This document shows positions 1 through 64,000 of a DNA stretch of 64,000 bases, piece by piece. Where the stretch lies: NCBI RefSeq assembly GCF_006442795.2, contig NZ_CP083956.1, forward strand, positions 3,139,501 to 3,203,500. Direction: 5' to 3'. Positions within the stretch are counted from its first letter, which is position 1. Every line of letters begins with the position of its first letter. A model generated the notes under the pieces. It had not been told where the DNA came from, made no database searches, and saw only the letters and a list, made by a program, of their open reading frames with translations. A program made the position numbers and the translations under genes. Source of the stretch: Mesorhizobium sp. B1-1-8 (GTDB taxonomy: Bacteria; Pseudomonadota; Alphaproteobacteria; Rhizobiales; Rhizobiaceae).

Positions 1-154
1 CCTTTCGGGTCGGGGAGCCTGTGACGTATGTCCAGGTTCTCCGGAACTAAAGGCCACAGGGCCGTTTCGCACGGTTTGCAACTCCCCGATCATTTGGAGG
101 TTTGATGAGTTTCGCGGGGGCGTACCGCGGCAACTCTCTTTTCGGGGAGTGACG

Positions 155-673
155 ATGCAACATCGCAGGGCCCTGGCGAATCCGAACCGCCCTCGCTTCG
201 AGACATCGGCGAAGGGAGAGAGCGACCCTCATCCGGCCGATCAGCATGTCGGCAGGCAGCTCGCAACGGTTCGCGTCCAGTCGGATGTATCGCAGGCGCA
301 ACTCGCCCGATCTATTGGGATCAGCTTCCAGCAGCTCCAGAAATACGAGAACGGGAGGAACCGTGTAAGCGCATCCATGCTCTATGAGATCGCCAGGTCC
401 CTGGGGGTTCCTGTCAGCCGCTTCTTCGAAGGCCTACCGGGAAACGAGGCCAACCGTGATGTTTCGCCTCTGCCGGCCGATGAACGCATCGACTTCATCG
501 CCAGCGCGGAAGGCAGGCGCCTGATCCAGGGATTGATGAACCTTCACCCGCGGGTGCGCGGTCGCGTGTCGGCCCTGATCGCCGCGTTGGGAGAAGAACT
601 GGCTGTCCTTGACGCCCAACCGAATAGTCAAGCTGCCGGTGAACCAACACCCGCCGACAGAAGTCGGTTTTGA
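155..673 (+). CDS. XRE-family helix-turn-helix regulator
   Basis: A 172-aa protein with a central XRE/Cro-type helix-turn-helix at about residues 30-85 (QAQLARSIGISFQQLQKYE), followed by a C-terminal tail of the kind seen in rhizobial XRE regulators. A GTG at 149 is in frame, but the Shine-Dalgarno GGGGA at 144-148 abuts it and is correctly spaced for the ATG at 155, so 155 is preferred. It is the only confident plus-strand gene in the first 25 kb and points towards the transfer module from the far side. It probably regulates the element or is cargo; its target cannot be read from the sequence. Confidence 0.75.
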   Translation: MQHRRALANPNRPRFETSAKGESDPHPADQHVGRQLATVRVQSDVSQAQLARSIGISFQQLQKYENGRNRVSASMLYEIARSLGVPVSRFFEGLPGNEANRDVSPLPADERIDFIASAEGRRLIQGLMNLHPRVRGRVSALIAALGEELAVLDAQPNSQAAGEPTPADRSRF

Positions 674-987
674 TGAGCGGACATAGCTATTGCGACCTCC
701 GCCGGGCAGAGACTTGATCCATCGAGTGTGCGGTCCCGTCCTCGATACCGGCAATAGGGAGGCGGGCAGGCCGCTCCTCGATGTCGTTGGCCGTCGTCAT
801 GCATCTCCCGCATGTCAGGTATTGAGTATCGCACAGGCGCGAAGCCCTGCGGAAAAGAAGCACACCCGCAAGAGTTTGCGCGTCAGGCCAACGAAACCGC
901 AATGCCCAATTGTGATCATCACGGCTGGTCACTGGCGGATTCAGTGAGTCGCCTTGACGCACGGCACGGCACTCTATTCTTCTCGTC
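674..987. other. Intergenic, nothing recognised
   Basis: A 314-nt gap between the XRE gene and the small HTH gene. Short open frames occur on both strands, but none has a plausible start with a ribosome binding site or a recognisable protein. Confidence 0.5.
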
Positions 988-1149
988 CTACGCCTCTAGG
1001 TCGTCGATTGGGTACAGAACGGCCTTGCCGATTTTTATGAACGAGGGGCCGATCTTCATCGCTCGCCAGTTTCTAAGTGTCCCAACCGACACGCCGCCAC
1101 GGTAACGCTCTGCCACTTCTTCGGCAGTAAGGAATTTGCTCTCGGCCAT
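988..1149 (-). CDS. Small AlpA/excisionase-like HTH protein
   Basis: A 53-aa protein, MAESKFLTAEEVAERYRGG..., matching the winged-helix DNA-binding domain of the helix-turn-helix 17 (AlpA/excisionase) class: the 'TAEEVAERY...GTLRNWR...GPSFIKIGKAVLY' pattern spans the whole protein. The start at 1149 is chosen because a GGAGG lies just upstream; the frame stays open to 1233 without a better site. Such proteins act as excision directionality factors or small repressors in mobile elements. It lies where the trb operon would be expected to begin, so it may be a remnant of another insertion. Confidence 0.7.
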   Translation of the reverse strand: MAESKFLTAEEVAERYRGGVSVGTLRNWRAMKIGPSFIKIGKAVLYPIDDLEA

Positions 1150-1607
1150 GTTTCCTCCTTCTAGGAGCGGGACCAACGCCGCGTTATCATTCTTGAGCCA
1201 AGCGCAAGAGCCCATGTTAAATTCTGTCGTCACTCAGCATGAGCGCTACTCGCGGCGACGTTCGGTCACCCTGCACGAAGTGATGCAATGTTGGCGCGCG
1301 GGGTGGGAAGCACAATGTGGGAGGCGTAGGGAAACTCGCCTACTCTCGGATAGAAATCGGCTGGGTGGAATGACGTTCGCGGCAGTCGGGAATTACCTCA
1401 AAGGAAGGGCCGGCGTTTTCACTAGGAAGACGCTTCACATCCGCAGAAATGCGCGATCCGATCGACGTCGCTGTCGTAACCTGTAGCGGTCTGTCGCTGC
1501 CTTGCCGGCACAAACGGTGGAAATGCGAGAGCAACGCAGTGCCTATGAGGGTCCTACTCAGTCAGCCGGAGAATCCTGGCCGGTATGTTGGGAAAGTCCC
1601 GGCCGAC
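1150..1607. other. Intergenic; no trb genes found
   Basis: About 458 nt beyond the end of the copG-like gene. In related elements trbB and the rest of the mating-pair cluster would begin here. No TrbB-like sequence and no convincing gene is visible on either strand. Confidence 0.55.
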
Positions 1608-2042
1608 TTATCCATCCCTTGGCGTCAAGCCGATATCTTCAGAAATCTCCTGACGGAGCTTGGGCCCCTTCGCCAACCTGCGGCCGAGCGCGGTGACAAA
1701 TTGGTCGTACCGTTCGCCCGCCTTGGCACGCGCAGCCTGCGCCGCGGGTTCTGGGAGAGCTGGCGTCGTCGTCAGCCAGAAGCGAATGAACACCGCCAGC
1801 GTCTCGATCGCGATGCCGACATCGCGCTCCATCCTCGTCATGCGGCGATCAAGCAGGTCGATCCGCTTCGTGATGGCAGCTTCCTGTCGCTCGGCCGCGT
1901 CAGGCGACAGGAAAGATTCGATCGCCGCTTCAGCAACGAGTGAACGGGAATGATCTCGCCGCGCTGCATGTTCGGCGAGCCGGTTCATCACGACCGGATC
2001 GAGATAGACCGAGAGGCGCTGTTTGCGGGTTGTCTTCGTCAT
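1608..2042 (-). CDS. CopG-like ribbon-helix-helix protein of the transfer module
   Basis: A 144-aa protein with an N-terminal ribbon-helix-helix (RLSVYLDPVVMNRLAEHAARRDHSRSLVAEAAIESF, about residues 9-45), then a probable coiled coil (about 50-80) and a hydrophobic stretch (IETLAVFIRFWLTTTP). This is the CopG-annotated gene that sits between traG and trbB in alphaproteobacterial integrative elements with a P-type transfer system. It starts 7 nt after the traG stop and should be cotranscribed with it. It looks full length, so the loss of trb genes begins after it. Confidence 0.8.
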   Translation of the reverse strand: MTKTTRKQRLSVYLDPVVMNRLAEHAARRDHSRSLVAEAAIESFLSPDAAERQEAAITKRIDLLDRRMTRMERDVGIAIETLAVFIRFWLTTTPALPEPAAQAARAKAGERYDQFVTALGRRLAKGPKLRQEISEDIGLTPRDG

Positions 2043-2049
2043 AGCAATC

Positions 2050-4035
2050 TCACAGCTCCATGCCGTCGCCAGGATCGAGCGACACTTGACGCGCGACGCC
2101 CTGCATGACGCGGATCATGCGGTTATTACGCACAGCCTCATCGTCGGCTTCGTCGGACGGACCGATCTCGAACTCATTCTCGATCGGCGCTTTCTTCTCG
2201 ACCGGCTGGACTCGGTTCAACTCCGGCTGATGCCGGTGCTCGGATTCCGTCGGGTCGCCATCCCCCGCCTGTGAGGGGGTGGAAGTTTCCCCGGTCGCCG
2301 GCCGAGGCGGCAAGGGGAACGCGGTCCACTCGTCAGCGCCTCCCTGTTTCGGCGCGATCAGCGCAGGCGGGGGCAGGATGCGCTCTTGGAAGCGGGCATC
2401 CTCATAGTAACGCGCCTTCTTCGCGCGGATCGGTGGCGTGCCCGCGACCATTACGATCTCATCGGCCGGCGGGAGTTGCATGATCTCGCCTGGGGTGAGC
2501 AGCGGTCGCGCCGTTTCGGACCGCGAGACCATCAGATGGCCAAGCCAGGGCGAAAGCCGATGGCCGGCATAGTTCTTCATCGCCTTCATCTCGGTCGCGG
2601 TGCCGAGCGCATCCGAGACGCGCTTGGCGGTGCGTTCATCGTTGGTCGCGAAGCTCACCCTGACGTGGCAGTTGTCGAGGATCGAGTTGTTCGCGCCGTA
2701 AGCCTTCTCGATCTGATTGAGGGATTGCGCGATCAGGAAGCTCTTGAGGCCGTAGCCCGCCATGAAGGCCAGCGCCGACTCGAAGAAGTCCAGCCGCCCC
2801 AGCGCCGGAAACTCGTCGAGCATGAGCAGCAGCCGGTGGCGTCCGGCCTTCGCCCGCAGATCCTCGGTCAGACGACGGCCAACCTGATTGAGGATCAGTC
2901 GGATCAGCGGCTTGGTACGATTGATGTCGGAGGGCGGCACGACGAGGTAGAGCGTCGTCGGATGTTTGCTGCCGACGATATCGGTGATCCGCCAATCGCA
3001 GCGACGCGTCACCTCGGCCACGACGGGATCGCGATAAAGGCCAAGGAACGACATGGCGGTGGAGAGCACGCCGGAGCGCTCGTTGTCGGATTTGTTGAGC
3101 AGTTCGCGCGCGGCGCTGGCGATGACGGGATGCGGCCCGGCCTCGCCAAGATGCGCCGTTTTCATCATCGCGGCCAAGGTCGACTCGATCGGACGTTTCG
3201 GGTCTGAGAGGAATCCCGCGACGCCAGCGAGCGTCTTGTCCTCTTCGGCATAGAGGACATGGAGGATCGCGCCGACCAAAAGCGCGTGGCTGGTCTTTTC
3301 CCAGTGGTTCCGCTTCTCCAGCGAGCCTTCGGGATCGACCAGGATGTCGGCGATATTCTGCACGTCGCGAACTTCCCACTCGCCGCGGCGCACCTCGAGC
3401 AGAGGATTGTAGGCCGACGACTTCGCGTTGGTCGGATCGAACAGCAGCACGCGGCCATGCTTCGCGCGGAAGCCGGCGGTGAGTTGCCAATTCTCTCCCT
3501 TGATATCGTGGACGATCGCGGAGCCCGGCCAGGTGAGCAGCGAGGGGACCACGAGGCCGACACCCTTGCCCGAGCGGGTCGGGGCGAAGCACAGCACATG
3601 CTCCGGCCCGTCGTGGCGGAGATAGGCGCGGTCGTAGCGGCCGAGCACGACGCCATCGGGACCAAGAAGACCCGCGCGCTTCACTTCCTCTGTCCCGGCC
3701 CAGCGCGCCGAGCCGTAGGTCTCGACATTCTTGGCTTCACGCGCCCGCCATACCGACATGCCGATGGCGACCGCGATCGAGATGAACCCACCGGATGCCG
3801 CGATGAAGGCGCCCTCGACAAAGATCGCGGGCGCATAGGCGTCGAAGCCGTACCACCACCAGAAGAAAGAGGGTGGCAGGTAGAAGGGAAAGCCGAGTAA
3901 CGTGAACCAAGGCGCGCCAAGCCTGGGCTGGAATGCGAGGCGCCAGGCCACCCATTCCGTTGCCGTCCAGGTCGTGACGAGGACGATGGCGAAGACGGTG
4001 AGGATCTGGCCCCAGAGGATTTTCGTGCCCGACAT
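2050..4035 (-). CDS. traG: TraG/VirD4 type IV coupling protein
   Basis: A 661-aa coupling ATPase that recruits the relaxase-DNA complex to a type IV secretion channel. Two N-terminal membrane segments (about residues 10-30 and 70-95) anchor it in the inner membrane. Walker A is at 151-158 (APTRSGKG) and Walker B at 402-409 (LLLMLDEF), followed by the conserved DEFPALGR region. The C-terminal 80 residues are low-complexity and acidic, as in IncP TraG relatives. It lies 24 nt downstream of the relaxase gene. Length and motifs suggest it is intact, although no channel genes are visible in this window. Confidence 0.93.
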   Translation of the reverse strand: MSGTKILWGQILTVFAIVLVTTWTATEWVAWRLAFQPRLGAPWFTLLGFPFYLPPSFFWWWYGFDAYAPAIFVEGAFIAASGGFISIAVAIGMSVWRAREAKNVETYGSARWAGTEEVKRAGLLGPDGVVLGRYDRAYLRHDGPEHVLCFAPTRSGKGVGLVVPSLLTWPGSAIVHDIKGENWQLTAGFRAKHGRVLLFDPTNAKSSAYNPLLEVRRGEWEVRDVQNIADILVDPEGSLEKRNHWEKTSHALLVGAILHVLYAEEDKTLAGVAGFLSDPKRPIESTLAAMMKTAHLGEAGPHPVIASAARELLNKSDNERSGVLSTAMSFLGLYRDPVVAEVTRRCDWRITDIVGSKHPTTLYLVVPPSDINRTKPLIRLILNQVGRRLTEDLRAKAGRHRLLLMLDEFPALGRLDFFESALAFMAGYGLKSFLIAQSLNQIEKAYGANNSILDNCHVRVSFATNDERTAKRVSDALGTATEMKAMKNYAGHRLSPWLGHLMVSRSETARPLLTPGEIMQLPPADEIVMVAGTPPIRAKKARYYEDARFQERILPPPALIAPKQGGADEWTAFPLPPRPATGETSTPSQAGDGDPTESEHRHQPELNRVQPVEKKAPIENEFEIGPSDEADDEAVRNNRMIRVMQGVARQVSLDPGDGMEL

Positions 4036-4059
4036 GACGGCGGTCCTTTCGGATAGAAG

Positions 4060-5799
4060 TTAGAGGCCGAGCCCGCGCTTGCGGCCGAAGCTCCAGTCGA
4101 CGCCGCCGTCGTCGCGGGCGGCGCCGGAGACGTGCTTCCCGAGTTGTTTTTCGAGGGAGGGCGACCAGGGCACGAGCTGGAAGCCCAGGCCATCGTCCAG
4201 CATGGCGAAGCGGCCCGAGGCGAGTGTGAGACGCTCTCTGTAAGTGCCGGCGACATACTCGCCGCCGCCGGGGCGAGTGAACGGCCGGCCGGTCTCGGCG
4301 GCGAGCTTCTCGCCGACCGCTTCCAGTTCCCGACGACGCAGCGTGTCGATCAGCCCGCGGTTGAAGGTGACGCGGTGACCGTGCCGTTCGCCCCGGCCCT
4401 GTCCGACCAGATGATCGGCGCGCCGATCCATCGCTTCCCGGACCGCCGCGCCAAAGCCGCCCTCGGACAATGCGGCCGGTTCGCGGGCGATGTTTTGACG
4501 ATCGAGCCAGGTCGCGCCCGTTGCCGTGATCTGCCGATCGATATCGAGATCGGAGCGCACAGCGATCGCGACACGCCGCTGCCCCTGCGCGTCATCGAAC
4601 TTGCGCAACTCGACGATCGAGCCCGGCGCGCTGTCGCCAGCCGCATCGAGGTCGAATAACTTGATGTGGTGGGTGCGTCCGTCGACGCCATCGACCACGG
4701 CGTAGGCCGTGCCTTTCAACTCGTCGTCCAGGCCGCGATCGACCAGCCGGCCGATGATCGGCGTATCGAGGCTCTCGGCCGCAAGCACGTAGCTCGCCGA
4801 GCCGCGCTCGATGCCGCGCTCGGTCAACGCGCGGTGCATCCGTTTGATGATGTCGCCGCGCTCGCCGAGTTCCCGCAGCGCCGCCTCGGCCTTCTCGTCG
4901 ATGATCCATTGGCCGGGGCCGACCTGATCGGCGAGACCGAACGTTTCCAGCTTGCGAAGGCGTCCGACCTTCAGCGCGTGGTATTCGTCGGGCTGTTGGT
5001 CGCGAGACGGTGCGAGGTCAATGACGCCGGTCTGGCGGCCGTCGCGGACAAGCTGCCTGTCGAGCTGCGTCCAGCGCTCTGCGTCAACCTGGCGCTCCAG
5101 ACTGCGGCGGATGTCGAGATCGGTGCGCGGACCGAGTTCCTGCGTGATGAGGTCGCGCGCCCGATCGCGCATGCCTTCCTTGATGTAGTCGCGGGAAATC
5201 ACAAGATCCTGGCCGTCGTCCCGCACACCACGGACGATCAGATGGACGTGGGGATGTTCGGTATTCCAATGATCGACGGCCACCCAGTCGAGCCGGGTGC
5301 CCAGGTCCTTCTCCATCTGGCCGACGAGATCACGCATGAAGGATCTGAGGTCTGCCATTTCCAGCGCGTCGTCAGGTGAGACGATGAAGCGGAAATGGTG
5401 CCGGTCATCTTCGCAGCGCGCCGCGAAGGCGCCGGCATCCGCGGCCTGGGGCTCTGGACCAAACAGGCGCGCCTTCTCCCCGTCGCGGGTCACGCCCTCG
5501 CGACGGAGATAATTGAGATGGGTCGCCAGCGGCGCGGATCGTGAACCATGGCGCACAACGCGCGCCTTGATCACGGCGCCGCGCGAACGCGACATTATGA
5601 TCCGGTTCGCCTGGATGCTGGCACGCTGGCCCCTGCCGAAGCGGGAGCGATTGCCTGGAACGATGCGGCCGGAGCGTGAGACACCGGCACCGGCCTTTTT
5701 CGCAGCGGCCAATGCCTGGTCGATGAAGGGCCGCGCGCTCTGGGAGCCGGAGGAACGGATGCGGCCTGGCCGGATCCGAAAATCGTCCTCACCGGTCAT
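4060..5799 (-). CDS. MOBP-type relaxase/mobilisation nuclease (VirD2-like, DUF3363)
   Basis: A 579-aa relaxase. The N-terminal nuclease has HLNYLRREG (about residues 94-102; Tyr97 is the likely nucleophile) and the metal-binding HWNTEHPHVH (177-186), with the three-histidine arrangement of MOBP/VirD2 enzymes. The remaining ~350 residues form the DUF3363 C-terminal region. The frame opens at 5817, but ATG 5799 (MTGEDDFRIRPGR) has an upstream GGAG and is the likely start. The protein would cleave one strand of oriT and pilot it through the coupling protein; the candidate oriT lies directly upstream at 5858-5972, as usual for this class. Confidence 0.92.
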   Translation of the reverse strand: MTGEDDFRIRPGRIRSSGSQSARPFIDQALAAAKKAGAGVSRSGRIVPGNRSRFGRGQRASIQANRIIMSRSRGAVIKARVVRHGSRSAPLATHLNYLRREGVTRDGEKARLFGPEPQAADAGAFAARCEDDRHHFRFIVSPDDALEMADLRSFMRDLVGQMEKDLGTRLDWVAVDHWNTEHPHVHLIVRGVRDDGQDLVISRDYIKEGMRDRARDLITQELGPRTDLDIRRSLERQVDAERWTQLDRQLVRDGRQTGVIDLAPSRDQQPDEYHALKVGRLRKLETFGLADQVGPGQWIIDEKAEAALRELGERGDIIKRMHRALTERGIERGSASYVLAAESLDTPIIGRLVDRGLDDELKGTAYAVVDGVDGRTHHIKLFDLDAAGDSAPGSIVELRKFDDAQGQRRVAIAVRSDLDIDRQITATGATWLDRQNIAREPAALSEGGFGAAVREAMDRRADHLVGQGRGERHGHRVTFNRGLIDTLRRRELEAVGEKLAAETGRPFTRPGGGEYVAGTYRERLTLASGRFAMLDDGLGFQLVPWSPSLEKQLGKHVSGAARDDGGVDWSFGRKRGLGL

Positions 5800-5857
5800 G
5801 GCCGATGCTCCGCACATCGCGCCAAGTACCGGAAACTTAAGAGAAATGGGTCTCGCT

Positions 5858-5972
5858 GCGAGGTGCGCGGAATTCCCGCACCTCGCGAAATCGCCTCATA
5901 ACCTATTGAAATACCACAACCGACCGAAGCCGCGCCTCGCGGCCTTTTATCCTGCCATCGTTCGGTTGTGGT
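5858..5972 (+). other. oriT: Candidate oriT with IncP-type nick site
   Basis: This 244-nt gap between the relaxase and transglycosylase genes holds two perfect inverted repeats: 10 bp at 5858-5867/5877-5886 and 11 bp at 5913-5923/5962-5972 (ACCACAACCGA/TCGGTTGTGGT). Seven bases from the inner edge of the second repeat is TATCCTGC (5948-5955), which matches the YATCCTG/Y nick consensus of IncP and Ti-border relaxases, with the cut predicted between 5954 and 5955 on the plus strand. Motif, spacing to the inverted repeat and adjacency to a MOBP relaxase all agree. The nick position is inferred, not shown. Confidence 0.78.
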
Positions 5973-6043
5973 GCCTGCCTCTACCCTCGGCGCACGCCAT
6001 AATACGCCAGAGACCACTATCGTGCGATCGGGAACCGGGACGC

Positions 6044-6817
6044 TCATCGTGCTGTCCCTTCACCGGCACGGGCGACGAACAGACCGCCGGACTGCGGCAC
6101 GATGGCGGAAACATCGCGCACGGCCGGCGTCATCGTTGCAGCGTCGGACGCGCGCTCCACCGGAACGGGATCTACGGCCGGTCTGCGATCCGGCTGCGCG
6201 ATGAACAGGGGCGCGTGTGTCCAGGCGAGCGGATCGGCCGTGACGATCATCATCGGGCTGGCCGTATCGCCGCCATCCGCTGACGGCGCAACGATGGCAA
6301 CATAGGCGCGCGTTTCCGCAGGCAATGCGCGACCTCTCAGCGAGTCCCGATAACGTCCGGGTCCCGCGTTGTAGGCGGCGATCCAACCGGGCGACCCGTA
6401 GCGATCGAACAGTTCGCGGATATACCCCGCGCCGGCGATGATGTTGTCGTGCGGATCATACGGATCGGCGCCGAGATGGTGGCGGAGGCGCAAGCCCGCC
6501 CAGGTCTCCGGCATGATCTGCATTAGGCCCATCGCGCCCTTGCGCGAAATCGCGTGCGGATCGCCCGCGCTTTCGGCGCGCATCACGGCCCTGATCCATG
6601 CAACCGGAACACCGAAGCGCCGCGATGCCTCCGCGATGTGATCTGCATAGGGCGCGCGTAGCGACGGCCGCACGATCGGCGCGTCCTGCGCCATCGTGAT
6701 CGCCGGCGCGACGCTCTCAATGGAAAGGCCGGAAAGGAGAAGGAGAGCCATGCGCCGGGCGGCGCGGAGCGGCCCCGACGCACTCGAATGGCTCGTCGAT
6801 TGGCGGCGAGCAGGCAT
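6044..6817 (-). CDS. Lytic transglycosylase (SLT domain) of the transfer module
   Basis: A 257-aa exported muramidase. The N-terminus has a hydrophobic segment (ARRMALLLLSGLSIESVAPAITMAQ, about residues 19-44) consistent with a signal peptide. The SLT domain follows at about 55-180: ESAGDP with catalytic Glu near 82, GAMGLMQIMPETW and AYNAGPG are all present. It would open the peptidoglycan locally for the conjugation machinery (VirB1/TrbN-type role). The gene starts 3 nt after the DUF736 stop, so the two are probably coupled. The C-terminal ~75 residues are Pro/Ala-rich and unassigned. Confidence 0.9.
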   Translation of the reverse strand: MPARRQSTSHSSASGPLRAARRMALLLLSGLSIESVAPAITMAQDAPIVRPSLRAPYADHIAEASRRFGVPVAWIRAVMRAESAGDPHAISRKGAMGLMQIMPETWAGLRLRHHLGADPYDPHDNIIAGAGYIRELFDRYGSPGWIAAYNAGPGRYRDSLRGRALPAETRAYVAIVAPSADGGDTASPMMIVTADPLAWTHAPLFIAQPDRRPAVDPVPVERASDAATMTPAVRDVSAIVPQSGGLFVARAGEGTAR

Positions 6818-6820
6818 CGA

Positions 6821-7168
6821 TCAATCCTTCTCGCCGCGATCGCGCGGGCGCGACCAGTGCAGCGACCAGGCGTTGCCGGCATCGTCGTCGCGGAACAGGT
6901 TGGCGCGAATCGGATGCGGGAACGCCGGATCGTCGATCTGCAGCGCGACGTATTCGCCGGCCTTCTCGCCGGTGCGTTTCCAGCCGGCGCCGATCTCCGG
7001 GCCTGTTTCGTTGCTCATGCCGTCGAAGAGGTGAACGCGATAATCTGGTGCGTTCTCCGCGTCGGACGGTTCTGCCAGGACGATGATGATGTCCTGATGC
7101 AGTAAGAGCGTTGCGAGGTTTCCGATGAAGCTGGCCTCCTCGCGCCTGAACTCACCAATTTGCGGCAT
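6821..7168 (-). CDS. DUF736 protein, copy 1
   Basis: A 115-aa soluble protein of the DUF736 family: MPQIGEFRREEASFIGNL at the N-terminus, LFRDDDAGNAWSLHWSRP near the C-terminus. DUF736 proteins are near-universal in alphaproteobacterial conjugative elements; their function is unknown, with single-stranded DNA handling often suspected. The frame extends to 7693 without a good start; ATG 7168 follows a GGAGAC ribosome binding site and restores the normal family length. A second, divergent copy lies at 11622-11948. Confidence 0.9.
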   Translation of the reverse strand: MPQIGEFRREEASFIGNLATLLLHQDIIIVLAEPSDAENAPDYRVHLFDGMSNETGPEIGAGWKRTGEKAGEYVALQIDDPAFPHPIRANLFRDDDAGNAWSLHWSRPRDRGEKD

Positions 7169-7236
7169 GACTGTCTCCTTGGCGGTGAGATGGGGGAAGC
7201 CATCGGCGAGCACCGCTCCCGCCGATGGCGAAGCGG

Positions 7237-7782
7237 TCAGCGTGGCGGCGCACGCCATTCGAAGCGGCCGGTTCCGTCTTCGTCGGTCCACAGCGGGACG
7301 GCGCGGCCGATGATCTGGTCGGTCGAGATCAGGCCGAAGTAGCGGCCGTCGAGACTGTCGCGAACCTGCCAGTTCATGAGGAAGACTTCGCCGGTCTGGA
7401 CACGGCGGCAGCCTTGCCAGACGGGGAGATCGCGACCGGCGCGATCGCGTTCCAGCGCCGCGCCGACCTCGACGCCATCGACCTTGATGGTGAGGTTCGA
7501 GCGGCAAACGGTCTGCCCCGAGACGGCGAGGATGCGCTTCATCAGCGGCACGCCCTTGGGCAGGTAGCCGCGCTCGGCGAGGAAGGTCGACAGCGGTTCC
7601 GGCGCATCGACGGCAACGAGATCGGTCACTTCGAACGGCCCGTCGAAATCGATCGAGTAGAAGCCGATCGGTGCGCTGGCCGATGCATTCCACACCAGCT
7701 TGACCGGCATCGGCGTGAGGCCGGGATAGCCGACGCCGAGCACAGCGAGCGTTGTCCCAAGGAGCAAACCGACGCGGCTCAC
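7237..7782 (-). CDS. traF: TraF-type S26 signal peptidase
   Basis: A 181-aa serine peptidase of family S26. An N-terminal membrane segment (VGLLLGTTLAVLGVGYPGL) is followed by the catalytic Ser box NASASAPIGFY (about residues 32-42) and the general-base Lys in MKRILAVSGQTVC (about 81-93). In IncP systems TraF processes and cyclises the TrbC pilin, so a pilin substrate is expected, yet no trbC is seen in this window. It overlaps the DUF2840 gene by 4 nt (ATGA), indicating coupled translation. Confidence 0.9.
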   Translation of the reverse strand: MSRVGLLLGTTLAVLGVGYPGLTPMPVKLVWNASASAPIGFYSIDFDGPFEVTDLVAVDAPEPLSTFLAERGYLPKGVPLMKRILAVSGQTVCRSNLTIKVDGVEVGAALERDRAGRDLPVWQGCRRVQTGEVFLMNWQVRDSLDGRYFGLISTDQIIGRAVPLWTDEDGTGRFEWRAPPR

Positions 7783-8300
7783 GGCTCCGCCCTCCGGCGC
7801 AGCAGAGACGCGCGATGATGATCGAGCGTGTAGGCGCGCGGCTCGTGCCCTGCGGTCAATCGGTTGTGGACGTGCCGCCAGTGTTCAGGCGAGACCGCTT
7901 CAGGATCGATGTCGAGACGCTCGATGGCGTCGATCGCCTGCAGCACGCGCTCAACCTTCGGCCATCCCTCAATCTTGAGCAGGATATCGCCGCCTGGCCG
8001 CACGAAAGGCAGCGTCTGATAGGCCTCGCCGCGTGCCACGGCGCGCACGATGTCGATGCGCGAGATGATCGTGCCGAAGTCGTTCGACGCCCAGCGCACG
8101 AAGGCGAAGACGGCGTCAGGGCGGAACGACAGGACGCGCCGACGACGATCGAGGATCTGTTCGTGCGCGTGCGCGCCGAAGCGAATCCAGTTCTCGATTT
8201 TCTTCTCGACCCAGGTGAGCTCGACATGGGTGAGATTGTCGATGGGAAGCGCGGCCGGCGACGGGCCGCCGCGCACGCGGGGAGCCGCGGTGCCGGTCAT
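7779..8300 (-). CDS. DUF2840 protein
   Basis: A 173-aa soluble protein matching the DUF2840 family, which sits between the partition genes and traF in alphaproteobacterial integrative elements. Typical segments are LTHVELTWVEKKIENWIRFG (about residues 23-42) and WPKVERVLQAIDAIE near 113. Molecular function is unknown. The start (8300) overlaps the stop of the truncated ribbon-helix-helix frame by 4 nt and the stop overlaps traF, so it lies inside a tightly packed operon. Confidence 0.85.
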   Translation of the reverse strand: MTGTAAPRVRGGPSPAALPIDNLTHVELTWVEKKIENWIRFGAHAHEQILDRRRRVLSFRPDAVFAFVRWASNDFGTIISRIDIVRAVARGEAYQTLPFVRPGGDILLKIEGWPKVERVLQAIDAIERLDIDPEAVSPEHWRHVHNRLTAGHEPRAYTLDHHRASLLRRRAEP

Positions 8301-8440
8301 GATGGATCTCCTGATGTTGCGGGGTATTCGCGCGCGAACAATTCGCGCAGCATGTCGGCGATGGTGATGCCGCGCTGGAATGCAGCAATCTTGATGCGGC
8401 CGCGCTGTTCGACCGTCACGTCGACGGTGAGACTATCAAC
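8297..8440 (-). pseudogene. Truncated ribbon-helix-helix partner of a lost parA
   Basis: The last ~46 residues (SLTVDVTVEQRGRIKIAAFQRGITIADMLRELFAREYPATSGDPS) are a ribbon-helix-helix of the type encoded just downstream of parA in these elements. Upstream the frame stays open to 8620 but becomes meaningless sequence running into the iterons, with no start codon beside the conserved part other than an internal GTG. The N-terminal part is therefore missing. The break at about 8440-8455 probably marks one edge of a deletion that also removed parA. Confidence 0.6.
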
Positions 8441-8546
8441 AGCGCTGCAAAAACGCGGATGCGTTAGAAAGATTCCGTAGGAATCCAGGTTAGAGAAGTT
8501 ACGGCCGCCGCAAGGCTTTGAATGGAGAAGATGAATCGTCGATTCC

Positions 8547-8610
8547 GGTCCCCGATAGCACGAGGATCGGGTCCCCGATGGCACGATACGGGTGGTCCCC
8601 GATAGCACGA
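8547..8610. repeat. Three iterons next to repA (candidate replication origin)
   Basis: Three direct repeats of the 17-mer GGTCCCCGATAGCACGA lie at 8547-8563, 8570-8586 (one mismatch: GATG for GATA) and 8594-8610, with 23- and 24-nt periods, about two helical turns. They start 6 nt beyond the stop codon of repA. Phased direct repeats beside a replication initiator gene are the hallmark of an iteron-controlled origin, so RepA is the likely binding protein. Direct binding is inferred. Confidence 0.75.
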
Positions 8611-8616
8611 GACAAT

Positions 8617-9504
8617 TCACAGCTTATCCCCAAAGCGCGTTGATGATCTCCGTCTCGGGCGCGGCGGGGTGAGAAAGGTCGGAACGGTGGCGACGAAGGA
8701 GAGGACGTCGGGTCCGCCGGGCTGGTGTTCGATGGTCAGCCGGTAGCCGGGAAGCGGTTGGCGCTTAACGATCTCCCGCAGGTCGTAGGCGAAGTGCTTG
8801 AGCGGCGAGAGGCTGCCGGACTTCTGGTGCAGATGGCCGAAGTCGAAGCTCCAGCCGAAGGACTGGCGGCCGCCGTGCTTGCGCACGATGCGGTAGAGCC
8901 AGCGTTCGAGACCGCCCGTCAGATCGAAATACGCCCGGTCGATCGTGAGCACGAGTGCATCGTCGAGCACGGCGCGGTAGAACCAGTCCGGCAGGATCAG
9001 CTCGACGCCGACGGGGCGGCCAGCGCGATCGGTACGCTCGTGCCATTCGTTGATCCAGGAGAAGCGGTGACGGCGGCCTTCCGCCGGCTGGCGGATCGAT
9101 GTCGCGACGGTGGTGGATTGGAGCCGGTCGAGCGCCGCCTTGAGGCGCAGGTAGTCGCGTATAGACACGCCGCGGCCGACGTAGGTGAGAATCTCGTAAG
9201 GTGTCGTCGCCATCAGGCGCGAGGTGCGCAAGCCCGCGTCGCGGGCATTGACGATCTGGCTCGCGGCCCAGATCAGGATGTCGGCATCCCAGATCGTCGC
9301 CATGCCATGATCCGGCACGGCTTCGACGCGGATGGTGACGTCGCCGGCCTTGAAATCGATCGGGGCGACGCGTTTGGACTTTGCGAGTGAGAAGAACGGA
9401 TAGGCCATGAGATCCTGCGCGTCGCGAGGCGCGAACTCGCCGGGAAGCGCATGAAATAAATCGAGTTGCGCGCGTTCCGAGGGTGGGTAGGAGCGTGCCG
9501 ACAA
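8617..9504 (-). CDS. repA: RepA-family replication initiator
   Basis: A 295-aa protein of the replication initiator protein A family found in alphaproteobacterial plasmids and integrative elements. The N-terminal winged-helix region (DLMAYPFFSLAKSKR... to about residue 130) and the second domain with DRAYFDLTGGLERWLYRIVRKHGG (about 190-215) are typical. It would let the excised circle replicate, using the adjacent iterons at 8547-8610 as binding sites. parA, which normally follows repA here, is absent. The HTH gene at 9523 lies 18 nt upstream and probably shares its transcript. Confidence 0.9.
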   Translation of the reverse strand: MSARSYPPSERAQLDLFHALPGEFAPRDAQDLMAYPFFSLAKSKRVAPIDFKAGDVTIRVEAVPDHGMATIWDADILIWAASQIVNARDAGLRTSRLMATTPYEILTYVGRGVSIRDYLRLKAALDRLQSTTVATSIRQPAEGRRHRFSWINEWHERTDRAGRPVGVELILPDWFYRAVLDDALVLTIDRAYFDLTGGLERWLYRIVRKHGGRQSFGWSFDFGHLHQKSGSLSPLKHFAYDLREIVKRQPLPGYRLTIEHQPGGPDVLSFVATVPTFLTPPRPRRRSSTRFGDKL

Positions 9505-9522
9505 GAGGGAGCCGCTGCGCGA

Positions 9523-9804
9523 TCAGCGCGCGTAGCGGCCGCCATGAGCGGGCGGTTGAGGCGTGTGACGCTTGGCTGGAAGGACGGTGCCCCGCGGATC
9601 GGAGGTCGAGGTGACAGCGCCACGCTCGGCCCAGGCTTCGAGGTCGTCGATCGCATAAACGACGCGGCCGCCGAGCTTGCGATAGGCAGGGCCTGTCCCA
9701 TAGGTCCGGTGCTTTTCGAGTGTGCGGGCGGACAGGCTGAGGAACCCCGCGGCTTCCTTGGTGCGAAGAAAGCGCGGTGGGAGAACGGCGAGATCGGGTC
9801 GCAT
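9523..9804 (-). CDS. HTH domain protein (AlpA/excisionase-like)
   Basis: A 93-aa protein with a helix-turn-helix 17 domain at about residues 10-60 (RFLRTKEAAGFLSLSARTLEKHRTYGTGPAYRKLGGRVVYAIDDLEAWAE) and a basic tail. Such a gene normally precedes repA in this element family. It may regulate repA or serve as a recombination directionality factor. A perfect 12-bp inverted repeat lies about 85 nt upstream of its start (9889-9918). Confidence 0.85.
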   Translation of the reverse strand: MRPDLAVLPPRFLRTKEAAGFLSLSARTLEKHRTYGTGPAYRKLGGRVVYAIDDLEAWAERGAVTSTSDPRGTVLPAKRHTPQPPAHGGRYAR

Positions 9805-9888
9805 GGGGGCCTCCGTGGGTTCGTTGAGGCTGCTGGTGTTCAGCGGCTAACGAAGGTCACGATGGCGAAGCAGGACCGGCGAGTTGCA

Positions 9889-9918
9889 GGGCGAATTTAG
9901 GGGAGGCTAAATTCGCCC
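9889..9918. terminator. Perfect 12-bp palindrome at the DUF2285 stop codon
   Basis: GGGCGAATTTAG (9889-9900), a 6-nt loop, then the exact complement CTAAATTCGCCC (9907-9918). The DUF2285 stop codon (TAG, 9907-9909) is inside the second arm. It may terminate the upstream transcript, although no run of T follows on the minus strand, or it may be an operator for the downstream HTH/repA genes. Confidence 0.5.
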
Positions 9919-10518
9919 ACCATGAACGGCATCCTGATGCGCTAAGCTTGCCCGGCGATGACGAAGAAGCTTGCGATAGCCGCCTGCGATCATGGCACGC
10001 GCGTCCCTGAGCAGGGATTTGATGGCGTGGCGGGCAGAGGATGCCTGCCAGTCGTCGCGCTCAAGAGGACCCATGCGGAAGATGACCTGCGCGATTTCCT
10101 GCTGTGTGGCGCCATCGCGATAGCCATCGACGCATTGCAGCATCCGTCGCAGTCGCGCGCGCTGTTGTTTGGTCAGCCGCGTTTCGGGAGGAACGGCTCT
10201 ATTGTGGAGCGCGGCGAGCAGGCGTTGGATGGACTCAACCCGGTCGAACCCCTCGATACCGAGAGGCACGAACGCGCCGAGCGCTACGCGGCCTGGCTCG
10301 ACATCGTGATGCGTGATCTGCAGGCGTTGCCCGTTGCCGAGATCATAGAGGAGGGAGGTTTCGCCCTCGTCGCTGGTCATGAGAGTGACGCCGATTTTCG
10401 GATACTGCGCAGTGCTTGCGGACAGGACCGCAGGCGCCTCTGTGAGAACGATGGCGCCGGTGTCGTCCTGCGGGAGCCAGATCACGCGAGCTTCGGGCGG
10501 GGCATCCAGCGGGTCCAC
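9907..10518 (-). CDS. DUF2285 protein (C-terminal part of a DUF6499-DUF2285 unit)
   Basis: A 203-aa frame beginning at GTG 10518 (MDPLDAPPEARVIWLPQDD). The C-terminal half carries the DUF2285 signature: TKQQRARLRRMLQCVDGYRDGATQQEIAQVIF, then HAIKSLLRDARAMIAGGYRKLLRHRR. DUF2285 proteins are abundant in rhizobial elements and resemble DNA-binding regulators. The frame begins exactly where the overlapping DUF6499 frame loses similarity, so this is either the second of two overlapping genes or the rest of one frameshifted gene. Direct function is unknown. Confidence 0.8.
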   Translation of the reverse strand: MDPLDAPPEARVIWLPQDDTGAIVLTEAPAVLSASTAQYPKIGVTLMTSDEGETSLLYDLGNGQRLQITHHDVEPGRVALGAFVPLGIEGFDRVESIQRLLAALHNRAVPPETRLTKQQRARLRRMLQCVDGYRDGATQQEIAQVIFRMGPLERDDWQASSARHAIKSLLRDARAMIAGGYRKLLRHRRASLAHQDAVHGGRI

Positions 10519-10717
10519 CGGGAAATCGCAACCTCCACCGCTGCCGAATCGCGTCGGTCAACGGACGGGTATCCCCCTTCATCTCTTTCAACTCTTCGAA
10601 GTCCTTGTCGTAGGAGTCGTTACGGCGGAGCCATTCCCAGGCGAGGTCGGTTGCGGCCATGTCCTCGACATGATCGTAGCCGTTGGGCGAACGCCAGCCG
10701 GACGCGTCAGGTCTCAT
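10343..10717 (-). CDS. DUF6499 (transcriptional-regulator-like) N-terminal part
   Basis: The first ~60 residues (MRPDASGWRSPNGYDHVEDMAATDLAWEWLRRN...IRQRWRLRFPG) match the DUF6499 domain that is often fused N-terminally to DUF2285. ATG 10717 has a GAGGAG ribosome binding site. After LRFPGG the frame continues as low-complexity nonsense to 10343, while the next frame (GTG 10518) continues sensibly as VDPLDAPPEARVIWLP. A one-base slip near 10518-10522 would produce a single ~270-aa protein. I favour a frameshifted gene, but a natural two-gene arrangement cannot be excluded. Confidence 0.6.
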   Translation of the reverse strand: MRPDASGWRSPNGYDHVEDMAATDLAWEWLRRNDSYDKDFEELKEMKGDTRPLTDAIRQRWRLRFPGGPAGCPARSSRDLAPAGRHRRHRSHRGACGPVRKHCAVSENRRHSHDQRRGRNLPPL

Positions 10718-10828
10718 CGCGATGCTCTCCTCGTCTTGAACTTGTGAGAGAATCAAGATTCCCGGATGGGTTGTCGTGTGGAAGCTAGGAAGTCGGCAAA
10801 GGGTGATGCCAAAAAAGCATCGCGGCGA

Positions 10829-11083
10829 TCACTGCTTCGTGCGCAACAGTTCACGATAGCCGTGCTCCGTCATCCAACGTGCACGCGCGAGATGCGAGTC
10901 ATGAATTTTGAGACAGCGCTGCGGCTCTTGTAGGGGGTCAAGGCCGAAAAGAATCTGGACAACCTCGCGCCAATCAGCGCCATCGCGAGCCGAGTCGAGC
11001 AGGCGCAGGTAGAGCACCATATGCTCGCGATCATAAGCCGTGAGCGTTTCCCTTATCGGTGGTTCTTCCAGAAATGACGTCAT
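10829..11083 (-). CDS. Second DUF2285 protein, short
   Basis: An 84-aa protein (MTSFLEEPPIRETLTAYDREHMVLYLRLLD...) that is almost wholly a DUF2285 domain, ending ARWMTEHGYRELLRTKQ. ATG 11095, four codons upstream, is an alternative start. The reading frame stays open to 11266, but that part is out-of-frame sequence from the degenerate XRE gene upstream. It has no N-terminal DUF6499 partner, unlike the copy at 9907. Probably a DNA-binding accessory protein; function unknown. Confidence 0.75.
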   Translation of the reverse strand: MTSFLEEPPIRETLTAYDREHMVLYLRLLDSARDGADWREVVQILFGLDPLQEPQRCLKIHDSHLARARWMTEHGYRELLRTKQ

Positions 11084-11105
11084 GACATGTCTCATAGGCC
11101 GACCA

Positions 11106-11436
11106 TCACTCGACCGGCATTCGTTGGCACTCCTGCCAAGCACTTCTGTGACAAGGGACGACAGTCGGTGCGCTATCGGAACGACGCGAGCGGATGGGCT
11201 TAGCCTGGTCCCGGCCATCCAACAGCAGCACTCCTTCACCCTTGTCGGTTGAGAGCAGGACGACACCGGCTGCCTCGAACGCTCTACGAACTTGATCGCA
11301 TCGTCACCGTCACCTCCGATCCGTTCTCGGATTCGAGGCGTTTGAGCGCGGTCAGCAATGTGCCGGGCTCAGCGAGCGTCTCCTGCGTCCATCCAAGCAA
11401 CGCGCACGCGGCCCGTGATTGCCGGACGGCGATCAT
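11106..11436 (-). pseudogene. Frameshifted XRE-family regulator remnant
   Basis: Starting at ATG 11436, preceded by GGAGGTGATG, the minus strand reads MIAVRQSRAACALLGWTQETLAE...LTALKRLESENGSE, the N-terminal helix-turn-helix of the short rhizobial XRE type. The frame then closes (RSSS, stop). One base over, the expected C-terminus appears: QVRRAFEAAGVVLLSTDKGEGVLL. The two halves overlap near the ATGCGATCAAG stretch, so a single indel explains the break. No intact copy of this regulator lies nearby. Confidence 0.6.
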
Positions 11437-11621
11437 GCATCATCACCTCCCCACCGACGCGAATGTACCTGCCAGAACTACGACTATATTAGTCGTTCTC
11501 GCGGGCCGCGCGCGAGGAAAATCGATATCTTTTCCTCTGGATTGCGCCGAATAGGCCGAACAGATTCGGTCGCTTGCATAGCGAAGGCCCCGGCCAATCT
11601 GACCGGGGCCTTGTTCGGGGC

Positions 11622-11948
11622 TCAGTCGCCCCGGCGACCGTTGGGCCGGGACCAGATCAGAGAGAAGGTGTCGGCATCCTCGTCATCGAAGAGGTTGGCG
11701 TAGATCGGGGCGTTGAAGCTTGGATCGTCGAGCTTGAGGCCCAGGTAGTCGCGGCCTTCGCCGGAGCGCTTCGACCAGGCGGCGCCAATCTCGGCGCGGC
11801 CGACCAGAACGCGGTGGCTGGGGGCGTTCTCGCCGGTTGCGCGCAGGTCGGGGACGATGCGCACCCCCTTGGCCTGGACGCTGAGGGTGACGATGTCGCC
11901 GGTGAACTCGTTCGTGCCGGTTTTCTTGAAGGTGCCGATGGTGGCCAT
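11622..11948 (-). CDS. DUF736 protein, copy 2
   Basis: A 108-aa DUF736 protein (MATIGTFKKTGTNEFTGDIVTLSVQAKGVRIVPD..., LFDDEDADTFSLIWSRP at the C-terminus). This copy is closer to the family consensus than the copy at 6821-7168. The frame is open far upstream, but ATG 11948 gives the family length. It has an unusually long 5' leader holding a structured element (12072-12159), and lies apart from the transfer operon. Function unknown, possibly DNA binding. Confidence 0.92.
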   Translation of the reverse strand: MATIGTFKKTGTNEFTGDIVTLSVQAKGVRIVPDLRATGENAPSHRVLVGRAEIGAAWSKRSGEGRDYLGLKLDDPSFNAPIYANLFDDEDADTFSLIWSRPNGRRGD

Positions 11949-12050
11949 GGTAAGTCTCCGTTTTTCCGTTCTCGAGCCCGCACCATGCGGCCTCGATGGC
12001 GATCGGTTGGACGGAGGCGACCGACGACGCATCGCTCGCGACCGAAGCAA

Positions 12051-12159
12051 AGCGGAGGATGGCGCGGATGAGACTTTCTTGGTTCGCGAGGAATGACGGC
12101 AAAACCGGGGTCCCCGCGCGACTTGTCGCGCGGGGTGGTTTCGGCAGGGGAAGAAAGTC
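12051..12159 (-). promoter_or_regulatory. Structured leader element, copy A (upstream of DUF736)
   Basis: An outer 9-bp inverted repeat (12072-12080/12151-12159, GACTTTCTT/AAGAAAGTC) encloses a perfect 11-bp hairpin (12112-12122/12125-12135, 2-nt loop). The spacer between outer arm and hairpin is 31 nt. Copy B at 15085-15182 has the same layout, the same 31-nt spacer length and conserved unpaired sequence (GGTTCGCGA, CCGGGGT), but different bases in both stems that keep pairing. AGCGGAGGATGGC (12051-12063) beside the outer arm is also shared. It ends 124 nt before the DUF736 start. An RNA element in the 5' leader is the best reading; a protein-binding DNA palindrome is the alternative. Confidence 0.7.
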
Positions 12160-12179
12160 GGGACGCGCCGTTGCGGCAT

Positions 12180-12564
12180 AGGCGGTCGAGGCGTCAGCCG
12201 CCCTTCGGCTAGATCAGCCCATTAAAGAGGCCGTTTGGAGCGCTCGCCGGACGAATTTGAAACGAAGAGGCTGGCCACCGACGCGCCTCACAAGACCGAC
12301 ATGCACTCGACCGGCGCTCCACCCTCTCTTCTCGGGCCACGCCTGCGCATGACCATCATCGGCTTGGCAACGGCAGAAATGTCGCTCCGCCATTCATCGT
12401 TCAGTGCCGCAGCCACGACATCGCCGCCCGAGCTGAAGGCCCGACAGGTCGCCTGCGTGGGTTCGTTGCGATGATGCGAAGCACAAGGCCAGAGCCCCGA
12501 CGTCGGATGCCGTGGTCTGCGAGAGCAACGTCGCGCTGGTTCCGTACCAGTTCGTCGGCCCCGC
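12180..12564. other. Intergenic, nothing recognised
   Basis: About 385 nt between the leader of DUF736 and the end of the membrane-protein gene. Open frames here have no family resemblance or good starts. The 5' end of the DUF736 transcript probably lies in its lower part. Confidence 0.45.
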
Positions 12565-13005
12565 CTAAGCCCGGACTATGCCACGTCCGGTTTGGTCGGC
12601 GGCCGTCATGCCTGCCACGCGGACAAATGCCGTGACGCCCACGGCCACCGCGCCGACGACAGAAAAGACAATCTGCCATGTCGCCGATGGCATGGCGTGT
12701 TTCACTATGCCATGGGTTGCATGGTAGCCGGCGATAGCAGCGGGCGCGACGAACACCAGCGCGATCGCCAGTCTCGCCCACAGCGGGCGAACGACGTTGA
12801 GCAGAAGCTGACCAAGGCCGAGTGTCAGTCCAGCGGCGAGAGCGCCGACAACGATTGCGCCGAGCCAGCCAGCGCCTACGTTGAATGCCCACATACCTGT
12901 GCTGACGCCCGAAAAGAATGGAAGCGCGAAGATGGCGAGCGTGAAGAGTAGCCAGCAGAAAAAGCCGATGGCGATGATGCTGAGAAGTATGCCGAGAACG
13001 ATCAT
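12565..13005 (-). CDS. Four-helix inner-membrane protein, hypothetical
   Basis: A 146-aa protein starting MIVLGILLSIIAIGFFCWLLFTLAIFALPFF, with about four hydrophobic segments (roughly residues 2-32, 42-70, 78-97, 105-130). ATG 13005 is chosen because GGAGACACCGCC precedes it and the upstream frame is not protein-like. I recognise no named family; similar small membrane proteins occur in this region of rhizobial elements. It might be an entry-exclusion or immunity-type protein, which is speculation. Confidence 0.7.
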   Translation of the reverse strand: MIVLGILLSIIAIGFFCWLLFTLAIFALPFFSGVSTGMWAFNVGAGWLGAIVVGALAAGLTLGLGQLLLNVVRPLWARLAIALVFVAPAAIAGYHATHGIVKHAMPSATWQIVFSVVGAVAVGVTAFVRVAGMTAADQTGRGIVRA

Positions 13006-13147
13006 GGCGGTGTCTCCGAGAGAAATGCTCTGACGGTTGCGCCTTCCACCACCACCGCGGCGCGAAGCAGAGCATAGCAAAAGTTGAATCGTGGCGGGAG
13101 CGAAAACCGACAAGGTTTCCGCGTCGCCCGACAGGATCTTCGCCCCG

Positions 13148-13315
13148 TCATGGGGCGAAGGGATCGATTTCGCCGACGATCTCGGCGGCGTCGCCGTCGT
13201 ATTCGTTGGCGGGTATGACCGAGAGCGTGCCGTCGCCCGCGCGAAAGATGACGATGGCGACCATCAGGGTGGCGGCGAGGCTGAAGGCGAAGGCATGTGC
13301 GTCGGAAAGGGACAT
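13148..13315 (-). CDS. Small single-span membrane protein of the element core
   Basis: A 55-aa protein, MSLSDAHAFAFSLAATLMVA..., with one transmembrane helix (about residues 8-27) and an acidic C-terminal tail (EYDGDAAEIVGEIDPFAP). Similar short proteins recur in alphaproteobacterial integrative elements, as far as I recall. Start 13315 is preferred over the upstream ATG at 13390 because protein-like sequence begins here. Function unknown. Confidence 0.6.
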   Translation of the reverse strand: MSLSDAHAFAFSLAATLMVAIVIFRAGDGTLSVIPANEYDGDAAEIVGEIDPFAP

Positions 13316-13548
13316 CGATCCGGCTCCTGTTTGAAGCGGAGGACCATCCCCCGCTGACAGGCGCCCGATGTGTTCGGCCGAGGGCCGCAATCACCGCGCA
13401 GGCGAAGCCGCAGCGGCGGCACGCTTTGCGTAGTCCGACCCCTTGCGGGTTGATGGCGTCAGGCCATCGGCTGGACCAAGGATCAGCGACGAGAAGTGGG
13501 GGTGGTGTTCAGCTTAAGAGGCAGCCGGGCTGTCGATACGGCAAACTG

Positions 13549-13971
13549 CTATGCCACGAGCTTCGCAAGCGCGGTGACAACTTCGCCGACGTCGGCTGCA
13601 AATCCCCCCGGCCATCGTCGTGCTACATCACGCTGGAAGCCGCCGCGCTGAAAATGAGGGTGAAGGAGGGAGATTACGCACTGCAGGTCTGGCGGGAGAG
13701 TTAGACCGGCCTTGGCGGCGTAGCGCGCTGCCTTGTCGAGATCATGCCGTATGTGCGTCCGATTCCAATTATCATCGGTGACGGTGCGAAGCAGGTAAGA
13801 CTTGAGCAGCGATTCAATGGCGATGGCAGACTGATGCAAGGCGACATTGTCGGCGCCATTTTCAACCGCCCAATTTGCGCCCTCCATGCTGCCGGTGGCA
13901 GTTCGAAGAAAAGTCTCGGAAAGCGCGACGTCGAGAACGACAGTGTCAGGGAACGAAGCAAGCCGCAACAT
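13549..13971 (-). CDS. HEPN-like protein
   Basis: A 140-aa protein with features of the HEPN domain: a helix rich in small residues (NVALHQSAIAIESLLKSYLLRTV, about residues 42-64) followed by HIRHDLDKAARYAAKAGL (about 73-90). This fits the 'HEPN domain of nucleotidyltransferase or minimal toxin' pattern. The classic RX4-6H ribonuclease motif is not clear. It is located between the small membrane proteins and DUF2493. If HEPN, it may be an RNase-type toxin or a nucleotidyltransferase partner; no nucleotidyltransferase is adjacent. Confidence 0.5.
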   Translation of the reverse strand: MLRLASFPDTVVLDVALSETFLRTATGSMEGANWAVENGADNVALHQSAIAIESLLKSYLLRTVTDDNWNRTHIRHDLDKAARYAAKAGLTLPPDLQCVISLLHPHFQRGGFQRDVARRWPGGFAADVGEVVTALAKLVA

Positions 13972-14037
13972 GATGCGAAGATATGCTTCACGTCGTGGAC
14001 CGTCAAAATATCGCCAGGCGATGAGATGGGGCGGCGC

Positions 14038-14964
14038 TTACGCGCCGCCGCTTCCGAAGCGATAGACCGGAATGCCGAGCTTGCGGGCCTTGTCGGCAAG
14101 ATTGTCCTGAATGCCGGTGCCCGGGAAGACGATGACCCCGATCGGCATGATCGCCAGCATCTGGTCATTGCGCTTGAAGGGTGCCGCCTTGGCATGTTTC
14201 GTCCAGTCGGGCTTGAAGGCGACCTGCGGCACCTTGCGGTGATCAGCCCAGCGGGCTGCGATCTTTTCGGCGCCTTTCGGCGATCCGCCGTGCATGAGCA
14301 CCATGTCGGGGTGCTTGATATGGATTTGATCGAGCTTCACCCAGATGAGCTTGTGATCGGTGGTGTCACCGCCCGAGAAGGCGATCTTCGGCCCGGCGGG
14401 CAACATGACCTCGGTCTCTGCGCGCCGTTTTGCGGCGAGAAAGTCGCGGCTGTCGATCATCGCGGAGGTGAGGTTGCGATGGTTGACCATCGACCCGGTA
14501 CGCGGGCGCCAGCTTGATCCGGTCTGCCGTTCGAAGTGATCGGCGGCCTGGTCGCGCATCAGCTCGAACGCGTTGCGGCGTTCGATCAAGGTCTGCCCTT
14601 CGGCGGTCAAGCGCTCCAGTTCGACCGATTTCACCTCGCTGCCGTCCTGTTCGCGTTGGCTGCGGCGCTGTCCTTGCTCGTTGTCGTCCAGCTCGCGCTC
14701 GATGCGGTCGGTGGCGCGGTGAAAGAGATTGACGGTCGACCAAAGCAGGTCGTCGAGGTCGGGTTCGAGCCGTGTGTCCTGCATGGTCGAGATCAGGGCG
14801 TCGAAGATATCGGCGATGGCGCCGGCCACGCGGTCGCCCTCAGGGAGTGGGCGGGGGTCGGGTTCATCCTCGAAGGGACGAAAGCCGTAAAGTTGAAGTT
14901 CCTGCAGGAGGTGGTCGGTCGGGGATGTGTTGTGGTGTGGCTCGAAGTCGTCGTGCTCGCTCAT
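14038..14964 (-). CDS. DUF2493 (YspA/cpYpsA-related SLOG) protein
   Basis: A 308-aa protein with an N-terminal acidic/helical region (about 1-180) and a C-terminal SLOG-type Rossmann domain (DUF2493) from about residue 205: HIKHPDMVLMHGGSPKGAEKIAARWADHRKVPQVAFKPDW, then MPIGVIVFPGTGIQDNLADKARKLGIPVYRFG. SLOG domains bind nucleotide-derived ligands. It is a standard core gene of these elements, function unknown. The start is ATG 14964 (MSEHDDFE), preceded by GATGGAGC; the frame is open to 15021. Its leader contains structured element copy B. Confidence 0.88.
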   Translation of the reverse strand: MSEHDDFEPHHNTSPTDHLLQELQLYGFRPFEDEPDPRPLPEGDRVAGAIADIFDALISTMQDTRLEPDLDDLLWSTVNLFHRATDRIERELDDNEQGQRRSQREQDGSEVKSVELERLTAEGQTLIERRNAFELMRDQAADHFERQTGSSWRPRTGSMVNHRNLTSAMIDSRDFLAAKRRAETEVMLPAGPKIAFSGGDTTDHKLIWVKLDQIHIKHPDMVLMHGGSPKGAEKIAARWADHRKVPQVAFKPDWTKHAKAAPFKRNDQMLAIMPIGVIVFPGTGIQDNLADKARKLGIPVYRFGSGGA

Positions 14965-15068
14965 GGGATGCTCCATCGGTTGGACCGCGACCGTCGCGGC
15001 CTTCATGGCGACGAAGCCCATGGGCGGATCGGCCTTGCACCCGGAGCGCAGCGCCGGGCCGGAGCGTC

Positions 15069-15182
15069 AGCGGAGGATGGCAGAGGCCGGCTATTTTGGT
15101 TCGCGATGGAAAGGCGCGGCACCGGGGTCCCCACGCGGCCTGCCGCGTGGGGTGGAGATGCGCCGCCGGAAAATAGCCGGCC
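15069..15182 (-). promoter_or_regulatory. Structured leader element, copy B (upstream of DUF2493)
   Basis: An outer 13-bp inverted repeat (15085-15097/15170-15182, GGCCGGCTATTTT and its complement) encloses a perfect 11-bp hairpin (15129-15139/15142-15152, 2-nt loop), with a 31-nt spacer as in copy A at 12072-12159. Relative to copy A the hairpin has G-C to A-T and A-T to G-C changes at paired positions, and the outer stem is entirely different yet still perfect. The unpaired stretches and the flanking AGCGGAGGATGGC (15069-15081) are conserved. It ends 121 nt before the DUF2493 start. Confidence 0.7.
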
Positions 15183-15316
15183 GCCGCCATTGCCGGGCCG
15201 GCCCGGCTATGGGCCGATCGCCCTCTCGAAGGCCGAGGCGCGGTTCTCTCCGACGGTCAGATGCATCCGCACGGGCACGATGACGATGCACCGCACCACG
15301 CCGTCCTCGTCCAGGG

Positions 15317-16351
15317 CTATGCCGCCAGCGCCATGAAACGGGCGACGTCCTGGGGTGCGAGTTGGCTCCTCACGTTCGCCGTCAGCGCATTGAGCCCGCG
15401 GGTTCGCAGATCCTCGTTGAAATCCCCGAGCATCGGCGAGAGCACGGTCGCGTCGATCCCGACCGCGTTCGCCCGTTCGATCAGGCTATCCCGCGCGCCG
15501 TCCCCGGCCGGATCATTGTCGCGGACGATATAGAGCCTGCGCAGCGCGCCCGGGAACAGAATGGCAGCGAGATGTGCGGCTGAGAGTGCTGCCGCCATGG
15601 CCATGTCGGGCAGACTCTGCTTGAGCGAGAGCACCGTTTCGATGCCTTCGCCCGCCGCCATGACCTCGCCGGCGTTCCCGAAGCGAACCGCGTTTCCGAG
15701 GAGATCGCCCATCGCCTTGCGTTGCGTAGCAATCGGCGCCTTGTCGGAGCCGTCCGGTGCGAGCCAGGTGCGATGCGCGCCGGTGATCCTGCCGCCGAGG
15801 TCGGTGACACCAGCGATCATGGCTGGCCAGGTCTCGGTCGGAGAGTGCTCGTCAGGCCGATAGTAGCAGCGCGGATGAAAGTGGAGATGTCCGGTTCCGC
15901 GCAAATCCGTAATGCCGCGTTCCCGCAGATACGTTTGTACGATCGTGCCTAAAATCGGCTGCGACACGGCGACGAGGCGCCGTGCTGCTTCGGGTGAGCC
16001 CTGTGGTGCGGGACTGCGCTGTTCGTCCACGCGCGGCTCTGGCTCAGGTGGCGTGCTGAGAAAGAGGCGTGCCTCGTCGGCGACGTCCTTGAAGCCGATG
16101 AGGCCGCAGCTCTCCCGGATGATGTCGAGAAGATCGCCGTGCTCACCGGTGGCGGCGTCGGTCCATTTGCCCGCCGGGCCTTTTGGTGAATCCTTCAGCC
16201 GCACGAACATCGAGCGGCCGGGCGTATTGCGAGCATCGCCAACCTGCCAATAGTTGCCCTGGCGATGACCGGCGCCGAGGTAGCGCCGGCAGACCGCCTC
16301 GGCCTGCCGGCCGAGACGTGTTGCGAGATCCGAAGCGTCGTGACCTGCCAT
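15317..16351 (-). CDS. Toprim-domain protein (TraC-like primase, DUF7146-type)
   Basis: A 344-aa protein. The N-terminal half has the zinc-finger-less primase-like region (GNYWQVGDARNTPGRSMFVRL, TGEHGDLLDIIRE). The C-terminal Toprim domain has the catalytic Glu in GEGIETVLSL (about residue 233) and the metal-binding DND in LYIVRDNDPAGDGAR (about 275). Such proteins are thought to prime DNA synthesis on transferred or replicating element DNA. The start codon overlaps the stop of the helicase gene by one base (TAATG), so translation is likely coupled. Confidence 0.85.
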   Translation of the reverse strand: MAGHDASDLATRLGRQAEAVCRRYLGAGHRQGNYWQVGDARNTPGRSMFVRLKDSPKGPAGKWTDAATGEHGDLLDIIRESCGLIGFKDVADEARLFLSTPPEPEPRVDEQRSPAPQGSPEAARRLVAVSQPILGTIVQTYLRERGITDLRGTGHLHFHPRCYYRPDEHSPTETWPAMIAGVTDLGGRITGAHRTWLAPDGSDKAPIATQRKAMGDLLGNAVRFGNAGEVMAAGEGIETVLSLKQSLPDMAMAAALSAAHLAAILFPGALRRLYIVRDNDPAGDGARDSLIERANAVGIDATVLSPMLGDFNEDLRTRGLNALTANVRSQLAPQDVARFMALAA

Positions 16352-19300
16352 TACGCCGCCTCCCGCTCAGAGATGCGCACGATCGGATAGGTATCGAGCA
16401 GCTTTCCGATGATCGCCGGCCCAGACGCATCGACCGGTACGAAGAAGCGCAGCTTCCATGAGATGATCTCCGTGAAGAGACCATAGGCGCACAGGCGGTC
16501 GCGCGTCGCTTCGGTGAAACCGGAGAGTTCGATCCGGTTCGCGCCCATGACGCGGACACGGCGGAGCTGGAGCCCATCGGCGAGATCCAGAATGGTGCGT
16601 CCCTCGATCAATGCCGCATACGCATCGTCGGCCCCGAGGCTGGTCGTGCCGGTGGAGGCGGCGTTCGCGGCCCAGGCCGGAGACACGCGTCGGCCGATGA
16701 TGCGTTCGCCGCCATCGGTCTGGAGGCGGTAGACGCGGGTCGACTCGTTCGGCAGGCGCTTCCAGACCGGCAGGAGAAGGCCGGCGACGATGTGGATAGT
16801 GCTGTCGGTGAAGGTCGGAACCTCATCGAGTTCACGGGACCACGCCGCATTGAACGCGTCGGGGTGAGCTTCCTGCCAATGGCTTTCCGCTATCATCTTC
16901 AACGAGGCATGATGATGCTCCATCGGCCGGATCAGCCGGACGCGGCGCTCGATCTCGCCGTCGTCAAGCATCAGCGATGGTGCTGGAACCTGCACGGCGG
17001 CGCGGCCCGAGCGCTCGTTCACGAGCAGCTTGCCGTGGCCGTCGTCCAGCGACCGCAACGCGGTGTCCAGCGACATCGGACGATTGCGCTCGCGCTGGGA
17101 GATGGTGAGAAGGCGCGTCTCGGCGCCTGTCGCCGGATGGGTGTAGATCGTCCTGCGATCCGTGACCGTGAAGCTCTCGGCCGTCAGCGTTTCCAGACCG
17201 ATATCATAGATGCCGCTGGCGATCGCTCCCGCCACTTTGGCGTCGAGCAATTGCTCGAAGGCGGTGAAGAGGACGCCCTGAAGCTCGATGGTGAGCGCCA
17301 GCAGCCGATTGAGGAAGGTGGTGATCGGCGGCAGCTCGTCCTTGATGCCATTGTCATCCATCAGCTTCAGGCCGGTGGCGGACTCGAAACGGTCAAGCGA
17401 GCACCCCTCGATCTTGCCGCGCACGAGCAGGAGATAGAGCTGGCGCAAGGCATCGCGGGCGTAGGCCGACTCCAGATTATCCTCCGGCCGGAACAGGCCC
17501 TGGCCGCCGGTCTGACGCTGCCCGCGTGTGATCGCGCCGAGCGTGTCGAGCCGCCGGGCGATTGTGGAGAGGAAACGCTTCTCCGCCTTCACGTCGGTGG
17601 CAATCGGCCGGAAGAGCGGCGGCTGCGCCTGGTTGGTGCGATTGGTGCGGCCGAGCCCCTGAATGGCCGCATCGGCCTTCCAGCCCGGTTCAAGCAGATA
17701 GTGGACGCGCAGGCGCTGGTTCTTCGCTGACAGCTCGGCATGGTAGCTCCGGCCGGTGCCGCCAGCGTCCGAGAAGACGAGGATGCGCTTCTGGTCATCC
17801 ATGAAGGCGGATGTCTCGGCCAGATTGGCGGATGGCGCGCGGTTCTCCACCGCCAGGCGATCGCCCATGGTGTCGGCACACGACTTGCGGACGATGCGCC
17901 GCGAGCGGCCGGTCACTTCCGCTACCGTATCGGTGCCAAAGCGCTGGACGATCTGGTCGAGTGCGCCGGGGACGGGCGGCAGCGAGGCCAGACGCTCGAT
18001 CAGTTCGTCACGACGCGCGACGGCTTCGCGGCTCTCGACCGGTTGCCCATCCCGATAGACTAGCCGTGACGACAGATTGCCCTCGCTGTCGGTGAAAGGC
18101 TCGTAGAGCTGCACCGGGAAGGAATGGGCGAGATAGTCGAGGACATATTCGCGCGGCGTGATGTCGACACGAACGTCATTCCACTCCTCGGTCGGGATTT
18201 CCGCCAGGCGTCGCTCCATCAGGGCCTCGCCCGTCGAGACGATCTGGATGACGGCGGCATGGCCGCTTTCCAGATCGTGCTCGATGGAGCGGATCAGGGT
18301 CGGCGTCTTCATGCTGGTGAGGAGGTGGCCGAAGAAGCGCTGCTTGGCGCTCTCGAAGGCCGAACGCGCAGCGGACTTCGCCTGCCGGTTCAAGGTGCCG
18401 CTGTGGCCGGTGATGTTGGCGGCCTGCATGGCGGCATCAAGATGATTGTGGATGATCGCGAACGCCCCGGCATAGGCGTCGTAGATGCGGCGCTGCTCAT
18501 CGGTGAGCCGGTGTTCGACCAGTTCGTATTCCACGCCGTCGTAGGAGAGCGACCGCGCCATGTAGAGGCCGAGTGATCGGAGGTCGCGGGCCAGTACCTC
18601 CATGGCCGCAACGCCGCCATCCTCGATCGCCTCGACGAATTCCGCGCGCGTGGCGAAGGGGAAATCCTCACAGCCCCACAGGCCGAGCCGCTGGGCATAG
18701 GCGAGATTGTGAACCGTGGTGGCGCCGGTGGCGGAGACATAGACGACGCGGGCATTCGGCAGGGCGTGCTGAAGGCGAAGCCCGGCGCGCCCCTGCTGTG
18801 AGGCGGCGACATCACCGCGTTCTCCCTTGCCGCCTGCTGCGTTCTGCATCGCGTGGCTCTCGTCGAAAATGATCACTCCGTCGAAATCGGAGCCCAACCA
18901 TTCGACGATCTGGCGGACGCGCGAAACCTTCTCGCCACGGTCGTCGGAGCGTAGCGTGGCATAGGTCGTAAATAGGACGCCTTCCGACAGGGAGATGGTC
19001 TTGCCCTGCGGGAAGCGCGACAGCGGTGTTACCAGGAGGCGCTCCATGCCGAGCGCGGACCAGTCGCGCTGCGCATCCTCGATCAGCTTGTCGGACTTGG
19101 AGATCCAGACCGCTTTGCGGCGGCCGCGCAACCAGTTGTCCAGGATGATGCCGGCCGACTGACGGCCCTTGCCGGCGCCGGTGCCGTCGCCGAGCATGAA
19201 GCCACGCCGGAACCGGACGGCGCCACCGGCGTCGGCAGGAGCGGCTTTGACCAGATCGAAGGTCTCGTCGACCGACCACGATCCGGCGAGATAATCGCTG

Positions 19301-20673
19301 TGGGCCTCGCCGGCGTAGATCACCGTCTCGATCTGCGCGTCCGACAACAGGTACAGAATGTTCTTCGGCAGCATCGGGCGATAGCTCGGCTTCGGCGGCG
19401 CAACGCTCGCCATGGCGGCCGACTGCACCAGCTGGGTCGGGTGAGCCTGAGAGCCGGGAATGCGGATCGACTGCAATCCGTATTCTTCGTAGATCGCATC
19501 GGTGAGACGGATGCTTTCGGGCGATGTCCAGTCCACGGTCTCGTAGGCGAGTTCTACGCCTTCGGGATCGACTTCTACGGCATCGACGGGCCGTGCCGCT
19601 GCCGAGCGCGACAGATATCCGCGCACGGTCTTCGGCGCCGGCGTCTGGAGCCTCGACGTGACTACGGGCTGCGTGACGGGCAGGCGCGGCGGGACCATCG
19701 CCTCGATCCAGCCGAGCAGCGTCGCGACGTCGGGGGCCATCCCTGGCGAGGGGGGAAAATCGGTGGGATTGGCGGCCGGACGCTTGTCGATGACCGTCAG
19801 CCGCGTCGGGAATGTCGTGCCATGCTTGGCATAGACCGAGCCGGCGATGGTGGCGGAGAAGACGATTATGCCGCGTTCCTGCAGGCGAATGAACGCTTCG
19901 CACCAGTCCGGCAGGTCCGGCCCGACATTGGCGCCGGTGATCGCGACCAGCCGTCCGCCCGGCGCCAGACGATTCAATGCCGAGGCGAGATGGCGCATGC
20001 CGGCGTCTGTGACGCGGCCCGCGATGTTCGCCATTGCCGAGAATGGCGGGTTCATCAACACGACGGACGGCACAGCGCTGATGTCGAGATGATCGTCGAT
20101 CTGCGCCGCGTCGAAGCGGGTGACGGGCAGGGTGGGGAGGAGGGACGACAGCAGGTCGGCACGGGTGTCGGCCAGTTCGTTGAGGATCAGAGAGCTGCCG
20201 ACCGTCGCCGCGAGAATGGCCAGAAGGCCGGTGCCGGCAGACGGCTCCAACACGCGGTCGCTCGCCGTGATGGCCGCCGCCGCCAGTGCCGCGAGCCCCA
20301 AGGGAAGCGGGGTCGAGAATTGTTGCAGCGCCTGCGACTCCTCCGACCGGCGAGTATGGGTCGGCAGCAGCGCGACGAGCTTCGCAAGCACAGCCAGCCG
20401 TGCGGCCGGAGACGCGGCCTTACGGAAAAGCGCCTTTCCATATTTACGCAAGAAGAGGACCGTTGCGACCTCGCAGGCCTCGTAGGCGGCCTTCCAATCC
20501 CAGACGCCGGCGCTATCGGAGGCACCGAAGGCGGTCTCCATCGCGGCGCGCAGAGTGGACAGATCGATACGCTCGCCACGTTCGAGATGACCGAGCAGGC
20601 CGTCAGCGGCGCAGAGAATGGCGGGCGCGACGGTGACGGGCGCGGCCGGGGCGGGGGGCAACAGGATGGTCAT
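16351..20673 (-). CDS. Methyltransferase/strawberry-notch-like helicase fusion
   Basis: A 1440-aa protein. An N-terminal methyltransferase-like domain (about residues 120-310) has EPSAGTGLLAILAA and the adenine/glutamine-methyltransferase signature VLMNPPF. A superfamily-2 ATPase follows: Walker A in GDGTGAGKGRQS (about 500), DESH box in VIIFDESHAM (about 610), and the helicase C-terminal part DKRILVFSDAGGTGRSYHA...GLGRTNRTNQ (about 990-1060). This architecture is a core gene of alphaproteobacterial integrative elements. Start 20673 (MTILLPP) is preceded by GAGGATCTC. A role in modification or restriction-evasion on transfer is an inference. Confidence 0.88.
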   Translation of the reverse strand: MTILLPPAPAAPVTVAPAILCAADGLLGHLERGERIDLSTLRAAMETAFGASDSAGVWDWKAAYEACEVATVLFLRKYGKALFRKAASPAARLAVLAKLVALLPTHTRRSEESQALQQFSTPLPLGLAALAAAAITASDRVLEPSAGTGLLAILAATVGSSLILNELADTRADLLSSLLPTLPVTRFDAAQIDDHLDISAVPSVVLMNPPFSAMANIAGRVTDAGMRHLASALNRLAPGGRLVAITGANVGPDLPDWCEAFIRLQERGIIVFSATIAGSVYAKHGTTFPTRLTVIDKRPAANPTDFPPSPGMAPDVATLLGWIEAMVPPRLPVTQPVVTSRLQTPAPKTVRGYLSRSAAARPVDAVEVDPEGVELAYETVDWTSPESIRLTDAIYEEYGLQSIRIPGSQAHPTQLVQSAAMASVAPPKPSYRPMLPKNILYLLSDAQIETVIYAGEAHSDYLAGSWSVDETFDLVKAAPADAGGAVRFRRGFMLGDGTGAGKGRQSAGIILDNWLRGRRKAVWISKSDKLIEDAQRDWSALGMERLLVTPLSRFPQGKTISLSEGVLFTTYATLRSDDRGEKVSRVRQIVEWLGSDFDGVIIFDESHAMQNAAGGKGERGDVAASQQGRAGLRLQHALPNARVVYVSATGATTVHNLAYAQRLGLWGCEDFPFATRAEFVEAIEDGGVAAMEVLARDLRSLGLYMARSLSYDGVEYELVEHRLTDEQRRIYDAYAGAFAIIHNHLDAAMQAANITGHSGTLNRQAKSAARSAFESAKQRFFGHLLTSMKTPTLIRSIEHDLESGHAAVIQIVSTGEALMERRLAEIPTEEWNDVRVDITPREYVLDYLAHSFPVQLYEPFTDSEGNLSSRLVYRDGQPVESREAVARRDELIERLASLPPVPGALDQIVQRFGTDTVAEVTGRSRRIVRKSCADTMGDRLAVENRAPSANLAETSAFMDDQKRILVFSDAGGTGRSYHAELSAKNQRLRVHYLLEPGWKADAAIQGLGRTNRTNQAQPPLFRPIATDVKAEKRFLSTIARRLDTLGAITRGQRQTGGQGLFRPEDNLESAYARDALRQLYLLLVRGKIEGCSLDRFESATGLKLMDDNGIKDELPPITTFLNRLLALTIELQGVLFTAFEQLLDAKVAGAIASGIYDIGLETLTAESFTVTDRRTIYTHPATGAETRLLTISQRERNRPMSLDTALRSLDDGHGKLLVNERSGRAAVQVPAPSLMLDDGEIERRVRLIRPMEHHHASLKMIAESHWQEAHPDAFNAAWSRELDEVPTFTDSTIHIVAGLLLPVWKRLPNESTRVYRLQTDGGERIIGRRVSPAWAANAASTGTTSLGADDAYAALIEGRTILDLADGLQLRRVRVMGANRIELSGFTEATRDRLCAYGLFTEIISWKLRFFVPVDASGPAIIGKLLDTYPIVRISEREAA

Positions 20674-20697
20674 CGGGAGATCCTCGGGAGAGCGGGA

Positions 20698-20770
20698 ACG
20701 GACGAGCCGGCCGGCGCTCTCTCTCGAACCGCCCGGACTCATCCGTCCCGGCGGGCCTCTTCCTCTCAAG
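20698..20770 (-). promoter_or_regulatory. Leader of the helicase gene, divergent copy of the parB/DUF932 leader
   Basis: ACGGACGAG (20698-20706) and CTCATCCGT (20738-20746) form a 9-bp stem with one G-T wobble, enclosing the CTCTCTCTCGA motif (20717-20727) shared with the leaders of parB and DUF932. On the sense strand an in-frame ATG at 20742 could add MSPGGSRES... to the helicase, echoing the SRER peptide of the other two leaders. The element ends about 25 nt before the chosen start. Confidence 0.45.
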
Positions 20771-20847
20771 GGCCGACACAAAAAAAGCGCCCCGCCGAAC
20801 GGCAGGGCGCGGAGTGCGCGACGGGCGGGCCGCCTCGTGTCACCGTT

Positions 20848-22995
20848 CTATTCGGCCGCGATCATTCCCGCCGGCTCGTCGTCTTCTTCGGCGAGTTCGT
20901 CATCCTCACCGTCGTCAGCGAGGAATGCCGGCAGATCCTCGTCTCCGCTCTGGGGCGTAGCGTGTTGAGCATCGGAGGCTGCGGTGTCATCCGACATGCG
21001 CAGCGGTTCGGGCAGCCATCCACTATCCGCCAGCAGGCGTTCGGCTTCCTTTGCCATGTCGCCCTTCTTCATATGATCGACGAGCTGGGCGGCTCGCTCG
21101 CCGGCGCCCTCGCGGACAGCTTCCAGAATGCGGGTCTTCGTGACCCGGCCGAGATAGTTGCCAACCGTAGGCTTCCAGCCGGCTGCTGCCATGTCCAGTC
21201 CCGTGGCATGGGCAAGTCGATCTGCCTGGGCCAGTCGCACTTCGAGACCGTGGCGGCTGATGCCGGATGCGGCGTGCGGATTCGGCCGCTCATAGAGAGC
21301 GTTGACCCCGAAGCTCACGCAATGCGCCAGCAGATCGAGCCGCGTACCGTCATCGAGCTGTTCCAGCCAGTCCCAGAGCGCCTGATCATCGGCGGGAACA
21401 TGATCGCCCCAATTTTCGTGGCGCGTCTGCTCCGATTGGGCGGCGGGGCTGGCCTTCATCTCCTCCGATTGGCCGGAGAGGTAGAGATGCCGGACGCTCG
21501 CCTCGAGGCAGCCGGTCGGCGCGGTGTGCCGGAAGGTGTCGCTGACCAGCTTGTGCAGCAGCATCGTCAGCGCGACCTGCGGATGGTTCGCCAGTGCATC
21601 GCGCAAGGCGAGCGTCCGATGGGCGGTCAGCTCGATGACCAGGCGTTCGGGCAGCGGCTTCAGGCCGTCGTCCTCGTCCTCATCATCTGCCGGAACGGGC
21701 TCGCCGCCGACGGTGATGACCGCGCGCTGGATAGCAGGCGCACGGATTTCCCCGGTGTCAGGGTCGACCTCTTCTTCCAGGGCGCCGTCATCCGGAGTGT
21801 CCACGGGCCGCTCGTCTTCGGGGCGGACGTAGCCGCGATCGACGGAAAGCGAACCGTCCGAGTCGATGCTGACGAACACGCCGGCGATGGCGATCTCGGT
21901 CGGGTCATAGCGAACGGGTCGATTGTCGAGCGCCTTCATGGCGGCTTCGATCTCGCCCAGGCGTTCGTCCACCTCGTCGGGCAGTTCATCCGCATCCTGG
22001 TATTCGTCGGTCAGCCGATCGAGTTCCGCCTGCAGTGCGTCGCGGGTGGCCTGTTCTTCGTCGCTCACGTCGGGCGGCGTGCCGTCGAGTTCGCGCAGGC
22101 CGTGGGGCACGCCATAGGGAATGCTGACGGCTGCCTCGACCCACTTCCAACCTTCAGCCGCGATCTCGTCGGCGATCACCTTCAGCTTTTCGGAGACGAG
22201 ACGATCGAGAAGGCTGACATCCTGAAGCCAGCCGCCATCGTCGGACTGGAACAGATCGCGCAACACGAGACCGCCCGCGGCCTCGTAAGCGTCGAGGCCG
22301 ACGAAGACGGCGCGCTTGTCGGAGGCGCGCGCCGTGGTTTCCGTCAACATGCGCCGGATATGGTATGGCTCCTTCTGCCAGCTATTGCGGATCTGCTCCC
22401 AGACCTGTTCCTGGCGAGCGTGGTCCTGCGATACGCTGAAGGCCATGAGCTGTTCGAGCGTCATGCCGTCCTCGGCATAGACGTCGAGCAGCGTCGGCGA
22501 GACTGACGCCAGGCGCAGGCGCTGCTTCACGACGTTGACGCCGACGAAGAAAGCAGCAGCGATGGCCTCTTCGGTCATGCCCTTGTCGCGCATGGACTGG
22601 AACGCGCGGAACTGATCGAGCGGATGGGCCGGCACGCGCTCGTCATTTTCCGCGAGCGAGATTTCTTCCATCAGGATGCCGCTGTTGCTCGCGCCGACGA
22701 CGCAAGGCACCGCGGCGGTCTTGTTGAGGCGCTTCTGATTCACCAGCATCTCCAGCGCCCGATAGCGGCGGCCGCCGGCGGGCACCTCGAACATGCCGGT
22801 CTCGGCGCCCTCGGCATCAAGGACGGGCCGAACGTGCAGGGATTGGATGAGACCGCGCCGCGCGATCGACGCAGCCAGCTCCTCGATCGAGACGCCGGCC
22901 TTCACGCGCCGAATGTTGGACTGGCTCAGCACCAGCTTGTTGAAGGGGATGTCGCGCGCGGACGACAGGGTGATCTTCTGAATGGCAGTTGCCAT
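20848..22995 (-). CDS. Large ParB/RepB/Spo0J-family protein
   Basis: A 715-aa protein with a ParB N-terminal CTPase/nuclease-like domain (about residues 15-120: LVLSQSNIRRVKAGVSIEELAASIARRGLIQSLHVRP, PAGGRRYRALEML) and an HTH region (about 140-175: MTEEAIAAAFFVGVNVVKQRL). The long C-terminal part (~540 residues) has an acidic middle segment and an acidic tail (DLPAFLADDGEDDELAEEDDEP). It is much longer than chromosomal ParB (~300 aa), as is normal for this element-core family. It may act in partition, DNA protection or regulation. Its leader carries a conserved hairpin. Confidence 0.9.
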   Translation of the reverse strand: MATAIQKITLSSARDIPFNKLVLSQSNIRRVKAGVSIEELAASIARRGLIQSLHVRPVLDAEGAETGMFEVPAGGRRYRALEMLVNQKRLNKTAAVPCVVGASNSGILMEEISLAENDERVPAHPLDQFRAFQSMRDKGMTEEAIAAAFFVGVNVVKQRLRLASVSPTLLDVYAEDGMTLEQLMAFSVSQDHARQEQVWEQIRNSWQKEPYHIRRMLTETTARASDKRAVFVGLDAYEAAGGLVLRDLFQSDDGGWLQDVSLLDRLVSEKLKVIADEIAAEGWKWVEAAVSIPYGVPHGLRELDGTPPDVSDEEQATRDALQAELDRLTDEYQDADELPDEVDERLGEIEAAMKALDNRPVRYDPTEIAIAGVFVSIDSDGSLSVDRGYVRPEDERPVDTPDDGALEEEVDPDTGEIRAPAIQRAVITVGGEPVPADDEDEDDGLKPLPERLVIELTAHRTLALRDALANHPQVALTMLLHKLVSDTFRHTAPTGCLEASVRHLYLSGQSEEMKASPAAQSEQTRHENWGDHVPADDQALWDWLEQLDDGTRLDLLAHCVSFGVNALYERPNPHAASGISRHGLEVRLAQADRLAHATGLDMAAAGWKPTVGNYLGRVTKTRILEAVREGAGERAAQLVDHMKKGDMAKEAERLLADSGWLPEPLRMSDDTAASDAQHATPQSGDEDLPAFLADDGEDDELAEEDDEPAGMIAAE

Positions 22996-23000
22996 GTTCG

Positions 23001-23078
23001 TTACTCCGCGACGGGCGCCGAGAGCCTCTCTCTCGAACCCAAACCCGTCACGAAGCGAAGCGCCGCCCTCTCACTCTA
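23001..23078 (-). promoter_or_regulatory. Conserved leader with hairpin and possible leader peptide upstream of parB-like gene
   Basis: A nested stem: outer GACGGG/CCCGTC (23010-23015/23044-23049) and inner CGAGAG/CTCTCG (23019-23024/23030-23035). The 27 nt at 23010-23036 are identical to 24375-24401 upstream of DUF932, and CCCTCTCACTCTA (23066-23078) is shared too. A GTG at 23051 opens a 16-codon frame (MTGLGSRERLSAPVAE) ending TAA at 23001, five bases before the parB start, well placed for translational coupling. Confidence 0.6.
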
Positions 23079-23165
23079 GGGCAGCGCCACCGGGTCGGGA
23101 AAACGGAAAGGTACGGAGACGCAAAACCGGAAACACGGAAAACCGCGCTTCCGGCTTCGCGGATA

Positions 23166-24359
23166 TCAGGCGGCTCGCTCCAGCAGCTTCTTTGCCCTGG
23201 CCTCCAGGTCGAGCCGGGCGTCCTGATGAGGCTTGTCGCGCGCGACCGCGGTGATGCCCTGGACGAAATCGAAGATGCTCTCGGGCGGGCGGCCTTCCTC
23301 GGCGAGAACGGTGTCGATGATCTTGCCCGTCTCCGCCTTGGAGAACCCGCGCTTGCGCAGGAATTCGCTGCGTTCCTCGTCCGATCTGGCGACGATCCGC
23401 TCGCGCGCGGCCTTGATGCCGTTGACGAAGGGCACCGGCGACGAGTTCGCGAAGTTCAGCAGCGCAGGCGCGGCCTCGTGGGCGAAGCGGGACGCGGCGT
23501 ATTTGGAGTGACGGATGGTGATCTCCTCGAAATCTTCCACGCCCCACAGATTCCTATTTTGGCAGACCGCGCGGAGATAGAAGCTCGCCATGCCGAGCGT
23601 CTTCGCGCCGACTTCGGAATTCCAGCAATAGAAGCCGCGGAAGTAGAGGTCAGGCGAACCGTCCGGCAGGCGGCCAGCCTCAATGGGATTGAGGTCGTCG
23701 ACCAGGAAGAGGAATACGTCGCGGTCGGACGCATAGAGTGTCGTCGTATCTTTCGTGATGTCGACGCGGGGATTGTAGATGCCCGTCGACCAATCGAGCA
23801 CGCCGGGCACCTTCCACCTTGTTTCGCCTGTGCCGTTGCCCGCAATGCGCTGCACGGCTTCCACCAGTTCGTGGTCGTAGATGCGACCATAGTCGGGCCC
23901 AGTCACGGCGCGCAGCTCGATGCGGCCGTTGTCGGTTTCGAGAGTCTTGATCTGCTCGGCCCGATGCGACGTCAGACCGTATTGCAGGTTGATGCCAGCC
24001 AGCGCCGCCGGGAGCTGGCGCAGATAGGCGGCAGGAGCGCCGACTTGGCTGGCGAGCTGGCCAAAGCTCCAATGGGTCGGGGCGACCGGTGTATCCGAAC
24101 CCGGCAGAACGAGCGACAGCCGTTCCGGTTCGGTCCGGCTCGCTTCGACATGAATGAGCGCGGTTTCCACCACGCGCGTCCGGCTGCGTTCGGAGCGGCT
24201 ACGCACCGAGTCTGCCAGCTCCGACAGCGAAAGGTAGCGCTCGTCATCCGGACGCGAAAACCACTCTGAGGAAACGCGACCGATCCGCTCGCCGCGGCTG
24301 ACGTCCACCTTGTATCCGCCGCTCATGTCGCGGCGCGCGTCGAGAACCTGGATGTTCAT
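23166..24359 (-). CDS. DUF932 protein (phage/plasmid-like)
   Basis: A 397-aa protein of the DUF932 family: GGYKVDVSRGERIGRVSSEWFSRP at the N-terminus, APTHWSFGQLASQVGAPAAYLRQLPA (about 95-120), and the conserved DVFLFLVDDL...LYFRGFYCWNSEVGAKTLGMASFYLRAVCQNRNLWG core (about 215-285). DUF932 proteins accompany phages and conjugative elements; function unknown. Start 24359 (MNIQVLD) is usual for the family, but an in-frame ATG at 24416 within the leader would add 19 residues. The parB-like gene follows it downstream on the same strand. Confidence 0.88.
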   Translation of the reverse strand: MNIQVLDARRDMSGGYKVDVSRGERIGRVSSEWFSRPDDERYLSLSELADSVRSRSERSRTRVVETALIHVEASRTEPERLSLVLPGSDTPVAPTHWSFGQLASQVGAPAAYLRQLPAALAGINLQYGLTSHRAEQIKTLETDNGRIELRAVTGPDYGRIYDHELVEAVQRIAGNGTGETRWKVPGVLDWSTGIYNPRVDITKDTTTLYASDRDVFLFLVDDLNPIEAGRLPDGSPDLYFRGFYCWNSEVGAKTLGMASFYLRAVCQNRNLWGVEDFEEITIRHSKYAASRFAHEAAPALLNFANSSPVPFVNGIKAARERIVARSDEERSEFLRKRGFSKAETGKIIDTVLAEEGRPPESIFDFVQGITAVARDKPHQDARLDLEARAKKLLERAA

Positions 24360-24374
24360 GGGATTCAACTCCAT

Positions 24375-24443
24375 GACGGGCGCCGAGAGCCTCTCTCTCG
24401 ACATTCGACCCGTCATGGAATTCCCGTCCACCCTCTCACTCTA
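24375..24443 (-). promoter_or_regulatory. Conserved leader hairpin upstream of DUF932
   Basis: Outer arms ATGACGGG/CCCGTCAT (24373-24380/24409-24416) and inner arms CGAGAG/CTCTCG (24384-24389/24395-24400), followed on the sense-upstream side by CCCTCTCACTCTA (24431-24443). The core is identical to the parB leader (23010-23036). The sense strand also encodes MTGRMSRERLSAPVMELNP in frame with DUF932, close to the 16-aa frame of the parB leader. Whether RNA structure, peptide or protein-binding DNA is conserved cannot be decided from two near-identical copies. Confidence 0.6.
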
Positions 24444-24453
24444 AAGGGGGCGT

Positions 24454-24524
24454 TGCGGGGAGGGCTCCCCGCAGAAGGGGTCGGCCGAGACCGTGGCTCG
24501 GCCGCAGGGGAAGGCTTTCCCCTC
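24454..24524. terminator. Three tandem hairpins between SRAP and DUF932 genes
   Basis: Consecutive inverted repeats: TGCGGGGA...TCCCCGCA (24454-24473), CGGCCGAG...CTCGGCCG (24482-24504) and AGGGGAA...TTCCCCT (about 24506-24524). They lie between the SRAP stop (24553) and the DUF932 leader, so they may terminate the SRAP transcript or form the 5' part of the DUF932 leader. No clear T-run follows any of them. Confidence 0.45.
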
Positions 24525-24552
24525 TCATTCGCAGTACCGCCAAAATTCAGTT

Positions 24553-25059
24553 TTAGAGCGCAAATGCTTCTTGACGCGGTTCGTCGTGATATTCGTCCAC
24601 GCGATAAGTTTGTTTCGGGAACGGCTGCAACAGCACTGATTCCGGCCGGATCAGGTCAAGCCATGCCATCCGCTCCTCGCGGCGCAGCACCACCATTTGC
24701 CGATCATGATAGGGCGCGATGTCCTCATTCGCCTTGACGGTGAGGATTGCGTAGGCCTCGGGCCAGTCGCGCATGGCGGGCCGCCAGATACCCGCGAAGT
24801 AGAACCAGTCACCGTCCGCCAGCATGAAGCGATAGTGCTTGCCCCGGCTGCGATGTCGAAACTCCGAGGCGGGAATCAGGCAGCGAAATGTCGGAAAAGT
24901 TCGCCCCTCCGGTCGCACGACAGTAAACGGCCGCCCGTCGGGTTCGCGCGGCTGCAAGCCCCAAATCAGCTCGACCATCTCCACACCGCTGCCATCACGT
25001 TTTATGATGACGCGGCGATCGTCGAGCGATGTGGCTGTGTCAAAGGCCGTGGCGTTCAT
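24553..25059 (-). CDS. SRAP/YedK-like protein lacking the catalytic N-terminus
   Basis: A 168-aa SOS response-associated peptidase-like (DUF159) protein. The body is recognisable: VELIWGLQPRE, TFRCLIPASEF and the catalytic-His region EDIAPYHDRQMVVL. The family's invariant Cys2 (MC...), which forms the thiazolidine crosslink with abasic sites, is absent: the protein begins MNATAFDTATSLDD. It is therefore either a catalytically altered relative or a 5'-truncated gene. It is divergent from an intact SRAP gene, with a perfect LexA box between them (25068-25082). Confidence 0.8.
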   Translation of the reverse strand: MNATAFDTATSLDDRRVIIKRDGSGVEMVELIWGLQPREPDGRPFTVVRPEGRTFPTFRCLIPASEFRHRSRGKHYRFMLADGDWFYFAGIWRPAMRDWPEAYAILTVKANEDIAPYHDRQMVVLRREERMAWLDLIRPESVLLQPFPKQTYRVDEYHDEPRQEAFAL

Positions 25060-25067
25060 GACGTCAG

Positions 25068-25082
25068 GAACATAACAAGAAC
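25068..25082. promoter_or_regulatory. LexA operator (GAAC-N7-GAAC) between divergent SRAP genes
   Basis: GAAC at 25068-25071, seven bases, GAAC at 25079-25082: an exact match to the alphaproteobacterial direct-repeat SOS box. It lies 37 nt before the plus-strand SRAP start and 8 nt before the minus-strand one, so at least the plus gene is expected to be LexA-repressed. Confidence 0.8.
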
Positions 25083-25119
25083 GAGGTCGCCGCGCAATGG
25101 CGATGGAGTCGGAGGCTAG

Positions 25120-25710
25120 ATGTGCAATGACTATCGCCTGACGGTCGATCTGGCATCGATCATGGAGGATTTCGCGGACCTGAAGATCAAGATCCGGTTC
25201 TCCGAGGGTCGGCCGAATATCGAGTCCCGAGAGGACATCAAGATCACAGACGTGGCGCCGATCGTTCGGACGGTCGAGGGTCTGCGTGGCGAAGGCGATC
25301 TCGTGAACCGGCGCTGGAGCTGGCCTGCGCCGAACAAGCGGCCGGTTTATAATTTCCGCTCAGAGGGGCGCGAGTTCACATCGAACCGCTGCCTCATCAT
25401 CGCCGATGGCTTCTACGAATTCACCGACCCAGAGGATAAAAAGAAGAAGCGCAAGGACAAGTGGCTGTTCACGAGGAAGAATGAACAGATCTTTGCGATC
25501 GCCGGGGTTTGGCGCGAGACCAAGGATGTGGGTGAGGCTTTCACGATGCTCACGATGGAGCCTGGCCCGGACATCGCTCCCTATCATGACCGGCAGATAG
25601 TTATCCTCGACCGCGACACCTGGGCCGGTTGGCTTGACCCATCCGTGCCGACGCAGTCGCTGATAAGGCCATTGGCGGCGGGGACGCTTCAGGTCGAGCA
25701 GATTGGATGA
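25120..25710 (+). CDS. SRAP (YedK/HMCES-family) abasic-site protein
   Basis: A 196-aa protein with all catalytic residues of the SRAP family: Cys2 (MCNDY), the Glu in CLIIADGFYEF (about residue 102), and His in DIAPYHDRQIVIL (about 155). Family members crosslink to abasic sites in single-stranded DNA and shield them, a function well suited to DNA entering as a single strand. An insertion rich in Lys (DPEDKKKKRKDKW, about 104-116) distinguishes it from typical members. A perfect LexA box lies 37 nt upstream. Confidence 0.9.
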   Translation: MCNDYRLTVDLASIMEDFADLKIKIRFSEGRPNIESREDIKITDVAPIVRTVEGLRGEGDLVNRRWSWPAPNKRPVYNFRSEGREFTSNRCLIIADGFYEFTDPEDKKKKRKDKWLFTRKNEQIFAIAGVWRETKDVGEAFTMLTMEPGPDIAPYHDRQIVILDRDTWAGWLDPSVPTQSLIRPLAAGTLQVEQIG

Positions 25711-25731
25711 GTGCTCGTCGTTCCAATCTGC

Positions 25732-27096
25732 CTATGCATGCTCGTCTTGTTGGGGCGGTGGCGTCCACCCGTCGGCTTGCAGCGTCGCAATGACGTCCGC
25801 ATACTTGTCGAGACGACCCATGCGGCGCAGATGGTCGTAGAAGCGGTTACGTGCGTCATGAGTGGGGCGGTCGGCCGGAATTGCATTGCGCAATAGGCCG
25901 AGCAGGCTCCCAGGCGTATCGGCAGCATCCCAATTTTGTCCGTTCTCTATTACCGCAGCCAGTAATTCGTCGAGTTGTTGGCTGCCGAGGCGGCCGGCGA
26001 AGGGAGCGATGAGGTCGCGGAAGTTCGCTTCCGATCCCCGAAAGCTGCCGGAATCCTGAAATTCCTCGACTGCGCGCGGCCATAGGTCACGGAGCGGCTG
26101 CGCCGCAATGGCATTTCCAAGGTGATCCCGGTCGAGGCCGGCAATGACATGAAGCAGAGGTTCGCGAAATTGCGGCAGGCTGACGCCTGCCAGCAATCGA
26201 TACTCTGCCAGCGTCGCGGGATCGGTATGGTCAACAGTCTCCTGCAAGGCTGTTCTCGTCGGCTCTTGCAGCAACGGCCAGAAATCGGGAAAGGCGCCGA
26301 TAAACGCGATCGCGCGGGGCCGGTGTTCCGGCTCGAGATTGTTGATCAGTCCAATGATGGCCAGCGATATGTCAGGCCATGTCGGGGCGGCGCGCTCCCG
26401 CACTGCGACGAGGGAGGAGACGATTTTGCGGTGTTGGGGCTCCCATTGCGGCGGCACACCCTTGAGCAGAGATTTCCCCAGGACCATTCCGAAATTGCGG
26501 ATGTTATGGGCGCGGACACGCGCAAGGTAGCGCTGCTCCACATAGTCCAGGATCCGAACGTGCGCTGTGGGAAACCCCGTCGACAGCACGTCAACGTCGA
26601 ACAGGTCGAAGATTGCCTTGCCCTGCAGCGGCTCCTGCGAAAGGACCAAGTCGACGGCGTTGACGAGATGGAGCCGCACCAATTCCGGGGAGGGCTCGAA
26701 CAGCTCGGCCTCGGCCGAGAAGGCCGGGTGCGCACAAAGATGCCTGTCTTCACGGAGGCGTTCGAGATGTTTGTGTGCGATGCGGTTGACAGCTTGGGTA
26801 TTGGTCGTCGCATCGTCGAGGATCGTCGCCTCAAGCTGAAGCAGTTTCCGGACGTCATCCGCGGCCGTTGCGGCATCCCAGTCGTGAAGGAACGCGGCGG
26901 CAGCGGCATCGCCCAGGGCGCTCAACTCGCGATATTTGGCGATTAGATCGTACACTAGGGCCACCCAAGCCGAGGTGAGAGAGGCGCGCAAAGCGCCTGC
27001 CTTGTAAGCTTTTACGGCGTCGAGAAAATAGATCTTCGACTGCGGCTGCCGAATACGCGTGAGCAATATGTCGAGATCTATGAAGCCTGCGTCCAC
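25732..27096 (-). CDS. Unassigned cargo protein with HEPN-like N-terminus
   Basis: A 454-aa soluble, mostly helical protein. The N-terminal ~130 residues look HEPN-like: DAVKAYKAGALRASLTSAWVALVYDLIAKY (27-56), then an RX4H motif at 118-123 (RHLCAHPAF), the signature of HEPN ribonucleases. The remaining ~320 residues have no recognised motif. HEPN nucleases with unassigned sensor domains are common in anti-phage systems, and the gene lies between two LexA-box loci on a defence-bearing element. The plus-strand SRAP gene is convergent, ending 21 nt away. Function is inference. Confidence 0.6.
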   Translation of the reverse strand: MDAGFIDLDILLTRIRQPQSKIYFLDAVKAYKAGALRASLTSAWVALVYDLIAKYRELSALGDAAAAAFLHDWDAATAADDVRKLLQLEATILDDATTNTQAVNRIAHKHLERLREDRHLCAHPAFSAEAELFEPSPELVRLHLVNAVDLVLSQEPLQGKAIFDLFDVDVLSTGFPTAHVRILDYVEQRYLARVRAHNIRNFGMVLGKSLLKGVPPQWEPQHRKIVSSLVAVRERAAPTWPDISLAIIGLINNLEPEHRPRAIAFIGAFPDFWPLLQEPTRTALQETVDHTDPATLAEYRLLAGVSLPQFREPLLHVIAGLDRDHLGNAIAAQPLRDLWPRAVEEFQDSGSFRGSEANFRDLIAPFAGRLGSQQLDELLAAVIENGQNWDAADTPGSLLGLLRNAIPADRPTHDARNRFYDHLRRMGRLDKYADVIATLQADGWTPPPQQDEHA

Positions 27097-27309
27097 GGCA
27101 CCTTACCCAGAGCGCGATATATAAAAAAGATAGTATCTCATTGTATATGCTACCGGACATCTCGTGTCTTCAGCTGGTGCGTATAGCCGCGAACACGAGA
27201 CGTATGAAAATCTATAATTTCCCAGTCCTCGCTGTGCCTGACGTGGTAGTCAAGCTCGTTGAACTTTGAGAGCACTGGTTGTGTCGAGTCGGACCGCGAG
27301 GTGGAATAG
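27097..27309. promoter_or_regulatory. A+T-rich divergent promoter region
   Basis: About 213 nt between divergent genes, markedly richer in A+T around 27116-27160 than the surroundings. It should hold the promoters of both genes. The minus strand has an open frame (27377 to 27150) whose C-terminal part looks protein-like, but it has no good start and overlaps the downstream gene. Confidence 0.4.
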
Positions 27310-28620
27310 ATGAGTGGCGTCGTAACTACTCCGGCGGTGTGGACCGCCGAGAAGATGGTCGCGTTGCCAGAGCCCAAGCGGCACCTTCACAGTCCCAGCC
27401 CGGTTGCACCGGGTTTTGTCGCCCCGATCGCGCCGCCTCACCTTTCATTCACCCCGATTGCTCTTGCCGGTGCGATTGCGCGAACGGCCACCACGCAAGA
27501 ATCTGCCCCGATCGAGCTCCTTGAGCGAAGGACAGGCAATGCCCTCTCGGACCTGGAGTATTTGATTTCGGATGGTCCAACATTCGCGCTGTCGCCGAAC
27601 TTCGAATATCTGATCGATATCGAGCGCACGCATTTTGCTGGTCAGGTCGGCAGCGGGATTACCCATCTCGTTATGGAGTCGCTGGGATACAATTGGCGCG
27701 CAAATGCGGACTGTCTGACGGCGACGCAGGAGCCGCACGGCGATTTGCTCTATGGCAATGGAAGCGTCTCCCGGCACGGGGTCGTTCTGACAGAGGCTCA
27801 TGGGTCGTTCTCGGCACGGGCGAGCGCGGGGCACGTCCGCAAGGAGTGCGACGACAAGTATTTGCGCCAGGTGAGGCCGTGGGTCGGCGAGGACTCGCCG
27901 CACGGCAAGGTGATCCACGGGTATTCGGTGGCGTTTGGGTGCAAACCGAAGACGGCGGGCGCATCGGTCGCGTTGAGCGAAACTCGGATCAATAAGCCGA
28001 GGCGAACGGCAGATCGACCTCCTGCAGCGGAACCTGGTGGCGAGGCTCCGCTCGCGCCCACATCGATGGCTCTCACGACGCATCGGTCTAATTTTCTCCT
28101 GATGGGAGCGCGACCTGTCGCCAAATGGATCGACTGGCTGCATGGTGTCGGAGGGGCTCCGGCTGATCCAGGCCCCGTGGAGTTCCTCGTTCTGGAATAT
28201 GCCGGTCGGCAATTCATGGCGAGTATCACCCCGCTTGTGCCGGTGGCCTCGCTGCGCTGGTGGTTCGACGAGATCTACGGTCACCCTTTTATGTGGCGGC
28301 ATCATCCCCGCCATACGGACGGGAGCGTAGTTCGACAAGGGAGCGGTTGGTTCGTCATCGAACGCACGGCCGGCGAGCGATTCCTGCATGAATTGAGCGG
28401 TATGATCCGAGGTGGCCGAGAGCGTCAGCCGGCGCGCCTTGATCTACCAACCTTCAATCCAGAAGGTTTCGGCTTCGGCGGCGAGTTCGCCGCAATCCAC
28501 CCTCGACGGGGCGAGTATGAATACGCGATGTTTTCCGACGGCCTGGCACTATTGGGCACTCCAAAGCGGGATCCAATTGTCCGATCTGTCCTCTGGTGGC
28601 CGAAGGATGGGGTGCAGTGA
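27310..28620 (+). CDS. Unassigned cargo protein, possible nuclease fold
   Basis: A 436-aa protein; ATG 27310 follows GAGGTGG at good spacing. Not a family I can name. Residues about 120-200 run DLLYGNGSVSRHGVVLTEAHGSFSARAS...QVRPWVGEDSPHGKVIHGYSVAFGCKP, reminiscent of PD-(D/E)xK-like domains in which an acidic strand is followed by a VxxExKG strand, here with His in place of Lys. The C-terminal third is aromatic-rich (RWWFDEIYGHPFMWRHHPRH). It is convergent with the DUF5677 gene. A restriction- or defence-type role is a guess. Confidence 0.55.
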   Translation: MSGVVTTPAVWTAEKMVALPEPKRHLHSPSPVAPGFVAPIAPPHLSFTPIALAGAIARTATTQESAPIELLERRTGNALSDLEYLISDGPTFALSPNFEYLIDIERTHFAGQVGSGITHLVMESLGYNWRANADCLTATQEPHGDLLYGNGSVSRHGVVLTEAHGSFSARASAGHVRKECDDKYLRQVRPWVGEDSPHGKVIHGYSVAFGCKPKTAGASVALSETRINKPRRTADRPPAAEPGGEAPLAPTSMALTTHRSNFLLMGARPVAKWIDWLHGVGGAPADPGPVEFLVLEYAGRQFMASITPLVPVASLRWWFDEIYGHPFMWRHHPRHTDGSVVRQGSGWFVIERTAGERFLHELSGMIRGGRERQPARLDLPTFNPEGFGFGGEFAAIHPRRGEYEYAMFSDGLALLGTPKRDPIVRSVLWWPKDGVQ

Positions 28621-28684
28621 GCGTTCGTGATTCCTGGGAAGGTTTGGACCGAGAAGCGGTCGTTCCTGCGCCAATTGGGGCTTG

Positions 28685-29476
28685 TCAGGCGACCGGTTGC
28701 GCGTGCTCGTCCGGCACGTGATGGCGGGCCGCATGGCCCAGCTCCCGATAGCGACGCGTCAGATCTTGGAAGTCATCCCAGAGGTCGGTTCTCTCCTTGA
28801 TCTTCATCAAAAACAGTGTTGCGAGAATCATTGAGAAGCCGAGTTCGGTGACGGTCACGAGCATATCGTTCTCGTCGAGTGCCGGGTCGACAATCAGCAG
28901 GGCTGACTGATCGTCGCGGTTTTCGATGTAGTGCCGGTTGAGCGAGGTTATGCTGACGTGTGCAGCGTCGCCCGAAACATTACGATAGCTGTGGTAGAGG
29001 CGCTCAAAATCGCTTCCGTTTAGAAGATCTCCCATCTGGATCTGCTTCGCGCCTTGCAGTCCCTGCGCGACAAAATCCTCGAGCATCTTGCGGACATCGT
29101 CTGACCCCGTGAATTTCTTGGCCTTCAAATGCAATCCGGCGCGTGCGTGCCGGTTCTTATAATCGTCGTCCTTCATTTTTTCGACATAGGCGGGGTCGCG
29201 ATCCAAAGCGATCAAGTACATCGCGGCCTCGATGATACCGCGCGACTGAATCCGGAAATCGAGCTGGCGATCGTTCTCGATCAACAGCAGAGCGCCGTCG
29301 AATAGCGTCAGTGCTCGTGCGTAAAGTGCGGCCTTGATCGCGACGAGCTCCCGTTCCTCTTCGGAGGAAACGTGAACCGGCTCGTCCTCGGTAAAGCGTC
29401 GCGCGGTGGCCGAGTAGTCTCGTAGCCACGTGACCCATTCGGGCGAGAGTGACGGCGCTTCGACGTTGACTGACAT
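28685..29476 (-). CDS. DUF5677-like protein
   Basis: A 263-aa helical protein. The central segment IQSRGIIEAAMYLIALDRDPAYVEKMKDDDYKNRHA (about residues 75-110) and the later YHSYRNVSGDAAHVSITSLNRHYIE (about 160-185) fit the DUF5677 family, whose members are HEPN-related and of unknown function. The start is ATG 29476 (MSVNVEAPSLSPEW), with GGAAGGCG upstream; the frame is open to 29569. It faces the unassigned 27310 gene tail to tail. Possibly defence-related by context only. Confidence 0.6.
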   Translation of the reverse strand: MSVNVEAPSLSPEWVTWLRDYSATARRFTEDEPVHVSSEEERELVAIKAALYARALTLFDGALLLIENDRQLDFRIQSRGIIEAAMYLIALDRDPAYVEKMKDDDYKNRHARAGLHLKAKKFTGSDDVRKMLEDFVAQGLQGAKQIQMGDLLNGSDFERLYHSYRNVSGDAAHVSITSLNRHYIENRDDQSALLIVDPALDENDMLVTVTELGFSMILATLFLMKIKERTDLWDDFQDLTRRYRELGHAARHHVPDEHAQPVA

Positions 29477-29611
29477 TAGATCGCCTTCCCAACCGTTTCC
29501 ATTTCTTGGGCCGGCTCTGGTGGGCAATGAATCGGTCGATGGGTTCGATACCTGTATGTTCGAGAGCATATAGGCTGCCTTCGAGCCTGAAGGTCATCTC
29601 CACCCGCGCGC

Positions 29612-29896
29612 TCACTGACGCCGAAATCGGCCGGTCTGATTGCCGACGAAACTGCACAGGAAAGTGTTGCCGGTCTGCTCGCTCGAAATCATCACCGAGC
29701 CGCGCCGCGGTTGCAATTGCGCACGGATAGCACCGGTGAACACGGACCATGGCATGTCTTCCGGTCGGCTTATCTCTAGGGTCGTCCGATGAGAGAGAAT
29801 CGTAGCATCTAATCCACGTCGGCGCAGACGTCGGGCGGCCAAGCGGATATTGTCGCCCCTAACACGATTGAATTCACCAAAATAGCGTCTTGTCAT
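29612..29896 (-). CDS. Small basic protein coupled to an XRE regulator
   Basis: A 94-aa, Arg-rich protein (MTRRYFGEFNRVRGDNIRLAARRLRRRGLDATILSHRTTLEIS...). Its ATG overlaps the stop of the XRE gene by 4 nt (29893-29896), so the pair forms a two-gene operon. No family recognised. Gene order and size resemble type II toxin-antitoxin loci with the regulator first, but nothing in the sequence proves toxicity. Confidence 0.55.
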   Translation of the reverse strand: MTRRYFGEFNRVRGDNIRLAARRLRRRGLDATILSHRTTLEISRPEDMPWSVFTGAIRAQLQPRRGSVMISSEQTGNTFLCSFVGNQTGRFRRQ

Positions 29897-30174
29897 TCGC
29901 CTTCGTCCTCCTCGTCGTCGCTTGCAAATGAGATCGTGACCGATGCCAAGCCGTTATTGCGGCTAAAGGCCACCAAAACTCCTTCCCCAACCAAGGCGCG
30001 TCGGATCGCTTTGATCGTGTCCGCCTTCGAATCGCGACCGCGTTCGACGTTGCTCACGGTCCCGGCAGACACTCCTGCACGTTCTGCAAGGTTGGCCTGA
30101 TCCAGGCCAGCGAGCATGCGGGCTGCGGCGTAAGTACGTCCGAGCGCTTCGCTGTTCGAAAGGTTGAGTGGCAT
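29893..30174 (-). CDS. XRE-family regulator (short)
   Basis: A 93-aa protein with an XRE helix-turn-helix at about residues 8-65 (ALGRTYAAARMLAGLDQANLAERAGVSAGTVSNVERGRDSKADTIKAIRRALVGEGV) and a very acidic C-terminus (ASDDEEDEGE). This is the short rhizobial XRE type also seen as a remnant at 11106-11436. The preferred start is ATG 30174 (MPLNLSNSE). It overlaps the downstream 94-aa gene and probably autoregulates that operon. The dnaE2 stop lies 61 nt upstream. Confidence 0.8.
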   Translation of the reverse strand: MPLNLSNSEALGRTYAAARMLAGLDQANLAERAGVSAGTVSNVERGRDSKADTIKAIRRALVGEGVLVAFSRNNGLASVTISFASDDEEDEGE

Positions 30175-30235
30175 ACGATGATCCAAAAATGAGTGATAAT
30201 TAGTGTAATACAAAATTTGATCTAAGCAAGGGGTA

Positions 30236-33200
30236 TCAACGGAAATCCCGCGTCTTCACCTTTAGCCCGCTGATGTGGCCATATGGATCGGCGAAATCGC
30301 GAGCGCGCAGTCCCTTGGGCGGTCGTTCCCTTGGGGCGGGACCGCCCCCATGGTGCGCCTGATCACCACGACCATGCGGGAGCGGGAACACGGTATCGCG
30401 GCGGCCAACGCTGGCAAGGTCGGCGGAAAGGTCGGCGACCTTCTGGACGACCAGATGCACGACTTCGCCCTCGCGCTGGATACGGCCGCGCACCGCCATC
30501 ATTGAGGTTCCGAGGAACGTCCGGCGGTTGGCCTCGAACACCTTCGGCCACACGACGAGATTGGCGATGCCGGTCTCATCCTCCAGCGTCACGAACAGCA
30601 CTCCCTTGGCGCTGCTGGGTCGCTGGCGCACAAGGACGACACCGGCGGCCTCGAGCCAGCGGCCGTCGCGCGCCGCCATCGCCTCGGCGCAACTGACAAT
30701 GCGACGTTTGCGGAGATCGTCTCGCAGAAACGAGACCGGATGCGCGCGGAGCGACAGCCCGACATGGCCGTAGTCCTGCACCACCTCGCCGCCGGCTGTC
30801 ATCGGTCGGAGCACGGCGGGCGGTTCGGCGATTTCAGGGACGACGGCAGCCTCACGCGCGGAAGCGGCCGCGAACAGCGGGAGGGGCTCATCCCGCAAGG
30901 CGCGGATGGCCCAGAGCGCTTCGCGTCGCGCCAGTCCGAACGCCGGCCGAAAGGCGTCGGCTTCGGCGAGTTGCACGAGTGCCGCCTGTGGCACGCCGGC
31001 TCGCTGCCATAGATCGTCAACCGAAGCGAAAGGCTCATCACCGCGGGCGGTGACGATTGACGCGGCGTGGATATTGGCCAGTCCTTTGACCATGCGCAGT
31101 CCGAGGCGGACGGCGAGCCTGCTGTCGTCGCTCGTTGATTCGAGCGTGCAATCCCAACGGGAGACGTTGGCGCAGACGGGGCGGACCTCGACACCGTGAG
31201 CAATGGCGTCACGGACGATCTGCGCCGGCGCATAAAAACCCATCGGCTGGGAATTCAACAGCGCCGCGCAAAAGACGTCGGGATGCCAGCATTTGAGCCA
31301 GGCGGATGCGTAGGCGATGAGCGCAAAGGAGGCCGCGTGACTTTCCGGAAATCCGTAGGAGCCGAAGCCTTCAAGCTGACGAAATGTCTGCTCCGCGAAG
31401 TCGGGCGCATAGCCATTGGCAACCATGCCATCCACGAGTTTCGCCTTGAAGGACGAGACGCCGCCCGTGTGCTTGAAGGTGGCCATCGACTTACGCAGCA
31501 TGTCGGCCTCGCCGGGCGTAAACCCGGCGCATTCGATCGCAACCCGCATCGCCTGCTCTTGAAAAAGTGGGACGCCCAGCGTCTTGCCGAGTACCTTTTC
31601 CAGCTCGGGTTTCGGATAGTGGACGGGCTCGATCCCTTCGCGGCGACGCAGATACGGATGCACCATATCGCCCTGGATTGGACCCGGCCGCACGATGGCG
31701 ACCTGAACGACCAGATCGTAAAACGTTCGGGGTTTGAGGCGCGGCAGCATCGACATCTGCGCGCGGCTCTCGATCTGAAAGGTGCCGAGCGTGTCTGCCT
31801 TGCGGATCATCGCATAGGTGCGCGGATCTTCGGCTGGGATGGTCGCGAGGTCGAGCGCGACACCTTTGTGCTCGGCGAGCAAGTCGAGACCGCGCTTCAT
31901 GCACGTCAGCATGCCGAGCGCCAGGACGTCGACTTTCATGAAGCGCAACGCGTCGATGTCGTCCTTGTCCCACTCGATGACTTGCCGGTCCTCCATTGCG
32001 GCAGGCTCGATCGGCACGAGGTCGTCGAGCCGATCGTGGGTCAGCACGAAACCACCCGGATGTTGCGACAAGTGGCGCGGCGTACCCTGGAGCTGGCGGG
32101 CGAGATCGAGTGTCAGGCGAAGCCGACGGTCGGTGCTGTTGAGATTGAGCTGTTCGACCTGGCCTTCGGTGACGCCTTCCTCGGACCAGCCCCAGACCAT
32201 GCCGGAGAGCGTCTTGACAAGGTCCTCGGGCAGGCCAAGCGCCTTGCCGACATCGCGCAGTGCGCCCTTGGTGCGATAGCGGATGACCGTCGAGCACAAG
32301 GCGGCGTGGTCACGGCCATAGGTGTCGAACACCCACTGCATGACGATCTCGCGCCGCTCATGCTCGAAATCGACGTCGATATCGGGTGGCTCCCGGCGTT
32401 CCTCCGAAACGAAACGCTCGAACAGCAAGTCATTTCGGCCGGGATCGATAGAGGTGATGCCGAGCACAAAACAGACAGCGGAGTTCGCGGCCGAACCGCG
32501 GCCCTGGCAGAGGATATCGCGGGAGCGGGCGAAGCGGACGATGCTGTTCACCGTCAGGAAGTAAGGCGCGTAGTCGAGCTTCGCGATCAGTCGCAGCTCG
32601 TGGAGCAGGGTCGCGCGAACGCTCTCCGGCAAACCTTCGGGATAGCGGCGCTCTGCGCCTTCCCAGGTGAGTTTCTCCAGCGCCTGCTGTGGGGTCAGCG
32701 ATGGGTCGTCGCGCTCCTCGGGATATTGATAGGCGAGTTCGTCTAGCGAGAAGCGGCAGCGCTCGGTGATTTCCACTGTGCGCGCCAGCGCCTCCGGGTA
32801 GCGGCTGAAGAGCCGATACATTTCTTCCGGCGGTTTCAAATAGCGATCGGCATGCCGCTCGCGCCGATCGCCCAGCTCGTCGATCGTGACGTTGTGGCGG
32901 ATGGCGGACACGACGTCCTGCAGAATGCGCCGCCCGGGATCGTGAAAAAGCACGTCGTTGGTGACGATGGTCGGCACGCGCATTTGCGCCGCGAGGTTCG
33001 AGAGGTTGTGAAGGCGGAGCTGGTCGTTCGGCCGGCGCCGCAGTGTGAGCGCCATATAGACTCGATCGCCGAACGCTTCGCGCAGCCGGCGCAACCGCAA
33101 ACCGCATTCGGCGTCAGCGATATCGGGCAAGAACACGGCTATGAGACCCTCGCCATAGGCCACGAGATCATCCCACTGGAGGTCGCACTTGGCCTTGCCA

Positions 33201-33502
33201 GCGCGCTTCTTGCCGAGCGAGAGCAGCCGGCAGAGCCGAGAATAGGCAGGACGATCGGTCGGATAGACCAGTACCGACAATCCATCGGTTAGATCGAGCC
33301 GACACCCGACGACCAGGCGCGCGCCCGTCGCTTTCGCCGCCTCGCGGGCGCGCACGATGCCGGCGAGCGAATTGCGATCGACCACGGCGAGCGCCTCGAT
33401 GCCGAGGCGTGCGGCTTGCGCAAACAGTTCCTCGGCCGAGGACGCGCCACGCAGGAAGCTGTAATGGCTCGTCACTTGAAGCTCGGCATAGCGCGGGATC
33501 AT
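30236..33502 (-). CDS. dnaE2: Error-prone DNA polymerase DnaE2 (ImuC)
   Basis: A 1088-aa C-family polymerase. The PHP domain opens with [22 protein letters not shown]. The palm carries [14 protein letters not shown] (about 345) and [13 protein letters not shown] (about 385), with the catalytic acidic residues. The OB fold is at the C-terminus ([15 protein letters not shown]). DnaE2 lacks replicative fidelity features and carries out damage-induced mutagenesis together with ImuA and ImuB. ATG 33502 overlaps the ImuB stop by 4 nt. It is the last gene of an SOS cassette; carrying this cassette on an element suggests a mutator or damage-tolerance benefit. Confidence 0.95.
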
Positions 33503-35022
33503 CCGAACACCCCATGCAGGAACCAACGATGCGAGCCGGTGGCGGCATCCTCGCCGTCGCCGGCGCGATAGATCCAGTAGCGCTCGCCGGCTTCATCCTC
33601 GACCCGGAAATAGTCTCGCACCGCGACCATCTCGGCGTCGCGCCGCCACCATTCGCCGAACACGCGCTCTGGCCCGTCCGCGCGCTTCACGCGCCGGCGG
33701 ACGCCGCGCCAGGTGAAGGAGACGGGCGGGTGGTCGGGCAGCAGCGCGACGGTTTCGATCAGCTCGGGATGGCCGAGTAGCCGCGATGGCCGAGGCCAAT
33801 GTCCAGGCCAGGTCGCGCCGCTGTCGGGAGAGGCGGCGGGAATTCGACACACCGATCGCTCGGGCACGTCGCTGGCGACAGGCGCCATGCGATAGATCGC
33901 GCGCTCGCCGACCCTATTCGCGAGTGTGTCGATCAGATCGGAAATATCCGGGGTGGCGACCTCAATGAGGCTGCTCGCCATCTGCTTGCGGTCAAGCGGT
34001 TCGGCGATGCTCGCGGCCAGAGTCATGATCTCGATCCCGAAGCCGGGATCAATCGTCTCGATTTTCTCGCACAGGAGCCGGGTCAGGCGTTTCGTGTCGC
34101 GCACCGGCTGCGCCATGCCGACACGCACGGCAGCAACGCGACTATCGACGCGGTGACAGAGGAGATCCAGCCGACGCGCGCCCATGCCCTTTTCTTCGAG
34201 CGCGGTGCAGAGTTGATCGGTTAGCTTGCCGATATAGCGAGCAATGGTCTCGGCCGCCCCGATGGGCTCGGGGAATGCCCAGCGCACCTCGATCAGATCG
34301 GGCGGACGCACGGGATCGATCGGCTCGGCCAAGGCCCCCAGCGCCTGGTCGATGCGTCGACCCAGCTCCGGACCGAACCGCAGCGTAAGCGGCGCGCGCG
34401 GTTGGGCGAGGAGATCGCCGATGCGCTCGAATCCCAGCACACGCAGGTCGGACGACATCTTTCGCGACAATCGCAGCGCCTCGAGTGGGAGGCTTGTGAG
34501 TACGGATGCGCCGTGCCCGGGAGGCGCAACGAAGGTCGGACGCGCCGCGTAGCGGGCGAGAGCGTGGGCAGCGCCCCAGCTATCGGCGATGGCGGCGCGT
34601 GCTGTGACGCGGGACATGATGACCCGTCCGATCAGCGCGTCGAGCATGGCCTGCTCGCCGCCATGAAGATGGTCGGCGCCGGTTGTATCGATGGCGATGC
34701 CGTCCGGAGCGTCGGCGGCGACGATCGGCGCGAACCGTTGCAACACCCAGAGCGCAAGGCGCTCCAACGCGGCCCCATCCTCGACGGGGTCGGCATCTCT
34801 GACGACTAGGCCGGGAACGAGAACCTGCGCTTTGGCCACGGGCATACCGACATGAACGCCGACGGCCTGGGCCGCTGCGTCCGCGGCCACCACGAACCGC
34901 CTGCTTCCCTCCCGGCCAATTAGGACGAGCGGCGCCTCATGCGGAGGCGCCGCGTCGCCAGCCTTCCGCCGCAGCCGGTCGGTGGACCAGATCGGCAGGA
35001 AGAGCGAGACGACCCGTGTCAT
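33499..35022 (-). CDS. imuB: ImuB, Y-family-like polymerase accessory protein
   Basis: A 507-aa DinB/Y-family-like protein: [19 protein letters not shown] at the N-terminus and PLLTP-free fingers/palm segments such as [53 protein letters not shown] (about 75-130). As in other ImuB proteins the Y-family catalytic acidic residues are replaced, so it acts as a hub linking DnaE2 and ImuA rather than as a polymerase. Start 35022 lies within the 3' part of imuA (86-nt overlap), and its stop overlaps dnaE2, giving a fully coupled operon. Confidence 0.92.
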
Positions 35023-35689
35023 CGCAAGCCTCCAACTCGAAATCAGCACTCTCGCCCGCGCGTGCGCGGATCAACTCAACAAGCCAGCGGTGTCGACCGA
35101 CGCCAGGCACGGGCAGCGGCTCCGAAGGAAGCGCGGATACGCGCCAGCGCGTCATCGCTGCGGTCGGCTGCCCGAAGTCCGCTGCTTCCGTGTGTCGTCG
35201 CCAGCGCCGCAATGCGATCGCAATAGAGCCCGTTCCCTCGGCGGAAAGCTGAAGCCGGCGTGAGGCAGTCATCGACAGGCGCGCGACTTCTGCAACGACG
35301 GCGCCGAGGCCGCCGTGACGCAGCCCTTCCTCCATACAGGCGAGCACCGTCCTATCGTCGCCTGCCTCCAGGTAGATCACTCGGTCAGAGGTCAGGCCGG
35401 CCTGAGCAAGTGCCGGCGCGAAAAGATCGGGCCGCGTGATGCACCAGAGGGTTTTGCCGGTGGTGCGTGCGGCTATACCGGCCGCGAATAATGCTGCGGC
35501 TGCACCATCAACTGCACCGTTGCCACCACCAGCGATTTCATGAAGAGCACCGCGTGCGAGGCCACCGCCCGGGAGCCGCGAGTCTACCTCGGCTATCCCA
35601 AAGGGGAGAACCGATTTCGCGCGCCGGCTTCTGCCTTCGATCTTTTCGATCTGCGTGCGCAAAGACTCTATGGCGGGCCCGGGCCGCAA
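34937..35689 (-). CDS. imuA: ImuA, RecA/SulA-like mutagenesis protein
   Basis: A 250-aa protein of the ImuA family: ESLRTQIEKIEG near the N-terminus, then FGIAEVDSRLPGGGLARGALHEIAGGGNGAVDGAAAALFAAGIA, which resembles the RecA core with a degenerate Walker A. It is the first gene of imuA-imuB-dnaE2. The start is uncertain: TTG 35689 is 12 nt from an AAGGAGG and no in-frame ATG exists upstream before a stop. A perfect LexA box begins 37 nt upstream (35727-35741), so the operon should be induced by DNA damage. Confidence 0.88.
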   Translation of the reverse strand: MRPGPAIESLRTQIEKIEGRSRRAKSVLPFGIAEVDSRLPGGGLARGALHEIAGGGNGAVDGAAAALFAAGIAARTTGKTLWCITRPDLFAPALAQAGLTSDRVIYLEAGDDRTVLACMEEGLRHGGLGAVVAEVARLSMTASRRLQLSAEGTGSIAIALRRWRRHTEAADFGQPTAAMTRWRVSALPSEPLPVPGVGRHRWLVELIRARAGESADFELEACDDTGRLALPADLVHRPAAAEGWRRGASA

Positions 35690-35726
35690 GCTCGTTCTTG
35701 ACCTCCTTGGGCAGGTGCGCTTTCAT

Positions 35727-35741
35727 GTTCCTTATTTGTTC
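35727..35741. promoter_or_regulatory. LexA operator (GTTC-N7-GTTC) between imuA and CBASS
   Basis: GTTC at 35727-35730, CTTATTT, GTTC at 35738-35741: a perfect alphaproteobacterial SOS box. It is 37 nt upstream of the imuA start and 225 nt upstream of the divergent CD-NTase start. Control of imuA-imuB-dnaE2 is the expected role; an effect on CBASS transcription is possible but unproven. Confidence 0.82.
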
Positions 35742-35910
35742 TTCTTTTCAGGCGAAGGAGTCAAGGAGGATTCGTCGGGCCAGCACAAGGCGGCGGACGA
35801 TATGCGCCGCAAATGCGGTCGGCAGCGATCTTGGCTCGTCTGGAGGTGGATGCTTCCCATAAATTGTTTGGAAATCAGTGGATTCTCGCTCAAGTCGTTG
35901 GTTCAGGTTC

Positions 35911-35939
35911 TTGAATGCCTGCGAGACGATCGCGATATT
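35911..35939 (+). promoter_or_regulatory. Candidate promoter of the CBASS operon
   Basis: TTGAAT (35911-35916) and GATATT (35934-35939) are separated by 17 nt and lie 27 nt before the CD-NTase start. The spacing is ideal for a vegetative sigma factor, but the match is moderate and no other support is available. Confidence 0.3.
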
Positions 35940-35966
35940 GAACGGATAGCGAACATTGGGGGGCTT

Positions 35967-36980
35967 ATGCCGGTTCCACAGGCACGTTTTACGGAATTAC
36001 TCGCGGATATCGAACCAAGTGCAACAACGAAGTCCCGCGCATCTGGCGGGCACAGCGGCATTCGGGAACATCTTCGGACACAAGAACAGTTTAAGAATAG
36101 GTACGTTTCGAGCTTTTTGTCGGGAAGCTACGCGCGCAGCACGTCGATCCGTCCACGGACGTCGGCTGACGGCCAAGAGCGTCCGGACGTGGATATCATT
36201 ATCGTCACGAACTTCTCTACCAGCGACCATCCCGACGACGTGCTGAACGAAGTCTGTCGTGCGCTTGAGGATGGAGGCGAGGGCTACGAGGTCGAGCGCA
36301 TCAACAAGCGTTCGGTGCGTGTCGAGACATGGCAGGCCGATATGGACATCGTGCCGGTCGTGCAGACGTGGAATGGATACATGATTCCGGACCGTGACAA
36401 CGGCACCTGGAAATTCACCAACCCGCCGGTCCATACGTCATGGAGCGCAGAGCAAAATGAAAGGTTCGGCGGCCGCTTCAAGCCGCTCGTCAAGCTGTTC
36501 AAGTGGTGGCGTCGCATTAATCCCAGCGGCAGACGCCCAAAAGGCTTTGTTCTCGAGAAGCTGGTTTCGCTTCACGCGCCGATTTCACAGACGCACTACG
36601 GCGAGGCATTCGCACAGTTGCTCAAGAATATCTACGATGCGTATGGGTATCTCGCTGCGATGGACCAGAAGCCATTCATCGCCGACCCTGCGGATCAGTC
36701 GAACGACATTCTTGGCAAAGTGACGCTCGCTCAGTGGAAGGATTTCGTCGAGAAGGTTCGAGTCTACGCCGACATTGCGCGTCGGGCGCAAGTAGCGGAG
36801 GACATGGAGGAAGCGACGCGGCAATGGCGCCGCGTCTTCGGTGATCGGTTCAAGGCCACCGCGAATGTGGCGAAGGCGGCCGCCTATGGCGGCTTCGCGA
36901 CGGCAGCACCTGTGGCTGCTGGCTACACTTTCCCGAATGCGATGGCCGCCCCCGCCAATAAGCCGCGTGGTTTCGCTTGA
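35967..36980 (+). CDS. CBASS cyclic-oligonucleotide synthase (CD-NTase)
   Basis: A 337-aa nucleotidyltransferase that makes the signal of the anti-phage CBASS system. Active-site motif: FLSGSYARSTSIRP (Gly53-Ser54), DVD (74-76) for metal binding, and the third acidic residue in QADMDIVPVV (125-127). The C-terminus ends KPRGFA; a terminal Ala or Gly is needed for conjugation by the Cap2 E1/E2 enzyme. The frame is open back to 35655, but ATG 35967 (MPVPQARF) begins protein-like sequence. Gene order with Cap2, Cap3 and a SAVED effector fits the clade D, type II systems; the clade assignment is inference. Confidence 0.9.
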   Translation: MPVPQARFTELLADIEPSATTKSRASGGHSGIREHLRTQEQFKNRYVSSFLSGSYARSTSIRPRTSADGQERPDVDIIIVTNFSTSDHPDDVLNEVCRALEDGGEGYEVERINKRSVRVETWQADMDIVPVVQTWNGYMIPDRDNGTWKFTNPPVHTSWSAEQNERFGGRFKPLVKLFKWWRRINPSGRRPKGFVLEKLVSLHAPISQTHYGEAFAQLLKNIYDAYGYLAAMDQKPFIADPADQSNDILGKVTLAQWKDFVEKVRVYADIARRAQVAEDMEEATRQWRRVFGDRFKATANVAKAAAYGGFATAAPVAAGYTFPNAMAAPANKPRGFA

Positions 36981-38671
36981 AATTCTGGTGGCTCGCCAAT
37001 TCTTCGAGGCTGGGGGTCGAGAAGGCCGGAATCGAATCGCTCGCGCGTGAAGAGGAGTGGTTCGAACTCGATCGCTGGCGATTCCATGCAGGCAGGCTGA
37101 GCGCCGAAGGTGTTCTGATCGCGCACGGCCATCGTTATGCAGTGCGCCTAGTCTATCCGGATCAATATCCGGAGGTGCCTGCATGGGTCGAACCGCATGA
37201 TGAGGTTCGCTGGACTGCGCACCAGTATGACAAGGGTACGCTTTGTCTTGAGCTGAGGCCCGACAATTGGAGTTCCGGCGCAACAGGAGCCGATGTCCTT
37301 CGCAGTGCGCACAACCTGCTCATGATCGAGAATCCTCTCGGGAAGGGCGAGCAGAAGGCGCCATCGGTGCACGATATCGGGCAACTACAGGCCTATGATT
37401 GGGGCGCGCACCCGGTCCTGATCGGCTCGGGTTGCGCAGAGCGCATTCGCGCTGGAACGGCGCGCGATCTGAGTGCTCTGCGCTGGATGGCCAATGACGA
37501 TGTATGGCCGATATTGATCCACGACGAAGAGGATCGTCGATTGGCCAGACGACCTCCGGGGCCAGACCTCAATAGCTGGCGTTTTCAGGTGCCGGTTTAT
37601 GTTTCCGGCGAGTCTGCGCCGTCCACTGGACCGGCCGACCGCGCGGAGTTGGTTCGAACTGCTGCGTTCGATCCTGAGACGTCCACAGCGGTCGAAGCAT
37701 CGACGGCCGGTGTAGTTGTCTTCGCCGACGGCACTGATCTCGGAGTGGTCCACCTCGTTGCCGACGGCGGCACACATCGGCGTCGTGTGTTTGTCCTGCC
37801 CGATGAGGATGGCGCGCGTTCGGTGCGGTCGGCGGACGCCGGAACGAAGCGTGTGACAGTCGTTGGCGCTGGTTCGGTCGGATCCAAGATTGCTGAGGCC
37901 GTGCTGCGTTCAGGTGTCCAACATCTGACCTTGGTCGATGGCGATGTGCTGCTGCCAGGAAATTTGGAGCGCCACGCATTGGATTGGCGTGACGTCGGCT
38001 TTCGCAAGGTTCATGGGTTGAAACGGCGGCTGTTCGGCATTGTGCCGGGGGCGGAGATAACAGCGATCGATGTCAACTTGAACTGGCAGCGATCAGCAAA
38101 GACACATGCTTGGCAGATCGAGGCAGTGGCGGAAGGAAACGTGATTGTCGACGCGACCGGCGATCCTGCGACCGCGCTATTTCTGGCGGCGGTAGCCGAG
38201 GCGAATGGCCGAGCCTTTGTCTCGGCCGAAGTCTTTGAGGGTGGTCTCGGCGCCTTGATTGCAGCGTGCTTGCCAAATCGCGATGTGCCCTTTGTCGAAG
38301 GCCGGGCGACATTTCTTGCATGGTGCGATGCGCAGGGTATCAAACCGCCAGAGCCTGGCCCGCGACGCTACGAAATGCTGGCCGAGGATGGGGCTCCTGT
38401 CATTGCGGACGATGCTGCTGTCACGATCACCGCAGGTCACGCCGCGCGCGTGGTGCTCGACATCCTCGACGGCAATCCGCCTCCGACCGATTCCGCTTGG
38501 TTGCTGCTCGGATATCGGAAGGGCTGGCTGTTCGACGGACACGGCCACACGATCCGCCTGAATGTCGGCGAACGCGGGGTCGGGGCACCAGTAGCTGACG
38601 ATCCGGAGGCGCGATCGTTTGCGCTAAAGCTATTCAAGGAGTGGGTTGGTGAGAGTAGCACTGGCGGCTGA
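36977..38671 (+). CDS. cap2: CBASS Cap2, E2-E1 ubiquitin-transfer-like fusion
   Basis: A 564-aa protein. The E2-like domain (about 1-120) has HQYDKGTLCLELRPDNW with the conjugating Cys at 90. The E1-like adenylation domain begins near 290 with the Rossmann motif VTVVGAGSVGSK (293-304), then LVDGDVLLPGNLERH. In type II CBASS Cap2 links the C-terminus of the CD-NTase to target proteins and primes its activity. TTG 36977 overlaps the CD-NTase stop (TTGA), giving coupled translation. It also overlaps cap3 by 23 nt. Confidence 0.93.
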   Translation: MKFWWLANSSRLGVEKAGIESLAREEEWFELDRWRFHAGRLSAEGVLIAHGHRYAVRLVYPDQYPEVPAWVEPHDEVRWTAHQYDKGTLCLELRPDNWSSGATGADVLRSAHNLLMIENPLGKGEQKAPSVHDIGQLQAYDWGAHPVLIGSGCAERIRAGTARDLSALRWMANDDVWPILIHDEEDRRLARRPPGPDLNSWRFQVPVYVSGESAPSTGPADRAELVRTAAFDPETSTAVEASTAGVVVFADGTDLGVVHLVADGGTHRRRVFVLPDEDGARSVRSADAGTKRVTVVGAGSVGSKIAEAVLRSGVQHLTLVDGDVLLPGNLERHALDWRDVGFRKVHGLKRRLFGIVPGAEITAIDVNLNWQRSAKTHAWQIEAVAEGNVIVDATGDPATALFLAAVAEANGRAFVSAEVFEGGLGALIAACLPNRDVPFVEGRATFLAWCDAQGIKPPEPGPRRYEMLAEDGAPVIADDAAVTITAGHAARVVLDILDGNPPPTDSAWLLLGYRKGWLFDGHGHTIRLNVGERGVGAPVADDPEARSFALKLFKEWVGESSTGG

Positions 38672-39119
38672 TCAAGCAGGAAAGCTTGTCGCCGCTCTGA
38701 GGCGTGCGGGGATCAAGGAAATTGGTGGTCAGTTGTTCGGCGAACAGCTCGCGCCGTCGGAATTTCGCGTAACCGAGCTGACCGTGCAGTCCCGACCTGG
38801 CACGTTTGCGCGCTTCGTCGTCGATTTACTGCAGGCGGCGAAGGATGCGGTTCGGTTTTTCGATAGAACAGATCATCGATACACGCGCTACAACTACATC
38901 GGCGAGTGGCACAGCCATCCAAGCTTCGCGGTGCAACCCAGCAGGCCAGACGTGGCGACCATGCGGGATCTCGTCCGGGACTCGCAGTTTGCGGGCACCT
39001 TTGCCGTCCTGATGATCGTTCGGTTGGACGCCGAGACGCTGACGGTCGGAGCGTGGGTCTTTGACCCGCAAGGGGAGGAGCGCGCGATCACATTGGAGGT
39101 GGAACTTGAGCAACAATGA
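38649..39119 (+). CDS. cap3: CBASS Cap3, JAB/JAMM isopeptidase
   Basis: A 156-aa metalloprotease. The JAMM residues are complete: Glu32 (GGQLFGE), HSHP with His88 and His90, and Asp101 in SFAVQPSRPD. Cap3 reverses the Cap2-made CD-NTase conjugates and so tunes the system. GTG 38649 is preferred over TTG 38646 because GGAG at 38637-38640 is 8 nt upstream of it. It overlaps cap2 upstream and the effector gene downstream, so the four-gene operon is read as one unit. Confidence 0.92.
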   Translation: MRVALAADQAGKLVAALRRAGIKEIGGQLFGEQLAPSEFRVTELTVQSRPGTFARFVVDLLQAAKDAVRFFDRTDHRYTRYNYIGEWHSHPSFAVQPSRPDVATMRDLVRDSQFAGTFAVLMIVRLDAETLTVGAWVFDPQGEERAITLEVELEQQ

Positions 39120-40527
39120 GAATGCGCCGACGCTGACTGACGCCAGGGGTGTGGGCGGTGTGATTGCGCAAGATGGTTTCGATTATCAGCTCTACGACGG
39201 TCTGGCCCGGCTGCCGGCCTGGCTGGCCTATCCCGCCTTTGAGCAGATGATATTTGAAGGCCTGGAAGATCTGGAGGCGCGATTTTTTGCGCCACATGCG
39301 CCGAGAGAACGGCTGCTCGAGCGGTTTCAAGCAAAGGCTGGTTCGCTGGCGCCTGCCGATGTGCGAGAGGTTTTCGAGACATTCGCTAAATTCGAGACGG
39401 CCTTTCCTCATGCGGCGCGCGTCCACACGTTGGTGACACCACGATTGCCGCCGACCGTAGGCTGGCTGGCACGGGATCCAAGCCGGGTTCGTAAGGCTCG
39501 CCCTTTCTACGCGCCCTTTGCCGATATGATGGCGGCGAGCGACGCTGAGCTGCGGAAACGACTCATCGAGACCTATGGAGATGCGCTGGGGACATTCGTT
39601 GCGCAGTCGGTGGAGGTTAGCGAGCGCAACCTTCCGGATCGTGACGCCGCTTTGGCGACCTTCGGAGTCGAACTCGACCGAACCTTCCCCTCTCTTGAGG
39701 CACCTCAACGGCGCGTGGCTGACGCATTCGAAGCACTGAGCGGGCTCGCACGGCGGTCGTTAGGCGCGCCGCTCGGGCGAGCCATCCTGTTGCGCACAAT
39801 TGAAGACGCCTTGGGTAGATCGCTTCCGCTACCGGATCGTTTCCCGATTCAAATTCGCTCGGATCGAAACGAGATCAACGAGCGTAGCCTGGAGATTGAC
39901 GCTAGTGCGTTTTCGGGGCGTGAAGGGAAATTTCCGGGATCAGCGGTGTGGGCTGACGATCTCGTCGTGCCGCTGAATCGCACGGCGCATTGGCTTCGTA
40001 GTCATGACGTTACTCGTATAGCGCTCCGCGGCTCCTATCGCCTGACGACTGCGCTGGTGACTGGTTGGTCATTCCGTGCAGCGATCGGTTTCGAGTTGGA
40101 GATACCAACACGCGAGGGCGCGTGGGCGACCGATGATCGGCCATCATCGAGTGATCCGGTGCCAGGCTGGAGTATCGCAGAGCCAACCGCCCTTCATGGC
40201 GATCAACTCATAATTTCGGTTGGTGTTTTGCGCGATCCAGCGGCGGATCTACTTGAAACTGCGGGCATCCCGGCCGAGTCGGTGCTGAGGCTCTTTCTTG
40301 ATGCGCCAATTACATCGGCCAAGTCTGCGCAAGCAGGCGTTTCGGCCATGAAGCGGGCGGCAGATACTGCGGTTGCCAGACTGCGACCTAAAGGGATTCA
40401 GCTCTTTTTTGCGGGACCCGCGGCTTTTGCCATCGCGCTCGGCCATCGCTGGAACGCGATGCCGCCGACGCAACTGCATGAATTCGTCACCGCCAGTCGA
40501 GTCTATGTCGCAAGTGCGCTGATTTGA
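39106..40527 (+). CDS. cap4: CBASS effector Cap4: DUF4297-like nuclease fused to SAVED
   Basis: A 473-aa effector. The N-terminal nuclease resembles DUF4297/Cap4: RGVGGVIAQDGFDYQLYDGL (about 14-33), acidic residues in EGLEDLE (51-57) and QAK (75-77) forming a PD-(D/E)xK-type site. The C-terminal half (from about 250) is a SAVED ligand-binding domain (LRGSYRLTTALVTGWSFR, HGDQLIISVGV, LFFAGPAAFAIALGHRWNAM). Binding of the cyclic trinucleotide would switch on DNA degradation. The start is TTG 39106, with GGAGG (39095-39099) six bases upstream; it overlaps cap3 by 14 nt. The minus-strand AbiJ-like gene ends at the next base. Confidence 0.9.
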   Translation: MSNNENAPTLTDARGVGGVIAQDGFDYQLYDGLARLPAWLAYPAFEQMIFEGLEDLEARFFAPHAPRERLLERFQAKAGSLAPADVREVFETFAKFETAFPHAARVHTLVTPRLPPTVGWLARDPSRVRKARPFYAPFADMMAASDAELRKRLIETYGDALGTFVAQSVEVSERNLPDRDAALATFGVELDRTFPSLEAPQRRVADAFEALSGLARRSLGAPLGRAILLRTIEDALGRSLPLPDRFPIQIRSDRNEINERSLEIDASAFSGREGKFPGSAVWADDLVVPLNRTAHWLRSHDVTRIALRGSYRLTTALVTGWSFRAAIGFELEIPTREGAWATDDRPSSSDPVPGWSIAEPTALHGDQLIISVGVLRDPAADLLETAGIPAESVLRLFLDAPITSAKSAQAGVSAMKRAADTAVARLRPKGIQLFFAGPAAFAIALGHRWNAMPPTQLHEFVTASRVYVASALI

Positions 40528-41172
40528 TCACGAGCGGTGGACGAGATTTTTGATCCACGCCATCGCAGTTTCGATAGCCCAGCTTGTTTGATGTGGCGTC
40601 AAAGCAGGAGGACGCTGGCTCCCCGCGCCGTGGCCGTGCGGATTGCGCACGTGGACAAAGTAGGCCTTCAGCATATCCCCCTCCCAGGGGGCGAGAAAGC
40701 GCCCGTTTTGTTGGCTTACAAGATTGTCGATGTAATTCGCAGCGCCGCGCTCACGGCCCGTTGACCAACCTCTATCATCGGATATGATCTTGATGGCGCT
40801 CTCCAGCGCTTTTGCCGCGTGGAAGGCCGCATCCTGGCGCTGCGCATCCGCGTGCTCAATGGCCTCCTTCAATTCACGATCAACATTCGCCCATTTTGAG
40901 TCTTGCAGGACCGCCCAGCAAGGCTCCGCTGTGCGCGTCTCGGTCAACTCATCTCGAGCGAATTGCAGGAGCCCGTTGTGATAGTGCAGGTCCATCCGGG
41001 CGTGCCGGAGACGGCTGTTCAACTCGTCCACGGCCCGCGCTACGAGGCGGACCGCGTCTGGAACAGCGGAGGCAAGTTCGCGCGCCCGCTCTTCCGCAAA
41101 GCGGAATAGCAGTTCCACCAAGCTAAGACGCATCTTCAAAAAGGTGTCGGCGGCCCATGACGATCCTTCCAT
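40528..41172 (-). CDS. C-terminal part of an AbiJ-like protein (HEPN/Abi_C type)
   Basis: A 214-aa frame resembling the C-terminal two-thirds of AbiJ-type abortive-infection proteins: a helical linker (SLVELLFRFAEERARELASAV...), VDELNSRLRHARMDLHYHNGLLQF, then the Abi_C HEPN part DAAFHAAKALESAIKIISDDRGW and HVRNPHGHGAGSQ. The frame overlaps the upstream 97-aa frame by 37 nt, and sensible sequence passes from one frame to the other near WKD/SSWAADTF. This supports a single gene split by a one-base slip. It abuts the CBASS effector tail to tail with no intergenic base. Confidence 0.65.
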   Translation of the reverse strand: MEGSSWAADTFLKMRLSLVELLFRFAEERARELASAVPDAVRLVARAVDELNSRLRHARMDLHYHNGLLQFARDELTETRTAEPCWAVLQDSKWANVDRELKEAIEHADAQRQDAAFHAAKALESAIKIISDDRGWSTGRERGAANYIDNLVSQQNGRFLAPWEGDMLKAYFVHVRNPHGHGAGSQRPPALTPHQTSWAIETAMAWIKNLVHRS

Positions 41173-41429
41173 AGATCGTGGACTTCCGTGAGGAATTCGC
41201 CACAGACCGCGTCCCAGGACGGGGCATCATAGAGACGCCCACGGCCCATTTCGCGCGCGAGCGCGTCATGTGCCTCCTTAAAGAAGGCGACATCCAAGCG
41301 CAGGGTCCCCACAAGGTCGTCGAAGACGATGTGAGCGACTTGGACAAAGAGCTGGTGAATCTCAGGAGTGGGGCGGTCTGCCCAATAGATCTGTTGAGGA
41401 TACCGGCGAACGAACAGGTCTTGGATCAT
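41136..41429 (-). CDS. N-terminal part of the AbiJ-like protein
   Basis: A 97-aa frame (MIQDLFVRRYPQQ...TPEIHQLFVQVAHIVFDDLVG...LTEVHDLWKDR) resembling AbiJ N-terminal (NTD4-type) domains, which begin DLFSxRxxx and continue RxQIxHI. Its ATG overlaps the DUF1016 stop by 4 nt (41426-41429), so it is translated from that operon. It ends prematurely where the 40528-41172 frame takes over. A programmed frameshift or two separate small proteins are alternatives. Confidence 0.6.
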   Translation of the reverse strand: MIQDLFVRRYPQQIYWADRPTPEIHQLFVQVAHIVFDDLVGTLRLDVAFFKEAHDALAREMGRGRLYDAPSWDAVCGEFLTEVHDLWKDRHGPPTPF

Positions 41430-42793
41430 GAATTATTGCCATTTGTGGGGTCGTTTTCAGACTGGCTTCGCAGGTCACTCAGAAACACCGTGCCTACATC
41501 AACCGCTCGCCGCGCGTTTTCCGAATCCACGTCGACCCCGTGCGAGGCTTCATTCATGACGCGGAGAGATTCGAGAAATTTCTCCGTGCCGGCCGGAGCG
41601 AGCCCACGACGCTGCAAATCGCGGAGCATATTGCCGAGGCCTGTCGGGCGAACGGGAGCAACGCTGTTGGCAGCCATCAAGTCGCGCACGGCACGTTCGA
41701 TCTCGATCCGCAGCTTGACCACAGACATGAGCGGAAACTCGCGCGCGAACTCCTCGACGGTTGGAAGTTCGTGCTGAAGCTGTGCTGGTAATGCCGGTGA
41801 AAGCCGATACTGGGCGACGCCCATGGGTTTGCTGCTATCGCGCAGGGCATATTCGACGATCACTTCATTTCGGCCCTTGCACAGAATGATGCCGATGGTC
41901 GGCTGATCGTCCTTGTGCCGAAGCTGATCATCGACGGCCGACAGATAGAAGTTCAGCTTGCCGGCGAACTCAGGCTTGAAGTCCTCGATTTTCAGCTCGA
42001 TGACGACGAAGCAGCGCAGCCGAAGGTGATAGAAAAGCAGATCGAGATAGTAATCCTGCCCGCCGACCTCGAGATGGTACTGGCTCCCGACGAAGGCGAA
42101 GCCCTTGCCGAGTTCGAGGATGAGAGAACGCAGATGCTCGATCAGACCGCGTTCGAGGTCGCGCTCCAGCATGTCGGGGCCGAGCGCGAGGAAGTCGAAT
42201 GTGTAAGGGTCTTTGATGAGCTGCTGGGCAAGCTCGGACTGCCGGGCGGGAAGGGTTCGGGAGAAGTTGGTGAGCGCGCTGCCCTGCCGCGCGAACAGAT
42301 TGCTTTCGATCTGATGGACGAGGACGGGACGGCTCCAGCCGTGTTCGATGGCCTGCCGGGCGTACCATGTGCGTTCCTCGGTCGCCTTGACGCTGTCGAG
42401 CAAGCTCACGTTATGGCCCCAGGGTAATTGTGCAATGACCCGTTGCACAAATTCGCTGTCCGGCCAGGCATCGGCCAAAGCGCGCATATATTTCAGGTTT
42501 CGGGCCGAAAGGCCGGTCATTTCGGGGAAGGCCCGGCGGAGATCCTCGGCTAGCCGGTCGATGACCTTGGCGCCCCAGCCTTCGCGCTCCTGACGCGCCA
42601 GAATATCACGACCGATGCCCCAGTAGAGCAGGATCAGCTCCCGATTGACCGAAAGGCTGGCGCGATAACGAGCCTCGGCGATCTTTTGCTTCAGATCGCC
42701 GATGAACGCGGAATAACTCTGCGGGTCGATCTCGACGGTCCGACTGAAGACCTTGGCACGGCGAGGCGCTGGTTTGGAGGGCCGAGAACTCAC
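41426..42793 (-). CDS. DUF1016 (YhcG-type) PD-(D/E)XK nuclease-like protein
   Basis: A 455-aa protein. The DUF1016 N-terminal domain (YSAFIGDLKQKIAEARYRASLSVNRELILLYWGIGRDILARQ) is followed by the PDDEXK_9-type nuclease domain with GGQDYYLDLLFYH and FVVIELK (Asp and ExK about 50% along). A C-terminal extension of ~110 residues beyond the usual YhcG end is unassigned. Start GTG 42793 has GGAGG upstream and overlaps the integrase stop (GTGA), and the stop overlaps the next gene (ATGA). The family is widespread in defence islands; a Holliday-junction or restriction-type role has been suspected. Confidence 0.85.
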   Translation of the reverse strand: MSSRPSKPAPRRAKVFSRTVEIDPQSYSAFIGDLKQKIAEARYRASLSVNRELILLYWGIGRDILARQEREGWGAKVIDRLAEDLRRAFPEMTGLSARNLKYMRALADAWPDSEFVQRVIAQLPWGHNVSLLDSVKATEERTWYARQAIEHGWSRPVLVHQIESNLFARQGSALTNFSRTLPARQSELAQQLIKDPYTFDFLALGPDMLERDLERGLIEHLRSLILELGKGFAFVGSQYHLEVGGQDYYLDLLFYHLRLRCFVVIELKIEDFKPEFAGKLNFYLSAVDDQLRHKDDQPTIGIILCKGRNEVIVEYALRDSSKPMGVAQYRLSPALPAQLQHELPTVEEFAREFPLMSVVKLRIEIERAVRDLMAANSVAPVRPTGLGNMLRDLQRRGLAPAGTEKFLESLRVMNEASHGVDVDSENARRAVDVGTVFLSDLRSQSENDPTNGNNS

Positions 42794-44043
42794 GCAGCCT
42801 CCTTCATCAAGGGCTTGCGCCTCTTTTTCGAGAGCAGTTCGCGGACGAACTTGTCCCACTTTGCCACCGCTGCGCGTTTTTCTGGCATGTAGTTCCAGCG
42901 ATCATAACTCTTAGAGCTGACATCCTGGAGCGTGTGGTTTTGCAGCCGATCTCTTATCTCCTTCGTCAAGCCAGCTTTACCGGCGAGGGTCTTCCATGTT
43001 CGCCGGAGATCGCGATTGGTCACGACAGGGATGATCTCGCGATCGCGCTGGCGCCACATGAACGAATAGAGTGTGCCGTGGCTGACCGGCTTCGACGGGT
43101 CGGTCGCAGACGGGAAGAACCAGCCAAATTCGTTGGGCTTGATCGACTCGATAAGCTCGGCCGCGATTCTGGGCACGGGAATGGCGTGCGGCTTGCCGTT
43201 CTTCGTTTTCGACCAGTCAATGATGCGCTCGGCCGCATCCCATTGGTCAACGTGCAACCGGGCGATTTCCTCGACGCGCTGGCCCGTCAGCATGAGAATT
43301 CTGACAGCACGCGCGTATGGCGGATGAACCGGCCTATCGGGGTATTCAAGCCAGCGATAGAGACGGATGAATTCGTCCTCATCTAACCAGCGCGTGCCGA
43401 CATTCTTAGGTTCAGTCGGAATACCTGCGGCGGGATTGTAAACGAGGCGGAACCGTCGGGCTGATGTGCTGCGGTAGTCGTGTTCGGACTTCAGGCCCCA
43501 ACTAAAAGCGGAACGAATGTAGCTGCGGACATGATCGGCCATGGAGCGTTTGCCGCGCTCATAAATGGGGCGGATGATTGCAGTGATCTCGTCCGGTTCT
43601 ATGTCACGGGCGGGACGGTTGCGCCCGAGCGTGTCAGCGATTTTGTTGAGACCCTTTTCCGCCTCTTTCCAGGACGATTTTCCCGCCTCCTTGAGGTTGG
43701 CGACATAGGCTTCGAAAAGATCGGCGACCGTACCGGGCCGTGTGTCGCCAGCGATCTTGATGCTGCGACCCTTTTGGATCATTTCCGCGAAGTCGCGATT
43801 GAACACCTCGCGTGCTTTGCTGAGTGGCATCGATGGATAAGAGCCGAGCTTCTTTTTGATCCGCTTCTCATCGCGCCATTGTTGGGCCATCCAATCAGCC
43901 GTCACCCGTGTCGGCATTGGCTTCATGACGAGGACGAGGCGACCGGTGCCGTGACCCTCACCATCGACGAGGCTTAGCTGTTTTCCTGTCTGTTCGACCT
44001 GCTTGAGGGCGCGGCGTATTTCTCCATCGGTAAGGCTTGGCAC
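42790..44043 (-). CDS. int: Tyrosine recombinase (element integrase)
   Basis: A 417-aa phage-type integrase with DUF4102-like N-terminus and catalytic domain. Residues: Arg256 in LTGQRVEEIA, Arg348 in RDLRRT, His370 in QNHTLQ, nucleophile Tyr380 in SKSYDRW. The usual first box-II His (HxLRRT) is Arg344 here (NRDLRRT), which is uncommon. GTG 44043 is preferred (preceded by GGGAG); TTG 44100 would add 19 residues from repeat-containing DNA. It lies about 195 nt from the radC junction and should catalyse integration into radC. It is the first gene of an overlapping operon with DUF1016 and the AbiJ-like gene. Confidence 0.9.
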   Translation of the reverse strand: MPSLTDGEIRRALKQVEQTGKQLSLVDGEGHGTGRLVLVMKPMPTRVTADWMAQQWRDEKRIKKKLGSYPSMPLSKAREVFNRDFAEMIQKGRSIKIAGDTRPGTVADLFEAYVANLKEAGKSSWKEAEKGLNKIADTLGRNRPARDIEPDEITAIIRPIYERGKRSMADHVRSYIRSAFSWGLKSEHDYRSTSARRFRLVYNPAAGIPTEPKNVGTRWLDEDEFIRLYRWLEYPDRPVHPPYARAVRILMLTGQRVEEIARLHVDQWDAAERIIDWSKTKNGKPHAIPVPRIAAELIESIKPNEFGWFFPSATDPSKPVSHGTLYSFMWRQRDREIIPVVTNRDLRRTWKTLAGKAGLTKEIRDRLQNHTLQDVSSKSYDRWNYMPEKRAAVAKWDKFVRELLSKKRRKPLMKEAA

Positions 44044-44108
44044 TGGGGTCTCCCGTCGGCTTTCTAGTGGGGTCGCCAGTCGGATTTGTGGGGCCGGCAA
44101 CTGGGGTC
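44044..44108. repeat. TGGGGTC direct repeats at the integrase promoter (candidate arm sites)
   Basis: TGGGGTC occurs at 44044-44050, 44068-44074 and 44102-44108, with a variant TGGGGCC at 44089-44095, and inverted GACCCCA near 44136. The first two are 24 nt apart. Repeats of this kind between an integrase gene and the attachment junction are usually arm-type binding sites of the integrase; this role is inferred. Confidence 0.45.
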
Positions 44109-44190
44109 AAAAAGGGCTACGATCCCCTTAAAACCGACCCCAATATGCCACAATAGCCGGGAGTACGACAAGCCAAAAAAACGTTGTGTT

Positions 44191-44847
44191 TCAATGGGTA
44201 TATGCGTGATCCAACGTGATCGAAAGGGGGTGAGTGGGATGGTTGTGGACCAGGATAATGGCGCTGGCGGAGAGTTCGAGCGCCCGCTTCACCACCTCGC
44301 GCGGATAGACCGGCGTGTGGTCGACGGTGCCGGTCTGCTGCACCTCGTCGACGATCAGCCCATTCTTCTTGTCGAGGAACAGGATGCGGAACTGTTCGCG
44401 GCTCTCGAAGGCCATGGCCGAGCGGCAATAGTCGAGAAGCTGCGTCCAGTTAGACAGCACTTCGCGGCCGCGCACTTCGCCGCGCGCCATGCGCTGCGCC
44501 ATCGCGGCGATGATCTTCAGCTCGAGCGCCGCCGCCGGCCCGATGCCCTTGATCTCTTCCAGCAGAGCGGCGGGCGCGCCGAACACTTCGGCCAGCGAGC
44601 CGAAGCGGGCAATCAGCGCCTTGGCGATCGGCTTGGTGTCGACGCGCGGGATCAGCCGGAAAAGCAGAAGCTCGAGAAGCTCATAGTCGGGCAGGGCGTC
44701 GGGACCGCTCGCCGCGAAGCGCTCACGCAGCCGGTCGCGATGACCGAGGTAATGCGGCTTTTCCACCGCCGCTGCGGTTGTCTTCTTAAGCGGCGGCTCG
44801 ATCCAGGCTTCGGAGAAGAATGCCCGCTCGTCGTCAGTTTTCCCCAT
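44191..44847 (-). pseudogene. radC: radC interrupted at its JAMM motif by the element
   Basis: A 218-aa frame of which about the first 203 residues are normal Rad[13 protein letters not shown], the helix-hairpin-helix-like [53 protein letters not shown] and the JAMM domain through [48 protein letters not shown]. The rest of the JAMM motif (SGDPTPSRAD in the family) is replaced by 14 element-encoded residues. The metal-binding Asp is lost, so the product is probably inactive. RadC is dispensable and is a known target of site-specific elements such as Tn554. Confidence 0.85.
44238..44250. other. Element/chromosome junction inside radC
   Basis: The radC coding strand reads ...LVHNHP and then departs from the family consensus (HNHPSGDP...) with [14 protein letters not shown] and stop. 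The last codons matching RadC end near 44238, which places the integration site within the conserved CACAACCATCC segment. This is the right end of the element; the left end lies outside the window. Confidence 0.75.
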
Positions 44848-44935
44848 GGGCCCGCCCGTGCTCGTCCGGACCGGAGAGGTCCGATGGAGACACTAGAGCA
44901 TGATTGCGAAAGGGGAAACCGGCTCTCGATTACTT

Positions 44936-45733
44936 TCAGGACGGTTGCCGGTGACCGCTCACCGAATCCCGATGTGTAATGATCCAGTCGGCTGCCGCCG
45001 CGAGATCGGCAACGGTCGACGTCGGGCGGGGATCGAAGCGGGTTTCGTCGCCTGGCCGATATTTGCCTGTCCGCACCAGAAGTGCGCCGGAAAGCCCGGC
45101 GCGCAGGGCGCCGGCGACATCGGCCTCGGCATCATCGCCGACCATGACCGCTTCATCCGGCGCACAGCCCATGCTTGCCAGCGCCGACCGAAAGAATTCC
45201 GGTGCTGGCTTGCCGACAAGGGTCGCATGGTTCCCGGAAGCAAATTCCAATGCCGCGACGAATGGCCCGGCATCGAGGCTGAGCTCGCCATCGGCATCCC
45301 GAAACATCCGGTTGGTGGCAAGGGCCAGCAGTTCGGCTCCCTTGCCCAACTCACGGGACGCCTCGTTCAATGCGGCATAGGTGAAGGCGTCGCCGGCATC
45401 TCCGACGACGACGGCACGCCGGCCGCGATCCGGCAGTCCGCGGAAGTCCGGCGCCAGGCTGGGGTGCACCAACAGGTATGGCGCGCGATTGTTGCGCAGA
45501 AGCCATTCGCGCGCTGCGTGGGCCGGCGTGAAAACGTCCGCCCCTGCAACCGGGAGCCCGATCGCTGCCAGACGTTCGACAACAGTCTGTTTTGACGACC
45601 GGGTGGTGTTGCTGACGAAGCGCACGGTCAAACCTGCCCGACGCAAACGCGCAACAGCGTCGACCCCGCCCGGTATGGCGGCATCGCCATCATAGATGAC
45701 GCCTGCAAGATCGAGCAGCACGCCTCTTGTCAT
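44936..45733 (-). CDS. HAD-IIA family phosphatase (LHPP-like)
   Basis: A 265-aa hydrolase. Motif I is LLDLAGVIYDG: the nucleophile Asp is present, while the usual second Asp is Ala, as in the LHPP/TIGR01458 group that has DxSG or DxAG. Motif II is FVSNTTRSS, motif III Lys in LVGKPAPEFF, and motif IV VMVGDDAEADVAGA. It should dephosphorylate a small molecule; the physiological substrate is unknown. It lies 88 nt beyond the radC start in the same direction. Confidence 0.88.
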   Translation of the reverse strand: MTRGVLLDLAGVIYDGDAAIPGGVDAVARLRRAGLTVRFVSNTTRSSKQTVVERLAAIGLPVAGADVFTPAHAAREWLLRNNRAPYLLVHPSLAPDFRGLPDRGRRAVVVGDAGDAFTYAALNEASRELGKGAELLALATNRMFRDADGELSLDAGPFVAALEFASGNHATLVGKPAPEFFRSALASMGCAPDEAVMVGDDAEADVAGALRAGLSGALLVRTGKYRPGDETRFDPRPTSTVADLAAAADWIITHRDSVSGHRQPS

Positions 45734-45803
45734 TGTCTCAGCATGAACGGGAGACCGCCAGGCGTCAAATCCGGCGAACGCCGGGCTTCTGCCGCAGTGC
45801 CTG

Positions 45804-46631
45804 CTACGCCGGCAGGCCGGGCCGGTCGAGTTTTTTCGGCGACAGCGTGAAGATCTCGCAGCCGGTCTCGGTGACGCCGATCGTGTGCTCGTACTGCGCC
45901 GACAGCGAACGGTCGCGCGTCACCGCTGTCCAGCCGTCCGATAGCACTTTCACATGCGGCCGGCCGAGATTGATCATCGGCTCGACGGTGAAGATCATGC
46001 CGGGCCGCATCTCGACGCCTTCATTGGCGGTGCCGTAGTGCAGGATGTTCGGCGCATCGTGGAAAAGCCGGCCGACGCCGTGGCCGCAGAAGTCGCGCAC
46101 AACCGAGCAGCGCTCGGCCTCGGCATAGGTCTGGATGGCGGCGCCGATGGCGCCGGTGCGGACGCCCGGCTTGATCGCCGCGATGCCACGCATCAGGCAC
46201 TCATAGGTCACTTCGAGCAGTCGCTCGGCCGCGCGCTTGATCGTGCCCACCGGATACATGCGCGAGGAATCGCCGTGCCAGCCGTCGAGGATAAAGGTGA
46301 CGTCGATGTTGACGATGTCGCCATCCTTCAGAGGCTTGTTGTCGGGAATGCCATGGCAAACAACGTGGTTGATCGAGGTGCAGGAAGATTTGGTGTAGCC
46401 GCGATAGTTGAGCGTCGCCGGCAGTGCGCCATGATCCACGCCGAACTCGAAGACGAAGCGATCGATGGCTTCGGTGGTGACGCCGGGCTTCACCATCGGC
46501 ACCAGCTCGTCGAGACAGCGCGCGGTTAGGTCGCAAGCCTTGCGCATGCCGGCAAAGCCTTCCTCGCCGTAGAGGCGGATCTGACCCGTGTTTCTCAAGG
46601 GGGCCGTGGCGGCGTCGAGGTAGGTGACCAT
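45804..46631 (-). CDS. map: Methionine aminopeptidase, type I
   Basis: A 275-aa cytosolic metalloenzyme that removes N-terminal Met from nascent proteins. Conserved regions are VVCHGIPD (substrate His), DGDIVNIDVTFILDGWHGDSSRMY (metal Asps), GHGVGRLFHDAPNI (metal His) and FTVEPMI (metal Glu), ending with the Glu in YEHTIGVTETG. ATG 46631 (MVTYLDAA) gives normal length; an in-frame TTG lies further upstream at 46709. It follows the HAD gene's promoter region and is likely independently expressed. Confidence 0.93.
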   Translation of the reverse strand: MVTYLDAATAPLRNTGQIRLYGEEGFAGMRKACDLTARCLDELVPMVKPGVTTEAIDRFVFEFGVDHGALPATLNYRGYTKSSCTSINHVVCHGIPDNKPLKDGDIVNIDVTFILDGWHGDSSRMYPVGTIKRAAERLLEVTYECLMRGIAAIKPGVRTGAIGAAIQTYAEAERCSVVRDFCGHGVGRLFHDAPNILHYGTANEGVEMRPGMIFTVEPMINLGRPHVKVLSDGWTAVTRDRSLSAQYEHTIGVTETGCEIFTLSPKKLDRPGLPA

Positions 46632-46925
46632 TTTGTTCGCTAGCCGGTGTTGGCTCGTTAGGCGAGCCGGTGCAGAAAATTTCTCCAGATTTGGCACTTG
46701 AAGCGGCAAGGTTCAAGGAGGAACTGCCGTGGATGGATGCTCCGGCGAAGATTTGCGGGAGTGTTCGCCGCATGTCCCAGGCAACGCGATGGGAAGGCGG
46801 ACACTGTAGAGAGCGCCACCGGGTGCCCATCGCCCTGTCACACAATGGTTATCCTGCGGCCTTAGTCAGGTTTTGCAGCCCCGGCGAACGCCGGACTTCC
46901 TCATGTCATTCGAACAGGTATCCCC

Positions 46926-47900
46926 ATGCGCCAGATCGTCTTCGCCGCCATGTTGCTGGCATCCTCCGTTGCCGGCGCGTCCGCCGCCGACGGCACGCTT
47001 GTGCTCTACACCAGCCAGCCGAACACCGATGCCCAGCAGACCGTCGATGCCTTCATGGCGAAGAACCCCGGCGTCAAGGTCGACTGGGTGCGCGACGGCA
47101 CGCCGAAGATCCTGGCCAAGCTGCGCGCCGAGATCGAAGCCGGCCAGCCGCAGGCGGATGTGCTGTTAATCGCCGATGTGGTGACCATGGAAGGCCTGAA
47201 AAAGGAAGGCCGGCTGCTTGCTTATCCCGAGGCGAAGGTCGACGGCCTCGACGCCGCGCTCTACGACAAGGACAAGACCTATTTCTCGACCAAGCTGATC
47301 ACCACCGGCATCGTCTACAACACCAAGGCGCCTTTCGTGCCGACGAGCTGGGAAGACCTGACCAAGCCGGAAGCCAAGGGGCTGATCGCCATGCCGAGCC
47401 CGCTGACTTCGGGTGCGGCGATGATCCATGCCGTCACGCTGACCGGCAACCTGCCCGAGGGCTGGGACTATTACGGCGCTCTCGCCAAGAATGGTGCGCA
47501 AGCCTCAGGCGGCAATGGCGACGTGCTCAAGGCCGTCAGCGGCGGCGACAAGCTGTTCGGCATGATCGTCGACTACATGCCGATCCGCGAGAAGGCCAAG
47601 GGCGCTCCGGTTGAGTTCGTCTTCCCGAAGGAAGGCGTTTCGGCCGTCACCGAGCCGGTGGCGATCCTCTCCACCGCCAAGAACAAGGAAGCGGCGAAGG
47701 CCTTCGTCGATTTCCTGCTCTCCAAGGACGGGCAGGAAGTCACTGCCAAGATGGGCTACATCCCGGCGCGCGCCGATGTCGCGCTGCCGGCCGGCTATCC
47801 GGATCGCGCCGCCATCAAGGTGCTGGGCTATGACGCCGCCGCGGCACTCGCCAACGATGCCGCGAACAAGGAAAAGTTCAGCGCGGTGATGAGCCAGTAA
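46926..47900 (+). CDS. ABC transporter periplasmic binding protein (FbpA/AfuA-like)
   Basis: A 324-aa exported solute-binding protein with signal peptide MRQIVFAAMLLASSVAGASA. It belongs to the family 1 type used for Fe(III) or phosphonate uptake: LVLYTSQPNTDAQQTVDAFMAKNPGVKVDWVRDGTPKILAKLRAEIEAGQPQADVLLIAD, and GMIVDYMPIREKAKGAP near 210. The substrate cannot be fixed from the sequence; the paired permease resembles the iron(III)/2-aminoethylphosphonate class. Its stop is 3 nt before the permease start, so the two are cotranscribed. Confidence 0.88.
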   Translation: MRQIVFAAMLLASSVAGASAADGTLVLYTSQPNTDAQQTVDAFMAKNPGVKVDWVRDGTPKILAKLRAEIEAGQPQADVLLIADVVTMEGLKKEGRLLAYPEAKVDGLDAALYDKDKTYFSTKLITTGIVYNTKAPFVPTSWEDLTKPEAKGLIAMPSPLTSGAAMIHAVTLTGNLPEGWDYYGALAKNGAQASGGNGDVLKAVSGGDKLFGMIVDYMPIREKAKGAPVEFVFPKEGVSAVTEPVAILSTAKNKEAAKAFVDFLLSKDGQEVTAKMGYIPARADVALPAGYPDRAAIKVLGYDAAAALANDAANKEKFSAVMSQ

Positions 47901-47905
47901 ACGGC

Positions 47906-49651
47906 TTGTCCTCAACGGGACAACGTATCGCGGGGCAGGGGCTGGCTTCGCCGGGGCTTGGCGGCTTTGCGCCGGCAGGCCCGATAACTGGCCGGCGTCT
48001 GTCGGCGCTGGCGGTGCTGCTCATTATCGCCGTGCTCAGCCTGCTGCCGATGGCGCGCCTCGTCCTCGCGGCGATCGCCCCCGGCGGCGGGGTTGATTTC
48101 ACCGCCTTCGCCGCCCGGCTTGCTGCGCCTGCGGCATTGCGGGCGATGTGGCACACGCTGGATACAGCCTTTTTCGGCGGCGTGCTGGCGCTTTGTCTCG
48201 GCATTCCTTTCGCCATCGGCGTCACCATGGCCGATTTGCCGGGGCGAAAAATCCTCGGTTTCCTCCTGCTGTTACCGCTGATGATTGCGCCGCAGGTCAC
48301 GGCGCTCGCCTGGCTGCATCTGTTCGGCCCGTCGAGCACCTTGCTTGGCATGTTCGACCTGGCGCCGCCGCCGGGCACCGCCAATCCGATGCTTGGCCGC
48401 AACGGCATCGTCCTGCTTTATGCGGTGCAGCACGCGCCGATCGTCTTCATCACCATGCGGGCGGGGCTGTCGCGGGTGCCGCGCGATCTGGTCGAGGCGG
48501 CACGATCCTGCGGCGCGAGGCCGCTCGCCGTATTGCGGACCATCGTGCTGCCGGTGGTGCGCCCCTATGTCGTGGCAGCCGCGGCACTTGCCTTCGTTTC
48601 CGGCGTCGGCAATTTCGGCATCCCGGCACTGCTCGGCATGCCCGTCAACTACCTGACCCTGCCGACGCTGATCTACCAGGACCTGTCGAGCTTCGGGCCG
48701 GGCGTGCTGCCGCAGATCGCGGCGCTCTCGGTGCTCGTCGGCGCCCTGGCGCTGGTCGGCATGGCGTTCCAGTCGGTGGCGTTGCGCGGCGCGGGGCATC
48801 GCCTCGTTGCCGGCACGCCGGCGCAATTCGAGCTCGGACGCTACCGCTTGCCGCTCGCCTGCCTTTGCTGGCTGGTCATCGCCCTGATCCTCGTGCTTCC
48901 GGCCTGCGCGCTGCTGGCGACATCGCTGGTGCCATCCTTCGGCGTGCCGCTTGGCTGGCAGACCGCAACGACTTCAAACTATGTCGAAGTGCTCGCCCGG
49001 CAGGCGTCGACGGTGCGGGCCTTCCGCAACTCGCTGTTCTTTGCCGGGGGTGCCGCGTTGATCCTCGCGCTCGGCGTCATACCGATGGCCGCGGTGCTCG
49101 AACGCTTCGACCGGCGCTGGCGTCGCGTGCTTGGCGGCATCGTCGATCTGCCTTACTCGATCCCCGGCGTCGTGCTGGCAATCGCCTGCATCCTTCTGTT
49201 CCTGCGGCCGCTGCCGCTGATCGGCAGCCTCTATGCGACGGCGTCGATCATCCTGATCGCCTATGCAATGCGGTTCCTGACGCTGGCGATGAAACCGGTG
49301 ACGACGGCGGTCGGGCAGCTCCCGCGCGATCTCGACGAGGCGGCGGCGGTGTCCGGCGCGGGTCCGTTTCGCCGACTGTGGACGATCACTTCGCCGCTCG
49401 TGGCGCCGGCGGCGGTGGCGGGAGGGCTGCTGGTCTTCATGAGCGCCTTCAACGAACTGACGGTTTCGGCGCTTTTGTGGTCGAGCGGCAAGGAGACGCT
49501 GGGCGTGGTGCTGTTCAGCCTGGAAGAGGCGGGGCTCGGCACGCAGGCCGCCGCCATCGCCGTATCGACGATCGTCGTCGTTGTCGTGCTGCTTCTGGCG
49601 CTCGACCGTTTCGGCCGGCGCCTGCCGGCAGGCGTTCTGCCATGGCGATGA
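47906..49651 (+). CDS. ABC transporter permease, fused double membrane domain
   Basis: A 581-aa protein with two BPD_transp_1 halves, about 12 transmembrane helices in all. EAA-type loops are seen at VEAARSCGARPLAVLRTIVLPVVRP (about residue 195) and LDEAAAVSGAGPFRRLWTITSPLVAP (about 475). This double-domain architecture is typical of FbpB and 2-aminoethylphosphonate permeases. TTG 47906, six bases past the binding protein stop, is the likely start. The ATPase for this system is encoded convergently downstream, an unusual layout. Confidence 0.9.
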   Translation: MSSTGQRIAGQGLASPGLGGFAPAGPITGRRLSALAVLLIIAVLSLLPMARLVLAAIAPGGGVDFTAFAARLAAPAALRAMWHTLDTAFFGGVLALCLGIPFAIGVTMADLPGRKILGFLLLLPLMIAPQVTALAWLHLFGPSSTLLGMFDLAPPPGTANPMLGRNGIVLLYAVQHAPIVFITMRAGLSRVPRDLVEAARSCGARPLAVLRTIVLPVVRPYVVAAAALAFVSGVGNFGIPALLGMPVNYLTLPTLIYQDLSSFGPGVLPQIAALSVLVGALALVGMAFQSVALRGAGHRLVAGTPAQFELGRYRLPLACLCWLVIALILVLPACALLATSLVPSFGVPLGWQTATTSNYVEVLARQASTVRAFRNSLFFAGGAALILALGVIPMAAVLERFDRRWRRVLGGIVDLPYSIPGVVLAIACILLFLRPLPLIGSLYATASIILIAYAMRFLTLAMKPVTTAVGQLPRDLDEAAAVSGAGPFRRLWTITSPLVAPAAVAGGLLVFMSAFNELTVSALLWSSGKETLGVVLFSLEEAGLGTQAAAIAVSTIVVVVVLLLALDRFGRRLPAGVLPWR

Positions 49652-49770
49652 CGTCTAAAGCAGGTCGCGTGAAAAAGGATTCACGCAACCTGCTTCAGGT
49701 CTTTGATTTTAAGCATGTCTTTATCCCGAACCGCTGCACACTTTCGGGAGACATGCTTCAAGCCAGGCGC
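49652..49770. repeat. Paired-hairpin intergenic repeat between convergent genes
   Basis: Two inverted repeats: 49658-49672/49681-49695 (AAGCAGGT...ACCTGCTT with one bulge) and 49711-49719 with 49725-49730 pairing to 49743-49758 (AAGCATGTC/GACATGCTT, CCCGAA/TTCGGG). I recognise this two-hairpin sequence as a type common in Mesorhizobium intergenic regions. Between converging genes it can serve as a bidirectional terminator. Confidence 0.65.
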
Positions 49771-50814
49771 TCAGGCGCCCGGCACCACCCAGGCGTCGGA
49801 CACCGCGACATAGACGCGCTGCCCGGCTGTCAGCGCCTCGGTGCTGTCAACCAGCAATTGCTGTCCCGGGTCGGCGAGCGCCAGCCGCACCTCATGCACC
49901 GGGCCGCGATAGACGCTGTCGAGCACGGTTGCCGGCAGGCCGTCGGAAGCGATGCGCAAGGCCTCCGGCCGCAGCAGGACCTTGACCGCACCCGTTGGCT
50001 CGCCTTCGCTGCGCGCCGCCAGGCGATGCCCGGCGATGTCGATCATCGAGGTCTGGCCGGAATGGTGGACCGTGTTGCCGGAAACCAGGCTGCCGCGGCC
50101 GACAAAGCCCGCAATCGTGGCATCGGCGGGAGAGCGGTAGATCTCCTGCGGCGTCGCTGCCTGCAGCAATTTGCCCTTGCTCATCACCGCGACGCGGTCG
50201 GCAAGCGCCAGCGCCTCGGCCTGGTCGTGCGTGACATAGACGATCGTCGCGCCGGTGCGGCGATGGATATCGCGAAACGCATCGACCATGGCCGAGCGCA
50301 GATGCATGTCGAGATTGGCCAGCGGCTCGTCGAACAGGATGATCCTGGCTTCGGCGACCAGGCAGCGGGCGAGCGCCACGCGCTGTCTTTGGCCGCCTGA
50401 AAGCTCGTCGATGCGGCGCTTGCCGAAGCCATTGAGGCCGACGATATCGAGCACGGCGCCGACGCGGGTGGGGATGTCGGAGGACGCGATATGCCTGGCC
50501 TTCAACGGATAAGCGACGTTTTCGGCGACATCCATATGCGGCCACAACGCGTAGGACTGGAAGACGACGCCGACGCCGCGCTGTTCCGGCGGCAGCTGCC
50601 GCTTCGGGTCGGCGACCAGCGCATCGCCGAACAGGACGCGGCCTTCGCTCGGCGCCTCGAACCCCGCGATCAGCCGCAACATGGTCGTCTTGCCGCAACC
50701 GGATGGACCGAGCAGCGCGGTGAACGAACCCTCCGGGAAGGCGAGTGATACACCGTCCAGCGCGGTCGTGTCGCCATACTGCTTGGTGAGGGATTCGACC
50801 CGGATTTCGCTCAT
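49771..50814 (-). CDS. ABC transporter ATP-binding protein (FbpC/PotA-like)
   Basis: A 347-aa ATPase with Walker A LLGPSGCGKTT (about residues 33-43), Q-loop VVFQSYALWPH, signature LSGGQRQRVALARCLVAEARIILFDEP with Walker B, and H-loop YVTHDQAEALALADR. A C-terminal TOBE-like regulatory domain follows (VKVLLRPEALRIAS...). It should energise the permease at 47906-49651. ATG 50814 (MSEIRV) is preferred over the longer frame to 50874. Convergent placement means that expression is not coupled to its partners. Confidence 0.9.
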   Translation of the reverse strand: MSEIRVESLTKQYGDTTALDGVSLAFPEGSFTALLGPSGCGKTTMLRLIAGFEAPSEGRVLFGDALVADPKRQLPPEQRGVGVVFQSYALWPHMDVAENVAYPLKARHIASSDIPTRVGAVLDIVGLNGFGKRRIDELSGGQRQRVALARCLVAEARIILFDEPLANLDMHLRSAMVDAFRDIHRRTGATIVYVTHDQAEALALADRVAVMSKGKLLQAATPQEIYRSPADATIAGFVGRGSLVSGNTVHHSGQTSMIDIAGHRLAARSEGEPTGAVKVLLRPEALRIASDGLPATVLDSVYRGPVHEVRLALADPGQQLLVDSTEALTAGQRVYVAVSDAWVVPGA

Positions 50815-51029
50815 GTTTCGTCCGCGGCAAGGTGGCGACGGCCCGGCAATACGTTGGAAATCCGGCATTGGCAATGAGGCCGGCGATCCACGCAGGGGTG
50901 CCGATCCGCCGCGCTGATATATGAGGCTGCCGACCCTACTGAGGTCACATTGCGGCGTCAGAAGGCCATCAAAGCAACTTTTCAGAACGAACCGCGTTGC
51001 AGACCCGAGGCCAGTTGGGGAGACAGGGA

Positions 51030-51338
51030 ATGGACAGACTGCAATTCGAGGTGCCGGTGCGCATCACGCCCGTGCCCGGCCTGCCGGTCGAAGAAATCTA
51101 CAGCGTCGAGCAGGCGCTGGATTTCCTGCAGGGTTGGCCGGCGCGCCGGCAGGGCAAAGTCTACGAAGCCGCCTTCAACGCCTGCTTCGGCGCGACGGTC
51201 GACGTGGTCGGGACCGAGGAAGCCTGCCGGGCGTTCATGGGATTCTGCCGCGTCAGCGGATTGCTCGCGAGGGACATGATGAACCCTGTCAGGCGCGGCA
51301 GTGGAGCGGCGAGGGCGTTTCGCGAGGCGAGAGCTTAG
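51030..51338 (+). CDS. DUF982 protein
   Basis: A 102-aa protein of the DUF982 family, small soluble proteins of unknown function largely confined to Rhizobiales. Typical positions: SVEQALDFLQGWP (about 31-43), YEAAFNACFGATVDVVGTEEACRAFMGFCRVSGLL. ATG 51030 (MDRLQFEVPVRI) has GGGGAGACAGGG upstream. It supports a rhizobial host. Confidence 0.85.
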   Translation: MDRLQFEVPVRITPVPGLPVEEIYSVEQALDFLQGWPARRQGKVYEAAFNACFGATVDVVGTEEACRAFMGFCRVSGLLARDMMNPVRRGSGAARAFREARA

Positions 51339-51363
51339 AGCCGATACTTCGATTTCGCCGATT

Positions 51364-52050
51364 TCAACCGGCGAAGGATACGCCCCTGTAATGCATTCCC
51401 ACCTGCACGCCGCGGACGATCAGGCGGGACAGGATTTCCATGTCCAGCGGCATCCGCGGGCGCCAGACATCGAGCAGCAGAGCCACGCGCGCCTGGTCGG
51501 CGTTGTTCATGACTTCGTGCTCGAAGGTGTCGTCCCACAGCATGCACTCGCCGTCGGCGATGCGCCTCTCCTCATGGTTGATCATCATGATCGTTGCCGG
51601 GCGGCCATCCGCCTGCTTCGGGATGACCAGGCCGAGATGAAATCGCATGATGCCGCGAAAGGGGCCGCGGTGGGGCGGGATGTGCTTGTGCGGTGCCAGG
51701 AATGAGACAGCCGCCGATTTGACCTCGGGGCATTCGGACAGCAACCTGCTGAGCGTAGGCATCCGCTCGAGGTTTTGCGGGATCGTCATGTCATAGGCCT
51801 TGAGCACGAACATGCGCCAGTCGAGGCCGTCATTGGCCGAGATTTCAGCCTGCTCAGGCATGATGTCGTGGAAGCGCGGCGCTCTGTTCAATTGCACGGC
51901 AAGCGCCTCGTCACGGATGCCCTGCCAGGCCGCAACGAACTTCGCCGCGTTCGGAAAATAGCTATCGGTATCAAGAACGGGCGGTGCGTCTATGCGCTTT
52001 TCATAGATACGACGGACGAGATCGGTTGCGGACTCATAGACGTGCGACAT
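51364..52050 (-). CDS. Aspartyl/asparaginyl beta-hydroxylase family protein
   Basis: A 228-aa Fe(II)/2-oxoglutarate-type dioxygenase. Metal and cosubstrate residues are in HIPPHRGPFRGIMRFHLGL (about residues 123-141) and DDTFEHEVMNN (about 173-183). Bacterial members include lipid A hydroxylases (LpxO type) and amino-acid hydroxylases; the substrate here is unknown. It is monocistronic and followed by about 140 nt upstream with no other gene before the RND pump end. Confidence 0.85.
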   Translation of the reverse strand: MSHVYESATDLVRRIYEKRIDAPPVLDTDSYFPNAAKFVAAWQGIRDEALAVQLNRAPRFHDIMPEQAEISANDGLDWRMFVLKAYDMTIPQNLERMPTLSRLLSECPEVKSAAVSFLAPHKHIPPHRGPFRGIMRFHLGLVIPKQADGRPATIMMINHEERRIADGECMLWDDTFEHEVMNNADQARVALLLDVWRPRMPLDMEILSRLIVRGVQVGMHYRGVSFAG

Positions 52051-52192
52051 GTCATTGCCTCGATCACCTTATCATATGGCAGGCGATTGTTTTCCGGCCA
52101 TTGTTTCACAGAGATTTGTTCCGGCCGTTGCCACAATCGTGAGAATACCGCTGCATTTGAAGGCAGCGGTAAACCTGCCATTTGAAGAGCCC

Positions 52193-55100
52193 TTATTGCT
52201 GGCTGGCCGCCGCCGGAGTCTCGCCCGAATCCTGCCCGGTATCTTGTTTGGCCAACCTGCCCTTGAATATCCGGCGCACCGTGACGAACAGCAGCGGCAC
52301 CAGGAACACGCCGATCACCGTCGCCGCGATCATGCCACCCATCACACCGATGCCGACGGAGTTCTGCGCGCCCGAGCCCGCGCCGCTGGCGATCGCAAGC
52401 GGCGTGACGCCGAGGATGAAGGCCAGCGACGTCATCAGGATCGGCCGCAGTCGTTGGCGCGCCGCTTCCAACGTCGCCTCGACCAGTCCCATGCCGGCCG
52501 CCTGCCGCTCGATGGCGAACTCGACGATCAAGATGGCGTTCTTGGACGCGAGGCCGATCGTGGTCAAAAGCCCGACCTTGAAATAGACGTCGTTGGTCTG
52601 GCCGAAGAGGCTTGCCGCCAGGAGCGCGCCGAAGATGCCGATCGGCACCGAAAGCAGAACGGCGAACGGGATCGACCAGCTCTCGTAAAGGGCTGCGAGG
52701 CAGAGGAACACGACCAGCGCCGAAATCGCGTAGAGCGACAGCGCCTGGTTGCCGGAAAGCCGCTCCTGATGCGACAGCCCGGTCCATTCATGCGAATATC
52801 CGGGCGGCAGTTGCGCGACCAGCCTGTCGATCTCGTCCATGGCCGCGCCTGAACTCACACCCGCTGCCGCAGCGCCCTGGATCTCGACCGCCGCCGAACC
52901 ATTGTAGCGTTCGAGCCTGGGCGAACCGAAAGTCCAGTGGCTGGAGGCGAAGGCCGAGAACGGCACCATGGCGCCGCTGGCATTGCGCACCTGCCATTTG
53001 TCCAGATCTTCCGGCTGCATGCGGAAATCCGGGGCCGACTGCAGATAGACTGGCTTCACCCGGCCGCGATCGATGAAGTCGTTGACGTAATTGCTGCCCC
53101 AGGCGGTTGACAGCGTGTTGTTGATGTCGGCGAGGCTGACGCCCAGCGCGCTCGCCTTCTCCTGGTCGATGTCGACCGAGAATTGCGGCTGGTCCTCCTG
53201 GCCGTTGGGACGCGTGTTGGCGAGCACCTTGCTCTGCGCGGCCAGGCCGAGAAGTTGGTTGCGCGTCTGGATCAGCGCATCATGGCCGGCGCCATTGACG
53301 TCCTGCAGGTAGAAATCGAAGCCGTTGGTGTTGCCGAAGCCCTGGATGGCGGGCGGGGCGAGCGCGAAGACCTGCGCGTCCTTGATCTTCCTGAAGGCGC
53401 CCATGGCGCGGCCGGCGATCGCCTGCGCCGCCAATGCCGGCGATTTGCGCTGGCCGAAAGCCTTCAGCGGCACGAAGGCGATGCCGACATTCTGGCCGGC
53501 GCCGCCGAAGCCGAAGCCCGAGGCGGTGAAGACGCCTTCGACAGCGTCCTTTTCGTCTTTTAAATAATGATCGGTGACCTGGGCCAGCACGCGCTCGGTC
53601 CGGTCCTGCGTCGCGCCGACCGGCAATTGAACGCTGGTGATCAGGATGCCCTGGTCTTCTTCCGGCAGGAACGAGCTCGGCAGCCGGGCAAACATCCAGC
53701 CCATGGCAATGACGATTGCGAGGAACACGGCGAGGAAGCGCCACGAGCGCTTGATGATGCCATGCGAGCCGTTTCGATAGGCAAGCGTGCCGCGATCGAA
53801 GAAGCGATTGAACCAGCCGAACGGACCGGTCTGCGTTGCATGGTCCTTGGGCCGGCGCAGGATCGTGGCGCAGAGTGCCGGCGTCAGCACCAGGGCGACC
53901 AGCACGGAGAGCACCATTGCCGAAACGATGGTCACCGAGAATTGCCGGTAGATGATGCCGGTGGAGCCGCCGAAGAAGGCCATCGGCACGAACACGGCCG
54001 ACAGCACGGTGGCGATACCGATCAGCGCGCCGGTGATCTCGTTCATCGATTTGCGCGTCGCCTCCCTCGGCGGCAGGCCTTCCTCCTGCATGACGCGCTC
54101 GACATTCTCGACCACGACGATGGCGTCGTCGACGAGCAGGCCGATGGCGAGCACCATGGCGAACATGGTCAGCGTGTTGATCGAATAGCCGAAGAAGGAG
54201 AGCACGCCGAACGTGCCGAGCAGCACCACCGGCACGGCGATGGTGGGGATGAGAGTGGCGCGCAGGTTCTGCAGGAAAAGCAGCATCACCAGGAACACCA
54301 GCACGATCGCTTCGGCCAGCGTCTTGACCACCTCCTCGATCGACAGCCGCACGAAGGGCGAGGTGTCGTAGGGATAGACGACCTCGACGCCTTGCGGGAA
54401 GGTCGAGCTCAGGCGGCTGATCGTGGAGCGCACGGCCTCGGCCGTGTTGATGGCGTTGGCGCCGGTCGCCAGGTTGATGGCGACGCCGGCCGCGGGCCTG
54501 CCGTTGTAATTGGCCTGCGTCGTATAGCTTTCGGCACCGAGCTCGACGGTGGCGACGTCGTTGAGGCGAACCAGCGAACCGTCCGTCTGGCTCTTCAGGA
54601 TGATGTTGCGGAATTGCTCGGCGGTCTGCAGCCGGCTCTTGGCAGTCACTGTGGCGTTGAGTTGCTGGCCCTTGCGCGCCGGCTGGCCGCCGAGCTGTCC
54701 GGCCGAAACCTGCGTGTTCTGCGCCTGGATGGCGGCGGCCACGTCGCTCGGTATCAGCGCATATTTGGCGAGCTGGTGCGGGTCGAGCCAGATGCGCATG
54801 GCATAGCTGGAGCCGAAAAGCTGTGTGGACCCGACACCTTCGACACGCTTCAGCGTGTCGTTGACCGTGCTGTCGACATAGTCGGCAAGATCGGTCGAGT
54901 TCATCTTGCCGTCGCTGGAGACGAAGCCGATGACCATCAGGAAGCCGGTCGAGGATTTGGAGACGTTGATGCCGTTGCTCTGCACCACCTGCGGCAGCTG
55001 CGACTGCAACAGCTGCAGCTTGTTCTGCGTTTGCACCTGGGCGGTGTCCGGGTCGGCAGCGCTGGTGAAGGTCAGCGTGATCGAGGCCTGGCCGGTCGAG

Positions 55101-55348
55101 GTCGACGTCGCCGTCATGTAGTCGAGATTATCGATGCCGGTCATGCCTTGCTCGATGACCTTGGTCACCGAATTCTCGACCGTCTGGGCGTCGGCGCCCG
55201 GATAGGTGGCGCCGATATTGACTGTGGTCGGCGCGATCTGCGGATATTGCGAGATCGGCAGCGTGGTGAGCGCGAGCAGGCCGCCCAGCATGATTACGAT
55301 GGCGATCACCCAGGCGAAGATCGGCCGGTTGATGAAGAATAGCGACAT
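52193..55348 (-). CDS. RND multidrug efflux transporter (AcrB/HAE1 family)
   Basis: A 1051-aa inner-membrane proton antiporter with 12 predicted helices and two large periplasmic loops. The start [27 protein letters not shown] is typical. Proton-relay Asp pair in [18 protein letters not shown] (about 400-418) is present, as is the conserved [14 protein letters not shown] and the [14 protein letters not shown] [12 protein letters not shown] near 940. The adaptor gene precedes it by 4 nt. No outer-membrane TolC partner gene is adjacent, so a shared one is presumably used. Confidence 0.93.
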
Positions 55349-55352
55349 CGGC

Positions 55353-56627
55353 TCAGTTCCCGCCCGAGGCGCCGGCCTGCTGGCCGTTGCTGGCCATCCT
55401 GGACGTGGACGGCGCGGCGGACGTGTTCTGCCCGCGCTCCTTGATCTCTCCGGTCGCCTCGTCGATCGTCACTTCGACGCCCGTCGCATCGCCGCCGGGG
55501 CGGGCCAACTGCAAGCCTTCGACGATGACGCGATCGCCGTCGCCGACGCCGGAATCCACCAGCCAATTGTTGCCGACGCTGTTGCGCACGGCGAGCACGC
55601 GCGTCTCGACCTTGCCTTGCGTATTGATGACCATGGCCGTTGCCTCGCCCTTGGTGTTGCGGGTGACGGCGCGCTGCGGCACCAGGAAACTGTTCTGGGC
55701 GACGCCTTCCTCGACCAGCGCCCGCACATACATGCCGGGCAGCAGCAGGCGGTCGGGATTGGGGAATTGGGCCCGCAGCGCAAAGGTGCCGGTGGTCTGG
55801 TCGACATTGGCGCCGGCGAATTCCATCTTGCCGGTCCGCGCATAGATGGTGCCGTTATCGAGCTTCAGCTTGACGCTGACATTGGGACCGCTGAACTTCA
55901 GCCGCCCCTCCGAGATGGCCTGGCGCAGATTAAGCAGGTTGGTGCTCGACTGCGTGACGTCGACATTGATCGGATCGAGCGCGCGGATGGTGGTCAGCAC
56001 CGTTTCCTGGTTGGCGGTGACCAGCGCGCCCGGCGTCAGCGTGGATTTGTCGATGCGGCCGGCGATCGGTGCGGTGATCGAGGTGCGGTCGAGGCTGATG
56101 CGCGCCGTCTCGACGCTGGCCTTGGCCGATGCCACGTCCGCCTGGGCCTGCGCCAGCGTGGCGGCGGCATCGTCGTAATCCTGTTGGGAGACAACCTTCT
56201 GCTTCAGCAATCCGGCATAGCGGTCGAACTTCGCCTGCGCTGTAGAGACCGCTGCCTCCGCCTTCTGCTGGGCCGCGACGGCACTGTCATAGGCGGCCTT
56301 GTAGCTAGCCGGATCGATGAGGTAGAGCGGCTGTCCCACCACCACCTCAGCGCCTTCGTTGAACAGGCGCTGCTGGATGATGCCATTCACCTGCGGGCGC
56401 ACCTCGGCAACCAGTGAAGCCCCCGTGCGCCCCGGCAATTCGGCAGTGATGGCGACCGATTGCGGATGCAAGGTGACGACGCCGACCTCGGGCTTGCCGA
56501 CGCCGCCCATGCCGGCCGGAGCCTTTGCTTGCTCCTGCGAGCAGGCGGCCAGGAAAAGTGCTGCGGCCAGCATCGCGGTCCGGGGCGCGTAGTGGCGTAG
56601 CGACAGGAGACTGGACTCGATGGGCAT
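55353..56627 (-). CDS. RND efflux periplasmic adaptor (AcrA-like lipoprotein)
   Basis: A 424-aa membrane-fusion protein. The lipobox is [12 protein letters not shown] (Cys at about 28), then a lipoyl/barrel-sandwich domain ([34 protein letters not shown]), a coiled-coil hairpin ([57 protein letters not shown]), and beta-barrel. ATG 56627 puts the signal peptide at the N-terminus. A second in-frame ATG at 56777 has a much better ribosome site (AGAAGGAG) but would bury the lipobox 50 residues in. No regulator gene is adjacent. Confidence 0.9.
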
Positions 56628-57248
56628 GGCCTGGATATTTCCCTGGAGTTGCGGTCGCCGCCTGGCTGTCGGCATCGGATCATTCCAGCAGGAGCCGGCT
56701 GAGGACGCACCGGACGTGTCATGGCGATCGGCTGCGCCCGCTTGCACGGCGTCGAGCAATGCGTCGAAGCGGTTCATGCCACGCTCCTTCTGTCTGCGAC
56801 CGGAGTGTGCTCGATGAGCAAGGATCGTGCGCTTGGCCGCGATGCTGATCGGCATCAGTATCCCGATCCGTGGCGACATGCCAAGCATCTTGCCGGTAGC
56901 GCCGCTGTCGGACCGTCGATGAGCGCGGTCGTCGATACCAGACATGTCTTACGCGATCTTGCGGTCATGATTTCCGTGGCTGTCGGGCGAGCGCGGAACC
57001 GGAAGCGAGAGACGACAGGCGGCGTAGCTCAGCCGGATCGTGCCCTTCAGCGTGTCGGCCGGCGGCGTAGTGCGTTGTCCCACGGAAAAGCTGGGGCCTG
57101 CGGAGGCGATCAGCCGCAACAACATGAGGGCTTCCCACATTGTGGCGCCTCCAGTTCTTGATTGAAACGATCGATGGCGGGACGGGCCGCCATCCGAGGT
57201 CGGCCGGCCCGTGAACGGGTAGGTTAGCAAACCGGCCGGCGCAGCCGG
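56628..57248. other. Intergenic, possible adaptor leader; no gene assigned
   Basis: About 620 nt. The lower part (56628-56777) is an in-frame extension of the adaptor, headed by a good ribosome binding site. The rest contains open frames on both strands without family resemblance. The efflux operon promoter should lie here. Confidence 0.4.
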
Positions 57249-57908
57249 TCAGGGTTGCTCGCCATTCCGGGGTGGCGGGAGCTGTCCGCCATGGTCGGGC
57301 AGATCTCCGGGGCCGGCTGCATCGTCCGGCGGATTGCCCCAGGGACCGGGGGGTGGTCCGTGCGGCCGATCCGCCGAAGCGAGGATTTCGAGCTGTTCGG
57401 GCGTCAGCTTGGTGCGCAGTGCCGCGATGGCGTCCTTGAGCCTGGCGGCCGAGGCAGCGCGCTTGGTGACCTCGTCGGCCAGCCTTTCCTGGAAGGCGAA
57501 GGGATCGCGCTTTGCCTGATCGCCGGGACCGGCTGGCCCGGCATCGGGACCGCGACCATCGGGACCGCCGGGGCCGAAATCAGGCGGCGGCGCCAACACC
57601 GCTTGCAGCGCGCTGGTGTAGTCGCGCCAGGCGTCGAGCTGGTCGGAGCGGATGCCGATGCGCGTCTCCAGCACCGAAAGCCGGGCCGCCGGCAGTTCCG
57701 GCGGCGGCCCCATGCGGCGGAAGCCGAAGCCTTCCGGTCCGCGCCGCATCGGCCCGTGCCGCCAGGGCATCGGGCCGTGGTTGTCGCCGTCAGGCCGCGC
57801 CATCGCCGGCGGCTGACCGTCCGGCGCGCTGAAGTCGGGCTGCGCGGCCAGCGCCGGGTGGATGGCGGCGACCGAGAACAGGCCGAGCGCAAGAAGTCTG
57901 CTTCGCAT
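57249..57908 (-). CDS. Spy/CpxP-like periplasmic protein (LTxxQ motif)
   Basis: A 219-aa exported protein with signal peptide MRSRLLALGLFSVAAIHPALA, a Pro/Gly-rich mature part, a helical segment (LSVLETRIGIRSDQLDAWRDYTSAL) and the motif KLTPEQLEILASADR that corresponds to LTxxQ of Spy/CpxP. Family members are envelope-stress chaperones or sensors regulated by Cpx-type systems. It is divergent from the response regulator at 58119, suggesting that it is a target of that pair. Confidence 0.75.
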   Translation of the reverse strand: MRSRLLALGLFSVAAIHPALAAQPDFSAPDGQPPAMARPDGDNHGPMPWRHGPMRRGPEGFGFRRMGPPPELPAARLSVLETRIGIRSDQLDAWRDYTSALQAVLAPPPDFGPGGPDGRGPDAGPAGPGDQAKRDPFAFQERLADEVTKRAASAARLKDAIAALRTKLTPEQLEILASADRPHGPPPGPWGNPPDDAAGPGDLPDHGGQLPPPRNGEQP

Positions 57909-58118
57909 GATGTTTCCTTTCTCTCATGCTTCGGACTGCAGGAGGATAGGCAGCGTCCTTTGCCGCTTTGCTTCCGCGCGTTGCCGAAGGTTGCCAGAAA
58001 AAGGAGATTTGTTTCTGAATGTTTCCGTCTGCCCGCCGGCAACATTCGGTTGCAATTTTCCGTGCCGCTTGGCTATGGCAGCCCTTAATATGAGCCGCGA
58101 ACAGACAACCGGGCGATC

Positions 58119-58844
58119 ATGCAGGCACAATCCCACATCCTTGTCGTCGACGACGACCGCGAGATCAGGACGCTGCTCGGGCGCTATCTCGACGGCCAGG
58201 GGTTTCGCGTCTCGGTGGCGGCCGACCGGCACGAATGCGAGCAGAAGCTCGGTTCCGGCCAGTTCGACCTGATCGTGCTCGACGTCATGCTGCCCGACGG
58301 TTCCGGCCTCGATATCTGCCGGGCGCTGCGGGATCGCAAGCCGCACATTCCGGTCATCCTGCTGACGGCGCTGAAGGAAGACGTCGACCGCATCATCGGC
58401 CTGGAGCTCGGCGCCGACGACTATCTCGGCAAGCCGTTCAACCCGCGCGAACTCTCGGCCCGCATCCGCGCCGTGCTACGGCGTTCGAGCCCGGAAGAGG
58501 CCGCCCCGCGGCGCGTGCGCGTCTACCATTTCGCCGGCTACAGGCTGGAGCCCGACACTCGCAAGGTGGTCGATACGAGAGGCACGGCCGTCGATCTCAC
58601 CGGCGCGGAATTCGACCTCCTGCAGGTTTTCCTCGACCGTCCCGGCCGGCTGTTGTCGCGCGACCAGCTGCTCGACCTGACGCAGGGGCGCGAGCGCGAC
58701 CCGCTCGAGCGCTCGGTCGACGTGCTGATGAGCCGGCTGCGCCGCAAGTTCGGCGACCAGGGCGACGAGCCTCTGTTCAAGACCGTGCGCAACGGCGGCT
58801 ACCAGCTCATCGCGCGCGTCGAGACGGTGGAGAGCCAGGCGTGA
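58119..58844 (+). CDS. OmpR-family response regulator
   Basis: A 241-aa regulator. The receiver domain has acidic DDD at 11-13, phosphoacceptor Asp55 (LIVLDVMLPDGSG), and Lys in LGADDYLGKPFNPRELSARI. A winged-helix DNA-binding domain follows (RKVVDTRGTAVDLTGAEFDLLQVFLDRPGRLLSRDQLLDLTQGR...SVDVLMSRLRRKFGD). GTGA overlap with the histidine kinase gene gives coupled translation. Divergence from the Spy-like gene suggests control of envelope functions. Confidence 0.92.
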   Translation: MQAQSHILVVDDDREIRTLLGRYLDGQGFRVSVAADRHECEQKLGSGQFDLIVLDVMLPDGSGLDICRALRDRKPHIPVILLTALKEDVDRIIGLELGADDYLGKPFNPRELSARIRAVLRRSSPEEAAPRRVRVYHFAGYRLEPDTRKVVDTRGTAVDLTGAEFDLLQVFLDRPGRLLSRDQLLDLTQGRERDPLERSVDVLMSRLRRKFGDQGDEPLFKTVRNGGYQLIARVETVESQA

Positions 58845-60100
58845 ACTCGCTGCGCCGGCGGCTGATCATCCTGCTGGTCGTCTCCATCGTCGGCGTCGTT
58901 GGCCTTGCCACCGCCGTTGCGATCAAGGTGCTGGGCGGACCGTCCCCCGAACTGATCATGCGGCCGGTCGCCCGTCAGATCCAGTTCATGGTGCAGCTCG
59001 TGCCCGGCCACGTGCCGGGCGCCGGCGATGCTCCAGTCCAGATCAGCGACCATCCGGCGGATGGGCTCATGGATCGCAAGCACACGCGGGTGCTCAACGA
59101 CATCCTACGTGGCGACGGCCTCGACGTTTCGGCCGTGGTCACCCGCACGATCGGCAAGCGCGGCATGGTTGCGTCCGTCGCGCTGCCGGGCAATCGCTGG
59201 ATGATCGTGGATGTCACCAATTACGACCCGCCGCGAGACGTCTGGCTCGTGCTGGCGGGCTGGATGGTGCTGATCGTGCTCGGCGCCACCGCGGTGTCGG
59301 TCTATTTCACCGCCGTGCTGGTGCGGCCGCTCGAAATGCTGGAGGCCGCCGTCAGCAAGATCGGATCGGATGGTATGTTGGCAGAGGTGCCGGAAGAGGG
59401 ATCGGCCGAGGTCAGGGTAACGGCGCAGGCGCTCAACCAGCTCTCCGCCAGGCTGAAGACGGCGATGGAAAGCCGCATGCGGTTGGTCGCGGCCGCAGGC
59501 CACGATCTCAGGACGCCGATGACGCGAATGCGGCTGCGCGCCGAATTCCTCGACGAGGATCGCGACAAGTGGCTTCACGACCTCGATGAACTGGACCGCA
59601 TCGCCGACAGCGCCATCCGGCTGGTGCGCGAAGAGGTGAACCAGGACGCGGTCGAGGCGGTCGAACTCGACAGGCTTGTCCGCGATATCGAGGCCGAGAT
59701 GATTTCGGCCGGCCATGCGGTGTCGGTCGATCATCTGGACAAGGTCTCGGTCAAGGCCGGCGCGCTCGGCCTGCGCCGCGCGCTGCGCAACCTGATCGTC
59801 AACGCCGCGACGCATGGCAAAAGCTGCAGCGTCTCGCTCGCCGGGCAGGGCGGCCGCGCGGTGCTCACCATCGCCGACCGTGGTCCCGGCATCCCGCCGG
59901 AGCTCCTGAACAAGGCGTTCGAGCCGTTCTTCCGGGTCGATCCGGCGCGCGCGCAATCCATTCCGGGCGCCGGACTGGGCCTCGCCATCGCCAAGGAGAT
60001 CATCGAGCGCTACGGCGGGACGATCAGGCTGGAGAACCGGCAGGGTGGCGGGCTGCTGCAGACGGTGGTGTTCGGAGCGGAATTGAAGCCGGTCACTTGA
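58841..60100 (+). CDS. Sensor histidine kinase (EnvZ-like)
   Basis: A 419-aa kinase starting at GTG 58841, which overlaps the regulator stop. It has two membrane helices (about 8-29 and 134-160) around a periplasmic sensor of ~100 residues, a HAMP domain (VLVRPLEMLEAAVSKIGSDG), His221 in AAAGHDLRTPMTRMRLR, and ATPase N, G1, G2 boxes (RRALRNLIVNAATHG, IADRGPGIPPELL, GAGLGLAIAKEII). The stimulus is unknown. Its stop overlaps by 8 nt the end of the convergent small secreted-protein gene. Confidence 0.92.
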   Translation: MNSLRRRLIILLVVSIVGVVGLATAVAIKVLGGPSPELIMRPVARQIQFMVQLVPGHVPGAGDAPVQISDHPADGLMDRKHTRVLNDILRGDGLDVSAVVTRTIGKRGMVASVALPGNRWMIVDVTNYDPPRDVWLVLAGWMVLIVLGATAVSVYFTAVLVRPLEMLEAAVSKIGSDGMLAEVPEEGSAEVRVTAQALNQLSARLKTAMESRMRLVAAAGHDLRTPMTRMRLRAEFLDEDRDKWLHDLDELDRIADSAIRLVREEVNQDAVEAVELDRLVRDIEAEMISAGHAVSVDHLDKVSVKAGALGLRRALRNLIVNAATHGKSCSVSLAGQGGRAVLTIADRGPGIPPELLNKAFEPFFRVDPARAQSIPGAGLGLAIAKEIIERYGGTIRLENRQGGGLLQTVVFGAELKPVT

Positions 60101-60344
60101 CCTTTTCGATCACCGGAGGCGGCGTCTGGTCAGGCGCCGGGACCGGCGTGCAATCCGGCCCCTTGCACTCCTGGACGGGGTTCTCGGCCGGCGGCAGGCA
60201 ATTTTGCCCCTTGCAATGAACCGGCGGCTGCTCCGGCGCTTTTTCGCCCTTCGACGGCGCCGGCTGATCCTCAGCGCGAACGGCCGGCACGCCGGCCAGG
60301 CTGATCATGGCGGCGCACACGAGCGCTATCCGAAGCAAGTTCAT
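60093..60344 (-). CDS. Small secreted protein with two CKGxxC repeats
   Basis: An 83-aa exported protein: signal peptide MNLLRIALVCAAMISLAGVPAVRA, then a Pro-rich mature part with CKGQNC and CKGPDC about 19 residues apart. Paired Cys motifs suggest disulfide or metal/haem binding; the true CxxCH of cytochromes is absent. No family known to me. It is convergent with the kinase gene and overlaps it by 8 nt. Confidence 0.65.
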   Translation of the reverse strand: MNLLRIALVCAAMISLAGVPAVRAEDQPAPSKGEKAPEQPPVHCKGQNCLPPAENPVQECKGPDCTPVPAPDQTPPPVIEKVK

Positions 60345-60536
60345 ATTCGCCTCCGGATCTGAAAGCGGGCAGAAGTTTACACGTTCGAGCTAAGGCCGAC
60401 ATGCTGTCACCGCGAACGATGTTAACAGGGTGTTTCCGCCCCAAGGGTGCGCTCGACGCGGATGCGCACCGCTCGGCTTCCATTAGCACTATGAAACCAA
60501 TGCGGTCGCTCGCCGTTGAATGGCGCGAGGGCAGTC

Positions 60537-61847
60537 ATGACCGATCTCAGCGCCAAAGTCGCGCAAGACCAGAGCAACGTCGCGGCAAAAGGGCCATTTC
60601 AGCGCTTCCTCCGGACTATCGGCCCGGGTTTCGTCACCGGCGCCTCCGACGATGACCCGTCGGGCATTGGCACCTACAGCCAGGCTGGAGCACAACTCGG
60701 ATTTTCAATTGGCTGGACGCTTGTCTTCACCTTCCCGCTCATGGCGGCGATCCAGGAGATAGCGGCTCGGGTGGGCCGAACCACGGGGCGGGGTATCTCT
60801 GGAAATCTTTGCCGACACTACCCGGTTTCGCTGGTGTGGTTTGTCGTGATGCTCCTGTTTATCGCCAACGTTATCAATATCGGGGCTGATCTCAGTGCCA
60901 TGGCCGACGCTCTGAAACTCTTGATTGGGGGGCCAAGCCCGCTTTACGTCTTGCTTTTCGGCGCGATTTGCATCTCGGCGATCGTGTTCCTGAATTATTC
61001 AAGATACGTCACCGTCCTCAAATGGACGACGCTTAGCCTGTTCGCTTATGTCATTGCCCCCTTTCTCGCCCATGTGCCTTGGGGCGAAGCGGCAAGCGGT
61101 GTTCTGATTCCGAGCATAAGCTGGAACGGCACCTACTTCACAACGCTGCTAGCGATCCTTGGCACGACCATTTCGCCCTATCTGTTCTTCTGGCAAGCCT
61201 CGGAGGAAGTCGAGGAGGAGGAACTCGATCCCAAGGCGAAACCTCTCAGATGGGCGCCCTGGCAGGCCCTTTCAGCGTTTTCGCGCATCAGGGCTGATAC
61301 GCTGGTAGGAATGGCTTTCTCGAACCTGATCGGCATAGCAATAGTCATCACAACCGCTGCGACTTTGCACAAGGCCGGGGTAACCGATGTCGGTTCTTCA
61401 ACAGACGCCGCAAAGGCGTTGGAACCGGTGGCCGGTCGATTCGCGTTCATGATCTTTGCTGCTGGAATCATCGGTACAGGGCTGCTTGCTGTGCCCATCC
61501 TCGCTGGCTCGGCCGCCTACGCAGTAGGCGAAGCATTTCGCTGGCCTGTAGGCCTGGAGCGCCGGCCAAAGGAAGCTATCGCCTTCTATGCCACTTTGGT
61601 GAGCGCCGGTGTCTTGGGAATGGGGATAATGTTTACACCGATCGATCCCATCAAGGCGCTTTACTGGAGCGCTGTGATCAACGGGATTTGTGCCGTGCCG
61701 GCGATGGTGGTCATGATGCTGATGACCCACCGCCCGGACATCATGGGCGATTTTCCTGTCCATGGCTGGCTGCGCATGCTGGGCTGGTTATCTACGCTGG
61801 CCATGTCGCTCTGTGTCCTGGGTCTGGTCCTGCAATGGATGCTCTAA
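60537..61847 (+). CDS. Nramp-family divalent metal transporter
   Basis: A 436-aa inner-membrane protein with about 11 hydrophobic segments. The N-terminal helix-1 motif is GASDDDPSGIGTYSQAG, a variant of the Nramp DPGN signature, and a later helix reads TTISPYLFFWQASEE where classic Nramp proteins have the metal-binding MPH region. These changes place it among divergent Nramp-related proteins whose substrate may not be manganese. ATG 60537 is preferred over TTG 60516. Confidence 0.82.
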   Translation: MTDLSAKVAQDQSNVAAKGPFQRFLRTIGPGFVTGASDDDPSGIGTYSQAGAQLGFSIGWTLVFTFPLMAAIQEIAARVGRTTGRGISGNLCRHYPVSLVWFVVMLLFIANVINIGADLSAMADALKLLIGGPSPLYVLLFGAICISAIVFLNYSRYVTVLKWTTLSLFAYVIAPFLAHVPWGEAASGVLIPSISWNGTYFTTLLAILGTTISPYLFFWQASEEVEEEELDPKAKPLRWAPWQALSAFSRIRADTLVGMAFSNLIGIAIVITTAATLHKAGVTDVGSSTDAAKALEPVAGRFAFMIFAAGIIGTGLLAVPILAGSAAYAVGEAFRWPVGLERRPKEAIAFYATLVSAGVLGMGIMFTPIDPIKALYWSAVINGICAVPAMVVMMLMTHRPDIMGDFPVHGWLRMLGWLSTLAMSLCVLGLVLQWML

Positions 61848-62096
61848 GCTGCCACGGAGGCCATAGGAAGCTCACATTTGCACGATTTCCCGCCAAGGTC
61901 CTTGTGCAGCCGCCGCTGTACCGTTCTGGGACGCTCAGATTGGCATTCAAATTGCTGCACTGGACTGTGCCAGCTCTGTGTTGGGGAGGTCTGGAAATCG
62001 CCCCGATCGTACCGGGACGTGGGCTCGCTGGGTTGGGCAAGGGGTTTTCCAGCGAGCCTTTCGGATGCCCGCGGGAGATAACGACTGGGAAGCCAT

Positions 62097-62381
62097 TCAC
62101 TTAAATTTGCCGTGGATCTGGCTGACGTACATACCCACCAAGCTGCTGATGCGCCAACGGTACAGTCGCGCGGCCGTTCTCTGGCGCCCCATAATCGTCT
62201 CTGCATGTTCTGCCGCAAGTTTGAGTAGCGTTTCCGCGACTTCATGCGCCGACCAGCCTTTAAGCACGGAAGCTTTCACCAAAGCCTCAAACGAGGGCTC
62301 AAGCGCAACCTCGCAGTTGATGAGGCGGTCAGGGCTACCTTCAGGAAGCAGGGGAGATTCGATCGGTCGTGTCGGAGCCAT
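62097..62381 (-). CDS. Conserved hypothetical protein, rhizobial type
   Basis: A 94-aa soluble protein, MAPTRPIESPLLPEGSPDRLINCEVALEPSFEALVKASVLKGWSAHEVAETLLKLAAEHAETIMGRQ... It is helical, with no membrane segment, and has the composition of a true protein. I recall similar short rhizobial hypotheticals, but no function is known. Confidence 0.6.
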   Translation of the reverse strand: MAPTRPIESPLLPEGSPDRLINCEVALEPSFEALVKASVLKGWSAHEVAETLLKLAAEHAETIMGRQRTAARLYRWRISSLVGMYVSQIHGKFK

Positions 62382-62745
62382 GCACCCAGAAAGCGCAAAA
62401 CCTGGAAATCGTTCCCCCTGTCATTGGCGCTTGTAGCTTCCGCGACCTCGCCCCGGCGCCGCCGTACGATTTGTTTGGAGTCGAGCGAGAGGCGGGAAGC
62501 CTGCTTTCGCCTTGATGGCAGAGCGTGGCACCGGGCGATGCGCCGGCGCCGCGCTCATTCCTTAAACCGTGAAATGCGCGAAAGGCTCTGGCAGCGCGCC
62601 CAGGAACACGCAGGGGCGGGCACCAAAGGGCGAAGCGACCGGCGACACAATGGGTCAGCCCTGGCTTAATCGGCCCGTGTCAGACATCTGCGATGCGGGG
62701 ATGACTTGCGCCACGCCTCGCTGCAGGAGATTTCCGCGAAGAAGC
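62382..62745. other. Intergenic, nothing recognised
   Basis: A 364-nt region between two small minus-strand genes. Open frames on the plus strand are GC-rich noise without recognisable protein content or starts. Confidence 0.45.
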
Positions 62746-62991
62746 TTAATAGGTCTTCTTGGGGGCTGCCGTCTTCGCAGCGTGCTTCTTGTGCTTGACC
62801 GGGCATTTGTGCGTCTTGGTCGGCTTGCAGACCTTCTTGGTTGTGACCTTCTTCGGAGCAGCCTTGGCGGGCGCAGGGGTCATGGTCGAAGCAGCCGGAG
62901 CTGTGGTGGTCGCGGCGGCGTTGCCGAGAGCCGGCATCGAAAAGGCCAGAGCAATGCCGAGGCCAAGGGCGGAGAGGAGGGGCTTTTTCAT
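62746..62991 (-). CDS. Small exported Lys/Ala-rich protein
   Basis: An 81-aa protein with signal peptide MKKPLLSALGLGIALAFSMPALGNA and a mature part rich in Lys, Ala, Thr and Pro (KKVTTKKVCKPTKTHKCPVKHKKHAAKTAAPKK) with two Cys. ATG 62991 is preferred because AAGGATG is 9 nt upstream; ATG 63000 is too close to it. Such basic periplasmic proteins are common in rhizobia; function unknown. Confidence 0.7.
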   Translation of the reverse strand: MKKPLLSALGLGIALAFSMPALGNAAATTTAPAASTMTPAPAKAAPKKVTTKKVCKPTKTHKCPVKHKKHAAKTAAPKKTY

Positions 62992-63029
62992 GATTTTCAT
63001 CCTTCTTCGATGCAGGTCGAATTAAAGCG

Positions 63030-63332
63030 TCACTGGCCTGGATCGACCGGTGTCACTCCGAGCAGCTTCAAAGCGTTCGCAAGCATCCGGATTCCCTGTG
63101 CCTCCTTCTTTTTGGCGCAGTACCGGTTTCCCTTTCTCTGAAGTGCCTTAGCCGCAGTGACCTGCGTGGCCGCGGCATGGGTTTCGATGGCTTCGTCAAC
63201 CTGGCGATTGAGATCACTGCAGCGCTCAGCCCGAGTAGTCGGCGTCGCCTTTACATTGGAGGCTGCGACCGCGGCCGTGACGAGCGAAATGCTGAGCAAC
63301 GCGCCCGTCAAAATGATCGAGATCCTTTGCAT
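63030..63332 (-). CDS. Small exported helical protein
   Basis: A 100-aa protein with signal peptide MQRISIILTGALLSISLVTAAVAA and a helical mature part (AERCSDLNRQVDEAIETHAAATQVTAAKALQRKGNRYCAKKKEAQGIRMLANALKLLG) with two Cys that could pair. The frame is open to 63464, but only from 63332 does the protein have a proper secretion start. It lies 30 nt upstream of the Lys-rich exported protein, possibly in one operon. Confidence 0.65.
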   Translation of the reverse strand: MQRISIILTGALLSISLVTAAVAASNVKATPTTRAERCSDLNRQVDEAIETHAAATQVTAAKALQRKGNRYCAKKKEAQGIRMLANALKLLGVTPVDPGQ

Positions 63333-63704
63333 CCTTCTCGCAAACCCGAGCAAGTGCAGCAGTGCTGCAGCCGATGAACTGACCCTCGCGTCAATTATAC
63401 GCTTGAAGGATTTCCCGAGTTTTTCCGGAATGTTTCTGGATTGTGTCTGAGGGGAGCGGCTCATATCCGGAGAGGATTCGGTTCCGTCTACTTCGGCGGC
63501 AAAGCATTTAGGAGACGCTAAGTGTTCGTCCCTTTCAAATGGTTATCGGCGATACGCGGCGTCCGATTTTGTTAAAAAAGCTTAGCCGGCGCCGCGTTTT
63601 CATGCGAACGCATGAGGTTTGGCGCCCGGATGTGATTGAATGCTTCACGGGTGCGGTGGGGCGAGGGTGTCTAGGTCTGGAGCGTATCGTCGGAGCCAGA
63701 TTAC
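63333..63704. other. Divergent intergenic region
   Basis: About 370 nt between divergent genes, with a short perfect hairpin CATGCG-AA-CGCATG at 63601-63614. It should hold promoters for both sides; none can be assigned with confidence. Confidence 0.4.
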
Positions 63705-64000
63705 GTGATTATCGAGCTATTCGGCCCTCCAGGCTCGGGCAAAACAACCTTCGCGCATGCGCTTGCGAACCGTCTTCAGGCTCAGGGTTACACTGCGAAG
63801 GTGGTACTTTCTTATCAACCCGGCGCTCATCCCTCGTTTGATCCCAGTGGGCTTTGGTACGCTCTCCAGCGTATCGGCGGGGCGACGATACGAACGGCCG
63901 CCTTCGCTCATCATCCCTTGAACAACGCTGATGGATTCAGGCTAACGGTCAGGTTAATCCGAATTCTAGCTCCGAGAAACCCGATTTGGTTGCTCAGGTT
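63705..64000 (+). CDS. P-loop NTPase/kinase-like protein, cut by window end
   Basis: An open frame of 98 codons running off the window, starting at GTG 63705 with GGAG 10 nt upstream. It begins with a Walker A: IIELFGPPGSGKTTFAHALANRLQAQGY (about residues 2-28), typical of small nucleotide- or sugar-kinase-like ATPases. The downstream part (VVLSYQPGAHPSFDPSGLWYALQRIGGATIRTAAFAHHP...) is not diagnostic. The 3' end is missing. Confidence 0.7.
   Translation, partial: MIIELFGPPGSGKTTFAHALANRLQAQGYTAKVVLSYQPGAHPSFDPSGLWYALQRIGGATIRTAAFAHHPLNNADGFRLTVRLIRILAPRNPIWLLR

Follow-up and report, generated by a model that had tools for sequence, protein, structure and literature searches.

Hairpins of single-stranded DNA that start second-strand synthesis are found as the sso of rolling-circle plasmids, and the integrative element ICEBs1 reportedly carries single-strand origins too. 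Early expression of genes from incoming single-stranded DNA has been demonstrated, in the literature consulted, for enterobacterial plasmids. On the F plasmid, Frpo1 and Frpo2 are near-identical copies approx. 5 kb apart which drive genes of the leading region (PMC9849209), i.e. of that portion of a conjugative element which arrives in the recipient first, as single-stranded DNA; in the published pattern the transferred strand is transcribed toward oriT (PMC11541004). Stimulation by SSB is reported for transcription from Frpo. As to the genes considered here, DUF736 occurs on all Mesorhizobium ICEs compared in one paper (PMC8627217). The open-licence part of PubMed Central (preprints and supplements lie outside it) contained no description of the element reported below, and no paper pairing DUF736 with DUF2493 or Frpo with Rhizobium.

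Like Frpo1 and Frpo2 of F and ssi and ssi3 of ColIb-P9, this element is predicted to form a long imperfect hairpin in a presumed leading region. It is likewise present twice, with a few kb between the copies, and the leading genes that follow it are transcribed toward oriT, with the transferred strand as the probable template. Unlike Frpo, it is tied to DUF736 and DUF2493 instead of ssb and psiB, occurs across ICEs and plasmids of Alphaproteobacteria, and yielded no -35 and -10 boxes. No sequence kinship was found either: R1, a covariance model made from 61 relatives, none of them taken from the window (the whole 64-kb stretch of DNA analysed), gave no match at E <= 5 in 18 kb of the F leading region (NC_002483, 50000-68000).

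Two copies of a conserved block with a covarying core

A and B (Table 1) are two copies of one conserved upstream block of approximately 270 nt, and their sense reading is minus because both downstream genes lie on that strand. In 22 A-type leaders, column identity between -233 and the start codon was 0.81-0.86, against 0.69 from -293 to -233 and 0.44-0.49 farther upstream, while 43 B-type leaders showed 0.72-0.85 in the block versus 0.55 in the gap that follows the toprim gene; in either type the conserved stretch begins at approx. -270 and reaches the start codon. A coding explanation was rejected, as frames, by our own reading, shift among the copies and relatives.

Table 1. Features of copies A and B and associated genes (positions in the window)
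Feature	Position	Strand	Basis or remark
Copy A, whole conserved upstream block, ~-270 to DUF736 start codon	11949..12218	-	Conservation profile; limits approximate
Copy A, structured core: P0, P1 and P2 (the last holding the insert) plus internal loop	12052..12178	-	Covariance-model match, 59.7 bits, E 7.5e-12
A, P1 5' arm GACTTTCTT, pairs with 12072-12080	12151..12159	-	Sequence; P1 covariation
A, P1 3' arm AAGAAAGTC	12072..12080	-	Sequence
A, P0 5' arm ACGGC, pairs with 12059-12063, one A.C mismatch	12167..12171	-	Sequence; P0 pairing in relatives
A, P0 3' arm GCCAT, within the flank annotated initially as conserved	12059..12063	-	Sequence
A, internal loop, 3' side TCCTCGCGAACC	12081..12092	-	Sequence; close to invariant in alignment of relatives
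A, optional palindromic insert CCACCCC..GGGGACCCCGG, in P2 loop	12105..12138	-	Sequence; most relatives without insert
A, hairpin H4, immediately 5' of Shine-Dalgarno sequence	11974..11994	-	Sequence; H4 wobble census
DUF736 gene, downstream of A	11622..11948	-	PF05284, E 2.5e-32
Copy B, whole conserved upstream block, ~-270 to DUF2493 start codon	14965..15235	-	Conservation profile; limits approximate
Copy B, structured core	15070..15197	-	Covariance-model match, 87.7 bits, E 2.3e-18
B, P1 5' arm GGCCGGCTATTTT, pairs with 15085-15097	15170..15182	-	Sequence
B, P1 3' arm AAAATAGCCGGCC	15085..15097	-	Sequence
B, P0 5' arm ATGGC, pairs with 15077-15081	15186..15190	-	Sequence
B, P0 3' arm GCCAT	15077..15081	-	Sequence
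B, internal loop, 3' side CCATCGCGAACC	15098..15109	-	Sequence
B, optional palindromic insert, in P2 loop	15122..15155	-	Sequence
B, hairpin H4 GGCCGCGACGGTCGCGGTC	14983..15001	-	Sequence; H4 wobble census
DUF2493 (YspA/YAcAr, SLOG) gene, downstream of B	14038..14964	-	PF10686, E 2.2e-28
DUF3363 relaxase, downstream of A and B, on their strand	4060..5817	-	PF11843, E 1.6e-90

The initial annotation had taken 12072-12159 and 15085-15182 for two homologous, structured elements that precede element core genes and combine covarying stems with conserved loops, and this was borne out. Re-reading of the sequence confirmed the shared plan, the outer stem being perfect in both copies (9 bp in A, 13 bp in B), one spacer being 31 nt in each and the others 15 and 17 nt, with compensatory swaps at two paired positions of the inner hairpin. 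Several details were amended. The inner hairpin is present in both copies, but its drawn form of 11 bp and a 2-nt loop became 10 bp and a 4-nt loop on folding; the distances to the start codons, given as 121-124 nt, measured 123 nt for A (DUF736, 11948) and 120 nt for B (DUF2493/YAcAr, 14964), i.e. near that range. The flank AGCGGAGGATGGC is indeed conserved and contains the 3' arm of P0; CCGGGGT, listed among the conserved unpaired parts, belongs to an optional insert missing from most relatives; and the plan lacked both the outer stem P0 and the small hairpin P2. The core consists of the stem P0-P1-P2 and an internal loop that hardly varies (sense letters UUCC / UCGCGARNCAA), and not of the 11-bp hairpin. 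The inner hairpin was rejected as the core, its REP-like form being present in 14 of 148 extracted cores (one regular expression).

R1 retrieved both copies, with the next match in the window at E 0.47, and the check that had been proposed for the annotation, a covariance model and homologues with covariation, was run and passed. Covariation of the core is strong: against 500 shuffles, 86.6% of cells were paired (70.1 in shuffles), 163 cells were changed on both sides (69.5) and the score was 0.361 (0.130, with no shuffle as high), the number of pair types alone being not significant (25 versus 22.6; 54 of 500 shuffles). Stem letters vary freely while pairing is kept, and the isolated pair X/Y was GC in 45, CG in 30 and TA in 11 of 86. 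Whichever strand is folded, both A and B are more stable than their dinucleotide shuffles (z -2.3 to -4.2). No Rfam 15 family reached its gathering score in the window, and a permissive Rfam scan of 11900-15400 gave nothing above chance, its one match being at chance level and located elsewhere.

The insert, a GC-rich palindrome with conserved flanks, was also found in a loop other than that of P2. It occurs 21 times in 151 genomes, 12 times inside an R1 match and five times within 20-23 nt of one, and the remaining four occurrences lie in diverged upstream regions that are of the same kind by eye. Its composition and conserved flanks are like those of REP-type palindromes; unlike these, it is not scattered, and a genome-wide REP element was rejected, since every occurrence seen sits in such leaders. 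This modular palindrome in hairpin loops may be an extra piece for recognition or stability.

Distribution and downstream genes

The R1 search placed the block in at least 66 of 151 genomes of the family of the window, Rhizobiaceae, and it is also present in one betaproteobacterial and one gammaproteobacterial plasmid; 148 places among the matches listed were used, together with the two in the window. Seventy-nine of the 86 copies examined precede a DUF736 or DUF2493 gene, these copies being 82 of 86 R1 matches plus four further loci (three rows of locus L165, which repeat L123, and one weak reverse match on L128 were left out), and the regions examined represent 60 of 115 clusters, with single copies preferred. 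The distance from the element to the start codon was 75-138 nt, with one case of 252. A regular expression returned no core in eight of 158 upstream regions: in two of them a second DUF736 copy has no leader, one is a chance match, L011 holds an insertion and is still found by R1, and in L028, L005, L034 and L042 the core was recognised by eye, slightly altered. An exact-pattern survey hit one of 297 genomes, that of the window itself, the pattern being far too strict. DUF736 was modelled (pLDDT 88) as eight strands with no helix, and no sequence relative was found among solved structures at E <= 1.

Which strand folds

An A.C mismatch on the sense strand is a G.T pair on the opposite strand. 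In the interior of P1, the sense strand shows A.C 22 times and G.T three times (98 distinct variants, 931 interior cells), and counting by leader clusters gave 32 versus 6 (81 clusters) and 23 versus 5 (43 clusters); the signal comes mainly from one or two stem positions. H4 has the reverse pattern, G.T 26 and A.C 4 on the sense strand (50 variants), and the contrast of P1 with H4 gave a Fisher p of 2e-8, to be read with the cells not being independent. P2 was neutral (G.T 8, A.C 7) and P0 weak (A.C 15, G.T 8). G.U is thus accepted on the sense strand in H4 and not in P1, and the H4 pattern is as expected of a hairpin of sense mRNA predicted beside the ribosome site. Whole-fold z scores controlled for composition gave no strand preference (sense/antisense, A -2.1/-2.0, B -2.6/-2.7). 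Raw free energy was lower on the antisense strand in all 63 A cores and in 74 of the 86 B cores, and was rejected as proof of strand, as shuffles attribute the antisense advantage to composition. Copy A of the window, which the regular expression parsed wrongly, was set aside in the P0, P1 and P2 censuses, the fold-energy comparisons and the count of pair X/Y.

The structured RNA cis-regulator that had been suggested initially is thus partly upheld, by the covarying structure and by H4, but a simple sense-strand RNA core is opposed by P1. In its full form, in which the fold of a 5' leader of approximately 270 nt controls translation or termination of DUF736 and DUF2493, or the leader binds a protein of the element itself (autogenous control by DUF736 being one option), this explanation is unlikely, and yet it is the best of the alternatives. 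Rfam structured RNA leaders, too, lie in front of genes and pair covarying stems with conserved loops, and the sense orientation, the fixed distance to the start codon, the unbroken conservation up to it, the wobble signature of H4 and the restriction to just two gene families, as with gene-specific regulators, all speak for it. The wobble pattern of the core, unlike that of such leaders, is the reverse of what a folded sense RNA should show; promoter-like sites upstream are lacking in tests that are weak, and the orientation relative to oriT is left unexplained.

Orientation, leading-region context and promoter searches

Wherever a DUF3363 relaxase gene was found within 60 kb, element and relaxase share a strand and the relaxase lies downstream (61 of 61, a count in which places on contigs without the element were partly left out), and MobA/TraA-type relaxases, which belong to a different transfer system, have the same orientation in 27 of 30 cases (search of 46 genomes of 66 carriers). 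In 23 of 25 element/motif pairs (21 loci) a nick-like motif lies downstream on the antisense strand; under the nick motif and polarity rule, which we take to assign the transferred strand, this indicates that the driven genes would have the transferred strand as their template. In two divergent copies the coding strand would be transferred instead. On pRL8, pXAUT01 and p42a the block lies beyond traCDG, on the far side, and faces oriT; on p42a, the plasmid of Rhizobium etli CFN42, it precedes the DUF736 gene. Neighbouring genes encode an antirestriction-like zincin, ParB, toprim and SOS-response proteins, which fit a leading region, and both A and B are presumed to be on the leading side, judging from relaxase orientation and nick-like motifs. 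The genomic context therefore suggests a leading-region location, transcription toward oriT and a transferred template strand.

A sigma-70 scan of 142 leaders gave a mean best match of 7.1 of 12 versus 7.4 in shuffles, and no -35 and -10 boxes could be rebuilt. The scan is insensitive, because Frpo2 and Frpo1 of F themselves score only 8 and 7 in this linear form, and boxes formed across the arms could escape it. Promoter and terminator scans of the window found none; shuffles likewise gave about zero promoters, hence the result is uninformative.

Discussion

In our opinion, the chances are about even that the block is a single-stranded-DNA promoter which marks the leading region, Frpo-like in its working and not a member of Frpo. 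The P0-P1-P2 hairpin would act on the transferred strand, which would be the template of the driven genes: inside the recipient this strand would fold to provide a start site for RNA polymerase, and the hairpin might in addition prime second-strand synthesis. DUF736 and DUF2493 would thus be made before the element becomes double-stranded, and H4, being part of their mRNA, would tune translation. The A.C excess in P1 combined with the G.T excess in H4, the relaxase orientation and side of the nick motif, and the leading-type neighbours with their F-like layout count in favour of this promoter. Against it count the missing -35 and -10 boxes, the equal fold energies, the neutral P2 and weak P0, the concentration of the P1 signal at one or two stem positions, the two divergent copies and the fact that oriT was not located in DUF3363 elements, the kind to which the window belongs. 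The near-exclusive tie to two gene families counts against it as well, since gene-specific control would be more natural than a general early promoter.

The strand and orientation evidence would serve equally for a site on single-stranded DNA at which a primase or another protein starts the complementary strand or loads, possibly the toprim protein of the element itself, since the end of the toprim gene lies directly upstream of B both in the window and in several relatives; single-strand origins are also known on an integrative element. We consider this improbable, as such a site needs neither a fixed distance to the start codons of particular genes nor conservation of the whole tract up to them, and the block, unlike the sso of rolling-circle plasmids and ICEBs1 (compared by description), stands before particular genes. 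A site on double-stranded DNA, where a repressor would bind a cruciform or a palindromic operator in vegetative cells, would suit the palindromic insert, the stems and the several HTH, DUF2285 and RovC-like regulators encoded nearby, but is very improbable, as stem letters vary while pairing is kept, unlike in an operator read as duplex, constraint covers approx. 270 nt, and a cruciform, the alternative put forward in the initial annotation, gives no reason for the unexpected strand bias of the P1 mismatches.

Returning to the single-stranded-DNA promoter, we propose more tentatively, and with doubt outweighing confidence, that such blocks may form a class without sigma-70 boxes, unrelated in sequence to Frpo, which would fire DUF736 and DUF2493 upon DNA entry and would be shared by ICEs and conjugative plasmids from three classes, the Alpha-, Beta- and Gammaproteobacteria. 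Even if the block is an RNA leader, it is a strongly covarying element, unmatched by Rfam 15 here and tied to two gene families. If the promoter reading is true, it would provide a handle on DUF736 and DUF2493, two unexplained genes that would then be establishment factors, and the strategy of early expression from single-stranded DNA would extend to large conjugative elements of Alphaproteobacteria.

Structure and covariation of the leader block

A distance of 3 kb separates A and B, the two copies of the block of about 270 nt. The sequence contains everything that the initial annotation had described: outer stems of 9 bp (A) and 13 bp (B), spacer lengths of 31, 15 and 17 nt, and an inner hairpin with two compensatory swaps. 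Both copies are upstream of element genes on the sense (minus) side, with gaps of 123 nt (A) and 120 nt (B) to the starts. The gene after A encodes DUF736 (PF05284), that after B DUF2493/YAcAr (PF10686). Both strands of A and B fold better than shuffles. As compared with Rfam, no family exceeded the threshold in the window; the block is described neither in any Rfam family nor in the open-licence PubMed Central papers found.

Features of the window related to copies A and B
Feature	Coordinates	Strand	Remark
Core of A	12052-12178	minus	
Core of B	15070-15197	minus	
Inner palindrome (A)	12105-12138		
Inner palindrome (B)	15122-15155		
DUF736 gene	11622-11948		after A
Toprim gene	15317-16351		one flank of A/B
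Strawberry-notch gene	16351-20781		same flank as toprim
RepA	8617-9504		other flank of A/B (replication)
DUF3363 relaxase	4060-5817		same flank as RepA
TraG-like coupling gene	2050-4035		same flank as RepA
Second DUF736 gene	6821-7168		next to traF-like peptidase
DnaE2-type polymerase and ImuB-like genes	30236-35689		presumed leading direction
SMODS (CD-NTase-type) protein	35655-36980	plus	possible defence gene

Within the core, stem P0 (sense letters A[CT]NNN with NNN[AG]T) is formed, by a loose pairing rule, in 63/63 A-type and 81/86 B-type cores. P1 measures 7-13 bp, reads TT/AA next to the loop and is variable in sequence elsewhere (e.g. CTATTTT/AAAATAG, CGATTTT/AAAATCG, CTAATTT/AAATTAG), and the internal loop is almost invariant (sense letters 5' TTCC, 3' TCGCGARNCAA). 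In P2, a small hairpin whose sequence varies freely, 437 of 485 cells (75 variants) are Watson-Crick, and an isolated pair beside it is GC in 45, CG in 30 and TA in 11 of the 86 B-type cores, with no other combination. The proposal that the stems covary around conserved loops was borne out on 61 sequences: the structure is paired in 86.6% of cells versus 70.1 in shuffles, the covariation score is 0.361 versus 0.130, and pairing falls to 40-55% when the partner is shifted by 1-3 columns; the count of further pair types was not significant against shuffles. These statistics argue strongly for covariation but are not formal, because the shuffles do not remove relatedness. The conserved tract extends outside the core: it starts near -270, reaches the start codon and includes H4, a second hairpin close to the ribosome site, which covaries as well (GGCCGCG/CGCGGCC, GATCGCG/CGCGATC, GGTCGCG/CGCGACC).

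The inner hairpin, stressed in the initial annotation, is an optional module of the leader. Across 151 genomes of the family its palindrome, CCACCCC..GGGGACCCCGG, was counted 21 times, 12 times within a match to R1 (a covariance model from 61 relatives, none from the window), five times 20-23 nt downstream in the next hairpin loop and four times elsewhere. The four outlying occurrences lie in upstream regions of the same plan; L172 is matched by R1 (E 6.5e-4), and the other three were assigned by eye because R1 gives no match there at E <= 5. All 21 are within leader loops, four by eye. A similar pattern was found 15 times in 2.28 Mb, 13 in the P2 loop (one by eye) and two in the next hairpin loop. 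The form CCACCCC..GGGGACCCCG (both window copies; L006, L124, L169-L186) was seen solely in leader hairpin loops. About 100 nt before the palindrome, loci L172 and L178 have a diverged core with loop letters TTACCCC .. CTCCTCTCCCACTAA, which precedes DUF736 genes and may be a separate subclass mostly missed by R1.

Distribution and downstream genes

By blastn against a plasmid collection, 116 records contain A-like DNA and 55 contain B-like DNA, the organism counts pointing mainly to rhizobial and other alphaproteobacterial genera. Genomes scanned with the DUF2493 protein yielded at least 80 loci, those listed belonging to Hyphomicrobiales, Sphingomonadales, Caulobacterales, Paracoccus and Acetobacteraceae, among others; the core is upstream in 78 of the 80 listed by regular expression and in the remaining two by eye. 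Over DUF736 and DUF2493 upstream regions together (loci and plasmids), the expression found it in 150/158. Of 151 genomes in the window's family, 66 carry the core by R1 (E <= 0.001; 65/142 good-quality genomes; 55/109 genera), among them the window's own genome, in which R1 matches at six places. In a beta/gamma sample of two plasmids, R1 matched upstream of DUF736 in both Polaromonas (37.3 bits, E 2.3e-6) and Pseudomonas aeruginosa (30.5 bits, E 8.6e-5). These loci (L188, pPNAP01; L187, pPUV-11; ~2310-2397) share a P1 C.C mismatch at the identical place, which is also found in 13/63 A-type cores.

Among 86 copies examined, 59 are followed by DUF736 and 20 by DUF2493; in the remaining seven the next gene is a different one or broken, and two of the seven have a 57-60-residue protein downstream. 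Weaker matches precede small hypothetical genes on p42a and pRL8 (E 7.8e-4 and 6.7e-3), and cores, partly weak matches, stand before small hypothetical proteins of 57-66 residues at L123:1577, L179:1500, L189:16784 and L167:6315; such proteins are a possible third type of regulated gene. The second DUF736 gene of the window is without the block by core pattern and R1 search. DUF736 genes are reported in PMC8627217 on all Mesorhizobium ICEs compared, often duplicated. The DUF736 protein after A is predicted to be all-beta, with eight strands (pLDDT 88), and no sequence relative was found among solved structures at E <= 1.

Which strand folds

Across 98 distinct P1 variants in sense letters, 869 pairs are Watson-Crick, 22 A.C, three G.T and 37 other mismatches; A.C on the sense strand is G.T on the antisense strand. 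With leaders clustered by similarity outside the core, A.C events outnumber G.T by 32 to 6 (81 clusters) or 23 to 5 (43 clusters). The signal is mostly at stem positions 7-8, where A-T, G-C and A.C occur and G.T is absent. H4 has the opposite pattern, with 26 G.T and four A.C in 50 variants (33 versus 3 and 24 versus 3 by clusters); P2 is neutral (G.T 8, A.C 7) and P0 leans weakly to antisense (G.T 8, A.C 15). Folding energy is lower on the antisense strand in 63/63 A and 74/86 B cores, which is no evidence for a strand because shuffle-corrected scores show no antisense preference. Our reading of these pairing counts is that selection would act on the antisense strand in the core and on the sense strand in H4.

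Orientation toward transfer functions

Among the matches listed in the family survey, 61 of 150 copies have a DUF3363 relaxase gene within 60 kb (38 genes; median distance 11.0 kb), which is downstream on the same strand in 61/61; taken alone, this is weak evidence, because the genes of such elements mostly share one orientation. For MobA/TraA-type relaxases (46 genomes searched), 27/30 agree in orientation, the exceptions being one on the same strand 55 kb off and two divergent copies at 11-14 kb. On pRL8, pXAUT01 and p42a, the DUF736 gene points to oriT across convergent traCDG genes. We searched for the nick motif that we take, from the RSF1010/Ti literature, to be that of this relaxase class, with an inverted repeat next to it; 21 loci yielded 25 element/motif pairs. 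The motif is antisense and downstream in 23 pairs and reversed in two, the same divergent copies. As a rule, transfer begins at the nick and leads away from the repeat; applied to the side of the motif, this rule would make the transferred strand the template of the driven genes in the 23 pairs.

A proposed leader for the incoming strand

A regulator acting in the sense RNA is the main rival explanation, because the block is tightly tied to two gene families, DUF736 and DUF2493. The simplest account of all observations would be a leading-region hairpin acting on the incoming single strand, like Frpo, the single-stranded-DNA promoter of plasmid F. In F, leading genes are preceded by repeated blocks, the Frpo copies, with 90% identity over 548 columns. 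No -35/-10 boxes were found in our block, Frpo itself scoring 7-8 of 12 in the same scan, and R1 revealed no kinship with Frpo in 18 kb of the F leading region at E <= 5. The likeness would be one of function, and we keep the block apart from the Frpo family, since two features that define it were looked for and not found. Expression from the transferred strand is described in PMC9849209 and PMC11541004; the latter also places umu-like genes beside anti-defence islands, comparable to the DnaE2/ImuB-like genes of the window. The analysis shows the fold, its conservation, the tie to particular genes and the orientation; from these we infer that RNA polymerase or a primase would use the hairpin, with its timing and any protein help inferred likewise.
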